64,000 nt of DNA from Buxus sempervirens (Eukaryota; Streptophyta; Magnoliopsida; Buxales; Buxaceae). A program made the position numbers and the translations under genes. Below, piece by piece: positions 1 through 64,000 of the stretch; positions within the stretch are counted from its first letter, which is position 1; every line of letters starts with the position of its first letter. Under the pieces are notes generated by a model. That model ran no database searches and was not told where the DNA came from. It was given only the letters and a program-made list of their open reading frames with translations. Location: the NCBI GenBank assembly GCA_947561395.2, contig OX387194.1, positions 21,872,048 through 21,936,047 of the forward strand, in the 5' to 3' direction.

Positions 1-58
1 AATAGAATTATGTATTAGCTAAAACTAAAGTTTTTGGATAGAGTGCTGAACTTGTCCA

Positions 59-109
<51 letters not shown>

Positions 110-1656
110 TGAAAAACCTTTGTTTGGAAAAATACTTAGAAGGAGAATTGGGAGTGGAAAAAGAGAAAGGAAGTGAATAAGAAGGTGCCGAAATTAATAT
201 ATAAATGAAGGGTTAAACTATGAAAATTGGTGGATGCTTGATATACGATATAAAGGCTTTGGAACAAAGGAATACTAAAGTAAGTTTTATATGGAAGTTA
301 TTTGTAGATTCAGATTTTATTTGAAAAATTCTTGAAGAAATGTTAGAGAAAAACCACAGCAGTTAAGTTAGTCTAAAAAGTGGAAACCAATGTGGAGTTT
401 TTAAATGAAATAATAGTATTAAGGAAGAAATTGAGGATTTAGGCTAAAATAAGAGGGATATGAGTATAAATTCTTCACGTAGGCTACTGTTTGGGATTTA
501 AGCAAGTAATACAAATCTAATTTCAGTAATAGAAATTAATTCTGAGATTTTACACTCAAAGTTACCGGTTTAACCGAAATTCGACAGTTTTACTAAATTT
601 AAGATTATAAAAGGATTTTTATGCAATACTATGGAAAAAGGGTTTTAAACAAAATATTTTGGTTTAAATGGATTATTCGGATTTTCCCATATACTTGGAG
701 GATAGTTTTATTGTTTCTGATGAGATGATGATTATTTTACCTTCGTGTATCTCGGAGATGGCCCATGTATCTCGAGATGTTGTTGCCTCTGTGTATCTCG
801 GAGATGCCCCGTGTAGCTCGGGATGATATGATTAGATTGAGATGGGTTGTGCTTACTGGATTTTTCTGTTGGTTTTGTTTTAGAGTTTAGTGGGCATAGC
901 TCGATATGGATCCATGTTAGGAGCTAGATAGTAGGAAGGATTGTCCTTTGCTAGTCGTAACACTTTGTTCACGTACGCGTTCCATCGTGTATCTCGATGA
1001 GGCCTTCACTGTATCTGGTTGGCTGCGGCTATGTTTGGGATAGTATATGCCAACCCATTACTGTATCTGAATGGGTTCTCCTGCAATAAGTCGATGACCG
1101 TGTAGCTCGGCTTCGCTCATAAGCCGAGAGGTGGCATAGTGAGCATGGTCTTACACTAGTTAAAGGCAGTCTTATTTCATGAGTTCTGCGGCGACTTATC
1201 AACTGTTGTTTTGATGACACAGATATGTTTGTTATAATGGATTATTCTTGTTATATCACACTGATCAATGGTTTACTGTTGAATTACTCGGATTATTCGG
1301 AACTGAGGTGTTATCGCTACTGTTGCATGATTTACAACTGTATCATATTTTAGAAATGATAAATTGTATTTGAGCATGCATGTGCTGCTTACTGGGATAT
1401 TCGTATCTCATTACGTTTTGTTTTGTTTTGATTTAGTTTCTGGTAAGGACGGCACCAGCGGGTATATGCTTGGTTCATGTGAGTTAACATTGATTATAGT
1501 ATTTTATTGTTGAGCTTGGGTTATAGTGCACTCTGATTTTCTAGTTTTTGATTTATTCATGTTTTCCTTCACTCTGATATTGCTATCCTGGGTTATATAC
1601 TAACCTTCGGAGATAAGTTACGGTTTCTCTACGTAACTTGTATCCGGGGCGTTACA
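1..1656 (+). repeat. LTR-like repeat, family T, copy 1 (starts before window)
   Basis: This is the first of three abutting copies of one long repeat. It ends in GGGGCGTTACA, the mirror of the TGTAACGCCCC-type start expected for the family, so it looks like LTR-derived sequence. No coding potential is seen. It has a run of short motifs based on GTGTATCTCGG between about 740 and 1110, and a block near 880-930 (GGGCATAGCTCGATATGGATCC) that recurs in copy 2 and, inverted, near 60.3 kb. Family assignment beyond LTR-like repeat is inference. Confidence 0.6.
61..106. repeat. (AT)n microsatellite
   Basis: An uninterrupted AT dinucleotide run of about 45 bp lies inside copy 1 of the family-T repeat. 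Confidence 0.95.
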
Positions 1657-3353
1657 GAAAATTCGTGCATAGGGCTGGAAAAATAGAAAAATAATAAGAG
1701 ACTTTGATCTTTGGATGAAAAGCTTGATTTTAATGATTAGATTTGTTAGTAATTGTTTTAGAATGGTTTAGGATGTATATAGAATGATTTTAGATGTATT
1801 AGAAGTGATCTTGAATGATGGAAATAATTTTTAGAAAAAGAAATAGAAAATTCACAAAATTTCATAAAACCCAGATTTTCACGATTTTATACGGACGCTT
1901 GCAATCACACTCGAGCGCCATTGAAGGCGGCCCCACCTGTGTTTTTTTTAAATTTCAAACCCTAGAATTGTCAATTTTTGTAAACTGAGCGCTCGGGAGA
2001 ACGCTCGAGTGTCATCCCAAGCAGCCAATTTCTGGAAAGTTAATTTTTCTCGAGCGCTTGCAATAGCACCCGACAACGCTTGAGCGCTCACTGATAGATT
2101 CTTGGAATTTTTCCTTTTGACCTAGTTTTTTATTATAAAATTGTTTTTATTTAATTCCAACTCATGTACCAATAAGATTAGGGTATTTTGAGAGTGTTTG
2201 CACTGGCCAATAATTTATTTGGATTTTTATAAAGAAGTTGGGTACATTCTACTAAAGTGACTTTTATTTGAGTTTATCATTCCAAATCGTTTTCTTTTCA
2301 AATTTTTTTGATTTTATTGGTTCCTACACTTGTATTTAACCTACCTAATGATGTTTCTAGAGTTGTTATGACAGAATTGTTATTATTTTCCTTGGTGTAC
2401 CTCAGAATAGTTATTCTCACTCATATAGCTTGGGTTTGAGACTTGGATTTCCTCCATGTATCTTGGAGTTAACTTGTGGATTATTGATGATGTTTTTGTT
2501 ATCTAAAATAATTTATTTGAGTATTTGTTTGCCTTGTGTCTAGCGGGCATAACTTGTTATGAATCCATAGTTTAACCAGATAGTGAAGTGAGTCGTTCTT
2601 TGTTTAGTTAACCCTATGGTCCATTTATGCATTTTGGTCCGTGTATCTCGGCAATCCTCTTCCTTTATCCGTATATCTCGGTGGGAAGTTGGAACTCACA
2701 ACAATCATATTCCTTTATTCGTGTATCTCAATGGGAAGTTTGGTTGTACATGCCAAATTGTGTGGTGTGCTGATTGATTGTATTATTAGTTTTACTTTGA
2801 AATTATGTGGTTTGGATTCATGTTATATTATTCTCGGATATTTGGCATTTGGATTTATTGTTGAAACCTCATGAAAAATGATTTCAAACTATATAAACCG
2901 TTTTCTTTCATGCAAGTTACCGCTTGCTGAGATTTTATATCTCACCCTTGTTTTAAATATTTGTTTTCAAGTACTCTTGGAGAGAACGTGCAAGTTGGGG
3001 TAGATAATACAAAAGGTACAGCAAAGGACCTTCAATGAGCATTTTATAACTTACTAGTTTATTTTATATTTTGTTAGGAGCTTTGTTTAAGATTTATTTC
3101 TTTTATGATAGGTTTTGAGAAGTGTTTAGAATAGGTATTTGCCTTTATAAATTTCAGATTTGATGTATTGGAGTTAAGAAGTTTATTTGAGAATTATTAG
3201 CACTTTTATTTTAAATTAATGAGGGAGTTGTTTAATTTTTGGCGTACTCTGATTTACCTTTATCCATTTATGCTCTCGTTCTTAATTGCTTTATTATCAT
3301 TCAAGTAATGCATTGATCTGTTGAAAAAAAAAACTATAGAATCCGAGGCATTA
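1657..3353 (+). repeat. LTR-like repeat, family T, copy 2
   Basis: The copy follows directly on the GTTACA end of copy 1 and itself ends in GAGGCATTACA. In order it has the GCGCTCGAGCGC-rich block (about 1900-2100), a block starting CAACTCATGTACCAATAAG (2160), a TTCCTACACTTGTA block (2320), GTATATCTCGG motifs (2640-2740) and the terminal block. The same order, inverted, is seen at 59351-61936, which has a full start and a target-site duplication. Copy 2 lacks the expected TGTAAC start, so it is probably truncated at its 5' end. Confidence 0.65.
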
Positions 3354-5017
3354 CAGTTGAGGACCGCTTGAGCAGTCTCTCAAGCATCGATTAAAATGTT
3401 CATATCTAAAACAAAATAGTTCGTAAAAGAGGCGCTCAACCTTGAACGCTCGAGTGACCCTGTCGAGCACCCATCTCTAATTCTTCCACATTTGAGTTTT
3501 GAGTTAACTTTCGACTTTAGATTTATTTCTAAGCAAATCCAACTTATGTATAAACAATATTTAGGTATCTAGAAATGATTTCCAATGACCGATTGAATTT
3601 ATTGAATTAATTTAGAAGTTTGGGTACATTCTACTAACATAGGTTTTTGAGAGACTTTTGGTTCCAAATCATTATAGAATGAGTTTATTTTGATTCTATC
3701 ACTTGTAACATTTATTTGAGATCATTTCTAAGGTGATTCTAAAGGCCAATTATATATTTGAGCTTATAGCAAATACTTGTTCACCTATTCCTCCAAATTA
3801 GCTCATCTTGGGTATTAAAATGGATTTTATGGTTTCACTCTAACTTGTAAGGATTCTAAGTGTTTCTACTCATATAATCCTCATACTTAATCATGAATTA
3901 AGTAAATAAACCTCTGAGAATACAATTCTAATCAGATTTGAGAAATTAGTGTTTTGAGCTCTATTTTGTATTGCTTTGGTTTGATTTAGACTTGATTGGA
4001 AAACTTGCACTGGTTTTGGTGAATTGTAAGTTAATCTACAGATTTGGATTATTTGTTTTATCTCATGATTGAGTTGATATAAATATTATTTTGGCTATTG
4101 AATTCATCTTGAAGAAATGTATTTGAGATCCTCCATGATGGAGTGGATTTGGTCATGATTGGCCCATGATTATATGTTGAGCACACTAGCTTACATATTA
4201 GTTTTGTTTTAAACTATTTTAGTCTAGCTTGTCTTGGATCCATTGCTTAAGCTTAGTAATGTAATGTGTTGACTTTATTGATGTAATTACATTGCCATGA
4301 GTGTTGCCACGACCGGTGTAGAGCAGCACCAAAACCCTAAGTAGGCCGGTGTTGTCAATGCTAAAATCCGAAGTAGGCCGAATTATATATATGGTGGTGT
4401 GGATTTGTCTCTAGCGTGCTAATTACCCAACTAAATTGAACTACATAACATTGGCCCATGATGATATTTAATTTGGTTGAAATATAACTGTTTGGTTTAT
4501 TACTTTGATTTATCGATATTGTTGAGATCATATTGGTTTATTTGGATTATTCGTGGATTGGTATTAACTTTACTATGATCCTTTATCGTGGCATGAATTA
4601 TAAATGTGATAAAATGTTTAAGCATGCATGTGCTACTTGCTCGGATATTTTTATCTCATTCCATTTTGTTTTGTTTTGTTTTCAGCCACTCTTGGAGAGG
4701 ACACATCTACGAGGATAGAGCTGGAGGATTTATATAGGGAGGAGGATTATTATCATCCTTACACATAGTAGATTTATGTTGATTGCTTGATAGTATCATT
4801 TGTATTGGGGATAATTGTTGGTATCAAACTTGATAGATATATACTTTTACATGGAATGGTTTAACTTTCCCACGCTTTAATAGAAAATTTTAATTTCCAC
4901 ACTCTGATATATGATTCATGAGTATGAATATGAGTTTGATATGAGCAACTTGAACCCGTACATAACATTCCCTGATATGTGTTATAACTTTAATGAATAA
5001 CACGGATCCGGGGCATT
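3354..5017 (+). repeat. LTR-like repeat, family T, copy 3
   Basis: This is the third and more diverged copy, ending in GGATCCGGGGCATTACA. The spacing of the three end motifs is about 1.66-1.70 kb. It shares the polypurine-free, T-rich body and the fragment near 3540-3720 with copies 1 and 2. No ORF of note is present. Confidence 0.6.
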
Positions 5018-8000
5018 ACATAAGTGGCATTTTAAGTTAGTGGTTCTTTCAATTTAGTGACGGATAAGCTGCCACGTCAGTAGTAACAAGGAGTTACCAG
5101 GTTTGGGAGGATGATATTTGGAGCTCTCTCGTGAGTTCTCCCAAGAATACCTTCTGCTATCTGTATATTACACTAGCAAACACCTCATGCAATGCATTCA
5201 ATCATAGACATTACATGTTTAACGTTTAAATCATATCATATTTATCAAGATTAATCATGGTTCATTAAAGAAATTGTAAAAAAGCAAAAGTGAAAAAAAA
5301 ATAACATAGAATCAATAAGAGAAGATACAAGAATGAGACATGGCACAGAAACAAACACTTAGCATAAGGGAAATTGGGATAGCCTTACATTTCCACAAAG
5401 ATAAGACCTAGTGAAAAGATTTCAAAATAAAAATAAACTAAGAAGAACATTGGTGACAGAAAATTTTATATGTCAAATATAACTTAGCCATATCATATTT
5501 GTCATCCAATAGATGTTCAACTTATCTCATACATAATGACAAGAAAAAGAAAAATTAAATATATAAATGGGTTTGTTGAATGAAATGAAAATCTTTTTCC
5601 CAACTTGAAATAAGTTAAACATCTTCACAAGAAGGAGAATGTCGCTATCAATTATGGCAAAACCCAATCATTATAGGATTCTTGAACTCATCAATAGAGT
5701 TACTTTTCGTAGTGTTCTCATTAATATCATCACGTACTCGGTAGTAGAATTAATTTGTAATTCAATTTTCCGAGTAGGAGGTTTTTCACTTCAAAACAAC
5801 TAAAAGAAATAGAAATAAGACAAGAATGCTTTTCAAATGTTCGGTAACAAAAAATCCTTTTCACAATCATCAAACAAGCTACCTGTCTTTTTTCTGTAAA
5901 ATATATATATATTTCAATGATCCATTAATCATAAGTTGTGAAGTCGTTAAAGATCCATTAGGATCATCATAAACTTTACCACAGAAAGAAACAAGATTTA
6001 GGTGATGCAAGGAACCTATATCAAAGCTTCCTTCTAGAGATCTACTATCTATCACGGATAAAATATAAAGAATCAGCTATCACACAATGCAAATAAAATG
6101 CATTAAAAATCTATAATAGCACCTGTAACTTTGAAATAAATTAAGAAGTCAATAATAGTCGGATCCAAGGAATATGAATGTATGAATTATTAAAACCCAT
6201 ATTACAAGAGAAAAGGTTTGTAGTGAAGAGTAAAAGCTAAAGGTTGGTTTATGAATCTAAAGAGGTAAAAATTTGCTTCTAGCTTTCTAGATTGCAGATT
6301 GCTAAGTTTTTTGTGTTCAATTGGTGAATCATCAGACTAAAGTAGAAAAACTATCATATGTAGGAAAACCAGATAAATAAAGTTCAAACTGACCAAAAAC
6401 TTGTTAAGGTAATTTTTTGTAAGTTCTTTTATAAATTATTAATATTATGAATTGATCTTACTAAAATCACTATCCATAGTTTGAACCCACCTCAATATTT
6501 TTTTCATGATTTATCATTCATTTAATAAGTTAACATCTGATCTCCAACATTAGTTCATATTTTCATTATACTAACAGTATAATTAAAATTTTTAGAACTA
6601 CCTTCCAAGTCAATTTAATGATTTAAAGTATTATAACCTACCAAATTGAAGTGCTCAACCTATACACAGTAGTTTACTGGAGGATAAAAATCCCAATTGC
6701 TTAAACAGATTTTGAATTATTTGAAAGTTTTAAACAATAGTCCTAGGGTTTTTTGTTTAGAAATCTTATCTATTAATTGGGCTTGATGAATCTTATTTCT
6801 TTATACAGTTAAATTAAAAGTCAACTTCTTTTTCAGACACTTACAAAGATTATTGGTTAGCAGAAGTTCCCCTTTTTCCCTAGATGAGGTGAAGTCCATG
6901 TTGAGTCTATATAAATTTATTGAACCAAAAATCTGTAGATTATCTAGTATACACAAGCCGCATATGCGGAAACTATAGTAAAAAACAAAGAAAAACAAAT
7001 AAATATGAACTAAAACTTTGTAAAGTACCCCGTGCCCACAACCTACATGGAGTAGGAATTCATTAATAGATGAAATATGCTAGATATGGCTTTTCAAAAT
7101 CCTAGTCAATGAGATCCCCTCCAATGTAGGGATCAGATTATATGGTGACCAGTTGATGGGGAAAACTGTAATAATTGCAGATTTCATTGTTAGCAAAGGC
7201 ATGGGGGTAATGGTATAAGTGACTATGTTTATCCAATAACAGTTCTAACGGTTGAGTAAAAGATAGATTCTAGTTTTGTTGGACGTCAACTCTCAGTTAA
7301 GTTAAAAAATTTAAGATTATCTTTCTACCATTATAAGAGAACTTTGATTAATCGATGGAGAAAATCAAACACATCATGGGCAGTTATCTATATGCCTAAA
7401 GCCAAGTTTCATTCAAAAATTTCAACAAACACGTTATTTGCAAGATTTTTCAACTACATGTTATCAATTTGGAAAAATAGAAGTGCCAGTGTTTGTATAG
7501 GCTTCCACCAATTTTAACGAAAGCCGCAGAATCATGTCATTCACTCAGCTTAACCAAAGTCCAACTTGAGTCACAAATCTCAGACAAAGGATACGTTTCC
7601 CCGCGAGGAAATTATAGCGAATTGAGTGATTAAGAAAAAGAATGCCTTGATTCGTTCCAATATGCAGCAATTTCAAATTTTGCCAAAATTGAAGTTGCAT
7701 TCAGTGACCGAGAAATACTAACCCCATCATAGAACTGCAATCACCACATGCAATGCCAAATCATTATCAGGTTAAAAACAGACGACAACAACAACAATCC
7801 AGTGACCATCCACAAGCTCTGAAATAAGAAAAAAGATATTAGAGATCAGAAATACTAACATCACGTCTCATCTGGTTGAGGCCACCATGGCAATCCACTT
7901 AGATATATCTATTACTATCCTTCGACAAAGCCGTTTGTATGCTCTTCCCCTTGAATTGGCTTCCATTATGAGAAGATAGATGGTAAGACTCTCCATGTTC

Positions 8001-8056
8001 GACCACTTCGTCTTCCGCCATTTCCATTTCCAAGCAGGCAGCCACGTCAGACGATG
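5018..8056. other. non-coding AT-rich stretch with relics
   Basis: No convincing gene is seen. The stretch holds a short receptor-kinase-like relic (5890-6035, minus), a segment at 5075-5160 resembling the exon-like segment at 8035-8061 plus 13149-13200, and otherwise AT-rich sequence. The ORFs here are short and have no recognisable motif. Confidence 0.5.
5890..6035 (-). pseudogene. possible receptor-like kinase fragment
   Basis: The minus strand reads about 47 codons containing IGSLHHLNLVSFCG followed by LMINGSLKYIYI. Plant receptor-like kinases of the Lr10/lectin-kinase type have a similar order in the N-lobe (a TIG-x-HH-x-N-V-x-L-x-G stretch, then YEFMPNGSL-like residues). No flanking kinase motifs (glycine loop, HRD, DFG) can be read nearby, so this is at most a relic. 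Chance similarity of a short A/T-rich reading frame is the main alternative. Confidence 0.3.
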
Positions 8057-8061
8057 GTGTG
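7899..8061 (-). pseudogene. C-terminal exon-like ORF, separated from its 5' part by the gypsy element
   Basis: On the minus strand an open frame enters at 8061, reads SSDVAACLEMEMAEDEVVEH and continues to a TAA at 7899-7901. Removing the Ty3/gypsy insertion and one copy of its 5-bp target duplication continues the same frame into 13149-13200 (reading ESSKPPSLNPGSSTP), just after an AG acceptor-like site. I do not recognise the protein. It could be the last exon of a host gene cut by the retrotransposon, or a chance ORF. A diverged second copy of the upstream part lies at 5075-5160, without the same stop. Confidence 0.35.
8057..8061. repeat. 5-bp target-site duplication (left)
   Basis: GTGTG stands directly outside both ends of the gypsy element (8057-8061 and 13144-13148). 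This fixes its borders and shows one integration event. Confidence 0.9.
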
Positions 8062-8379
8062 TGTTAGGATCAAACCTAAGCTCAAGAAGAATGAAGAAAA
8101 ATCAACGAGATTGCTGGCTCGTTACCACTAATACTATTCTCAGATTCAAATCTTGATAATCCTTCAATTACATCAGCCCTATTTATCTTGCTAGAAGTAC
8201 TTCAATCAAGGAACTAATTCCTCAACCGTTACAAAGAATCAATGCTACCAGTGGTTACAAATCTAATTAAAGATAGAGATTCAAATAAAGAAATAACTAA
8301 AGGAAGAAAGCCCCTTTATTACGGAGTGAATGATGCTGAATGAATTAGGACCGTCTCTGTTAGGTAACGTATCCTAACA
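8062..8379 (-). repeat. 3' LTR of the gypsy element
   Basis: 318 bp, TG...CA ends (read on the minus strand), about 99% identical to the 5' LTR at 12826-13143. Confidence 0.95.
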
Positions 8380-8397
8380 TTCCACCCCCCCCCCTAT
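8380..8397 (-). other. polypurine tract of the gypsy element
   Basis: The run of C on the plus strand is a G-rich purine tract on the element's own strand. It lies just upstream of the 3' LTR, where plus-strand DNA synthesis is primed. Confidence 0.85.
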
Positions 8398-8410
8398 AGA
8401 CGGCATGTCC

Positions 8411-11400
8411 TCATGCCGCAAAAGCTGGAAATCTCTCTCGAATCGCAGTTGCATCTTCCCAAGTAGCATCTTTTGCGGGAAGACCCTCCCATTGGATTAG
8501 TAGTCGTGTGACAGCCCGATTATTTTGTTTGACTAATCCCCGATCGAGTACCTTGGCCAGAACCCACGAGATCGTCCCTGTATCTGAAATTGGTGGCAAT
8601 GTGGGCAATGAGTGAGCCTGTTGGCCAAGCTTTGGCTTCAGTAGGGAAACGTGGAAAACCGGATGGAGCTTGGAACCGACTGGTAAATTCAATTTATAAG
8701 CAACTTGGCCAACTTTTTCAATAATTTGAAATGGGCCATAAAATCGTGGGGCCAATTTGTTGCAACTTCGATGCACCACTGATTGTTGGTGGTAAGGTTG
8801 TAAGCGGAGATAAACCCATTCGCCCACTTCAAATGTACGCTCAATACAATGTCAATCGGCAAAAAATTTCATGCGAGCTTGAGCCACCGATAGGTTGTCT
8901 TTAAGAAGACGAAGTGAACTGTCCCGATCCTTGAGAGCTAGATCAACTGCATGGACGCTTGTTGATCCCGGCATATAGGTAGCGATGGTTGGTGGTGGTC
9001 GACCATACAATGCTTCAAAAGGAGACATTTTGATGGTTGCTTGAAAGGTTGTATTGTACCACCATTCTGCCCAAGGTAACCATTGATTCCAGCTTGAAGG
9101 TTTGTCACCTGTAAAGCAACGCAAGTAGTTTTCCAATGTGCGGTTGAAAACTTCCGTTTGGCCATCCGTTTGAGGATGGTATGCTGAGCTTCGACAAAGT
9201 TGAGTGCCTTGTATGTGGAAGAAAGCATCCCAAAATTGACTTACAAAAATGGGGTCTCTATCGCTTATGATTGAGCGAGGCATCCCGTGCAATTTGAATA
9301 TGTCTCGAACAAAGACCTCGGCAATGTGAGCTGCTGAATAGGGATGTGCGATAGCAATGAAATGCCCATATTTCGTTAACCGATCAACCACTACCAGAAT
9401 AGTATTTTTGGAGTTGGAGACCGGTAGGCCTTCGATGAAATCGAGTGAAATATCCATCCATATGTCTTGTGGTACTGGAAGTGGTTGAAGCAGACCAGGT
9501 GGTGAGATGGCTTCATATTTGTTGCGCTGACAAGTATCGCATTCAGCTACAAATCGTTTAACATCTCGACACATGCTTGGCCACATGAAGTTGCAAGAGA
9601 GACGTTTAAACGTTCGTAGATAACCCGAATGACCAGCCGCTGGTGTTGCATGGAACTCATGGAGGAGTTTCTCACGCCATGGGGATGATGCAGGCACCAT
9701 GTATCCACCTTTATACTTCAACATGCCACCATGAAGAGAATAATGAATTGGTCGTACCTGATTGTTCTGGATTTGCTGAATCAAGGAGGAAAGCTCTGGA
9801 TCAGCATAACAGGCCTTCTTAATGTCATCGAGAGCCGAAAAAATTGGTCCTGACAGAGCCATTAACGATGCTTCCTCATGCTGTCTTGATAAGGCATCAG
9901 CTACAGTATTTTGGGTGCCTTTTCGATATTCAATCTTGTAGTCATATCCCAAAAACTTTATCAGCCATTTGTGTTGGTCTGGTGTAGAGATACGTTGATC
10001 CAGAAAATATTGGAGTGTGCGATGATCTGTTAGAATTTTGAAGTGATGACCCAACAAGTAAGGTTGCCACTTTTGTACCGCATATATTACCGCTAGCATC
10101 TCTTTGTCGTAAACTGATAATGTGAGGTTCCTGCCCAAAAGAGCTTTACTAAGGAAAGCAATGGAGCGTCCGTCTTGAGATAATACAGCACCAATGCCTG
10201 AGCCGGATGCATCACACTCCACTGTGAATGGTATAGAGAAGTTTGGCAAAGCAAGAACGGGAGTGGATGACATTGCCGATTTTAATAGATTGAAAGCATC
10301 TTCTGATTCTGTGGACCAACTGAATGCATTCTTTTTTAGCATATCGGTGTGTGGCTTGGAGATGCGACCGTAGTTGTTAACAAACTTACGGTAATAGCCT
10401 GCAAGGCCCAAGAAGCCCCGTAACTGCTTGATTGAGGTGGGTTTAGGCCATTGTTTGATGCACTCAACCTTCGCTGGATCAACTGCCACTCCTTGATCTG
10501 AAATGATGTGCCCCAGATATTCTAGTGATTGGCACGCAAACGAGCACTTGGACCGCTTCACCGACAGTTGGTTATGCCAGAGTAAATCAAAGACCATTTG
10601 CAGATGTTGAATATGATCCGATAATGAATGGCTATAAATAAGTATATCATCAAAGAACACTAGTACGAACCTCTGCAAGTACGGGCGAAATATATCATTC
10701 ATGAGGGACTGAAATGTCGACGGTGCATTTGATAATCCGAACGGCATAACTAAGAATTCATAATGGCCTTCGTGAGTACGAAATGCAGTCTTTGGAATGT
10801 CGTTCTCTTGAATTCTGATTTGGTGGTATCCAGATCGAAGGTCGAGCTTTGAAAAGATTGAAGCGCCATGCAACTCATCAAGAAGTTCGTCAATAATGGG
10901 GATCGGAAAGCGATCCTTTATTGTGACGGCGTTCAATGCTCGATAATCTACACACATGCGCCAACTGCCATCTTTTTTTTTGACGAGTAAGACCGGAGAT
11001 GAGTATGGGCTTACGCTAGATCGTATCATACCGGTGTCCAGCATTTCTCAGATGATGCGTTCAATTTCCGATTTCTGAAAATGAGGATAGCGGTATGGCC
11101 GTACATTGACCGGCGATGTCCCCGATACCAATGGTATATGGTGATCATGCCGGTGTGTTGGTGGAAGGTCCGACTTAGCTTCAAAGATATCCCCATAATC
11201 ATTGAGTAATCTCTGAATCTCAGGTGCAAGAGATGAGGATGATGAGGTGGCGGAGATGTGCAACAATTGAGCAATGACGCCTCCCTTTTCTTGATATAAA
11301 AACCTTGTCATCATGTGACATTCTGCCACTTCTGTAGTGGTGTCACTTTGGCCTTGTATTCTGTATGTATGCCCATCAACAGTAAAGGACATGTACATGG

Positions 11401-11845
11401 CACTAAAGTTCCACAATATGTCGCCCAATAATCTCAGCCATTTTGCCCCCAAAACAATATCACAACCACTGACAGCCAACAATAAAAAATCAGTAGTAAA
11501 GCAGTAGTCTTGGAGTTGAAGTGCCATACCTCGAACCGAACCCTTGGTGGAGAGGAAAGACCCATCAGCCACCAATACACGGGCGGAATCACACGGTTGA
11601 ACTCGACATCCTAGTCTTTTTGCAAACATAGGATTCAAGAAATTATGGGTGGACCCAGAGTCCACAAGTACCGTTACCTTCATCTTACTGATCAACCCTT
11701 GTAGACGCATGGTTTCAAGTTTGAGAGAACCTGTGAGCGCATGTATGGAGATTGTAGGTTCGTTTGCCTGTTCAGGTACAAGTTCTGATTGATCTTGGTG
11801 TGGATCCGCCTCTTCCTCGGCCACCCAGTCACCTTCCATAAGCAA
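8411..11845 (-). pseudogene. gypsy pol region: protease, RT, RNase H, integrase, chromodomain
   Basis: Read on the minus strand, domains appear in order. The retropepsin motif VDSGSTHNF is near 11.65 kb. RT motifs follow (GSWRMCVDYRALN near 10.97 kb; FVLVFFDDILIYS near 10.65 kb), then RNase H with TVECDASGSGIG near 10.2 kb. The integrase zinc-binding part and DDE core come next (LDFIEGLP near 9.45 kb; IISDRDPIF near 9.25 kb). The C-terminal chromodomain-like segment has LIQWEGLPAKDATWED near 8.5 kb. Together these supply maturation, reverse transcription and integration in an intact relative. The region is interrupted and is a fossil. Confidence 0.9.
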
Positions 11846-11953
11846 TAGTTGGGGTCTTTTGCACTTATGTCCTGGGCGAAAGGGCTCATCACATGTGAAA
11901 CATAGATTTTTATCTCGACGTTCTTGTACCTCGGCTGGAGTTAGGTGATGGAT

Positions 11954-12805
11954 CTATGGAAGGGTCGTCTTCGGTGGATGAGTGATACCTGATACAGTGG
12001 TGGCGCTTGTAGTGGAAGATGGAGGCGATCGGTTGTTGGACCATCTCAATGAAGTACGTCGTGATGTTAATTTATCCTCTTGAACTCGAGCTAGACCAAT
12101 TGCTGCTGATAGCGACTTTGGTTGGAAAGCTCTGACCTCAAAGCGAAGCTCATCACGGAGTCCACTGATGAAACACCCCTTGAGTTGTTCGTCACTCCAG
12201 TCATGGGCTCGACATGCCAATCGTTCAAACTCTGTTTGATATTCCTGCACCGATCCTTGTTGCCGGAGTTTAGACAGTGAGCCATGGAAATCATCATAAA
12301 TGGAAGGACCAAAGCGGTTCATGATTGCATCAATAAAGTCTGCCCATGTGATGCTGGTATTCTTAGATTCATACCAATCCATCCATGGTGTTGCATCTCC
12401 TTCCAGATGAAAGGATGCGATCTCCACCTTTTTATCAGCAGGAATTTGATGATAACGAAAGTACCTTTCCGCTCGTGACATCCAATCCAAGGGGTTGGTT
12501 CCGTGAAACTTTAGGAAGTCTAACTTCAGCGATCGCGGAATCATTGGCGGGTTGTTCATCCTTGAAAAAAAATTCTGGTGCTGGGCTAAGGTTGATCCAT
12601 CTTCTTCCGGTCGTGTAGTTCTTGGTGCCTCAGCATGAGATCGTCTGAATTCTTCCATCATGGTTCGTTGGAACTCCGCCTGCTTATCTGCCATTACTCG
12701 TAGGGATTCTTGCAGCTCCTTGATTTGTGAATTAGTTTCCTCCTTGTATACCTGTAAGTCGAACTCCCCACTGGGCAGTTCCTGATTGCGTCTCACCATT
12801 CTCAA
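11954..12805 (-). pseudogene. gypsy gag region
   Basis: A 283-codon frame just inside the 5' LTR carries a predicted coiled-coil N-terminus followed by the retrotransposon gag core (LDFLKFHGTNPLDWMSRAERYF near residue 92), typical of plant chromovirus gag. A zinc-knuckle segment is expected downstream. It belongs to the broken element at 8062-13143. Confidence 0.85.
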
Positions 12806-12811
12806 AACGTA

Positions 12812-12825
12812 GCTTTGATACCAAT
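12812..12825 (-). other. primer binding site of the gypsy element
   Basis: On the minus strand TGGTATCAAAGC lies 3 bases after the 5' LTR. It matches the 3' end of initiator tRNA-Met at all but one position of the usual TGGTATCAGAGC. Confidence 0.85.
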
Positions 12826-13143
12826 TGTTAGGATCAAACCTAAGCTCAAGAAGAATGAAGAAAAATCAACGAGATTGCTGGCTCGTTACCACTGATACTA
12901 TTCTCAGATTCAAATCTTGATAATCCTTCAATTACATCAGCCCTATTTATCTTGCTAGAAGTACTTCAATCAAGGAACTAATTCCTCAACCGTTACAGAG
13001 AATCAATGCTACCAGTGGTTACAAATCTAATTAAAGATAGAGATTCAAATAAAGAAATAACTAAAGGAAGAAAGCCCCCTTATTACGGAGTGAATGATGC
13101 TGAATGAATTAGGACCGTCTCTGTTAGGTAACGTATCCTAACA
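12826..13143 (-). repeat. 5' LTR of the gypsy element
   Basis: 318 bp, the same length as the other LTR, followed on its outer side by the GTGTG duplication at 13144-13148. Confidence 0.95.
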
Positions 13144-13148
13144 GTGTG

Positions 13149-13521
13149 GAGCTACCAGGGTTGAGGGATGGAGGTTTGGAGCTCTCTCAAGAAAAACCTA
13201 TTGCTATATATTATGTACAGATAGATATAGCAAAAGATGTTTTCCTCTCGAAGTATTCTGTTCAGTATCGTCGTGCCTTTTAGGGAGAATGATGATTTCG
13301 AATTCGCTTTTGTTTGTAGAAATCCTGAAGCATAGTCGATCTCAGCTAACGATATCTTATATATTTTGAATCAAGATCTCCTCTGTGCTCGTGATTGTGA
13401 CGATGATTCCAAACCTATTAATATCTCTTCTCATCTACTGCATTCGAGGAAGCTCCTAATCGAATAATGTGAGTAGATGACATTCTCGTCCTCCTCAGTG
13501 GCCGATGAATTAAGAGTAGTG
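13149..13521 (-). other. unassigned single-copy-like stretch between two LTR insertions
   Basis: Read on the minus strand this stretch holds two exon-like segments: one near 13450-13525 (reading DGTTLNSSATEEDENV, ending in a stop) and one at 13149-13200 that continues into 7899-8061 once the gypsy element is set aside. The first also continues past the solo LTR at 13527-16837 into 16843 and above. I could not identify a protein. It is downstream of the AP2 pseudogene on the same strand, but the residues do not match a known AP2 C-terminus. Confidence 0.35.
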
Positions 13522-13654
13522 CCATCTGTAAGCACCTCATTTTTTAGCTCCCAGGAAAACCAAAAATGCAAACCCTGGACAGAAAGTCAAACCCTGAGGG
13601 GTGAAAAGTTGACCTTTTAATCAAATAAATTTTGGCCACCTTGCTTTATCTCAA

Positions 13655-14180
13655 TGAATAGAGAATCCCGACACGAGTCCAACGCAACTGGGTTTGCAGG
13701 AATCGGAGTCCGGATGAAGGTTCTGCGAGCGGTCAAACTTAAGGAGGAGCCGAGAGTTGACTTTTCCTCGAATTCCGTACCAAGTACCTTGCTCTATACC
13801 ATTGGATAGAGAATCTCGACACGGTTCCAACGCAACTGAGTTTGCAGGAATCGGAGTCCGGATGAAGGTTCTGCGGGCGGTCAAACTTGAGTAGAGCCAA
13901 AAGTTGACTTTCTGCTAAAATCCGATCCAGAGGCCTACCCTTAGGCCATTGGACAAGGAATCTCGACACGGTTCCAATGCAACTGAGTTTGCTGGAATCG
14001 GAGTCCCGGATAAGGAAATATGAGCAAAATCGGCTCCCGGACGTGGCCCGGCACTTCTGCTAAAAAACTCGAGTTTGCTGCTAAACTGAAATTCAGTGGA
14101 TAGGGAATCTCGCACTGATTCCAACGCCACTAAGTTTTCCAAAATCGGATATCAGATGAGCGAGATGTGGGCAGTTGAAG
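13655..14180 (+). repeat. tandem repeat, about 147-bp unit, 3.5 copies
   Basis: Units start near 13654, 13803, 13949 and 14096 (spacing 149, 146 and 147 bp), each with GAATCTCGACACGGTTCC-like and GGAATCGGAGTCC-like blocks. The last unit is the most diverged. It lies within the 5' part of the solo LTR. Confidence 0.85.
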
Positions 14181-14409
14181 TTTCTGAAAATCTGCACACG
14201 TAGCAAATAGTGAAGAAGGAGCAGCAAAATGAAAAGTTTTGAATTAAAAAATAATATTTTTTCTAAAAGTCTAATTAAAGTATTTAAAATAAAAGAAGCA
14301 AAATTAAAAGATGCATGTGCATCCAAAGCTTGAAACAAAAAAATCCTAATATAATAATAATAAAAGTACATAAGAAAAAAAAATAAAATAAAAAAACATG
14401 TGGTTGGAT

Positions 14410-14431
14410 GAATTCTCCATGTGGAGAATTC
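14410..14431. repeat. perfect inverted repeat, 10-bp arms
   Basis: GAATTCTCCA, two bases, then TGGAGAATTC. It lies 18 bp upstream of a longer hairpin. Confidence 0.9.
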
Positions 14432-14449
14432 GTCCAAGTCTTTCCAAGC

Positions 14450-14487
14450 AAGACTTAGCCTCCAAGTTTACTTGGAGGCTAAGTCTT
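14450..14487. repeat. perfect inverted repeat, 18-bp arms, 2-bp loop
   Basis: AAGACTTAGCCTCCAAGT at 14450-14467 is matched base for base by its reverse complement at 14470-14487. It lies about 110 bp upstream of the TATA box of the solo LTR. Confidence 0.95.
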
Positions 14488-14594
14488 GAAACACTCATTA
14501 ACCATCATTGCTTATGTTTAAAAAGAGGCACAAGTGGAAAATGATTAGGGTTTTGGTGATAAAGTAGGAAAGTAATGGAATTTTGGTCATTCCT

Positions 14595-14600
14595 TATAAA
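14595..14600 (+). promoter_or_regulatory. TATA box of the family-A LTR
   Basis: TATAAA is followed about 40 bp later by a strongly CT-rich leader and, at 14896, a good splice donor (AAG|GTGAG). Promoter followed by an untranslated first exon is a plausible reading. No downstream coding exon is seen. Confidence 0.5.
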
Positions 14601-15666
14601 AAGAAAAAACCCTAGCACAAAGAGGGGGTCGCTCATTTTTTTTGGAGATCTCCCATCTCTCCCAAGCTTCTCCATTCTCTCTCCCACTCTCCTCCATCTC
14701 TTCTGGCCCCCCTTTGGCTCCCCAAAACCCTTCAACATCACCTCAAGGCTCTCCTACCCTCTCTTCTCTTCTTCTTCTCCACTCTCACTCAAGCAAAGGG
14801 GGAAGGCTTGCTGTTGGTGGTGCCAAGAGAGGCTCCAGCATTGGTCCTAGCTCCAAGGAGGCTCCACACATCTTCTACAAGGGTTTTAAACCCAAGGTGA
14901 GTTTCCTTGTACCTTGGTGATTCACATATATGAATATAGCATGATTTGAAGTGCATCATCTTGTATGCATGTTGTATACTTGCTGTTTAGCACTAGGTTC
15001 ATGCTTTCTTCCCTTATTCCCGTCATTTGTTTCACACCATTACAAGGGTGTTGGCCTCATAAGGTAAGGTGAATATCCCGGGTGGATCGAAGGGAGAAAG
15101 GGGATTCTTTGGGCTTGGTTTTAGTATGGTATGAGGTTGCTATTGTACTTGCATGATGTTGTTTGCTCCTCCGTTCATCAAGGGAGTGTGCTCCCTTTAT
15201 GCCTTTTCTCATGTATCCCACATGTAACCCCCCTTCCTCATCCCTTCTTGTTGGTTTGCTCTCCTGCTAAGTAAGTGGCTTTTATGAGCATGATTAGAAA
15301 TAAAGTGTGCATATGTGGAGATGCTGGAAAGTTTAGTGATTAAGGGAGCATGTGTTCCTTTGTGCAAGCATGACCACCTCCCCTGGTAGCCCACTATCAT
15401 GACTCGCATGAGTTGCTGCTGGAGGTAGCAGCAACACCCCCATGGCCATACTTGTCCTCCTTTTTAGTTGTTCAAGGTCAAGTCCCAATATTGCTTTCAA
15501 TCTCCTTGTTTGCCTTTGGGTTAGAAATCCCCTTTGAGAGAAGCCAAGTGGCTTTGGTCTACACCACTATGGGCTCACACAGGAGCCCATACGACCCCCA
15601 GAACATCCTAGGAGACCCAAGAAACCAACCCCAATGCCAAAATCCGAAAAAAATAGCTTCTGTAGG

Positions 15667-15772
15667 TTGATCCGGCAACTCAGGCCGGATCAACTGAAGC
15701 CCATGTGTAGCCGGCTAAGGATGCCGGATACACTAAGACTTGTGTGTAACCGGCATCTCAGGCCGGCTACAC
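15667..15772. repeat. dyad array A: three CCG-N11-CGG inverted repeats at 39-bp spacing
   Basis: Cores lie at 15672-15688, 15711-15727 and 15750-15766, exactly 39 bp apart. The first is TTGATCCGGC-AACTCAG-GCCGGATCAA (10-bp perfect arms). The second and third have 11-bp arms based on GTGTANCCGGC with one mismatch each. Every centre is 7 nt. Confidence 0.9.
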
Positions 15773-15915
15773 TGCTAGGATGTTGTTTTTGCTGTTTTTT
15801 GTGCTTTTGTGCTATTTTTGTGCTCGGTTTGACCAAACCGCATAAACCAGAAGGGTTTCTGGGTCACCCGGAAACCCGAGATGGGCCTTGGACACCCGAT
15901 CCAATTTGATTCCAG

Positions 15916-15938
15916 TGGGCCTTCCAACGGGGCCCACT
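15916..15938. repeat. GTGGGCC-N9-GGCCCAC hairpin
   Basis: The arms flank the spacer TTCCAACGG. The same spacer recurs at 16434-16456 with GCGGGCC/GGCCCGC arms, and at 42549 and 42808 with GTGGGCC/GGCCCAC. The arm change is therefore compensated on both sides. Confidence 0.8.
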
Positions 15939-17487
15939 AAGCCCGACCAACATCCTTTTTGTTAAATAAAGGTAATTAAATTGATTGAGTGGGTCAAACC
16001 CCCTGAGGCCCACCACAGCCCAACTGGGGTAGCATGCATGCTTAGATCTAGGCTTGGTTTGGCTGAGACCAAGGGCAGGGCCTATCGGGCCCACCAAGCC
16101 CATTAACCAACCAAGGTTAGGGTTTCAAAACCCTAACTCGAGAAGTCTTGGGCTTTCAAGCTCGAGCCCAGGTAAAGGGCCCCAAGCCCAAGGCCTGGCC
16201 CATTTTGGCAAAGGTTAATCAAGAATAACTCAAAACACTTGGCAACCAGGGTGAGGCCCACTCAAGGGCCCACAAACAGTCCCGGCCCACTTGTGCATAG
16301 AAATCACTTAAATAATCAAACTGGAATTTAAATAAAATCAATTCACTTGAACCAAAGCCTAAAGGGCCTCTCAGGTTTAGACTGAGGCCCACCAAGGAAA
16401 CACGTGGGCTCAACCGAGCCCACCAAGGAATCCGCGGGCCTTCCAACGGGGCCCGCCCAATCAGACTCACATCACTTTAATTAAAAAGATAAAATCAAAT
16501 AAAGGGATCCATACCATTTTGGCGGTCCCGCCAGGCTTAACCGAATTGAATGCTGGATTAGGAATTAGATGAGTGAGAGACCAACTGAATTGACTCAAAC
16601 TAGGGAAACCTATGGGACCCGTCACTTGACGGGGTGGACTGGGGTGTCTACGGACTTCCCCAGACCGCAACCGAGAACCTACTTAGAATCTCAAGCCGCA
16701 GACCAAGCCTTAGTAAAAGAACTTAGGCACCCAGGTGTCTGCCTGCACCCCATCAGGCAGTGGCGACTCCAAACAAATCCCGAGGCACCCATCATTTTGC
16801 GTGCGTCTCGTCGTGCGACCGAAATCGGGTGCGCACACCATCGTCACTGAAGAGGTGCAAGAAGAGCAACTCGACTGGATCTCAAAGCGCTAGAGGTTTA
16901 GACATGTACTTAATCAAAGCAACAGCGACGATAAGGATGCTTACGTCTTATTAAGCCCTTCAGCATCGGGAAAGACGAAGACAAGGACAGAAGATGCAAA
17001 GACTGAAAAAGCTAAGCCCTCGACTGATCGGAGGAAATTCTAAAGAAGTTATATTCCCTGCAACATTGGAAGAGAAGAAGGGAAATAGTGGAGAGGCCGT
17101 TTCGGCTAACAACATCCATCTTTGAGCCTTGGTTTTCAACTTCGCAAGCTCAAATCAAGATTATGATCGGCATCGGTACCTGAACACTCTACTGATTGCA
17201 GACACTTAGTCCTCAAGGATGCAAAATCCTATAACATGTTACCCCCTAGAGAAGAAGGAAACAATCTTCATTTACTTACCCTTAGTATTGAGCGTCATCA
17301 TATATGCTTGGATCAAAATTGGTCACTGCCTCCTTCCCATTAAACTTAATTGCAGCCTTGTCATAAGCCCTAGAGAAAAGCACAAGAATATTCCATCATA
17401 TGAACTGCTAGTGTCATTCATTAGTATAAAAATTAGCAAAAAAAGCATAAGCATAATATACAGGAATCTGTCCCAATGCAAAATCAG

Positions 17488-17676
17488 GACGTGAATGCTG
17501 ACAATCAGCACCAATTCAAGTCCTCGTCACCAGCAAATCTTCATGACAATCATGCTAAAAATCAGCCTTGATCAAGGCCTGTAATATGTGTAAAATCTTT
17601 CCAAAGTTAGTGTACAATCACTGTATATATATTACTGAATATACATCAATATAAGGTGGGAAACACATTCTCTTTA
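17488..17676 (+). repeat. 5' LTR (shared part) of the copia element
   Basis: The 189-bp segment matches 19481-19669. The true outer border is probably near 17459, but the termini are not the usual TG...CA, so it is uncertain. Confidence 0.8.
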
Positions 17677-17690
17677 TGGTATCAGAGCAA
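17677..17690 (+). other. primer binding site of the copia element
   Basis: TGGTATCAGAGCAA immediately follows the LTR and matches the initiator tRNA-Met 3' end. Confidence 0.9.
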
Positions 17691-17724
17691 CATCTCTTAC
17701 GAGATTGATCCTACTTCTATTCTA

Positions 17725-19323
17725 ATGGCTTTCTCATCTTCCTCTGTTGAAGTAACTCACCACAACGGTGGCTCTGTTCCAGCCAAAGGAACCTCTCTTA
17801 TAGCTATTAACGCCACCCAACTGCAGCGACTTACAGCATCCAACTATTCTTCCTGGAGTGCAACCTTCACATCCCTACTCTATGGCTATGACTTGATGGG
17901 GTACCTTGATGGTACCTGTCCACAGCCCACTCAACCAACTGCCACGTCTTCCTCTGACGTCCACGCTGCATATAATCACTGGTTTCGGCAAGATCAGCTT
18001 CTTTTGAATGCAATACTTGCCTCTGTGTCAGAAACAATCACACCGTTGATTGCCACAGCCACCAATTCTCGTGATGCTTGGCTTCGCTTGTCTCGGCTTT
18101 ATGCCAATCGCTCTTGTTCAAGAGTCATGTAGCTCAAGGAGAATCTCACTCTCCTGACCCGTGGAGATCGCTCCATCTCAAAGTATTTGCAACACGTCAA
18201 GACTACAGTTGATGAACTAGCATTAATTGATGCTCCCCTCTCACCGGATGATGTAACTCTCTATGTTCTTCACGGTCTTAGTCCCGAATATCGCGATGTG
18301 GTAGCCCCAATCCGAACCCGTGAGAATGGTCTCTCATTTGAGGAGTTACACGACTTACTTATCTCCCATGAGTCCTATCTTCGACGACTTGATCAAGCTC
18401 AACACACATTGGTGGCCACTGCTAATCCCACAAATCGCTGGGATAATCACCGCTTCTCTGACTCAAGCTCTCGTCCACGGCGATCTGATAATTATCGATG
18501 CCAAACCCCAGGTCGGTTCTCTCAAAACCGTTCCAGGTCTCGTAGGCAACCCAAGTGCCAATTCTGTGATGATATTGGGCACACTGCCAAAAATTGCCCC
18601 AAAGTGCCACAAGTCTCAGCTCATTATGCTGGAAAAACTCAACCCAAAGATCGTAAACGGCTGCTAGACTCGGGGGCTTCTCATAATATCACTTCAAAAC
18701 TCTCTAATTTATCCATCCATTTTGAGTATGATGGAATTGATGAGGTGGTGATTGGTGAAGGCTCAGGTTTATCTGTCTCTCACATTGGCTCTCTTAATAT
18801 TTCAGTTTCTAATCGTACCTTTCAATTACCAGACACACTTTGTGTTCCTCATATCCAAAAGAACCTTATTTTTGTGCATAGCTTCACAAAAAATAATAAT
18901 GTCATTATTGAATTTCATCCTTATTATTTTCTTGTGAAGGATCGGACCACGAGGGCGACTCTACTTCAAGGAAAATGTGAACATGGAGTGTATCCTCTCT
19001 CGCCAGTATCATCTCCAATTTCAGTACATATTGGCGAACGGACAACAAGAACAATTTGGCATCAACGGTTGGGCCATCCGGCAAATAAAACTGTAGCCCA
19101 CATAGTAAAAGTTCATCAGTTACCCTCTACCCCTCAACCTGTTTCTCAAGTTTGCAAGTCTTGTCATATCAATAAGAGTCATAAACTGCCTTTTCATGAC
19201 TCCTCCATCTCTAGCACTGCACCTCTTGAGTTTATCTATACTGATGGTTGGGGTCCTATACATGAACCCTCAATTGATGGATTTCGTTACTATGTCATCT
19301 TTTTGGATCATTATACACGCTAA
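17725..19323 (+). pseudogene. copia gag-protease-integrase remnant
   Basis: The gag core (LQRLTASNYSSWSATFTSLL) is followed by a CCHC zinc knuckle CQFCDDIGHTAKNC near 18.56 kb. Then come the protease motif LLDSGASHNI near 18.67 kb, the integrase HHCC region (WHQRLGHPANK...CKSCHINKSHK, 19.06-19.19 kb) and the start of the integrase core (FIYTDGWGP near 19.23 kb). It belongs to the broken copia element and is a fossil. Confidence 0.9.
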
Positions 19324-19480
19324 AGCTGGTTTTTCCCCATGAGAAAAAAATCTGAAGCTCACACTATATTTGTTCAACTTCGCTTCATCCTTGAAAAACA
19401 GTTTGGTCTCCCCACTAAAAATTTTTACTCGGACAATGGAGGTGAATACTTATCACTCAAACCTTACCTTGCAGCTGAAG

Positions 19481-19669
19481 GACGTGAATGCTGACAATCA
19501 GCACCAATTCAAGTCCTCGTCACCAGCAAATCTTCATGACAATCATGCTAAAAATCAGCCTTGATCAAGGCCCGTAATATGTGTAAAATCTTTCCAAAGT
19601 TAGTGTACAATCACTGTATATATATTACTAAATATACATCAATATAAGGTGGGAAACACATTCTCTTTA
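19481..19669 (+). repeat. 3' LTR (shared part) of the copia element
   Basis: It matches 17488-17676 over the full 189 bp. Confidence 0.8.
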
Positions 19670-20140
19670 CATAATACCTCGCTGCTTCAACTTCGGTGTC
19701 GAAGAGGCCCAAATATACATACCTAGTCACTAAAAACATTTGAATCAAACCATTAAAAGAAGAGTTAAATGGAGGAAGAAGAGGAAGATATAATGGTCAC
19801 TTTTTCCCTAAGAATTGGCCCATTAGAGCCTCCCATCTTCCGCATTTGTGCAAGGTGACACCTCTGAATTTAGAACTTCCTCTGGGATAGCCAGTAATCT
19901 GGCGCCGAAGTATATGAACAAACTCTTCCTTTGTTAGATTACTCATCTGTCACACACCACCACCCTACAAAGATATCCTTCCTTAGTAAATAAATAGCAA
20001 CTCTAGAAATTCAAAGATGGAACCCAAAAGAAAATCTTTCTTTTGCTCTCACCTGCTTCAAGTCTTCATCATAGTCCTCAAGAGTAAAGTTTATGTCTGC
20101 GTCCACTCCACGGAACTTGATAGCTGCCCTGTCATATGCA

Positions 20141-22036
20141 CTGGAACAATTTCTCCATTGGAAGAGGCAGGGTATACCAACGAATTTCCATCTTTCTTTT
20201 ATTGTCATCTTTATTTTCTACTCCTCTAAACATCCATTCTTGCAAGGCCTTGGTTTTCTAGAATTCTTACAACACAATTATCTCACATAGCCGTGACTTT
20301 CGGGTGAGTGACTTTCATGTGAGCACAGCTGTTTGATGATTCATTTATAATAGTTTGCTAATATGTCTTTTTAGATTGTTTAAAGTCAATTTACTAATAC
20401 CTATCATGTGTTTGACAAAATTCCTTTTTGATATATATATTTTTTCTTTACATTCGTTCAATGGTGATTAGTTTGAGTTTCATGTTGGGATTGTGGAGCC
20501 TGAGCTGGTTTGCGAGCGGGGCGAACCGCAGGTCGAGCTGCGCTGTTAGCTCGCGGGACGTAGGCAAGATCGCCGAACCACGTAATTTCTGTGTTCTTCT
20601 TGTTTGCTTTACTTTGTCTTTTATATTTGTTTGCTTTGCTTATTTTTCCTTGATTCATCGAATCCCAAGATCTGGGAACTCTTGGTGAGTTTAGATTGAT
20701 CTACATAGGTATAGATTGGTTTATTCCTAACATTTCAATCTCTTTCTATTTGAGCCTTGAGAACTGGATTAAAGCACTAATTTGCCTAACACATGGGTTT
20801 CTGGAAACTATGTTGTTATGTTGCTAGATATTTGTAATACTTATACAAAGCCTTTGGTTGTAACTTCAGATTCTTGAAGCACCTTGCATCATCAACCAGC
20901 ATGGAGAGTGCTTCTTGGCTCATCAACGACTTGCAATTATCGATTCCACTTCTGGGGATCAGCCCCTTTTTAATGAAGACAAGGCCATCGTTGTGTGGGC
21001 ACAACATGCCATTATACAAGCTTTGTCATTATAGGATCTAATTTACATGTTCTGCTTCAAATTCTGAGTCAACAATGTCATTTATGGTTGAAACAGGTGA
21101 GTGGAGAGATTTACACCCATGAATAGCTGCGAATTCCGGACTGGTAGAGACTGCGACGTTATTGCCCATCTGGTGAGTCTTGTTTTCGTTTCCTTAGAAC
21201 TATTTTCTCTCTGCTTTTTAAGTCCAACCAAAAGTCTATGACCCAGATAATTTTTATTTACTTATTATAAATTTTCAATGCATCCCTTATGATTGATACT
21301 GAAGGGTAGAATTTGGTGATCTCAATTGCGTCAATTATCCCTAAAGATTCAATTCTAGCTCTGAGAAGTCTAACTGTCCTCTGCCTCTGTTCAAATTTTA
21401 TGCTTTTGATTTTATCTCTTTTTTGAAATAAGAGATGTCCTTGAGCTTCCAATTTCTTATATATGCAAGCTCTTTAATTTGAGACTCTTCTCTTGCGAGA
21501 ACAGCTTCATTGTGAACCGTGATGCCATTGGCTGGGAACTTGATTGTAACTTTCTGTTAAACTTTAAGCACTTTCTTTGTGTTTAGAATCTGTAATTCAA
21601 TTATGTCTCATGTTTCTTTTGTTTAGGCTAAATTTGGATTTCATCCGAGATGAAAGGACTAAATGATAATTTCGAACACTTTTTGAGTGCTTTCCACCTG
21701 GTCACTTAAGCAAGGAGGGTAGACTCCAGAGATGGTATAATCCTCCTTGGTTCTTTTTAAAACCGGGACGGTCGACTAAAAGATAATACAAGTTATCAAT
21801 TGTGATTTCCCAATTCTGATCTTTTTAAAAGTTAATCTAATTTTATCAAAATTTGCTTGCTCAAAATGTCTTTAATTGGTACCAGATAAAACCAGAAAAA
21901 GAGCGGATGAGGAGCAATCTTATCTGCCTAAGTTTGGCAATCTTCTTGGATCTCTTATTCTTAATTACATTGTTTATTGACTAACATGGTCTATTTGTTG
22001 ATCTGCTGCATATTTTGTATAGGCAGAAGAGCTACT
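20141..22036. other. no gene recognised
   Basis: This is where the 5' exons of the AP2 pseudogene would be expected, but no RGVTFYRRTGRWESHIWD-like exon or N-terminal exon can be read. A moderately GC-rich patch near 20.5-20.6 kb is the only compositional feature. Confidence 0.5.
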
Positions 22037-22211
22037 GATGGGCTCAAGGCGTGAGCATTTCTTCTGGAGCTAAAATCCAGTGGTTCAGTGAAACCACCGG
22101 CTGAGATGCATTTTGGGGTGTGGGCCCCACTATTGAAAAGTACCATCCATTCGCAAGTTTCATGCTGGAACCACTGAGTGGCTCCAGATGAAACGGTCTC
22201 GCTCAAGGCCC
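22037..22211. mobile_element. small TIR element (MITE), superfamily unresolved
   Basis: The ends form an imperfect inverted repeat of about 30 bp: GGGCTCAAGGCGTGAGC on the left against GGGCCTTGAGCGAGAC on the right strand, both followed by TTC-TCTGGAGC. No clear target duplication is seen. Confidence 0.5.
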
Positions 22212-22228
22212 ATGCTGCAGAGCATACA

Positions 22229-22254
22229 TACTCTCTCTCTCTCTCTCTCTCTCT
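22229..22254. repeat. (CT)n microsatellite
   Basis: A run of CT dinucleotides. Confidence 0.9.
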
Positions 22255-22938
22255 ACGTTTGTGTGCTTTATGCACACACATGAATTTTTTTTTGCATTAA
22301 TTTTTTTGTTAATGTACATATTCGGAATGCTTATATTTTATATGATGTATAAAATGATGCTTACCAAGTTGTATTTTCCCTCACAACACCCAATTCAAGA
22401 GAAGCCTACGACTACTCTAAAAACACCAGTGGTAGTAGTTGTATCTGGTGATTTAGGGATTAATAGAGGCTGTGGTGTTTGCTGACATTTCTTTTTTTTT
22501 AGGTACTGCATGTTTTGTTTTGTTTTTTTATTTTTTATTTTGAAAAACCAAAATTTTTAAATTGTTTTTGTGATTTAGGAAACAAGTGAAGAAAAAACCT
22601 TTGGTAATGTTCAGTCAAAATTTATTATGATTTTATGGTTAGTAAAAATAAGTTTTGTAAGTCTAATCATTATGATTTAAAAACAGTTCATGATGAGAGA
22701 CTCACTCATGTTTTTAGACATATTACATATTCCTCACAGAATCCCATCCTTAAAAAAAAAAAAAGGGCAATATATGCTCTCTTATATTGAAAATTTATTT
22801 GAAGGTGCATCTCATTGTTTTTTGTTACAATATTAGTTAAATAGTCTCCTCAAAAAAAAAAAAAAAGGAAACAAAAATACAAAGTTTAAGGCCATATGCT
22901 CTGTTACGCTACTTCATCACTTTCTTAAGCACATATAT

Positions 22939-23708
22939 TAGGGGTGGCAATCGGTCGAATACGGATCAGACATATGTATATTCGTATTTGAATCCAAATT
23001 TTTTCGGATCTTAGATTTTAGATCTGTATTCAAACCACGGATCTAAATCCTATATTCGAATTCACCAATTTCGGTTTCGGATCGGATTCGGATATATATC
23101 CGACCCATTGCCGGCCCTACTCCGAGAGTGATTTAAATGAAAAATGGGTTTGAACTTCAAATTAGAAGCACCACATAATAGTGGATATTGAGTGACTGAC
23201 AAAAAAATTCGTACCCCAGAACTTAGAACGACCGGCCTGTTCTGGACAATGGAATTCTGAGCAAAAAAATGTTTCAAAATAAAGGGTTTTGGAATTGGTT
23301 CTTTAAGTGGGTTTGCAGGTACCAGTCGCCGGAGGGTGGCACTGACAAAGAAGAGAGAAAGTTTAGATTTAGGGCAAATCGTTTTCTAAAGATTTTTGCT
23401 TTTTGTTATGATGATTCAACCGTGGTTTATAAATAATCTACAGTCTAACCAATGTTTGCTCTGGGTTTATGCATAGGATATATATGATTTCCATCGGATC
23501 CTATTCGAATCCTATTCGAATCGAATATATGTATATTCATATTTGAATCCGATTTTTTTCGGATCTTAGATTTCAGATCCGTATTTGAACCATGGATATT
23601 AGATTTCGGATTGGATTCACCAATTTCAGATCAGATTCGGATTGAATTCGAATATATATCTAGATTCGGATTGAATTCGAATATATATCTGACCCATTAC
23701 CAGCCCTA
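22939..23708. mobile_element. non-autonomous hAT-like element with internal direct repeats
   Basis: Terminal inverted repeats TAGGGGTGGCAATCGGTC and TAGGGCTGGTAATGGGTC (15 of 18 matching) bound a 770-bp unit. The flanks ACATATAT and CCATATAT (7 of 8) fit the 8-bp target duplication of hAT transposons. It contains two direct copies of a TTTTTTCGGATCTTAGATTT block (about 22.98-23.12 and 23.49-23.71 kb), both leading into a ...GACCCATTNCCNGCCCTAC end. The second carries a further 29-bp tandem duplication. No transposase is encoded. Confidence 0.7.
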
Positions 23709-24102
23709 CCATATATTAGACGGTAAAGACAGCAGATCACCCGGGCCTTTTAATCAAATCTTGAGCCAAGCCACGCTAGGGACCTAATTTCAAGCGACCA
23801 GTGAACAATTCGGCAGAGATACTAGATCTAATATGTCCATGGTAAACGAAACTTAACTCATGCCCATGGATGATATTCTCCTATTATACAAATCGGTCAC
23901 AAGCATTCCCAATGTTGACAAACAAATGCCTAACCATGTGTTCCAATTCATCATGCATTGAGAAACAAAGTTGTCAAGTTGTACCAAGTAAGAAAGCTAA
24001 TAACACAATAACATTGATGGACTGTTATTGTAAGGAAAATACAGAATGAAAACCGGGCACTGATGACCACATCTTTCACAGGTTGACAATACATTGAAGA
24101 CA

Positions 24103-27100
24103 TCAACCATTGCCAGTGGACTTGTAGTGAAATTCATCAATTGTGGAGTAAATCAGGCCTTCCTCTTCAAGAGATTTAATTGATTCCCTGGCAGAAACAG
24201 AAAACGGTTAGATTCTGTACTTGTTCTTGGGTTAGTGGAGTGAGTGGGAGAGAAAGAGAGAGGATTACATGATTTTCTCCATTGGAATTTTTAGCTGACG
24301 GGCAATTTCATCTGTATGCACTCCCCTTTCCTTTCCACTGCAAGCATGGTTAGACACCAGGGTTCAATGTACAATACTACAAACAAAGATATAGATTAAG
24401 CTTTAAAAGGAACATCTTGAGAAGCAGTTCTATATGTGCAAGGGTCAGTCAAAAACAAAATAATGCATCATTAACTGCGTGTTGCTGCACAAATCCATGA
24501 CCAAGAATGACTGAACATATATATGTAATACAAATCTAAATGAACTCATCGAATGACACGTTGAAGTAATCCTTATTCAATTGATGTTAATATGGATAGT
24601 GATTGTTCAGGAAATCAGTGAGCCATATCTAACCCAAGAATTAGAGAAAAATGCCTCAGTAGCCAAGTATGATATTCTATAAACTAGATCCAATAAATAG
24701 AAATTACTGACACAAATGGAGTGGACTAACATTGAAAATATATCAAGCAACAGACTTTGACTGAGTTAAAAAGCTAACTAATATAATGATATAACCAACA
24801 GAATATGTTCAGGACTCACTGAATAAAGATGTACAACTAACACTAGCCCTACACCATAGTGTGGGAGCAATTGGTTGGAAAATTGACAGGAATTACAGTT
24901 TATAATAAAATAATTTTAATTTCCTATTACAAATATAACCATTAGGCTTGTCACTATCGCAAGAATTCTTGGGTGACAAGATTATCACAGAGCATCTTAA
25001 TTAAACCCGACTTTCCCATACATACTCCATGGTTGGAGGTTACTTCTTAAAAAGTTACATGATTGCCCCCTAATCCCTTAAATTTTAGGAATTTATAGTT
25101 ATGAGTTTTAACAAGTTGATAGATGGTCTCTCTACACTGGAGGTTTGCCAGTATTCTTATTTGTATTGTCAATTACACTCTCTTCTCCATTGTAGGTCAT
25201 AAGGTCAACAACCACTACTTTATTCTATTTTGACCCTTATGGCAAGTTAGCAGAACTCTATAGTTGGAGGTTATGATGTCAAACAGCACAAAAAGTAGTC
25301 TTCCCAGGTTTCTGGTATACAAATTGATGAGCACAAGTACTGGCCAAATGTCTTTCTTTCAATAGTAAAAGGTAAATTGTATAGGCAATTTAAATATGTA
25401 CAAATAATTTAGATTGTGAAAAGACAACACTACCTTGATCAGATCTAATATAAGCAATATGCTGTAATGTTTAAAAACTAATTCCTTTCCCCAAGGCAAA
25501 GAGCCATAAATGTATTGAAGAAAGGACCTCCCTGTCAAAATGCTTCTCATTGCCGAATCCAATCAAGCTGCTACAAAAAGGAGGCCTCCTAACTACTAGG
25601 ATCCATGAAACTACTACTCTAGCAAATATCCTCTTACCCGACATATTATCTGAGCTAACTGATATACTCAAAGAACTTATAGCAAAGTGGCCTATCCCCA
25701 CACAATTGATCTATGCAAGTTTCGTTTAATGCTCTATCTGATTCCTCAGCTTTAAAGAATCTGATACCTCCATTATCCTTTTTCCTCAGTCCATACCTGC
25801 CTGTATACGTGGGAATATTCCATACATTGTTAATAGATCCATACTTTGCTGATGTTACACCATTCACAGGTTCTCCCTCTCATCACCATATCTCCACAAC
25901 CATTTCCCCAACAAAAGCATTATTCATTAAATAGTTGACGTCCTAACTCCCAAAATCTCCATCCTTTTTCAGCCAATAAATCCTTTTCTAGCCAACTAGT
26001 GATACAACTTTCTTCATTGTCATGCCAAATTCTAATCTTATCCAATCTATTAGTCATGAAGACACTATGAGACACGGATAAATATATATTGGAAGGCCAG
26101 AAAAAGCACTATGAATAAGTGTCACTTAACATGGTTTAAAGCATCACACTGATCAATCCAAGACATGCACCAGCATATGGATATATACTAGAAAAAGCCG
26201 CTGAATTCACCCAATCTCTCGAGAGTAATCCATTCCCATACTGGCCCATAGCTGATCAAAGCAGTTTCTTTACCAATACTTAAGACCAAGGTTTTAAAAG
26301 GTCAGTATGGGATTGAGTATCAGCCCAGCCCAATACCAAGTTGTATCAGCTGATACCTAGAAGTATCAAGTGATACTTCCAGAAAAACCTTCAAAATTGA
26401 GCTGGTACTCGGTATCGCCTCGAGCCAATACTGAGTCATATCGGCTAATAAGTCTCAGTATCAGCCGATACTTAAAACCTTGCTTATGACCTGCCTGATA
26501 AGAAGGTTTCTCCAAGGTGCCAACCTCTATTGAAGCCTTTCCACTACCTTCTCCCATACTGATTTTAGTTAAAATTCATATAATTAGGCTCATATAACGT
26601 AGCTTACCCACTCTAAAACCCAAATTTCCTGCAAGTCCTAACCAATTTTCCATTTCCATCCTTGTCTATCACTGCCTTGATCAAGATCCATACATGGCAG
26701 CCAACCAGAAAAGCATTAAAGTATCTTATACATACACTTTTTATTCATAATGAGGCTTTCTAAATCTATAAATATACTTCTTGATCAAGAATACTGGTTC
26801 TGGTGATTGAAGCAGGCTAATTTCTATGTCAAACTAAACTATCATGCATTTAGAGAATTTGTAAAAGGGAAAATATATTCACTCAAACTAGCAAATACAC
26901 CTAGTAAATAATAATATTTACTCAACCCTGAGAATTAGTTCATAAGGACCTTAGTGTAGAGAGTGAGAGAATCGATCAGGTACATCTAGACCACAATAAC
27001 AAACGATTGTGTCCAGTGCACACATACACACACATATCTATACATATCTAGCATACAAATATAAATATATACATGTATTTGGCCTGTATTAGGTTTCCCA

Positions 27101-29924
27101 ATGCCTTGAGCCTATGTCCTATCCTGACAGCATATAATCTCAATTCTGATTATCCTATCTTGGACAACTGTCAAGTGCACAAATCCCAACCTCACACAAA
27201 TCAGCTTCGACCTCTCGGATTCAGATTGAACCCTGCCCAAGTGGCAACACTAGTTCCTACTATCTCTACATTATATGTGAATTGTTATATCTATTAATAT
27301 CCACAAAGGAAAACAGTAAATTACATAAGAAAACAGATTTAGGAAAAGAAGGGGACAAAAGGTGAAATTATATAAAGGATGTATGTTTTTAAGCAACTCA
27401 CAGGTTCAAAGGTTGCTGTAAATAGTCAAGGACCATCTGATCGAAGCCCTTAAGTCCATCAACACTAAATTGCCCAGAAACCTAGAAAAGGACAGGAAAA
27501 AAAATGCTTATGAAACATAAACATATCAACAAGGAAAGTAAAGATGCACAGAATGGCTGTGATTGGATCTCTTACTTGATTTGGCAGAGCAGCTTGGTAG
27601 CCCATTGAACCATTCTGAAAAGGGGTATTTATTTCAGATTTTGTCAAATTAGGTTGAGTAGGACCACCATCCTGCAGTTTATATCAGCAGAAATGTGAAA
27701 GACCTCAATAATGAGGTATTTATGTTGATTTATAGCACAAAAACAAGTTCTAAAGACCATTACCTGTTTTCTAGTGTTGTACAAATGAACATTCACACAT
27801 TCAATAAAGTGGTGTGTAATCTCATTGAAGTCAGTCACAGGCCTGAAAGGATACCAAGATCAAGGGCTTGAAATACTAGGAACTCAAAACTAAGTCATCC
27901 AAATAATTAAGTATGTTCAATATTTCACATATATACTTCTACATGTAAATGCATCAAGGGCTTTATAATCTTTTATGGTTCTAGCATATGCATGCACGCA
28001 CATAAACATGAAAGTAACCAAGTTTCAGTGTCTCACTAATATAATGCTGCAATTTACACCAACACTCAGGACAAGTGCTTCTGAGGGGACTAAATTCATT
28101 GTAGCTGTTTATCATATAAAAAACAAACCACACAGTGCACCCGCCTCATAGATATGCTCAATATAAACTGTAATCAGAAGCTAAAACCATTGCAACAAAC
28201 CATATTCCACAGAAAATAACTATCCATTATATAAGCTTCTTATTCTTTACCCCAAAGGAGATTCAAAGGAAAAATATAGCATATCAAGTTCCAAATAAAA
28301 GAAATAATTTCTAATGTTATTATCAGTTTCTGGGGTTTAAGTTAAATTCTTGCACTCATCATTCATAGAAACCTGAGATACCTGCTCAACTTGAGCAAAA
28401 GGAAAGAGGCCACACACAATCTGACATGCTCAGATCCAATTTCCTATGTATGCATTCATTCATTACCTAAAGTGGGCATACACAGTCATGCTCAAGCACA
28501 GTACTAGGGAGAACAAGTACCTTCGGTATCTTAAAAAGGAAAAACCAAAGTTCATAACAGGTAAGGCATTTTCCATTAAAGCATCCAGTTTAATTGTACC
28601 ATCCCAGGTTAAGCATCCAGCCCACCATGTCTCAGGGTTATCAGTCCTTATTTGAGTATCACTTTTAATATAGAACATCGGATAAGCCTTCACACCTGGC
28701 TCTTTAAGCATAAAAAAACTCTACACCAACTGGTCACAGAATGAAAAAGTAACAGTGGTAAAGCATCTGCCAAGACTGTGGAATCACATACAGGCCAAAA
28801 TATTTGCAACCTATCACATGCCTTTCCATGTTTTCATCAGGAACTATATATAGTTTGAAAAATGTAGGTAAAGGAGACTATAAACTCTATGAAGAATCAT
28901 TTAAATTAAACTATAATTAAATTATAATATTTTGCCGTAGATCCTACCAAAAAGTTACAAACCCATTTAATTAATCTAACCAAACTAAAAATGCAATAAA
29001 GTAAATACCACTATCATATGATAGATGCATACAAAACAATTATTCAAAAAAAAAAAAGAGTAATCAAATACCATCTGAACCACTCAACCAGTAAATAATT
29101 GAACTCACCTAATGGAAAAGGCAACTAGACTTCTTTTTCCTTGAAATCCTTTTAAGTGCCCATGAACACGTGCATACATCCCATCACTAATACGACAAAA
29201 GAACAAAAAGGCAAACAATAGGAACTCCACTTAAACCTCCAAATAAGACTTCGGATATATACAAGTTCTAAAGGAAGTTTGAAACTTACTGTATTTCCTC
29301 TATTTCCTTTGTGTCAACAGCTTCATTCACCCTAAAATGTGCATAAACAGATTCATATAATTCAGAACATTACCCTGATTTTGGCTACCAAAATAACATA
29401 ATTCACGCAAATTACATTTTTAATGAATCTATTAAAGAAATTGAAAATTGACATACCATCGGTTACACTCAATTCGACCCGTACCATCGTCAATGGTGAA
29501 AGCAACATCAGTAACCCTTTCAGCTTTGTTGAACACCATCCCAACCAGCGTAACCTAATCCAACAAGAAAATCAGAACCCCAGGAAAGGAGAAGGAAAAC
29601 TGAACATTTCATTCAAGATCAAAACCTACGTTGTTCACATCGACACCATCAATGACGAAATTGGATTTTTCATCGCCCGAGATATCAGCCTCGCTGATCT
29701 GCTTCACGGTGAGGGGAAGCAGTCCCTGGGTATCGCGTCTCTACAACAAAAACAAAAAACGTCATGAAAGAAATCAAACACTACGCGAGGAGAGAGGAAT
29801 AGGGAATCCAAGGATGGCTAACTTTTGCAGGATAAAATCCAGAATCTGTAGTCTGAGTCGCCTGAGAAGGCATGAAGCCACCGCCGGAGAAGGCGGCATT
29901 GCCGTCGAACTGACTCGCGAACAT
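24103..29924 (-). CDS. RPA2: Replication protein A 32-kDa subunit (RPA32/RPA2), ten exons
   Basis: RPA32 is the middle subunit of the trimeric single-strand DNA-binding complex used in nuclear replication, repair and recombination. Minus-strand CDS exons: 29823-29924, 29630-29740, 29457-29554, 29290-29331, 29109-29186, 27764-27842, 27576-27671, 27402-27481, 24269-24337 and 24103-24187. All borders are GT-AG and the phases join exactly: 840 nt, 279 residues plus TGA, the normal plant RPA32 length. The N-terminus MFASQFDGNAAFSGGGF is the flexible Ser/Gln-rich phospho-region. The OB fold spans about 72-175 (VTLVGMVFNKAERVTDVAFT, YARVHGHLKGFQGKRSLVAF). The C-terminal winged helix is about 210-272 (HTDEIARQLKIPMEKI), the usual site for repair-protein partners. 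No defect is seen. Introns 5 (1.27 kb) and 8 (3.06 kb) are large; intron 8 carries a MITE. I am confident of all exons. Confidence 0.97.
26287..26482. mobile_element. hAT-type MITE in intron 8 of RPA2
   Basis: A 196-bp unit has CAAGGTTTTAA inverted ends. It is flanked by CTTAAGAC (26279-26286) and CTTATGAC (26483-26490), 7 of 8 identical, as expected for a hAT 8-bp duplication. The interior repeats GTATCAGC/GTATCGGC-like words. No coding capacity. Confidence 0.8.
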
Positions 29925-30014
29925 CAATCTAGAACCCTAAACTGAAAGCCGAAGGGAGAGAACAAAATGTAAAAACGGTTCAAATTATAGGATTTTATGT
30001 ATAGGGGAAGAGAC

Positions 30015-30040
30015 TCCCGCCATCTGCCTTTTCTTCCCGC
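30015..30040. promoter_or_regulatory. E2F-like motifs upstream of RPA2
   Basis: TCCCGCC (30015-30021) and TTCCCGC (30034-30040) lie 91-116 bp upstream of the RPA2 start codon. They resemble the core of the plant E2F site TTTCCCGC, which drives S-phase genes, but neither matches it completely. Functional assignment is inference from motif and gene identity. Confidence 0.35.
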
Positions 30041-30189
30041 TCTGAAGAGAAAATAAAGGCTCCGTTTCGTATTGCCTTCCCAAAAGTACTATTATCAATT
30101 TTTGCTTCGGAAGGTCAAAAATTATTTTTAGAAGGCAAAATCAATGTTTATAATTTAAAATTGAATGGACAAAGTTTCAATTATTTTAA

Positions 30190-30660
30190 GGGAAAATTAT
30201 GGTCACTTTTCGCGGATATTTATAAAAACATGCCACTAATATCCTAAATTACAGAAAAGTATCATTTTTTATCGATATCTGTTAAAATTAAATTATAGAA
30301 TCACTTTTCAAAAATAATTAAATTTGTGGATCATTTTCTTGGGACACAAACTCATTATACATAGGACTCAAGTTTATTACATCAGACACGAGCTCATTTT
30401 ACATAGGAAACGAGCATATTCTAAGTGGGATGCGTTATATGGAACATGAGCTCATCTTACATGGGACACGAGCGTATTCTACGTGATATGCGAGTGCGTC
30501 ATATGTGGACATGTGTTTATAATAAAATGATACTATTTTTTAAAAAGTGACCTGTCAAAATTAATTATGTTTAAAAAGTGGTCCTTTTTTGTAATTCAAT
30601 ATCTTAGTGGCATGTTTTTATAAATATCAATGAAAAATGACCATTTTCTATCATTTTTCC
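30190..30660. mobile_element. Mutator-like MITE (long TIRs, 9-bp TSD) upstream of RPA2
   Basis: A 471-bp unit has about 85-bp terminal inverted repeats sharing GATATTTATAAAAACATGCC on both arms. TTATTTTAA lies perfectly duplicated on each side (30181-30189 and 30661-30669). Nine-base duplication plus long TIRs is the Mutator superfamily signature. The middle holds repeated GACACGAGC-TCAT-like words. It starts 265 bp upstream of the RPA2 start codon. Confidence 0.9.
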
Positions 30661-30669
30661 TTATTTTAA

Positions 30670-31045
30670 CCCTATGAATGAAACCTTTACAATGAACGTG
30701 AAGGCCTTTCGGAAAGTCGTACATAATTGAAGGCACGCTACCCAATAAACCTATTCTTGTTATATATAGTATGGATAGATGGAATACCTTCATTACTTCT
30801 TTATTTAAGCAAAAAAAGCAATTTATTTGCTTTAAGAGGAAGTAACAAATCATCACTTCTCAATAAATGCAACTTTTACTTTTTTGCACAACTTCTCTTA
30901 AAAATCTCGCACAAATTTTTAGTTCTTTTTTTTTTAATTTTGACAGAAACTTTTAAAAGCTCCTGACAAGTCAATCTCAATGGAATATAGGTACAAGTTT
31001 TTTCTTTTCTTTTTTTCCTTTCCTCTATCTTGCAAGTCCTCAAGC
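30670..31045. other. no gene seen
   Basis: AT-rich sequence between the Mutator-like MITE and the Harbinger-like element. Only short, low-complexity frames. Confidence 0.5.
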
Positions 31046-31249
31046 TAAGGCTACGTTTGGGATTGCTTAATTAAATGCTTATTTCAGCTTTTGGCTTAAT
31101 TAAGTACTTTATTAAGTTGCAATCTTGTTTGGTAACTTAAAATGGATAATTCCTTATCCATAAGAAGAAGAGGAAAATTACCCATAAGGAGAAGCCCCTC
31201 TTAGCAGCTTCTCCTTCCACTTATTCAATAAGCGCCCCAGTTTTGCGAC

Positions 31250-31606
31250 TCCGTTTCCGATCAAGAAACAAAGCAAACGTTCAAGAACCGTCGACAGAAT
31301 TTAGCTCGTTGCGTCTCCTTCGCTTACAAAATCCTCTTCAACTGGGTCCTCTTTGTCGTCCTCCTCCACATCATCCTCCTTTCCCATAGTCCCCAACCCC
31401 GGCCAAAACCCGAAACCCTTCATTTGCGCCGAAAAATCGCCTCTGTTGAAGAAAAAAAACTGGCGACAGAAGCAGGAGGGACCCAGCCCCAACACCGTTG
31501 CAGCCATTGCCATGTCCAGAAGACCCCACAATGGAGAACGGGTCCTTTAGGTGCCAAAACCCTCTGTAACGCTTGTGGGATTCGCTAAAAGTCCGGTCGT
31601 CTCCAA
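31250..31606 (+). pseudogene. GATA-type zinc-finger transcription factor fragment
   Basis: Plant subfamily-I GATA factors bind WGATAR sites through one C-x2-C-x18-C-x2-C finger. Here a basic stretch (PIKKQSKRSRT, from 31258) and a Ser-rich stretch (SSSLSSSSTSSSFP-like) precede the finger. The finger is at 31499-31585, reading CSHCHVQKTPQWRTGPLGAK and then TLCNACGIR, so all four cysteines are kept. It is broken: a TAA at 31586-31588 replaces the aromatic residue expected before KSGRL, an earlier TAG interrupts the basic part, and the frame shifts across the A-run near 31451. The N-terminal half and the C-terminal YRPA-type tail are missing. Only about 350 bp is present, with no introns, inside a TIR element. 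Confidence 0.85.
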
Positions 31607-33473
31607 ACTGCTTGCTAACGCAGGCCGCCGTGTGTGAGACATGGATTCGTCATCTCGGATGACTTTCGATATCACCACGAGGGGATCGATAAAATATTAA
31701 GAGTCGCCACCATCCATTTTAGAGTGTGAATGGACACCAAAGGGTTCATTGATGTCAAATAGAGCCAAAGTGGCTCTAATACAGGGAAAAATCCAGAGAT
31801 TGGGTACGGGGAATTATTTATGAGCGGGGGAAGGTGTTAGGCACCCCCACTCATCCGTCTAAGACGGTTACCACATGCTTGCTCATACTAAGAATTGTTT
31901 TTCTAACAAAATGGGAAAAAGGGTGCTTACAACAAGCACCATGTATGTGATCATCCCACATGAGAAGTCTAATGAACTTAGGCCCTCTTTGTGGATTCAT
32001 CACTTCTAAAACTTCATGAGTGAAGGAAAATCAAGGTGAAAATTGAAACAAAACCAATTCAAGGTAAATTTGGAAAAATCTGACTAAAAGAGCTTGAAAG
32101 CTTCGATTAACCATAACTCATTCAATTTAAATCCAAATCCATTGAAACTAAAGCCATTTGAAAACTGGTATATAGTAGAGTATACAGTAAAAAATTCAGC
32201 TCAATCCGACTTAAAATGAGAGAGATATCCACATCTGAAATTTGCTGTTATAACTCATAAAAAGCGATGAGTAGGCATTTTCAAAGTCCTATTCGTGGAG
32301 ATTGGCTCAATAAAAATCCATGAAAATTGGTATGGAGGAAGTATGTGGTGCCATCTTTCCAAAGAAAAAAACCTCACACCAAACTCTACCCAAATGTGGC
32401 TTGTGTGCTCTCTTGAACAGGCCTAGAAGACCACAGATTAGCTCTGGACTATGCCAATGAGCATCTCTGAGTCAATTGAGCACCCAAGGCACAAAACAGA
32501 TCAAAATCTGCTGAAACCAGTTGGAAATGAAAATAGACTTCTCAAGGAAAACTCAGAAATTAGAATCACTCAAAACGGATTACAATTGAATAAACGGTGC
32601 ACCATCAAAGCGGCAAGTTCAGCAATCTGGGCTGAACTGACTTACAAACTTTGAACAGATGGTGTCAAAAATTGGCTAAATGAAAGTGAACGAAATTTTC
32701 CAGATATGAAATAGACACATCCATCTATCACATGTCTTTGGAATCACTCAAAAATTCATCCGGAGGATGAAGTTATAAGCATTCCAAGACAGGCCACAGA
32801 TCTGCCCTGTTTTGAAGATTTTTGGATAAAACATGGAAACCAGTGCATGTGTGAATGTGGATTCGACCAAAACAACTTAGAAATCAATGGAAACCACCTC
32901 ATGAAGTTCTAAAATTCATTCTAAGGCCAATAATCTCAGATTTCCCGTATTTAACACGGAAATCCAAGATCTAGCCTATTCAAGGAAAAATAGTGAAAAG
33001 TGTGTGTGAAGATGTGGAAAATCACATTTCTAGGAGAAGGTTGGAATCCATTGCTATTGAGAGCATGGATTTGTGCATCTTCTCCAAATACAAAATAGAT
33101 CAGGGAAGCATTCAAAGGTTCAAAATAACCACACAGCATGCTTTTCATCATTTATGGGTTCTAAGCCTAGAGGATCCATTCCTACTTCTTTTTCCCAAGG
33201 CTCTCTCTTCACGTTTTACGGCTAGAGAGAAATCCCAGGTACTTTGGAAGAGGTTTGGGGCTGCAAACAATCACCAGGGCCTTACACTACAGAAAGGTAG
33301 AAGATGAGAGATTGCTAGAATGTAAAGAGGAAGCAATAAACTCAAATGAGCTTTACCTTAGTAGCTTGAGCAGTTGAGTAGACAATCCAGCAGAGTTTCT
33401 CCTCCTTCTTGCAGAGCTTCTAAGCCTCAAATTGTCAGCCATTTGCAAGAGGAGGACCCCTCTATTTATAGGC

Positions 33474-33480
33474 CAATCCA
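33474..33480 (-). promoter_or_regulatory. TATA box of the family-B solo LTR
   Basis: TATAAAT on the minus strand is followed by a leader of about 100 bp and a splice donor (AAG|GTAAAG, boundary 33357). The same layout is seen at 58.93 and 62.46 kb. Confidence 0.5.
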
Positions 33481-33670
33481 GGGGTAGAAGAGTCCCAAGG
33501 GTAGGCCAAAAAAGCCTTCTAGATTATTCTAATTCTCCTCAAAGGCTTGAATTGGAGTAATTCAGTAAGTTTCGGAGGGTGAAATAGGGAGTTCAAGTCC
33601 CCAAGAGAGAGGTAATATGCGTAAATAAAGCTCAGAGATCGAGCCATTTCGCAAATCCCCGAGACAGCCA

Positions 33671-33938
33671 AAACCGCATACACAGTACGGTTTCAACACA
33701 ACCGTTACTCAAAGTGCGGTTTCTATACAAATTTAACCAAACCGCACATACAGGACGGTTCAATTCAGTTACGCTCGTCATGATTGCTGTCGACGTGGCT
33801 CAACGGCCGAAGCTTCGCGAAGCCACGTGGCAGCCCATGCAACAAGCATGAATATCAACCGTGCTGTGTGTGCGGTTGCAACCGTACATACAGGGCGGTT
33901 CATACCAAATTAACCAAAACCGCACATATACTACGGTC
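33671..33938. repeat. dyad array B: six AACCG-type inverted repeats
   Basis: Cores start at 33674, 33702, 33742, 33859, 33882 and 33920. Five are exactly CCG-N11-CGG and one has N12. Arms are AAACCGCA/TACGGTTT and variants, with centres such as TACACAG and CATACAG. Spacing is 28, 40, then (after a 117-bp gap holding a separate GACGTGGCT/AGCCACGT dyad) 23 and 38 bp. Confidence 0.85.
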
Positions 33939-35202
33939 AGCACCTTTTTGGTTGGTTTTGAGCCTTAGCTGCACAGGCCAGGCTTATTTACATGTAATAT
34001 CGTTTAAGTAAATGTCCTCGTATCTTTTAATCTCCATTTACTTAAGATATTACATGTAAATAAGCAAACACCCCCCCATTTGAATCCATTAAAAATATTT
34101 CCAGACCCAAATTCCAAGTGAATAAAAAGTCAACTTTCCAGTTCCAGGCTAAATTCCGGTTTTTCAGGTCCGGTAAAAAGATTTAACATGTTGATACAAA
34201 GGTATTTGTCAAGATTTAAAATCTCAAAAAATTCATTTATGCAATAACATTGCAAAAAACCTAATTACCGGGAAAAATTATCTTCAAATCTTGCTTTAAA
34301 AAATATTTCATTTTCTGGGGTCAAAAGTCAACAAAATTCAACCCGAAAAAGTTTGACTTTGCATAAAAGATTGAATTCGGGCCTTTTCCTTTGCGGTTTT
34401 GGATTCAAATGGGTTAAGGATCTCAAACCCAATGCTAAGAATTGAAAATTCAATAAAATATTTCTCTCCTTCAAGATTTATCAAAAATCGTGCAATTTTT
34501 GGGTGTCTACACCGTGGCTAGTGAGCGAGTGTTGACATGCTTCAATATTTCGAACAGCAGATCCTTGTCCAAATGAACGTACCCCGTACCCTCCTCTTCT
34601 TCGCCTTTCTTTCTTCTTAGCCTTCTCGTCGTCGCCTGCCAGCAGATTGCTGTCAGTATCGAGTGGGCATTTCATCTCTGACCACTGAGGAGCTCCGCTT
34701 CACCCTTCTGGATTGGATGCCGAGGAATCTGAAAAGAGTCGTGGTAGAGGATTCGGGAGTAGGGACGGACCGACGGAGATATGACCTCCTTCTTTATACG
34801 TTGCTATCTACACTCGTTATTTAATTGGTTCAGTTGAGATGGAAATCACATATTCACAATGGGGACGATGAATTGGGAAAATAGCTCATTTCACAAATTC
34901 ACAAACGGCTTCAACCCTTCAATCTCCAACAGAAGTCTTCAATCGAAATTCTTAAGGTTTTATGGGGCAAGTCGTTCTCGGTGAAGATAAATGGATGATT
35001 CATTCATCCCCTGTTCTCCCTTTCACGATGAATATTTGCCCTCTTGAATCTTTTGTTTATTAAGTGCTTAATATGTATGTTTTTACCAAACACCAATTTT
35101 TGAAATAAACCTCAATTTGCAACCGTGGATAAGTGCTCGACTTAAAATAATCTTTCTATAAGCTCTTATCCATAAGCACTAGCATTCCCAAACGCCACCT
35201 AA

Positions 35203-35850
35203 AAGGTCCTAAAACCTTGATCTTCTTCCTCTTTTTCTCTGATCTTCCTCTTCTTCTTCAATCGAAAACCTCTTCTCCAGTTTCAATCAATTAACAACTT
35301 CCCAAATTTTAGGAACTTCCATATTTTTAACACCCTAAGAATCATAAGGAAACCTTTCCATGCTCAAATCCAATCGACCAAGGCTCTTAGGTTTTCTAAT
35401 CTAATAAAGAAATTTCCTTATTCCCCAAATACTACCACATGCCCATATATTAAGAATCCCATTCTAATCATCCAACTTTCTACAATTCCTTAAATTTTCT
35501 CTTCTTAACCTTTACGTATAGCCTTTTATAAACTATTGATCCGATGTAGTGTCACTCCACCCTACCTTCTCAACTCTACCAATAGAATTTAAGAATTTCT
35601 CTAAATTACCCTTTCCTTCTTTTAAACCATATCCAATGATTGGATTGACTTCAAATCCTCCAGATTTACTCTTCGTAGTAATCTTTACTATAATATGTAT
35701 TTGGTTATTGCTTAATCGAGGAGAAGGATTTTGTTGGATTCAAGGTAAGTGAACAAGATCCAAACCAATGCTTTACAACTTATGCACGTTAGTTTTGAGT
35801 TTGTGAGAAGTTCTGAAAAAATATTTTGATTTGATTTTGATGAGAAGGTG
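35203..35850. other. no gene recognised
   Basis: CT-rich, AT-rich sequence. A frame at 35549-35752 has hydrophobic content but no recognisable motif, so I do not call it. Confidence 0.45.
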
Positions 35851-36670
35851 CTTGCGGTATTCGTAAGGATTTCAAAAGAGGTGATCTCTGGATAGTTTGG
35901 AGAAATTTTGATCTAAGAAGAGAGGTAGTTAGCCTCTTACAACTTGCATAAAAATCAAGTTTTGTTTCTTATCGAAAAACATGATTATACGTGTGGTTTT
36001 GTGGATTTCAGATTGATAAATAGAAGTGATAAAAACATGAACTATGATTTTAGTTGTAATTTTCGGAAAATTTAGGAAATTTGGAAATTTTAGCGAATTG
36101 AACGGATGCCCGATATATGGCTCCAGCGCCCTAACGTATTGAATGGATGCTCGATGGGGTTCAAGCGCCCAAGTAGGCGCCCTGCCTATGTATTCTTTTT
36201 TAACCAGAAACCGAAAGTAAAGAGTTCGATGAGATTTCTCCCAGCTCGAGCATGGAAACCCAGGGCCTAATAGGTGGCTCGAGCGCCCATGCTTTGAACC
36301 CAAATTTCTTAGCGCATAACCTGCCGCTCGAGCACCAAAGCGAGCGACTTTGCCTGATATTAATTTTGAACGAGCACCTGAATCAACGCCCAATCTAGAT
36401 AGAGCGCCCATACCATAATTTGTGTATTTTGGGATTTTTACTTAGTTTTTGATTTTAAACCTATTTTTGAATGATTCCAACTCATGTACCAATTAAATTA
36501 GGGTATTTTGAGCGCGTCTACAATAGCCAAACTTTTAATTGGACTTTTATAGAGATTTTGGGTATGTTCTACTAAATGACTCTTGTTTGAGGTTTATCGT
36601 TTCAAATTCTTTTCTTTTAAACAAAATTTAATTTTAAGAGTTCCTACACTTGTATTATACAAGATCTACA
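35851..36670 (+). repeat. fragment of family-T LTR repeat
   Basis: It contains the CGAGCGCCC-rich block (36.1-36.4 kb) and the CAACTCATGTACCAATTAAA and TTCCTACACTTGTAT blocks, in the same order and orientation as 1.9-2.35 kb. Both ends of the repeat are missing. Confidence 0.7.
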
Positions 36671-37187
36671 CATGCTTAGCTGGTAGTTTTAACAGGATCT
36701 ACACATGCTTAGTTACTTGATAATATAGGTGGGTAATTTCCGAAACAGGATTCTTTTAAAGATTTTTCGAGGATTATTTGTGAACACTTAGAAAGGCCAT
36801 CTAGAAACTTACAATATTCGTAAGAGTTTGTTTAAATAATAGTATACGTTAGATCATTTGGAGGTCCAACATTATATGGCATCATGGCACAAAAGAGAAA
36901 GAGAGAAGGGGAGGTTTATAGAACATAACATGATTAAACTTTTGTTGTTGTTGAACTTGGCTCTGGTGGGACTTGGCTAGATCTCAAAAACCGTTGCCTA
37001 AGGTACATGTAGCTTGAACATGTATCCCTATGCACAAAAATGAAAAGAAAAAAGGAAAAGGGAAAAAAATATGAGAATTTTGTACTAGTTTCTTTATCTA
37101 AATGCTAACCTTTTATCATTGACTATCATAAAGAAATGAATATTGGTGTAAAATCAGCAAGTCATTTATATGAATTAATATTATCTC

Positions 37188-37472
37188 TATTAGGAATATA
37201 ACTAAATATATAATGTTCACCCTTACTATCAGCTTAAGCTTTTAGCAAGAACGGTGTTATACATGGTATCAAAGCCTTAGACAAACGCCGAGGTCTTGGG
37301 TTGAAACATCCACTCCATCCATTGAGAAAAAAATATTCTACGTGTAGGGCCTCCCTAAAATGGGTCCCCTAAAAATGGGTTTGAGTCTTGTCTACACGTG
37401 AGGGGAGTGTTAGGAATATAACTAAATATATAATGTTCACCCTTACCATCAGTTTAAGCTTTTAGTATGACT
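37188..37472 (+). mobile_element. TRIM/SMART-type miniature LTR element
   Basis: LTR-like repeats of 76 bp (37188-37263) and about 65 bp (from 37408) share TTAGGAATATAACTAAATAT. The first is followed directly by TGGTATCAAAGCC (initiator-tRNA-Met primer site) and the second is preceded by the purine tract GTGAGGGGAG. The interior is only about 145 bp with no coding capacity. The second LTR is partial. This size and layout are typical of TRIM/SMART elements. Confidence 0.85.
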
Positions 37473-37886
37473 AAAGATTTTCCAACCAGCTCATAAATTG
37501 CAGAGCTCCCATAAACATCTAGAGTTGTAGCCAATTTTGGGTGGTGCTCAAGTAAGTCCAGAGTTATAAGACGAGCTTTAAGATAATAACAATATTAATT
37601 AAGAAGAGATTTAACGAGCACTGATACAAGCAAACATGGGGTGTAAATGCTATAGGTAATTATGGATACTCTTCAAGTAATGGCATTAGATCTATGGCCT
37701 AAGTTAAAAGGAAAAATGACAATGAAAATGTGCAGTTTTTTTTTTCTTGGGTTTATTTATTTATTTTTTTGGCTTAAATCTTCCTTCATTTTTTATATTT
37801 CTTGCAAAAAAATGGAATGATATGAGACAGCACTAATGCTTACCATATATATCTGTAACAGTGGTAACTGTAACAAGGGTCGCACC

Positions 37887-39738
37887 CAATGTTTTAAAAC
37901 CAGCGAGTAACTCGGAATACACGGCCGAGTTACTCGGATAAGTGAATCTTCTGGTAAACTAGGCCTAAAAACTAGGATGATCGAGTTTGACCAGGTCATC
38001 ACCAGTTTATAAGGTCGAATTACTTGAAAAACTCGTCCTATTTTTTTGGGTAACTTGTCCGAGTAACAAGCTTGTAATTTGTGAATCCTAAATTTTAGGA
38101 AACTTTCTTTCTAAAGAAATCATAATTTTTAACTTAAAAAAATACATAAACTTTCTTTCTAAAGAAATCCTAAATTTTAAAAAATCTTTAATATGTTAAG
38201 ATAGGATTTTTAGTGTATATATTTGTTTGCTAATAGTGAACCATTTAGATTTCTTGGTTTGTGGAGATCATGGGGAACAACCGAACAAGAACTCCTCAAA
38301 TCTCAAACTCTTTTGTTAAATATTGTTTTTAGAGATTATGGAGAACAAGAATTCCTCAAATAACTCACCCTAAAATAAGTTGTCAAATCTGGAATTCAAT
38401 TTATAATATATTAATTTTTAGTTTTCTATTTTTTTATTCCTTTTAAGGTTTATAATATATTAATTTTTAGTTTTCTATTTTTTACTTCTTTTTAGATTTA
38501 TAGGCTATATTTTGTGCTTGTAAATTATAATTAAAAACTGTTTAAATTTATATATATTTTTCTTTGAAGTTTTCAAATATTTAAAATATTTTATTATTAT
38601 TTTCTTATTTTAAAATATTAATATTAATTTTGAATTGACAAGCTAGTAACTAAGTCCGAGTTACCTAGTGTAGATGACCGTTTTTGTAACTTGACACGTC
38701 ACATATATAATGATTTGGCATGGATGATTTGTCACATGATAGAAACAGATTTGTTATGGGTTATCTGTCACCCGACAGAAGCAACCCGTCATGGGTCATT
38801 TATTACTCAACAGAGTAGCCTGTCATGGGTTATTTGTTACCCGACAATAATAAGAATAATAAAATTTGACATGATTGATTTATATTAAATATATCTGGCA
38901 TATTGGAGTGGAGATCTCCGTCTTGGGCAAAAGCCCACTTAGGGGGGTTTCTAGCGGTCTTTAAGGTGTGGCGAACACAGGCATGGGAATCGTCGGCAAC
39001 CAGTGACGAATCACGGCATGTTGACCTAGAATGACGAAGACGTCAAGTGATTGATAATTCCACATCCTGACATGTGGGCCCCGGTATACAAATCAGAGAG
39101 CTCTATCTTTTATCTTCATTAACTCTTATTTAATTCTTATCTTGAACCTAGACCTTTATGAGACCAGATTCATGATAACATGAGACATCTTAGAAGCCTC
39201 AGATTGTGACAAGTGTCACAATCCTAGAGATTTATTTCTTCTATAAATATGAGAACCCTCTTCCATTTGAGAGGGGGGGAGGACTGGGCCCCTTGGATCT
39301 TTGGCTGTGGAGAGTAGTACTTCTTTTCCTCTGGACCTTCTCCAAGTCTACCAGGAATTCTATAAGTCCATTTTTGGATTTCTATCTTCTACACTTTCTG
39401 GAACCATGAAAGGAGCTCTCCGGCTTGGCATACGTGAAGAACACTTGAGTATCTCCCGTCTCTCATTCTAGCCATGGCCTACCTCTCACGCCTTATCGTC
39501 TCCAACCCCTCTTCTGTTCAGTAACGACGCGGGAACGGCTGCTGAGTCGGCGGTTTAGGCCAACGTCGGACATACCTCTCCTACTCAGAATCGAGATCTG
39601 AAGACACGTCATCGGCATTTTGACATCGTGGAGATAACATTGGACACGTGGACGTGGATTCAAAAAAGGCACCTACACCTAGTTACAAGGATAGGTAGAC
39701 TTCCGAGTTACTAGCCCTACCCGAGTTTTTAAACACTG
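37887..39738. mobile_element. hAT-like non-autonomous element, 1.85 kb, with a nested LTR-like insert
   Basis: Ends CAATGTTTTAAAAC and (reversed) CAGTGTTTAAAAAC are inverted repeats, and GTCGCACC is perfectly duplicated outside (37879-37886 and 39739-39746): the 8-bp signature of hAT. ACTCGG/CCGAGT words cluster near both ends. A degenerate tandem repeat around GGGTTATCTGTCACCCGACA fills 38.70-38.88 kb. No transposase is found. Confidence 0.85.
38897..39668 (+). repeat. probable solo LTR nested in the hAT-like element
   Basis: This roughly 770-bp, more GC-balanced segment has a TATA box (CTTCTATAAATATGAG near 39240), a leader-like CT-rich stretch, and an end reading GGCACCTACA. Borders are approximate and no target duplication could be confirmed. 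No coding content. Confidence 0.4.
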
Positions 39739-39874
39739 GTCGCACCCCATTTTCTTCTTTTTGGGCTTAGCTCTTGCTTTGGTGTCGTTGAATAAAGATA
39801 ATGTGCCATATCTTTGTGGTTAAAGTGAGTAGCCATCACCACAGGGATTATTTGGCAACAATTTTCTAATACCA

Positions 39875-39950
39875 TGTAGAACACCGATCCTACTAACAGC
39901 TCAAGATGATAAGAGCTAGAGGTAAACTTTATTTAATATATTCCTTAACA
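39875..39950 (-). mobile_element. TRIM/SMART LTR, minus strand
   Basis: Exactly 76 bp, reading TGTTAAGGAATATATT...GGTGTTCTACA on the minus strand, similar to the LTR at 37188-37263. It has a purine tract (GATGGGGAG) on one side and TGGTATTAGA, a degraded primer site, on the other. An LTR carrying both flanks suggests a junction within a tandem TRIM array rather than an ordinary solo LTR. Confidence 0.7.
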
Positions 39951-39959
39951 CTCCCCATC

Positions 39960-41463
39960 ACGTGTGGGCCAGTCCCATTAGAACGTCCCAGAGCTCCTAA
40001 CCCATCAGGTAGTTCTGCATCCAACTTCTCTTGTAGTTGTTTCCTTTGAGTACTTGAGGAACGATAGAGCTCTGTTCAAACTCCATTGAAGTCTCTTTGC
40101 CTCTGACCTTGGAGAATGCCTTCCTATAATACCTTAATGGAAAGCAATGTTCTTTTTTTCTTCTTCTCTCCCTGTAAACCAAAGCAATGCTAACAGTGTC
40201 AAAGTGGTGGGTTCCAGTGAACTGAATTCCTGTCTAACACTTTCCTTTTGCAATCCCTCATCCTATATTGACGAGATTGCGCCATGCATCCAAGTTGAAC
40301 CTCAAGCTTCTCTTCCAGCATTAACAGCATTAGCGTCCCTTTTTCGTTAAAAAAGTATTATTTTTTCAAATGTTAGTCATTTCATCCTCTTTACTCTTTT
40401 TCTTTGTACGTACACGAGTTCATTTGCCTATTTGTAAAACATTTTTTAATATCTCCTAATATGACCACGACTAATATGAGACTAATAGATATGTTCTTAT
40501 TATTTAGGGTTGTATCAGGATGCTTAACGAGATGCTCAAACGTTGCGTCCAAATAGGTGACCATTTGAGCAGTTACCTTGATGGGAGGAAACTGTTCGTA
40601 GGGCTAAAGGGCTCCCTAGTCTATCTTATAAAAATTACTGAAAACCATCAAAAAGTAACATCCAAAAGGCAGATAAGGCTCAAACTAGAAGATTCCCTTT
40701 CAAGAGAGTTTTGTACGAGAATTCTACATATCATGTTTGAGACTTTGCAAATTAAAGGCGTTTATTTGTAATCCTTATCTGGAATCATCTGAGCAATATG
40801 GCAGGAGGTATGTCAATCAACTTCCGCTGATTTATGTGTTTATCTGTTCCATAAGAAAATCTTTATATGATTCCTACATAGGGTATCGGAGACAACCTCT
40901 GTGCCAATTGTTCGATATTAAGATTGGACATGATGTTATTTTACTGTTTTCTTTTTGGATTAGATATGCGGTTATTTTGTTTAACCTGATTATCATCAAA
41001 GAAAATTCATTGGCTGTTTGGTTAAAAGAAAAGATTTATGCATTGGCTGATTGATTAAAAGAAAAGATTTTTGGAATAACAGTGAACACAAACCGTGATA
41101 TCGGATTAAGTAAAACTATAAGTTCACTTGATTTCAAAAGTACAGTTGTGCATCAGGATTTTCATGCACAATAGAATCCTAATAGGACTTTATACAAAGC
41201 ACATAAACCGAAGAATTATGCCCCATACGGAAACATGAATCTTTGGGGTCTTTGGTAATAGAGTTTTAAAAAAAAAAAAAAAACAATGCTTACGATATTA
41301 TCGGGCGAAGAAGATGAGTCCTAATTGGACTTTGACTTCTCGAAAACCCGACTAAGGAGAGAAGAATAATTAGAAGATTTGCACGTGATCTTCTAATGGG
41401 CCCCACACAACTACTAAAAAATTTTTAATTGGGCTGCCATTCACGTGACCTTCTTATGCAGCC
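39960..41463. other. unassigned stretch with exon-like ORFs
   Basis: A plus-strand frame at about 40183-40350 (reading VGSSELNSCLTLSFCNPSSY, then SLPALTALASLF) looks coding-like in composition, and another frame lies at 40520-40771. I recognise neither, splice borders are not convincing, and no neighbouring exons join. They may be remnants of a host gene. Confidence 0.3.
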
Positions 41464-41990
41464 TTTTTTTTTTTTTGAATGAAAAATTGGAAGAAGTTTT
41501 ATTGATCATCAAAACAGTCCAGGTTTACATGTCTTCCAAATGCTCGACCCTTAGTGTCCTCAATCATTATTTCATTAATCTCTTGGGGGAGACGACCAAA
41601 CCACAAACAGGAGAAACACTCAAGAGCAAAATGGGCAAGCTTATCTGCCACCCTATTACATTCCCCAAAACTACGAGTAAAGCAAATACTCTCAAATGAC
41701 GTACGTACTCAGAATTTTTGCTTCTTTGATCAAAGCTTCAATCTTCCACGGTATTGGAACACGATCCAGAATGCAGTCCATCACCAATTTGTTGTCCCCT
41801 TCCAGTATCACTTTATTAGAATTCAGAAAGGCTGCCAATTTGAGGCCTTCAATCACACCATTTGCTTATGCAACCATGGCTTCTGTTGTCCCAATTGCAT
41901 TAGCCACCGCACCAAGAACATGTCCTTCATTTCTTGCGACAGCACCGTATTTGAATGATTGCTTGAATATATGCATCGTGTAGCTGTATG
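41464..41990 (-). mobile_element. 3' end of an L1-type LINE (RNase H domain, poly-A tail)
   Basis: On the minus strand the sequence reads VARNEGHVLGAVANAIGTTE, then LAAFLNSNKVILEGDNKLVM: the plant LINE RNase H fold with its ...LEGDN... stretch. About 450 bp later it ends in a 13-base poly-A (T-run at 41464-41476). Several stops and frame changes interrupt it, one stop directly after TEAMVA. Only the last ~0.5 kb is present, consistent with 5' truncation of a LINE insertion. Confidence 0.75.
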
Positions 41991-42065
41991 CGACATAGAC
42001 ATTGGCCATTCGGGCCACCCTCCTCTCCCCTTTGCATGGAGGGAAGGGGGGATATCTTTGGTACA

Positions 42066-42094
42066 AAAACAAGGACATTTAAGGTCCTTGTTTT
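42066..42094. repeat. perfect inverted repeat, 11-bp arms, 7-nt centre
   Basis: AAAACAAGGAC-ATTTAAG-GTCCTTGTTTT. It has the same 7-nt centre as the CCG dyads but a different arm core. Confidence 0.9.
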
Positions 42095-42319
42095 ACCTCT
42101 TTGAGTTTAAACTCAAAATAGAGAATGAGAGGTCCCCAACCTTCTCCCTCCTTTCCCTTTGGTTTACATTTAGAAAATAGGTTCATTTTTGCTATAAAAA
42201 AAATAGAGTTGGAAAGCCACTGTGGGTCAACACAGTGACCCACAGGTGTATTCAGACCCATATGGGGTGGGGAACCCTGTTTCCCCCTTTGAAAATTCAG
42301 TTTTTGTAACTTCTTGTGC

Positions 42320-42400
42320 TATCCGTATACATAGGGCGGTTTGGCCTGATCCGTATGGTATATATGGATCAAGCTAATCCGTATGGAATATACAGGTCAA
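42320..42400. repeat. dyad array E: three ATCCGTA-type inverted repeats at 28-bp spacing
   Basis: Left CCG cores start at 42323, 42351 and 42379, exactly 28 bp apart. The first has CGG at the expected N11 distance, the second TGG and the third CAG, each one transition away from CGG. The middle dyad has TGATCCGTA/TATGGATCA arms with one mismatch. Confidence 0.75.
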
Positions 42401-44227
42401 TCACAGAGGTTGCAGATTTTGATTTTTCCGGAATAAATCAGATTAAAACTAATCATAATCAACTTACCTTAAACCAATATGGTCTCTGAGCAATTAGAGA
42501 TCCCTTTTGGGGATTTGGGCATACCCAAGGCCTAATAATGCATTCCTTGTGGGCCTTCCAACGGGGCCCACACTCATGTTGCTTAACACAAATCCATCCC
42601 AATGGTGGATTCTAAGCAACTTGAACACTCTATGGACCTCCTCCAAGCCCAATGGATCCTCTTTAAAAACCTAAACCAATCAAATTAAATGTTTTTGCAT
42701 CTTTAAAACATATCCAAACCAAATAACCAAATCCCAAAAGTGGGATTATCCAATGTAATCCCAAAGTGGGACCTAGGCTTATCTTAAGCCCAAATTGACG
42801 TACCTGTGGGCCTTCCAATGGGGCCCACGTACTAGACCCGCATCATCTTTAAAGTAATAAGATAAAATTGAATAAAAGGGATCCACACCACATAGATGGT
42901 CCCACCATAACCAAAAATGAAGAATGCGTATCAGATTAGGATCGGGTGAGCAAATCAAGTTGACTTTACCAAAATTAACTAGGATGACTCATGGGACCCG
43001 TCACTCAACGAAGCGGACTGGGGTGTCTATGGACTTCCCCGGACCGTAATCGAGAACCTATTCAGAATCTAAAAAAAGCCACAGACCACCTAATTATACA
43101 GCCTCTTAAGTAGCCAGGTGTTTACCTGCACCCTATCAGGTAGTGGCGACTCCCCATTCCCCAATTTCCTAAAAGGAGGCATGTACCCACGTGCACCTCA
43201 ATTAGACGTGCGGCCCGCGGATCGCCACACGCACAGCACCCAAGTGGCTTCTCGTCCTCAAGGTGAGCTTCTTAAACCCCATCTATACAAGATATATGAG
43301 TTTGAGTCCAACATGAGCATGTTTTCATTATGAGTTGTTTCTTTTACTCTAGCTTGTTCCTCCCTCCTGTTTTCTTCATTTCTTCCTCATTTACTTAATA
43401 AAGATGGTCTCCCATGGTAAGGGGAGGTAAATTGTCAAGTGGGAGGTTAAGAGGGTATGTCAAAAGTCCCACTAAAGTCTCATTTTAATGTCTCTCCATG
43501 CATGCTTCTTTATTATCATTCAAGGAAGAGCTTGTTCTTCCCTCCCTCATCCAATGTATCCCATAAATCCCCCTCTTTCCCTTCTTTATTTGCTTCCTTA
43601 GTTCTTCTTAGTACTCTTTTTTTTTTTATGTTGTTATGCTGCTTCATGAGGTTGCTTTGCATAGTTTACCACACTTAACATGCACACATGGGAATGCATA
43701 TCATACACACACATACATTGATTTGGATGGCCTTAAAGCATGTCCTCCCTTTTGTATAATGTGCCATGAAGAAACATGCCTAGATTCTTCCTTCTAGGCA
43801 CACTCCTTGTTACACACACTCACATGTATTTTCAGTATAATCACCATGCTCAATACCTTGGTTTTTTTAGCATTTTTTGGTTGTGATGTGTGGGCATGCT
43901 ACATGGATTGGCCGGTGAGACCATGGTATGATCATTTTGGATCATTCTTTCTCCTCTTGATGTGAGGAGAAGGAGCTGCCATTTTTGCCATTAAAGAGAC
44001 ACTGTTGGTCTCTTTTAATTGCTGGGATTTCCTCCCAATAGGGAGGGGAAGGCCCCTAGCCTCATCCCCTCCCTTCCCTTGCTTCAAAAATCAAGATTAA
44101 TGGCTTGATTAGGATCAAATACCCAACTTCAAACCACTATGGGCCTGCCCAGGGGCCCACAGAAACGTTGGTTACCCCAGAGAATTAGTAAGCCCAATCC
44201 CCCTCCAAAAATTGCATTTTTATGATT

Positions 44228-44267
44228 TATGAGTCTACTAGGATTTATTAATCTTAGTAGACTCATA
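44228..44267. repeat. inverted repeat, 17-bp arms, one mismatch
   Basis: TATGAGTCTACTAGGAT and its near-exact reverse complement are separated by 6 bp. It occupies the same place in this family-A copy (just before the GGGACCCGTCAC block) that dyads occupy in others, but has a different arm sequence and no CCG core. Confidence 0.85.
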
Positions 44268-45207
44268 ACTAGGATGAACCATGGGACCCGTCACCTAACG
44301 GGGCGGACCGGGGTGTCTACAGACTTCCCCAGACCATAACCGAGAACTTATTCAGAATCTCAAAGCTCTAGACCACCTAATAGACAATCATTAAGCACCC
44401 ATGTAGCGCCCTGAATCCGAGTTATTCATTAAAGATATAACTCGTCTCACGGTGTGAGATATGGAAAAAATTAATTCAATGACTTCCTCATCATCACACG
44501 GGATTGGTAAAAAACACAGAGTCGCCACCATTCTGTTTAGGTGTGAATGGACACCAAAATATCAAATAAGTTCAAAAAGGCAAATTTAGGATAAAAATAA
44601 CCCTCTAAAAAAACAACTAGAGATAGGTAAGGGGATTAGGTTATGAACAGGGGAAAGTGTTAGGCACCCCTATTCATCCACACAAGGTGGTTGCCAGGTA
44701 TTGTTCATGTTAAAATAAAGGAAAAAGGGCTTGCTACAAAAATCATAAAAAATCACAAAAAAGACAAAAGTGTATGGTTTTTTCATATGAATAGCCTGAT
44801 TGATTTAGAACTTTCAAATATGATCATACCATTCTTAGGGTTTCATGATTAAAATAAAATTGAGATAAAATCAAATAAACCAATCTAAAGTGAAAACTTC
44901 AAAAATCTGGATTCAAGTTAAATTCTAGAAATCTAGAAAAATATGATTTTTATAAAATATTGCAGAATTGAACTTAAACAGTCCAGGACATAGATATAGC
45001 CCAAATTTCACATTAAATCAAGAAATCAAAACCAAAAATACCCACGTTGATGAAGAACATCAAAATGGGAGAACTTAGACCGTATGGTCTTCTCTCAATA
45101 ATGAAAAATGATTCAAAAATCACATCATGAAACCCTAGAATTTACTTTCAGGCTTCTGAATTCAGATCTATCATATTGATCATGATAGATCCAGGATCTT
45201 AACCTGA

Positions 45208-45227
45208 TCTTTACTACTATAAAAAGC
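45208..45227 (+). other. Helitron 5' terminus
   Basis: The TC start follows an A, and the sequence continues TTTACTACTATAAAAAGC. The choice rests on the A/T target rule and on continuity of the flanking LTR at 45207/58286. Confidence 0.75.
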
Positions 45228-45264
45228 ACGAAGCCTCTTAAGTGTTTGTCGACTTTTATCTTCC

Positions 45265-45520
45265 CAGAATACCCTCACATTGAAAACAGATTTGATCGCA
45301 TCTGTCCTTTCGCTTCACCGCACCCCTTGGGAATAGTGGAATCACGTATTCACCACACCGCTTATGAACAGTGATTTTCCACTTTTTTCTTCTCAGAATA
45401 CCCTCACATTGAAAACAGATTTGATCGCACATGTCCTTTCGCTTCTCCGCACCCCTTGGGAACAGTGGAATCACGTATTCACTGCACTGCACTGCTTATG
45501 AACAGTGATTCGAATCATGT
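45265..45520. repeat. tandem duplication, 129-bp unit, near the Helitron 5' end
   Basis: CAGAATACCCTCACATTG recurs 129 bp apart (45265 and 45394), followed in both copies by matching sequence through CTTATGAACAGTGATT. The units are about 90% alike. The open frame across them simply reflects the duplication. Confidence 0.85.
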
Positions 45521-48500
45521 ATTATGATATCAGTAACGGGGTGAAACGTAAGAATCGGAAGGCTGAAAAGTTTATTAAATTATTAAATGATCATAAAGCT
45601 ATTCTCCCTTCAATCCTCATCACGGTCGCTGTAGATTTAAAAAAAACAAATTCAAAACTAGGACTCTTTAACAACTTTATCCTAAATATAACCGGATAAG
45701 ATATACTACCAAAAAAAAAAAAAAGGATATACTACCAAACATAAAAAAAAAGGATATACTACAAATTTCTCAGTGTCAAAATCACAATATTCATCTATCA
45801 ATTCGAGCTGAGAACATGACCAAAGTAGAGATCTATCTGAATCAAATCTTGGCAAGATCTACAAAGTCTGTAGAACACTATCTTGAAGATAACGTTCCAC
45901 CTGAAAATGATACATACAGTAAATGTCCAGCACATATCTAATTGTCATACTGTAGCATGACAAATTGACGAATGGAAGTTCCTTTGACTTGGATCTGATA
46001 GCAACTTAGCTCTTGCTTTTCATCTATGTCTTTGATATAGCTTCTACAGAGGTCTCCAACAGCTGGAAATGTCCTATTAGTTCACAGCAGTTGGTTTACG
46101 GCAAGGATCTGAATTAAGCAAGACCCAATATTCTCAGAGTAGCAAGGTTCAATATAGTTCTTGCTTGAAGAACACGGTCATCTATTTCTTCGTCACTTCA
46201 TCTAATATTCTCAGATCATGGGCGGAAATGGCGTGGTTGGTCTTTCTATTGCTTCCTCGCTTCGTCTTCGCTCCGACGTTGGCCTTCCTTCCGAGAAACA
46301 CCTTGTCCCCAACAAACCAGTAACTGCCTATCGAATGTTATTTCTTCCGTTATCTAACTGTTCGTCGAATTTTTTTTCCCTAAAAGAACTCGAACAACGT
46401 CCAAATCAACATGTAACTGCAATTCCGTTGCTTCACTTTTCAAAACACCCTGATAACTGCCTATCACACCCTTTCAAACGGTCACGTACTATGGCATTAG
46501 ACTCAAAAGAGAGACCAACCGTTTCCAATCATTTCTGATCGCATCTACAATCTTTGTTTCTGCCTCCATCTTCATATCCGTTCTAGGAATATTTCCTTTT
46601 TCAACTAGATTAGCCTCTTCTGTGACGCTTGGCGGGGGCGCACTAACATTCTCGCATTGTTGACTGTTCGGAATCTTGTCCCAAATTTGAAAGAGAGGAA
46701 GAGCAACCAAGTTAGTTGCATCTGTTATTATCAATTTGTCATAACAGAGTTATCGTCATCATGCTTATCTGCGTTCAATGGATATATCAGTTTGGGCTTC
46801 TTTAGTTTGGTTTGTTAATTGTTATATGCACCTTCAAGAGATTACCTGATATGTTTTGCTTTTGATTAGGAGGCTGTGAAGCCTGAACTTTCAGTTGCTG
46901 AAACAACGTTTTGTTTAAGAGGCTTCACTCATTAAAATTCTATGTATAAAGCTTTCTACCTCCTGTGATAATAGTAAACTGTTTTTGTAGGATGAGATAG
47001 GCACCTGACAAAGACAGATCCCTTCCCTTACTTGGGGAGATATCATTTTAGTGTCCCTACCACGGCCTCTATCAATAGAGAGAGAGAGAGTGAGAGAGGG
47101 AGTGGCTATCTCTCTATCTTTTATCATTCTGTGTAATCCTGAACAGAAAACATAACGTAGTGGTTGTAGTAATGACAGAGAAGCAGCAACCTTAGCTTCT
47201 CAGAGGGGAAGAATAGTAACAGTAGCCGATAAAAGAAAGATCAAATTCTGTTCCCAAAAGAACAATCACATTAGTGGAAAAGATGACCTGATTTCACAAC
47301 TATGAAATCAGTGATGATTGGTTGTTGGAATTAGATGCTGCTGCATCCTGATCCCCAGTAATAAACCCTTAATAATGGAAAGCTGTTTGATATGTAGGAC
47401 CTCCATTCACAGCTTTGAACTTAATACCCCAAAATAGACACAAACAATACCTATTTACCTTCATATCCAAAGCTAATACCCCTGTTTAGCTTTCATTTTC
47501 AAATTATATTTTCCCACTCCAAAAGTAGAAATAATTAAAGTTGGGCCTATTATGTTGTCATATATGTTTCTTTAGGCGAGTTGTTTAGGGCAATGTTGTT
47601 ATTTGCATACTTTGTGAAGCCATATAGTTTTTCTGCTCTTAGTAAACATCCCTCACAGGCCGATTGTAACCTCCCCTGGATGGATTGGCAATATGGAGAT
47701 GTTAATGATAATGTTGAGCACCTTTTTTTCTTTATAATTTTTTTTCCAGTCTTACTACCCCCATCCCCCATGGGTAGATTGTAGCCTCTTTTGTGTTCTG
47801 TCTTCACTAATATATATATATATGGTACACTAAAGTCCATATGGCAAATGTGACTGGTGCTAACATCTGTTATGTTAAGTGGGACGTTGTGGAAAGGTGT
47901 AGATTTCATTATGTTAAACAAATAGATATTGTGGAAAGGTGTAGATTTCATTAAACAAATAGATTTCATTATGTGAAACAAATATAAATATTGTTTTTTT
48001 CTTTCTTTTTTTTTAAATTCCTCTTCTCAATGACCCTCTAATGGTATAGCGTCTAAGATTTTTTTTAAAGGGAAAATGATATTAATTTGGTAGAGCCTCA
48101 CCAAAGAACAAATCTAGAGCTTTAATAATACAATCCTTGAAATTCCAGATTTTATGAAAAAATTTTTGTATTCCCTAATTACTACCTCCATAAAATGTTA
48201 TCCATTAAACCCACTAAAAAACTTGATGGAGACAGTATACCTTCGTCAACAAAACCAAGAAGGCATTAGTGTTTTAGCTCATTTACGGCCAGCAATAAAA
48301 TTATCAAAACAAGCTCTATGCATAAGTGACTTTGAACCCCAAAAAACACCTTTTGTTTTAAACCTTGGAATCATAAAGCACAATGCCTAGCCTCCCTTAT
48401 CTCCAGTAATGGACGCAAGTAAAAATCCATTATTGTTAAAAACGTAGAATTTATTATTAAAAAGTTGATTTGAAGCCATGTAACTATAGTATTGTTACCG

Positions 48501-49555
48501 TTTTCAGATTTTAAGCATAAAGTGTGGGAACTTTAGATTACTGTTCTAGAGTTACTCTGTTTCTAGAGTTACATGACCTTGTTTGATATGTTATAACATA
48601 GACTGTCTGGTCTTAGATTTTACCGTTCAATAACGCAGCCAGGCGTCTTTGAAGTTAGATTGTTTGTTCTTTTGTTGAATGCACATTTCTCAATGTTGCC
48701 AGTGGAAAATAGCTTTCTTGAATCTAGAGAGTTGGGAACTGAAATACTCTTGTTGTAGAGGTAGCATATTGGTGGAAAAGATGATGTGTTTGTATGTATT
48801 ATTGTATGCTCTTTTCCTATTTTTGTGAAATTGGGTTGTCCATCTGATTGACTTTTTTTTTGCTCTCTATGGGCTGATAGGAGTATAGAATGAGATATAG
48901 TTTTACTAACGGTCGGTATGTAGATGTCTTGGGGTTGTGACTTGCACCTGCCTTCATGCCTTTGCTAGGCTTGTTGGGTAGGGGGATGTGAATAGAGCTG
49001 AAGTGGGATTTTATGGCAAGGAAATCTTTTAATTTATTTTAGATGTGCTAGGAATTTAGCATGGAATTCGAATAGGGGTAAAGATTTAAAAATTATGTAT
49101 GTTTGTTTGGTAGGGAATTTGAATAGGCTTGTTGTGTATCATGCATGATTCAGCCCATGTATGGGCCCCAAAAATAAACCCAATATGTTTATATAGTTTC
49201 CATGAATTAGAAAGTTGAACCAAACTGATAGCAGCATTGGGGGAGTTGACAAGCTGATCATTGTCATTACCAGCCACCACAATTTTTTGAATACAATTTA
49301 GACAATAGAATATATGAGTTCTCTATTAAACATCTTATGAGTTCTCTATTGGATACCTTAAACAATAGAATATATGAATTCTCTATTGAATATCTTATTA
49401 TTCCTTAACAAAGTCAACCGTGCTTCTCTATTGGATAATCATAAGTCTTAAATATCTTATTATTGATTAACAAAGTTAAACAATAGAATATGTGACTTCT
49501 AATAATAATACAATATAATCATTATATCTGATTAATTATTAATTCTTCTATTAGG
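45521..49555. other. Helitron 5' region, no gene recognised
   Basis: No known protein is readable. Possible captured fragments are a plus-strand frame at 46218-46538 and a minus-strand frame at 46489-46734 (reading PLFQIWDKIPNSQQCENVS), neither recognised. A short A-rich tandem (GGATATACTAC x3) lies at 45.70-45.77 kb, a GTGGAAAGGTGTAGATTTCA tandem at 47.89-47.97 kb, a GA-rich run at 47.08-47.10 kb, and TTCTCTATT(A/G)-type repeats at 49.29-49.45 kb. Confidence 0.45.
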
Positions 49556-49813
49556 GTGAAATTATGCATCATGGCTTCATACAAAAGCACTGGACAAACG
49601 AGTTGCAACAGACAAATGATGCAAGAGGATGGTGATCATTTCGAAGAAAAAGTGGAGGATAATTTTTTAATTTTAGAGACCCCAAAATATTCTAAAAAGC
49701 AGAAGAGGCAGAGGCTTACTGCTATTGAATATCGAAGTGCATTACGTAAACAAATGAAGGGCGAAAATGGTGATCATTTCCAGGAACATGTGGCAGCTAA
49801 TTTTCATTTTTAG
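49556..49813 (+). CDS. short Helitron ORF with an internal coding duplication
   Basis: The 85-codon frame MKLCIMASYKS... contains GDHFEEKVEDNFLILETPKY then KKQKRQRLTAIEYRSALR, and the DNA repeats this unit once more (from 49768) with stops. Its basic KRQRLTAIEY segment resembles N-terminal leaders of plant Helitron proteins, so it may be a 5' exon or decayed leader of RepHel. No splice path to 50665 could be shown. Confidence that it is expressed is low. Confidence 0.35.
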   Translation: MKLCIMASYKSTGQTSCNRQMMQEDGDHFEEKVEDNFLILETPKYSKKQKRQRLTAIEYRSALRKQMKGENGDHFQEHVAANFHF

Positions 49814-50209
49814 AGAGACCCATAAGTTCCAAAAAACAGAAGAAACAGAGATTGACTGCTATTGAATATCGAAATGCATTACAAGGATTAATGGGGTTAC
49901 ATCATTGAAGGCACCTTCATGTTGACAAGTGCCAATAGAATATTTTCATTTTTTTTGTTCTCCCATAAATGTTATTTCGTCAGTATAAGATATATGATGG
50001 ATTATTTGTACATTGATAATTTTTTTTTAAATCTTATTGTTATGGTTATAATATTTTTTGATGCGTAATGATACAGCTATGAAGCTTATTTGGCGATTCT
50101 CATAGAGCACTTTTAATTTCCAATTAACATAAGTGAAAGATGTATATTATCTTTTAGTTATACTTCAAATCAAATAATCAAATATAGTAATAATGGCCAT
50201 TATTATAAT

Positions 50210-50690
50210 TTGTTTTAGTGAATTATTAAGAATATGCCATTGTTTCCATTTTAATTCCATCTTAGTATAAGAATAATATAATATTCATTACACTTAATTC
50301 ATGTTTTAATTGCTTAAGGAGAAAACTATCATAAATACAGAAAGATAATTTGTTTAATGGTTGCAATTTTATATTACGTGTCACAGTTTTGAATATTTCG
50401 GTAACAAAGAATTTCACAGATGGTCTCCAATCAAGGAATGCACATTATTATACTTTGTTTTAGTGAATAATATAAAATAAGAATAATATGATATTAATTG
50501 CACTTTGTTTTGGACATATTAAGATGTAGACTATAACACTTAATTCATGTTTTAATTGCTTAGGGAAAAAAATATCATAACTGCAGCAAAATAGTTCGTT
50601 TAATGTTTGCAATTTCTATTATGTGTTACAGTTTTGAATATTTTGGTTGCAAAGAGTTTCACAGATGACTTCTAATCAAGGTATGTTTCA
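50210..50690. repeat. tandem duplication, about 245-bp unit, around the RepHel start
   Basis: Both copies carry TTAATTCATGTTTTAATTGC, then GTTTTGAATATTT and TTTCACAGATG. Only the second (ending 50690) keeps the start codon plus splice donor used for RepHel; in the first the equivalent ATG is followed by a changed sequence. Confidence 0.75.
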
Positions 50691-53600
50691 TTTTCTTCTA
50701 TTATGTTATTTAACTAATGATTTAAATTTATTTTTTGTTTCCCGTCCTATATATATTTAATTTGTCATTTTATTTTTGTACACACACACACACAAACAAA
50801 AAGACACACACATACATTTGTGCATATAGCATTTATATTTTGTAAAATGTTAGTTCCAGAAAACATACGTGCACAGAGACGAATCTATAGAAGAAATCGA
50901 TATGCCCGCCTATCAGAAGAGGGCCGAGAACAATACATTCAGGGTGTTACTGACTATTGAAAAAGGAGAATGAACCATGTTGGCTTTTACCTAAATGAAC
51001 ATTATGTTGCGGAATTTAGCGACAATAGGCGAATGCGATGGTTACTGAAAGCTCAGATAGTCTATAAAGAAATTACAGGTTAGCCTTGTAACATAGGTAA
51101 AATAATTGTTTCATAGGTAAACTATATATTGATGAATTTCTATTTGCTATTTTATTTATAGGTGAACTATTTTATGAACCAGTTTGTTCTGTCGCACATA
51201 TCCTCAAGAGAGTTCCATTTTGTACTTACTGTGGAGCAAAAAAATTTGAATACGAACCTCCAACCTTTTGTTGCTATAATGGGCAAATCAAATTAGCAAC
51301 AAATAGAGTTCCATCTGAGTTATACAACTTATTTACTTCTCAAGAAAGTGATGCATTTGTGTTTCGAAGACATATATGGGCATATAATAGCATTTTTGCT
51401 TTTACATCGTTTGGAGTTAAATTGGACAAGGATCTAGCAAACTCAAGAAAAGGTGTATACACTTTCCGTGCACAAGGGCAAATATACCATGATCTACCAG
51501 AATTTGTCCCCTGAGAGAGAACTCCCTGTTATTTTCAGTTATATTTCTATGACACAGACCATGAATTGCAAAACAGAATGAGTATATTACAAGATGTGGA
51601 TCTGCAAGAGGAAATTGTGACGAAGCTAATGGCTGTACTATCTGAAAATCCGTACGTTAAATTTCTTCGAAGCTTGAGATACATAGAGTCATTAGAGGAT
51701 TATGAGATCCATATTAGAAGTGATGTTAAGATTGATCAAAGGGTTTACAATGCACCTTCAGTAGATCAAGTTCCTGCTATTTGGATTGAAGGAAATAATC
51801 CTAATATGCTTCGTGAAAGAGATATCATAGTGCATGCACATTCAGGACATATTCATAGGGTGAAACATTACTACAGTTGCTATGATCCTCTGCAATATCC
51901 TTTATTGTTACCAAGAGGAGAATTAGGATGGCATCCCAAAATATATAAGCAAAGTTATGTGGAAGTTGGAGATTTTAATGATGAAGCTAACCGTGATTCA
52001 AGTGTACCAAGATTGAATTCATCATCCGATATTTTCAGCCAAGAGCAAGAACGTATTTATATAATGTTTTATTAAATTAATTATTTACTTATAAATATAA
52101 AATTATGTTAAATATTATTCTTATTTTTTAACTTCTATTAGTGAGTGCTTTATATTTCTATTCCTGTATATGTATATTTATTACAATTAAAATAAAATTA
52201 TAGATGCAGATGATGGAAGTAGAGAAAAGGTTTCAATTCGTCAATATTATTGTTACAAACTACAGATAAGAGATTTGGATCATTCAATACTATTATATGT
52301 TGAGCGACTACTACAACAGTATGTGGTTGATATGTATATAAAACTTGAGTCAACTCAATTGGACTACTATCGAAGGGGACAGTCAAAGATCAGAGCTGAA
52401 TTATATCAAGGGATAGTTGATAGTGTATCATCTAGGGAAATTCGAGGCAGCAAAGTAGGTCAGAGAATAATTTTGCCCGCATCTTTTATTGGTGGCCCAA
52501 GAGACATGCGTCGGAGATATCTTGATGCGATGGCATTGGTGCAACGATTTGGTAAACCTGATCTATTTATTACTATGACATGTAATCCTGAGTGGGATGA
52601 AATCCAAGAGCAACTAAGAGATAGCCAGTTTGCACAAGATAGGCCAGACTTGACTGCAAGGATTTTTAGAGCGAAGCTCCAAGATTTAAAAGACCAATTG
52701 TTCAAAAAACATATATTTGGGAAGGTTGCAGCACAAGTTCATGTGGTTGAATTTCAGAAAAGAGGATTACCACATGCACACATGTTGGTAATTTTAAAAT
52801 CAAAATACAAGATCACTGGTCCTAATCAATATGATAGATTTGTATGTGCTGAGATTCCAGATCCTGAAGTGGATTGCATAATTTATGAATTGGTTATGAA
52901 AAAGATGATGCACGGACCTTGTGGAAATTTCAATAAGAAAAATGTATGCATGAGAAATGGAACGTGCAAGAATCACTATCCTCGTCAATTTTCACCCAAT
53001 ACATTACAAGGAAGAGATGCATATCCCATATATAGAAGAAGATGCAATGGCAAACAGGCATTAGTTCGTAAAGTTATGCTGGACAATCGGTGGGTGGTCC
53101 CTTATAATCCCTATCTTCTTACCAGGTATAACTGTCATATCAATGTTGAGATTTGCTCTGGTTTGAAAGCAGTTAAATACTTATATAAGTATATATATAA
53201 GGGTCATGACAAAGTTGCTGTACATGTTGCACCATCCGAAGGGACTAATTTAATTGATGAAATTCAGCAATTTCACGATGGATGGTGGGTATCTTCTCAA
53301 GAAGCAATATGGAGAATTTTTGAATTCAACTTGAATGAAATCTGGCCAGCAGTAATTATTTTACAGTTGCATCTTCCAAACAAACAATGTGTGTATTATT
53401 GGGAGAATCAAAATTTGGAAAGTATGATCCACAGAGATGATATAAAAAAGACAATGCTGACAGAGCTCTTCCAGATGTGTTGCCTTAATACTAATGCACA
53501 CCAATACTTATATAGGGAGTTTCCTGAACACTATGTTTGGAATAAACAATCAAAGTGTTGGACAATGAGAAAAACAAGAAACGTGATTGGACGTCTAAAT

Positions 53601-55544
53601 GGTGCAAACCCATCTGAAGGGGAGAGATATTACTTGAGACTCTTATTAAATCATGTTCGAGGACCAACATCTTTTGAATATCTATTGACAATAAATGGTA
53701 TGAGATGTGTATCGTTCAAAGAGTCAACACAGAAATGTGGACTATTGGAAACAGATGAGAGTATATCAGAATGCTTACGAAAAGCTGCATCGTTTCAAAT
53801 GCCATTCGAGCTACGTCGCTTATTTGCAACTCTATTAGTTCACTGTGAACCATCTGATGTTGGAAAATTATGGGATGAATATTTCAAAGATTTGTCTGAT
53901 GATTTTAGAAGGACAAATGCCGTCGATTCTGAATCTCATGTGTCAAATACGGTTCGAAGTATCAACTTCTTTATTGAGAGTATGGGGAAAAGTATAATGG
54001 AATATGATTTGCCAAGGATGAACCTAGAATCATGCAATGATATGTATACTCATACTCGAGAAATTGACGATGAAAAGGGAATGATTGTTTCTGATGAAGA
54101 TTACTTGATATCGTCACAGTTGAACCCAAAACAGCGACTGGCATATAATATCATAATAGATCGTGTGAAATCAAATAGCAATGGGATCTTCTTCAGTGAT
54201 GGACCAGGAGGGACTAGTAAGACTTATTTATATCGTGGATTGCTTGCCACGTTGAGATCACAACATTTTATTGCTATAGCAACAGAAATGTCAGGAGTGG
54301 CAGCATCAATTATGCCTGGGGGACGTACTGCACACTCGAGATTTAAAATACCAATAAATCTCACAGAGTCTAGCCTATGCAATATATCAAAACAAGGTGG
54401 CACTGCTGAGTTATTGCGATCTACTAATCTTATCATATGGGATGAAGCTCCAATGGCAAAGCGAATGGCAATTGAAACTTTAGATAGAACTCTACAGGAT
54501 ATCATGAGCAATAATCTAACTTTTGGTGGAAAGGTTATTGTCTTTGGAGGTGATTTTCGTCAAGTACTACCGGTAGTTCCTCGTAGCACAAGAGCTGAAA
54601 CAATTAATGCAAGTTTGGTGAGCTCATATCTATGGCCAAAAATGGAAAAACTATATTTGACAATAAATATGAGAGCCAGTTGTGATTCATATTTCAGCAA
54701 CTTTCTTTTAAATGTTGGCAATGGTGAGGAGCCTACTATTAATGGAGATATGATACGAATTCCAGATGAAATGGTAATCCAATATGAAGGTGATGAAAAG
54801 TCAAAAGGGTTGTTGATTGAAAGTGTCTTTCCTTCACTGAAGCAGAATGCTAATTCAACAACTTATATCACTCAACGCACAATTTTGGCCACTAAAAATG
54901 ATTTAGTGGATAAGTTGAATGAAAAGCTAATCATACAATTTCCTGGTGAGGTGCTTACATACTACAGTTTCGATTCAGCTTTTGATGACTCACATACTAC
55001 GTACCAAGAAGAATTTTTGAACTCATTAACACCAAATGGACTTCCCCCTCATAAGCTCATGCTCAAAGTAAACTGTCCCATCATGTTACTATGAAATTTA
55101 GATCCTGCAAATGGACTGAGTAATGGCATACGGATGATTTGTAAGGGTTTCAGTCAAAATGTCATCCAAGCTGAAATAACAACAGGCCATCACTATGGAA
55201 AACAAGTGCTGATTTCGAGAATACCTATGTCTCCTACAGAAAATGAAGGATATCCATTTCATTTCAAGCGGAAGCAATTTCCAATACGACTTTGCTTTGC
55301 AATGACAATAAATAAGGCACAAGGGCAAACTATAGAAAATGTTGGTATTTATTTACCAGAGCACGTTTTCTCACATGGCCAACTATATGTAGCACTGTCT
55401 AGAGGAATTTCAATGTCTACAACGAAATTACTGATCAATCCAGATTCATCTATTAAGAAGAGGGGAATATATACAAAAAATGTTGTCTATAAAGAAGTCC
55501 AAGCTGGAGGGAGGTATAAATATAATTGCACAATATTTATTTAA
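50665..55544 (+). pseudogene. Helitron RepHel (HUH replication initiator plus PIF1-family helicase)
   Basis: The protein nicks and joins single strands through its Rep domain and unwinds DNA with its helicase during rolling-circle transposition. Four exons join in frame (50665-50680, 50854-51078, 51162-52052, 52204-55544): 1490 codons, the usual plant length. The N-terminus has a zinc-finger-like CTYCGAKKFEYEPPTFCC. The Rep domain has the HUH motif in LPHAHML (about residue 567) and the two-tyrosine motif in KYLYKYIYKGHD (about 701). The helicase has Walker A GPGGTSKT (about 1044; usual GTGKT, so Gly-to-Ser), Walker B IIWDEAPM (about 1122) and the C-terminal TINKAQGQT motif. Three in-frame TGA codons (50958, 51512, 55092) interrupt it. 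At 55092 the family has Arg, so CGA-to-TGA is likely; the same is plausible for the others. Confidence 0.92.
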
Positions 55545-55796
55545 TATTTACAATTTTTATTCAACAATTTCAAATTTTTATATATGCTTATGATACCATT
55601 TTATAGTTGCACTAGTTATTTCAAATAATGTTATCATTCTTAATTATATTATTATTATTATTATTATTTAGAATTTGGAAACAAATAATTATTTCTCAAC
55701 AAATAAAATCATAAAATTTAATGACTTACATTCTTTGTGTTGTAAAAAACTAACTTTGGTTTTTTGTCTTCTTATTTTTCAGGACAAATCCTTCGT

Positions 55797-58048
55797 ATGG
55801 ATGACCAGATGGAAAAATACGTGAGTATCAATTCCCTTAAACCATTTGATAGAAACTGGACAATTAAATGTCTTATTCTTCGGCGAGGATCCATTGACAT
55901 ATAAAATAATGCAAAGGGATCTAGAAAGATTTGGAAATTAATTTTATTGGATGAAGAGGTAAGAAAATATAATTGCTTTCATTCTTTCTCGAAAATTTAA
56001 ACACCAAATAGTTTCTTCATTATTTTTTCTTTAATACTTAATATGATTATTTTTACTAATTTCACAGGGGACCAAAGTACAGCTGGTACTTTTCAATGAT
56101 GTTATCACAAAGTTCGAGACCACTCTATTCAAGAATAAGACATACATGTTTTCAAATGGACTTGTCAAACAAGTAAGTCCCGGATATCGTAATGTCAATG
56201 ACAAGATAGAGCTTACCTTTTTCACTCATAGTGACATTAAGGAAACGGAGGACTTAGTTAGTTTGGACAACTTCAAATATCAATTCAGTTTGATTGAAGC
56301 TACAAGAAGAATGGAAAATAGTACCTCTCTTATCGGTATGCAAAAGTTTAAATTATTAAGGTAGTATTTACTAATATTTATTAGTTTATATTATATAAAT
56401 TACAATTTTACTTTATTCGAATTTTGCTGCAGATATATTTGGAATTGTTGTTAGCACAGGTCCTTTGATTCCAATTAAAAGAGTAAGAGATGGTGTACTG
56501 ACATTCAAACGTGACATCATTATAGCTGATTTGGAGTAAGCTTGCATCTTGTCTTTTATGTAATTAAGAGAATAATTTTAGTTTGAATTTTAACATGCAT
56601 TTTTTTTATTATATTTATACATCTAATGAACAGTTCAAATACTATTACATTAACCCTGTGGGGAGATTTGGCACAAAGCGAAGGTGAGGAATTAAAAGAT
56701 TTGGAGTCCCAACACCCATTAATCGCTATATCATCAGTGACAATAACATCCTACCAAGGTAATATGTTTTCAATAATGTCTTTTCGTATATGAATAACTA
56801 TGGTTTAAATGTGGGTGTATGTCATTTGTTGATATATGTTGTGCATATCTATACTTTCTCAATTACTTAGTAATGCCCTTATGATGAAAATCATTTATTT
56901 TTTTCTATTAATGACAAAACATCTTCAATTTGTAACAGAAACATCCTCACTGTCAACACTTTCTGTGTCCACTGTACAAATTAATCCAAAAATCCCCTCT
57001 ACAGGGTAATCCTTTTAATACTCAAATTTTAAATCTGATAAATAATATTAATGAGGACATGTATTGCTGTATTCCAAAAGCACAAAGTTAAAATTCATTG
57101 CTTTTTTTTATATTTGAATTATTATTATTAATTCTTGAAGTTATGAATAGGTTGAAGTTAGAAAATTGGCTGCGAAACAAAGATTCAAATATCTTGGAAA
57201 AACGATTCAGAGAAGCAGACAACATGCAAATTAAAGATATAATTGAGAAATCTTTTACATCTTTTAAGGTAATTTTTTATTTAACTTTGTTTAATATGAA
57301 ATTTACATATATCAAATATTATGTTTTTCATTAATGACATGTGTTTATATTTTTTGTCAAATGAAATAGAATACATTTGTAAGTTTCAAAGCAATTGTGA
57401 TTAATGTTGAGAATATGGAGGAGCCTTGGTATAATTCATGTACAGCATGTACGAAAAAAGTTATCATCAAAGATAATGTTGCTGAGTGCAGGGCGTGTAA
57501 CAAAAACAATGTTGAGTTCTTTCCAAGGTGATATTTGTAAAATATTTTATCGATTATATTTTAATTACAAATACCTAACACTGAATGGTGAAATCACATT
57601 TAATCAATTTCCATGCAGATTTAGAATGAAGCTTGTTGTTTCTGATGGTGACCAAAGAGGGTTTGTCACATTATTTGACGACGCAACCAAACTCATTGGA
57701 TGCTCAGTTGAAAATTACATCAAGTCAATGGAAGAGGTTTGACTATTCCTCCCCGCATATTCGTTCCTTAAATATTTACATATACATCTTCTTTAAAATT
57801 AATAATATATATGTATATTATGTCAGGATGGTACAAAGAGTGTCTATTACAACAAGCTGCTTAAGTGTAAAGGGAAAATTTATTTTTTCCTTGTAAAATT
57901 GGAAACAAGAAATGAAACTGATCGTGCCCTAGGAAAGTTTGTTGCTGCTGCTATTAAAGATGCAAATGATGGCAAAATGAAGTCCATCCAATATGAAGAT
58001 CCAATTTCCATGCATCAACAAAAGAAGATCAAAATTGAGAAGGATTAG
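55797..58048 (+). pseudogene. Helitron-encoded RPA70-like single-strand DNA-binding protein
   Basis: Plant Helitrons often encode a homologue of the large RPA subunit, thought to coat single-stranded intermediates. Nine exons join exactly in phase: 55797-55958, 56068-56335, 56433-56535, 56634-56758, 56939-57005, 57151-57268, 57370-57527, 57619-57736 and 57827-58048 (1341 nt, 446 residues plus TAG). The start is the first ATG after the AG at 55782. The first OB fold includes GTKVQLVLFNDVITKFETTL. A middle OB fold follows (IFGIVVSTGPLIP...TLTLWGDLA). The C-terminal OB fold has a CTAC...CRAC zinc ribbon (exon 7) and GFVTLFDDATKLIG. The only defect is a TAA at 55902-55904 (codon 36), probably CAA-to-TAA. 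It is RPA70-type, unrelated in fold order to the host RPA32 gene at 24-30 kb. Confidence 0.9.
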
Positions 58049-58242
58049 AAAAACTTTTCTCTTATTGAACTGTGATATTGTAATTCATGTTTAACACTAT
58101 TTCACTTTTTTTATATTTCATATTCTGTCATCATAGTTAAAAATAGTGAGCTGAGTTATTGTATTTCATTGCAAATAGTATATGTTTTTTTTTAATCATA
58201 CTTATCTTTCATTTTCTTTGCATATTATTTTTTACTATTACT

Positions 58243-58285
58243 CTAAATAAAATTCCCACGTGCAACGCATGTACATATTTACTAG
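58243..58285 (+). other. Helitron 3' terminus: near-palindrome and CTAG
   Basis: CCCACGTGCAACGCATGTAC, nine bases, then CTAG followed by T. The stem is weaker than in the common form CCCGTGCAACGCACGGG, but the order (hairpin, short gap, CTRR|T) is diagnostic. Confidence 0.85.
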
Positions 58286-58455
58286 TATCACAAAAATCAC
58301 AAAAACAGTGCTGTAGGTGCAAAAGTGGTGAAAATCCAAATTTTAAGAGAAAAAGAGGATTTCATGCTATAAACATCATAATCATCATAGATTCATAAGA
58401 TTCATTCAGATTCAATCACTAGATCATTAAAACATGAACAGGATATTCGAAGCAA

Positions 58456-58710
58456 CCACATCTCACAGATTAGAGCACATGGGGGTCTACCCTACGGATC
58501 CACCTGTTCTCTTTTCCCCTAGCTCTCTCTTCACGTTTTACGGCTAGAGAGGATTCTTGAGGTACTTGGAGACAAGTTTGGATATACAAACACAATCAAA
58601 GGCTTTATTCTAGAAAAAAGGAGAAAAACAGAATATGGGGTTCTATTCTAGGGATCCACCTGTTCCCCTTTCCCCTAGAGCTCTCTTCACGTTTTACGGC
58701 TAGAGAGACT
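58456..58710 (-). repeat. tandem duplication (about 156 bp) in the split family-B LTR
   Basis: Two units each carry GGATCCACCTGTTC, TTTTCCCCTAG and the 19-mer CTAGCCGTAAAACGTGAAG (minus strand; 58529-58547 and 58685-58703). Confidence 0.8.
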
Positions 58711-58930
58711 CTTGAGGTACTTAGAGACAAGTTTAGGAATACAGAATAAAAGATGGCCTTATTCTACAGCAATGGAGAAGATCCTATTACTTCTAGAATT
58801 GAAGACAGAAAATAAAAGGGAAAAGGGACTTACCTGGATTGAGCAAGCAGAGCAGCAAGGATTCCTCTCTTCTCTTGGAGCTCCTTAGACTTCAAATTTT
58901 CGTGGCCTTTTGCTTAAGAATCTCCCCTCT

Positions 58931-58937
58931 ATTTATA
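58931..58937 (-). promoter_or_regulatory. TATA box of the split family-B LTR
   Basis: TATAAAT on the minus strand, with a leader and a CCAG|GTAAG donor about 100 bp downstream (boundary 58834). Confidence 0.5.
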
Positions 58938-59138
58938 GGCAAACCCAGGGGCATGGTTGGTCCAGAAGGATATACCAAGATCCCACCAGATTGGGTTAAA
59001 AATAGGGATAATGCCCATCCATGGCCAACAAAGATATTTCGAAAGAATAAAAGAGATAATTCGCTCATTTAAAGAGATATTAGACTGAAGATAAGGCTCA
59101 GAAATCGAGCAAAGATAAAATTCGCACAAATCTAATGC

Positions 59139-59243
59139 GCCCGTAAATGTATTACGGGCAAGTGGTGTCCGTATTTGCATTGTGGGCGCTGCGTGCCCGT
59201 ATACATTTTTTGGGCGCGGCCAACCCGCAGATATAATACGGGC
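59139..59243. repeat. dyad array C: four GCCCGTA-type inverted repeats at 28-bp spacing
   Basis: Left CCG cores start at 59141, 59169, 59197 and 59225, exactly 28 bp apart. The first and fourth have CGG at N11; the second and third have TGG there, as expected from deamination of a methylated CpG. The best pair is GCCCGTA-AATGTAT-TACGGGC. Confidence 0.85.
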
Positions 59244-59810
59244 ACTGCCTAAATTATTGAATTTTATGCATTTTGGCCTGTTTTAAACCCCAATTACATG
59301 TTTTCATTATTTTCTCATTTTGTAGTACAATTTGGGGTGTCTACACACGGTAACACTATGCATGAGCTCATAGAAAGCCAATGCCATAATATAACTCAAC
59401 AATTATATCAATATCAGTGTACGGAAACAAAAGAGAAATAAAACTAACTAAACTAAATCTTTATTACTCCATAAATTTTGAGAAAGTCTTCAAATAAAAT
59501 AAGTAAATCTCTTAATATAAAAATTCTGGACACAAAGGTCTACTACATCACTCACTCTCACCTCTCAATCATAAAATATTCCCTAACTACTGAAAAATAA
59601 ACTCCCTAAAAATATGAATAAAAAATCCTACATAAGACAATAGTAATCGTCCTCTACGTAGTCATCAAACGGATACTCCTCACTAGTACCCTGTGGCTCT
59701 ACCCCAGCAATATCGTCCTCTCCAGAATAGTCTGAAAACAAAACAAAACAAGAATGAGATATAAATCCCAGAAAGTAACACATGCATGAATAAAGCATTT
59801 TATCATACAT

Positions 59811-59841
<31 letters not shown>

Positions 59842-61941
59842 ATTCTCAAGATAGCATGTGTTTCAAATTCAGAACAGTAACGGATAATTCAATTGCAATT
59901 CATTTTTCAATTCAATATCAAAACAATAATTTCCAAATAAATCAAATCCTCGTCATGATGTAACATCACAGGACTCATGAAAACAATACATCTCTGAAAA
60001 GCTAAATGCTTGAGTCAAGGGTTGCCACCTCACGGCTTAGGTGCGAGTTAAGATACACAGTCATCGATTAATTGCGGATCACCCAACCGAGATACAGGGA
60101 GGGCTGACACGTACAATCCAATCAACTGCAACAATGTAGGAATACCAGACCAGGATACATGGTGGGTAGCCCAAAATAACAACATCGAGATACATGACGG
60201 GTGGGATTGCTATAGCACGACCAAATACAGGAAGGCCTCATCAAGATACACGACGGGAGCATATGTGAAACAGGTTTAACCAAACAAAGAAAATACTATT
60301 CTCACTCCTAGCTAGACTATGGATCCATACCAAGCTATGCCCATTAGGCACAAAAAACAAAACACTGAAATCATATAATCTTTGATACCCAAAACAATCA
60401 ACAACGTTCACCATTCATATCAAATCATCCCCAAGATACATGGAGGAAAACAATGCTCAAACTCAAGCTACATGAGTGAGAAATAACCACTCCAAGGTAC
60501 AAAGAAGAAAATATATGCAATTCTTTCAAAACAACACTGGAAACATCTTTAGATAGGTCAAATACAAGTGTAAGAATCACTAAAATCAAAATAAGTTGAA
60601 AAGAAAAGATTTTGAAACGATAAACTTAAATAAAAGCTATTTCAATAGAACGTACCCAAAATCTTTATAAAAATTCAATTTAATCAACGGCCAATGCCAA
60701 CAATCTCAAAACTCTCTAATCTTATTGGTACATAAGTTGGAAATCAATAAAAACAATTTTATAGTAAAAAACTAGGTATATTTCAAAATATCAAATTTTC
60801 TGTCAAGCGCTATTGGGCGCTGGTGCATGCGCTCGTATAAAACTCAATTTGTCAAAGTTGGCTGCTTGGGATCGCGCTCGAGCGTTCTCCCGGGTGCTCG
60901 GCTTACTAAAAATTGTCAACTTTTGAGTTTTGAAAATTTTTAAAAAGCACAGGCACCTTCAGTAGCGCTCAAGCACTGTCGAGCGCCCTGGCAATCAGCT
61001 CAACGCCTAGCATGATGCTTGAACATGATTGCAGGCATCCGTGCAAACACATAAAAATTTGAGTTTTTTGAACTTTACAAAATTTCATATTAAAATCAAA
61101 TAACCCCAAACCAAAACTTCAAATCACTTCGAAAACATTCAAAAACATCCTCTAGACATGTTAGATTAGTTTAAATAAAATTTCGTTTATAAATCAAATC
61201 GAATCAAAACCCATCATATAAAACATACTTTAACAGAGTTTGAGAAAACCAAAACATAACTATCAAACCTACGAAATCCTGGTATAAACCAACATGGTTT
61301 GCTTCGAAAATCATCTTTTAATATGTATCTAAATCATTCATAACAAATAAACAACACTATGCAACGATTAAATAAAAACAAGGGTGTTACTTGTCTTTTT
61401 CACAAGATCCAACTCTAAACTAGTAAAATCAGCAACTCTACTTCTTCTCCTTTATTTCTGGGTATGATTTCTTCTTCCCAACTCTCCAATACACGTCCAG
61501 CAATTGTCCTCTAGTCACACACGTCCAAAACAAGAGAAAGCAACCTTCTATTTTTTTTTTAAATTCCTTTTTATACTTAAAATCTGATTTTTAACCTATT
61601 TAGGAGTTTCTATTCTTCTAAAACAATTACTAGAAGTGTTTGGATGTCCAGCCATGCCCATTTAGGTAATTCCTCCCTATTTAATTAAAATATGATAGCC
61701 TACCTTGCCTATCTATCATTCTCATGCACCTTCACCAAATAAAACTCAAACAAAAGCTCAATTATATACTTACTTGGTTGTTTATTCCTTTTCTTCACAT
61801 CCTTAGCTATCTCTAGACTTGATCTTCCTCTTCACCTCCTATCCATATCAATAAAATTATAATTAATCACTTAATCCAATATTTTCCTCAATAAATTAAT
61901 TAAATTATTTAAAAGGGAAAATTCGGGGGGATTACAACCCA

Positions 61942-62047
61942 GGTGTCTTCCTGCACCCCATCAGGCAGTGGCAACTCTCTGTTCCCCATTTCCTTTCCAG
62001 AAAGCACCCAATCCTTTGTGCTTTCACAGGATATCATGCCAGGAACC
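61942..62047 (+). repeat. family-A long-LTR sequence, right part
   Basis: It resumes the sequence that broke off at 44396: GGTGTCTTCCTGCACCCCAT, then CAGGCAGTGGCAACTC, matching 16734-16765. It ends where the next family-B LTR starts. Confidence 0.8.
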
Positions 62048-62134
62048 TGTAGACACCCCAAATTGCACAATAATTGGCAAAATTCATTCTTTCCTTTAAA
62101 ACCAGCACAAAATTTGAGAATTAAGCATTTTTTC

Positions 62135-62281
62135 TTGTATCCGACAACTCAGGTCGGATACAAATATATCCTTTTATATCCGACAAAAGTTGTCGGATAC
62201 AAGCAGGTATTAATGTATCCGACGACATATGTCGGATACATATATGTGCTCTTGTATCCGACCTGATATGTCGGATACAAG
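62135..62281. repeat. dyad array D: four GTATCCGAC inverted repeats at 39-bp spacing
   Basis: Cores CCG-N11-CGG start at 62141, 62180, 62219 and 62258, exactly 39 bp apart, each with a 7-nt centre (AACTCAG, AAAAGTT, GACATAT, CTGATAT). Arms are perfect for 8-12 bp, the longest being CTTGTATCCGAC/GTCGGATACAAG. Confidence 0.95.
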
Positions 62282-62454
62282 TTTTTTGCTCAAAATTAGG
62301 GTTTTCCGAGAGTTTTCACTTTTTACCATCATATCCTTCATTAAAGGAGTGGAAATCTCGGAAATAGCCTTAGGGTTTAGGTTGGTGGACTCTAGACATC
62401 ATTTTGTGTCTACCATCATGCAAACCCTAACCCTAGCCTTTGCCTATAAAGGAG

Positions 62455-62460
62455 GCTCCT
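62455..62460 (+). promoter_or_regulatory. TATA box of the family-B LTR
   Basis: TATAAA in GCCTATAAAGGAGG lies 174 bp downstream of the dyad array and 85 bp upstream of a splice donor. Confidence 0.5.
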
Positions 62461-62520
62461 CCTTAAGCAAATGGCCAATAAGTTGGAGATTGAAGAGCTC
62501 CGAGTGAAGAAGGGAACTGC

Positions 62521-62790
62521 TGCCACATTGCTTCTAGAAACCCAGGTAAGCCTAAATCCCTCTTTATTTTTCTGTCTTTACATTCTAGAGTTAGTTCTTT
62601 TCTTCTACCCTTCTGTAGAATAAGGCCTACTCTTTGTGTATGCAAACCGCTTCCATATTGCTTCCAGAAACCCAGGTAAGCCTAAATCCCTCTTTATTTT
62701 TCTGTCTTTACATTCTAGAGTTAGTTCTTTTCTTCTACCCTTCTGTAGAATAAGGCCTACTCTTTGTGTATGCAAACCTTTCCTCTACTC
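62521..62790 (+). repeat. 140-bp tandem duplication including a splice donor
   Basis: CCCAGGTAAGCCTAAATCCC appears at 62541 and again at 62681, with almost identical sequence between the copies, so the leader now has two CCAG|GTAAG donors. The near identity implies a recent event. Confidence 0.9.
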
Positions 62791-64000
62791 AAAGTACCTC
62801 AAGACTCCCCCTAGCCGTAAAACGTGAAGGCGGGAACTAGGGGAAACGAGACTGAGGATTGATCCTTAGTGTTAGAACCTTGTTGAAAAGCCTTTTGATT
62901 CTATGAAAACCGTTTCATACTCAAAGCACCCCAAGACTATCTCGAAGAACCGTTAAACGGGGAGAGAAAACTAAGGGAAACGAGAATGGAACGGAACCTT
63001 AGGCCTTTTTAGAACCTCATTTGATTGATATGAATGCTATGTGTTATTGAAGAGTGGATTTGTACACATGCACATATTGCACTTGTTTTGTCGGAATCGG
63101 TTTGTGTTTCGGATCTATCGCATTCATTGTGATAGATCTGAAATAAATAGCCCCAAATAATTCTAGGACATTTCTCAATGATTTTAAAATGATTTGGATT
63201 TATATTGCTCGGATTCCACACACCTTATCACTGTTTTGAGTTGATTTTCTTTAAAAAGGCTAAAACTGGACAGCAGCTATACCCCAACTTCGGACACTCG
63301 TAACTTCATCGTCCGGATGAATTTTGGAGTGATTCCAAAGCCATGGGAAAGGTGACGCTGTCTAGTTTATGCCTGCAAATTTTCATCAATTTTTATGAAG
63401 TGGATTTTTGACACCACTCAGTCGAAGTTGATAGGTCAGTTCAGGCTAGATTGCGGAACATGTCACTTTGACTGAGCGCTATGTGTTCGTTTTATGTCCG
63501 ATTCGAGTGATTCTTATTTTTTTGTTTTCCTTCCGAAGTCTAATTTCAAATCCAGTTAGTTTCATAATTTTTTGATTCCATTTGTGTCATGGGTGACCGA
63601 TTTACTCAGAACTGCTCAACAGCACATTTCTAGGTTAATCTGTGATCCTCGGGGCCTGTTCGGGAGGTCACCCAAGGCACATCTGAATGAATTTTTGTAT
63701 GAGGCTAGTTTCATTTGAAAGATGGCTTTACATACTTAATTCATGCCAAATTTCACGGATTTATATGGAGCCAATTTTTCTAAATGAATTTCCAAAGTTG
63801 CCCACTTGTCACTTTTAACTATCTCCAGCAGCAAATTTCAAATGAGCATAACTCCTAGGATTTTAACCGGATTTGATTGAAAATTTGCATGAGTCTTCTA
63901 TTTATTATAATTTTTCAAATGGATTTGGTTTGATTCAATTTAAATTGGATTTGAATGATTTCAAGACAAATGGCAATATCTTTTACCGAATTTTCCGGAT

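Follow-up and report, generated by a model that had tools for sequence, protein, structure and literature searches.

Arrays of CCG-N11-CGG dyads in long Ty3/gypsy-like LTRs of Buxus sempervirens as candidate sites for a putative dimeric DNA-binding protein

Long LTRs of Buxus sempervirens contain arrays of the dyad CCG-N11-CGG that are real and well above chance, and that probably represent cis-regulatory arrays for a putative dimeric DNA-binding protein. The positions, spacing, classes and turnover of the arrays were established, as was their occurrence in a young element. Plant Ty3/gypsy elements with long LTRs are abundant, and to our knowledge little is known about their control. The window, that is, the whole stretch of DNA analysed, comprises 64,000 nt (OX387194.1 of assembly GCA_947561395.2, positions 21,872,048-21,936,047, forward strand) of a 676.5-Mb assembly. 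It was complemented by a sample of this genome, whose core is 11 stretches at 3.0 Mb, taken at round-number positions chosen before the sequences were read; four stretches chosen after inspection of the first eleven brought it to 15, of which one (L016) is mostly N, giving 140,728 non-N bases (141 kb). Genome and sample counts overstate the independent evidence, because copies of an array share descent.

Five arrays were found in the window. Array D (62133..62282, plus strand) consists of four dyads of the form GTATCCGAC-N7-GTCGGATAC at a step of 39 bp (gap N22), the left arm of the second dyad beginning ATATCCGAC, one base off. It lies in a type-1 LTR (62048..64000, plus strand, 5' end TGTAGACACCCC) that extends beyond the window, with the first dyad core at offset 93 and TATAAA at 62445. 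Array E (59139..59243, minus strand), with four mostly CCGTA/TACGG dyads at a step of 28 (gap N11), lies in the 5' part of another type-1 LTR (58508..59345, minus strand, start 59345), which is homologous to copy D on either side of the array. The six dyads of array B (33671..33938, minus strand) have AACCG-type arms and are interrupted mid-array by a dyad-free stretch of 100 nt; the surrounding sequence is an apparent solo LTR of type 1 (31633..34511, minus strand, target duplication CACGG). Array A (15667..15772, plus strand) has three dyads with CCGGC arms at a step of 39 and lies roughly 1 kb past the TATA box of an apparent solo LTR of type 2 (13527..16837, plus strand, target duplication CCATC, TATAAA at 14595), the 3' end of which was inferred from the target duplication. 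Finally, array C (42320..42400, plus strand), with three dyads of the CCGTA class at a step of 28, is located inside a 5'-truncated type-2 LTR, whose 3' part (42673..43153, plus strand) is identical to copy A at 342/450 positions. The earlier claim, made in a sequence-only reading of this DNA, that the arrays sit in long LTRs is thus borne out as far as tested, given the 5-bp target duplications of A and B, the LTR ends at which D and E begin, and the truncated LTR of C. A recount of the 20 dyads agreed with that reading as well: CCG-N11-CGG is exact in 15, the plus strand has TGG in three and CAG in one, and one dyad is N12.

That reading had proposed a comparison of the N11 spacing with shuffled sequence, and the spacing proved to be enriched. 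CCG-N11-CGG matches the window 16 times, compared with a mean of 1.23 and a maximum of 6 in 200 dinucleotide shuffles, and 15 of these matches sit in the arrays, the remaining one being at 12250. All other spacers of CCG-Nk-CGG from 0 to 40 gave 0-9 matches each, and among 64x41 combinations of triplet and spacer this one had the highest z in the window. The sample yielded 43 matches against a shuffle mean of 4.83 (sd 2.14, maximum 10, 100 shuffles), with clusters of at least two dyads in 6/15 stretches (L014, L020, L021, L023, L024 and L026). CCG-N39-CGG was also frequent in the sample (31 matches), as N11 combined with a step of 28 would predict; CCG-N37-CGG was found 20 times. Genome-wide, the arms GTATCCGAC/GTCGGATAC were paired at spacers of 0-30 in 4,412 places, in 4,335 (98.3%) of them at exactly N7, whereas a genome-wide search with reversed arms at N7 gave 0 matches.

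Several other repeats were noted in the window. A separate repeat family with a dispersed motif like GAGATACAYGACGGG, read by eye, occupies 700-2700 and 59990-60500 and accounts for the CCG-N7-CGG matches at 809, 1098, 2639 and 2669. A Ty3/gypsy element at 8062-13143 has 318-bp repeats that are 99% identical, and gag, protease and reverse transcriptase/integrase frames split by single stops; no array was found in it, the match at 12250 being its lone N11 match. A Helitron-type replication/helicase gene (Helitron_like_N, PIF1) forms a long open frame at 52191-55544.

The distance between neighbouring dyads is quantised as well, a regularity that the sequence-only reading had overlooked. The gap, counted from the CGG of one dyad to the CCG of the next, was 11 or 22 nt in 12/15 cases in the window: 22 throughout arrays A and D (5/5), 11 throughout arrays C and E (5/5), and 21, 6, 100, 22 and 11 in array B. 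The steps are therefore 28 and 39 bp, which differ by 11 bp or about one helical turn. Neighbour steps of up to 160 nt in the sample were 28 (ten times), 39 (seven times), 27 (twice), and 55, 56, 78, 84 and 104 (once each). The linker GTCGGATAC-N0..30-GTATCCGAC was found genome-wide in 2,253 places, and among the matches listed (about 50) all were 32 nt long, corresponding to N14 and a gap of 22. Twelve additional arrays selected by the D dyad showed a step of 39 in 28/31 cases, a figure biased toward 39 in that core-mismatched dyads were admitted solely on the lattice; with exact dyads only, 39 accounted for 18/24 steps and 78 for three. Overall, two classes of array emerge, CCGTA-N7-TACGG with a step of 28 and TATCCG-N11-CGGATA with a step of 39. 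In sample and window together, all 13 occurrences of TATCCG-Nk-CGGATA with k from 0 to 30 had k=11, and CCGTA-Nk-TACGG was seen at k=7 in 15 cases and at other k in three. Arrays comprise 2-6 dyads, and the LTR in L026 has eight dyads across two arrays.

Type-1 LTRs start with TGTAGACACCC. In six of them (D, E, L009, L014, L021 and L024) the exact dyads were located at offsets 93-223, the first at 93-160, with TATAAA, taken here and below as a plain string match, at 397-410. Copy B and the LTR in L023 have a longer 5' part, and their dyads begin at 575 and 612, with TATAAA at 1041 and 878, respectively. Among type-2 LTRs, that of L026 has an array at 859-1080, TATAAA at 1112 (one of several such strings) and a second array at 2146-2224, and copy A retains the second array alone, at 2145-2223; in that of L021, dyads at 695-723 are followed by TATAAA at 785 and a single dyad at 1598. 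Dyads are thus found just upstream of TATAAA in L026 and L021, and the downstream dyads of these LTRs belong to the same class as the upstream ones. The type-1 LTRs examined and these two of type 2 have an array ahead of the TATA box; the dyads of copy A are all downstream of it. An array was present in 4/4 sample type-1 LTRs that had a substantial promoter match and had not been selected by array (L014, L021, L023 and L024), a tally in which a promoter fragment of 62 nt (L023 4157) was not included; L006, L007 and L009 were retrieved through the 39-class dyad itself.

Some related stretches have no such array. A scan for symmetric dyads only, allowing at most one core mismatch and requiring at least 7/9 symmetric arm positions, detected none in the type-2-like stretches of L018 (two stretches), L019, L025 and window 43140-44420, or in a type-1-like stretch at window 44500-48000; L019 has a lone asymmetric N11 match at 4227. 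A long hairpin with arms of about 19 nt (44227-44268) occupies the expected place of the array in a type-2 LTR fragment. Five sample arrays (L014 2649, L020 9276, L021 4427, L024 2829 and L024 6190) fit neither LTR type, and further carriers are therefore likely. The arms of dyads in L029 (1632-1772) resemble those of B. Two further features of type-1 LTRs were observed. Their leader contains a tandem duplication, of 130 bp in D (62515-62778) and about 156 bp in E (58479-58779), which includes a splice-donor-like AGGTAAG in D and has a similar counterpart in the LTR in L014. In addition, a MITE-like short inverted repeat (TTATTTACATGTAATAT...) adjoins the array in the extended 5' part of some of these LTRs (33985-34064; L006, L023).

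A complete type-1 element spans L014 and L029. Its LTRs of 1,818 nt start with TGTAGACACC and have three differences (99.8% identical), and it is flanked by the target duplication CAACC. It has the PBS TGGCGACTCTGCTGGGGA, which we take to be complementary to tRNA-Arg, and a gag ORF of Ty3/gypsy type with Retrotrans_gag (PF03732). The five pieces inside the element that reach 100 aa (one in L014, four in L029) gave no pol match, and no YxDD-like motif was seen in the scanned stretch. Plant substitution rates are near 1e-8 per site and year, which gives an age of the order of 0.1 million years. A 28-class array is present in each LTR, and dyad cores account for two of the three differences, both of C/T type and reading CCA in the 5' LTR and CTG in the 3' LTR, as expected if the cores were methylated. 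The array in both LTRs and the two core changes indicate that the array was already present when this young copy arose and that dead copies lose cores fast.

Arrays turn over between LTRs that are otherwise homologous. The LTRs of D and E are alignable before (62/78) and after (314/433) the array; the arrays themselves are not (z 0.2), and their steps differ. Similarly, A and C are alignable downstream and not in their arrays (z -0.7), the upstream link between them running solely through a third fragment, C2 (A/C2 z 19.3, C/C2 z 12.1, A/C z 2.9). E and B have 19/23 bases in common around the first dyad (z 5.8). Arrays A and D are alignable (71/104, z 18.6), and none of four comparisons between parts of the A LTR and parts of the D LTR stood out. 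The 28 class was found in type 1 (E, L014, L021, L024) and type 2 (C, L021), and the 39 class likewise in type 1 (D, L006, L007, L009, L023) and type 2 (A, L026). With each class present in both LTR types, and arrays unalignable between homologous LTRs, it looks as if whole array modules were replaced or exchanged among LTRs.

What is conserved within the dyads? The sequence-only reading described a fixed 7-nt centre and inner bases that are uniform within a copy and matched on the partner arm. This description is accurate for A and D (7/7 dyads at both inner positions) and fails for B, C and E: the first inner position was paired in 0/5, 2/3 and 1/4 N11 dyads of B, C and E, respectively, and the second in 2/5, 2/3 and 4/4. 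Common to all five arrays is CCG-N11-CGG. Pairwise identity among four E-like type-1 LTRs (E, L014, L021 and L024), with dyad columns set on E and small numbers throughout, was 128/144 for CCG/CGG, 147/192 for the two bases flanking each triplet, 1221/1593 for the U3 flanks, 107/168 for the centres and 80/121 for the linkers, and CpG was retained in 27/32 core cells versus 23/36 flank cells. These figures point one way, to better conservation of CCG/CGG than of its surroundings in E-like LTRs. The arm covariation that had been suggested as a check was higher than in controls in the 19 N11 dyads of the window, with a score of 0.488, compared with 0.201 in shuffles and 0.062-0.186 in slid controls, although pairs changed on both sides numbered 8 against 7.5 in shuffles. 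Mispairs on the transcript strand were counted in 50 dyads of 15 orientable arrays, a set that admits mismatched dyads on the lattice alone and leaves out the young element's second LTR, the single N12 dyad and those sample arrays to which no orientation could be assigned. There were 7 G-U versus 10 A-C in the 39 class (27 dyads), 13 G-U versus 25 A-C in the 28 class (18 dyads), and, with the opposite lean, 11 G-U versus 3 A-C in array B (5 dyads). The constraint was assigned to the DNA level because, B excepted, G-U mispairs are not in excess. The outer arms of array A vary among dyads yet stay self-complementary (positions -3 and -4), and centre 7-mers of the 39 class are found facing either way along the LTR (AACTCAG in A, D and L007; CTGAGTT in L006 and L026), which suggests that palindrome repair is also shaping the arms. 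Array D also contains stretches that are inverted copies of one another.

Under the preferred reading, the arrays would be cis-regulatory modules of Ty3/gypsy-like LTRs. Each dyad would be the site of a symmetric dimer, with one half on CCG and the other on CGG, 14 bp away. Dyads 28 or 39 bp apart, with gaps of 11 or 22 that differ by one helical turn, would allow bound dimers to touch and to bind cooperatively, mostly upstream of the promoter, and the protein might act on transcription or silencing of the element. The bases around CCG/CGG would add a further level of specificity, one that has diverged among subfamilies into the CCGTA and TATCCG classes, and entire arrays would be swapped in otherwise homologous LTRs. 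The sequence-only reading had left the choice between sites for a dimeric protein and a structured DNA/RNA element, kept symmetric while its specificity drifts; of the readings tested, protein sites agree best with the fixed spacing, the turnover of arms and the better-kept CCG/CGG, and the missing G-U excess weakens the case for structured RNA. Protein sites are in turn argued against by the array-free LTR stretches, by the irregular gaps of B (21, 6 and 100) and by type-2 arrays downstream of the promoter, an unexpected place for a core promoter site.

A single protein half-site also explains the compensated outer arms of A less well than pairing or palindrome repair. These compensated changes, the centre 7-mers in both LTR-relative orientations, and the near identity of arms in array D (0.97, against 0.36 for centres and 0.49 for linkers) would be expected if palindromes were made by mutation without selection, through hairpin-templated correction or RT template switching, and the unit were spread by tandem duplication. 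Such an origin is nevertheless unlikely, as CCG-N11-CGG is kept in B and E although their first inner positions are mostly unpaired, the E family leans to persistence of N11 where arm symmetry is lost, LTR types unalignable outside the arrays (four comparisons) share the same two steps, 28 and 39, and CCG/CGG outlast their flanks though CpG should decay. We regard as improbable the proposal that RNA hairpins in the leader or 3' end of the element transcript function in packaging, dimerisation or translation. Every array folds better than all of its shuffles (z -14.8 for D, -9.4 for A, -3.8 for E, -6.1 for C and -5.2 for B), the covariation score exceeds that of shuffles, and U3 arrays would fall in the 3' end of the transcript and downstream type-2 arrays in its leader; strong folding and arm covariation are, though, what any DNA palindrome would show. 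On the transcript strand no G-U bias was seen in the 39 and 28 classes (45/50 dyads), B alone leaning to G-U. Moreover, one of four core changes in the window preserves a G-U pair and three break pairing, pairs changed on both sides are about as numerous as in shuffles, and no Rfam match was obtained at gathering scores.

Strong folds would equally suit arrays that are mainly a handle for the host, namely hotspots of small RNA and methylation that silence the element, as proposed for the palindromes of maize Sireviruses. Small-RNA hotspots on Sirevirus LTR palindromes are described in the accessible parts of two reports (PMC5311732, PMC10760457), and the C/T-type core changes that make up two of the three LTR differences in the young element are such as methylated CpG would give. 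The cost of such a handle leaves unexplained why the element keeps the exact spacing, and this account appears no more probable than that of RNA hairpins. That the arrays result from chance or from simple tandem repetition of a CpG-rich unit is hardly credible: arrays inside one subfamily are indeed inherited copies, but no shuffle attains the observed counts (200 for the window, 100 for the sample), and the spacing profile of TATCCG and CCGTA pairs refutes it. For the putative binding protein, the strict spacing rule would offer a direct handle by which to pull it out, with short synthetic N10, N11 and N12 arrays, and the same rule is a label for tracing module exchange among LTR families. 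If encoded by the element, the factor would point to a system of self-recognition or anti-silencing for LTR retrotransposons; if encoded by the host, it would reveal a transcription factor exploited by these elements.

How do these arrays compare with known systems? Sites of fungal Zn2Cys6 (Gal4-type) proteins are CGG-N11-CCG. They share with the present dyads the triplets, the fixed 11-nt spacer and the free centre, whereas the order of triplets is opposite, and this protein family is not known from plants. Likewise, none of the gapped-palindrome factors known to us (NAC, VOZ, ARF, LBD, GARP) seemed to suit both dyad classes. With regard to the carrier, the element in L014 and L029 resembles Ogre/Tat elements in its Ty3/gypsy-type gag and in a PBS that would match tRNA-Arg. 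LTRs of 1.8-3.3 kb and a 5-bp target duplication are further likenesses to these Ty3/gypsy elements as described in the accessible text of Neumann 2019 (PMC6317226); the young element differs in that its pieces of 100 aa or longer gave a match to gag and none to pol, the region that in this lineage would hold a reverse transcriptase with an additional RNase H domain, so that its lineage assignment is tentative. Two ORFs with a plant mobile domain were found, one above cut-off and downstream of a type-1 LTR (L028), the other scoring slightly under the cut-off and more than 20 kb past D (L012); their membership in an array-bearing element is only putative. In IMG/VR viral contigs, a collection that may omit records near this genome, the LTR-start pattern gave 0 stretches and the dyad five scattered ones.

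The closest published kind is found in Sireviruses, and the earlier statement that no plant element of this design had been described was too strong. Sirevirus LTRs, which are Ty1/copia, have repeated palindromic boxes (RM boxes) ahead of the TATA box; these boxes have a CGG-CCG core, vary from element to element, are suspected to be cis-regulatory, are mostly CGG-short gap-CCG, and number at least eight per element (Bousios 2010, PMC2829016, accessible parts). The present arrays are similar in that an LTR holds several palindromic CGG/CCG boxes, which lie upstream of the TATA box and differ between elements; each array has 2-6 of them, with eight in the LTR of L026. They differ in the mostly reversed order of triplets (CCG-N11-CGG), in their Ty3/gypsy-like LTRs, and in type-2 LTRs that carry dyads downstream of the promoter too; the accessible parts of that report describe no fixed N11 spacer, no 11/22 gaps and no Ty3/gypsy carrier. 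A Ty1/copia Sirevirus identity of the young carrier does not agree with its PF03732 gag, its TGTAGACACC start and its PBS TGGCGACTCTGCTGGGGA, which is not of the tRNA-Met type, the usual one in copia according to the text accessible (PMC6317226). In searches of open-access literature, judged mostly by titles and abstract openings, comparable LTR boxes appeared only in Sirevirus work, and the array looks like a variant of Sirevirus-type LTR boxes in another superfamily.

A further parallel is provided by the VANC proteins of VANDAL DNA transposons, whose target motifs include YAGTATTAY and AGTTGTMC (Hosaka 2017, PMC5735166, accessible parts). In that account, as here, short tandem motifs lie in noncoding parts of the element, and motif and array vary among related families; the VANC motifs are not gapped dyads, the carrier is a DNA transposon and the protein is known, whereas the protein here is putative. 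By analogy with VANC, it is conceivable, although rather doubtful, that the arrays belong to a dedicated Ty3/gypsy recognition system, in which a dimeric factor, perhaps encoded by the element, would read a spacing code (CCG-N11-CGG, N11 or N22 apart) with at least two specificities, its arrays being exchanged between LTR families.
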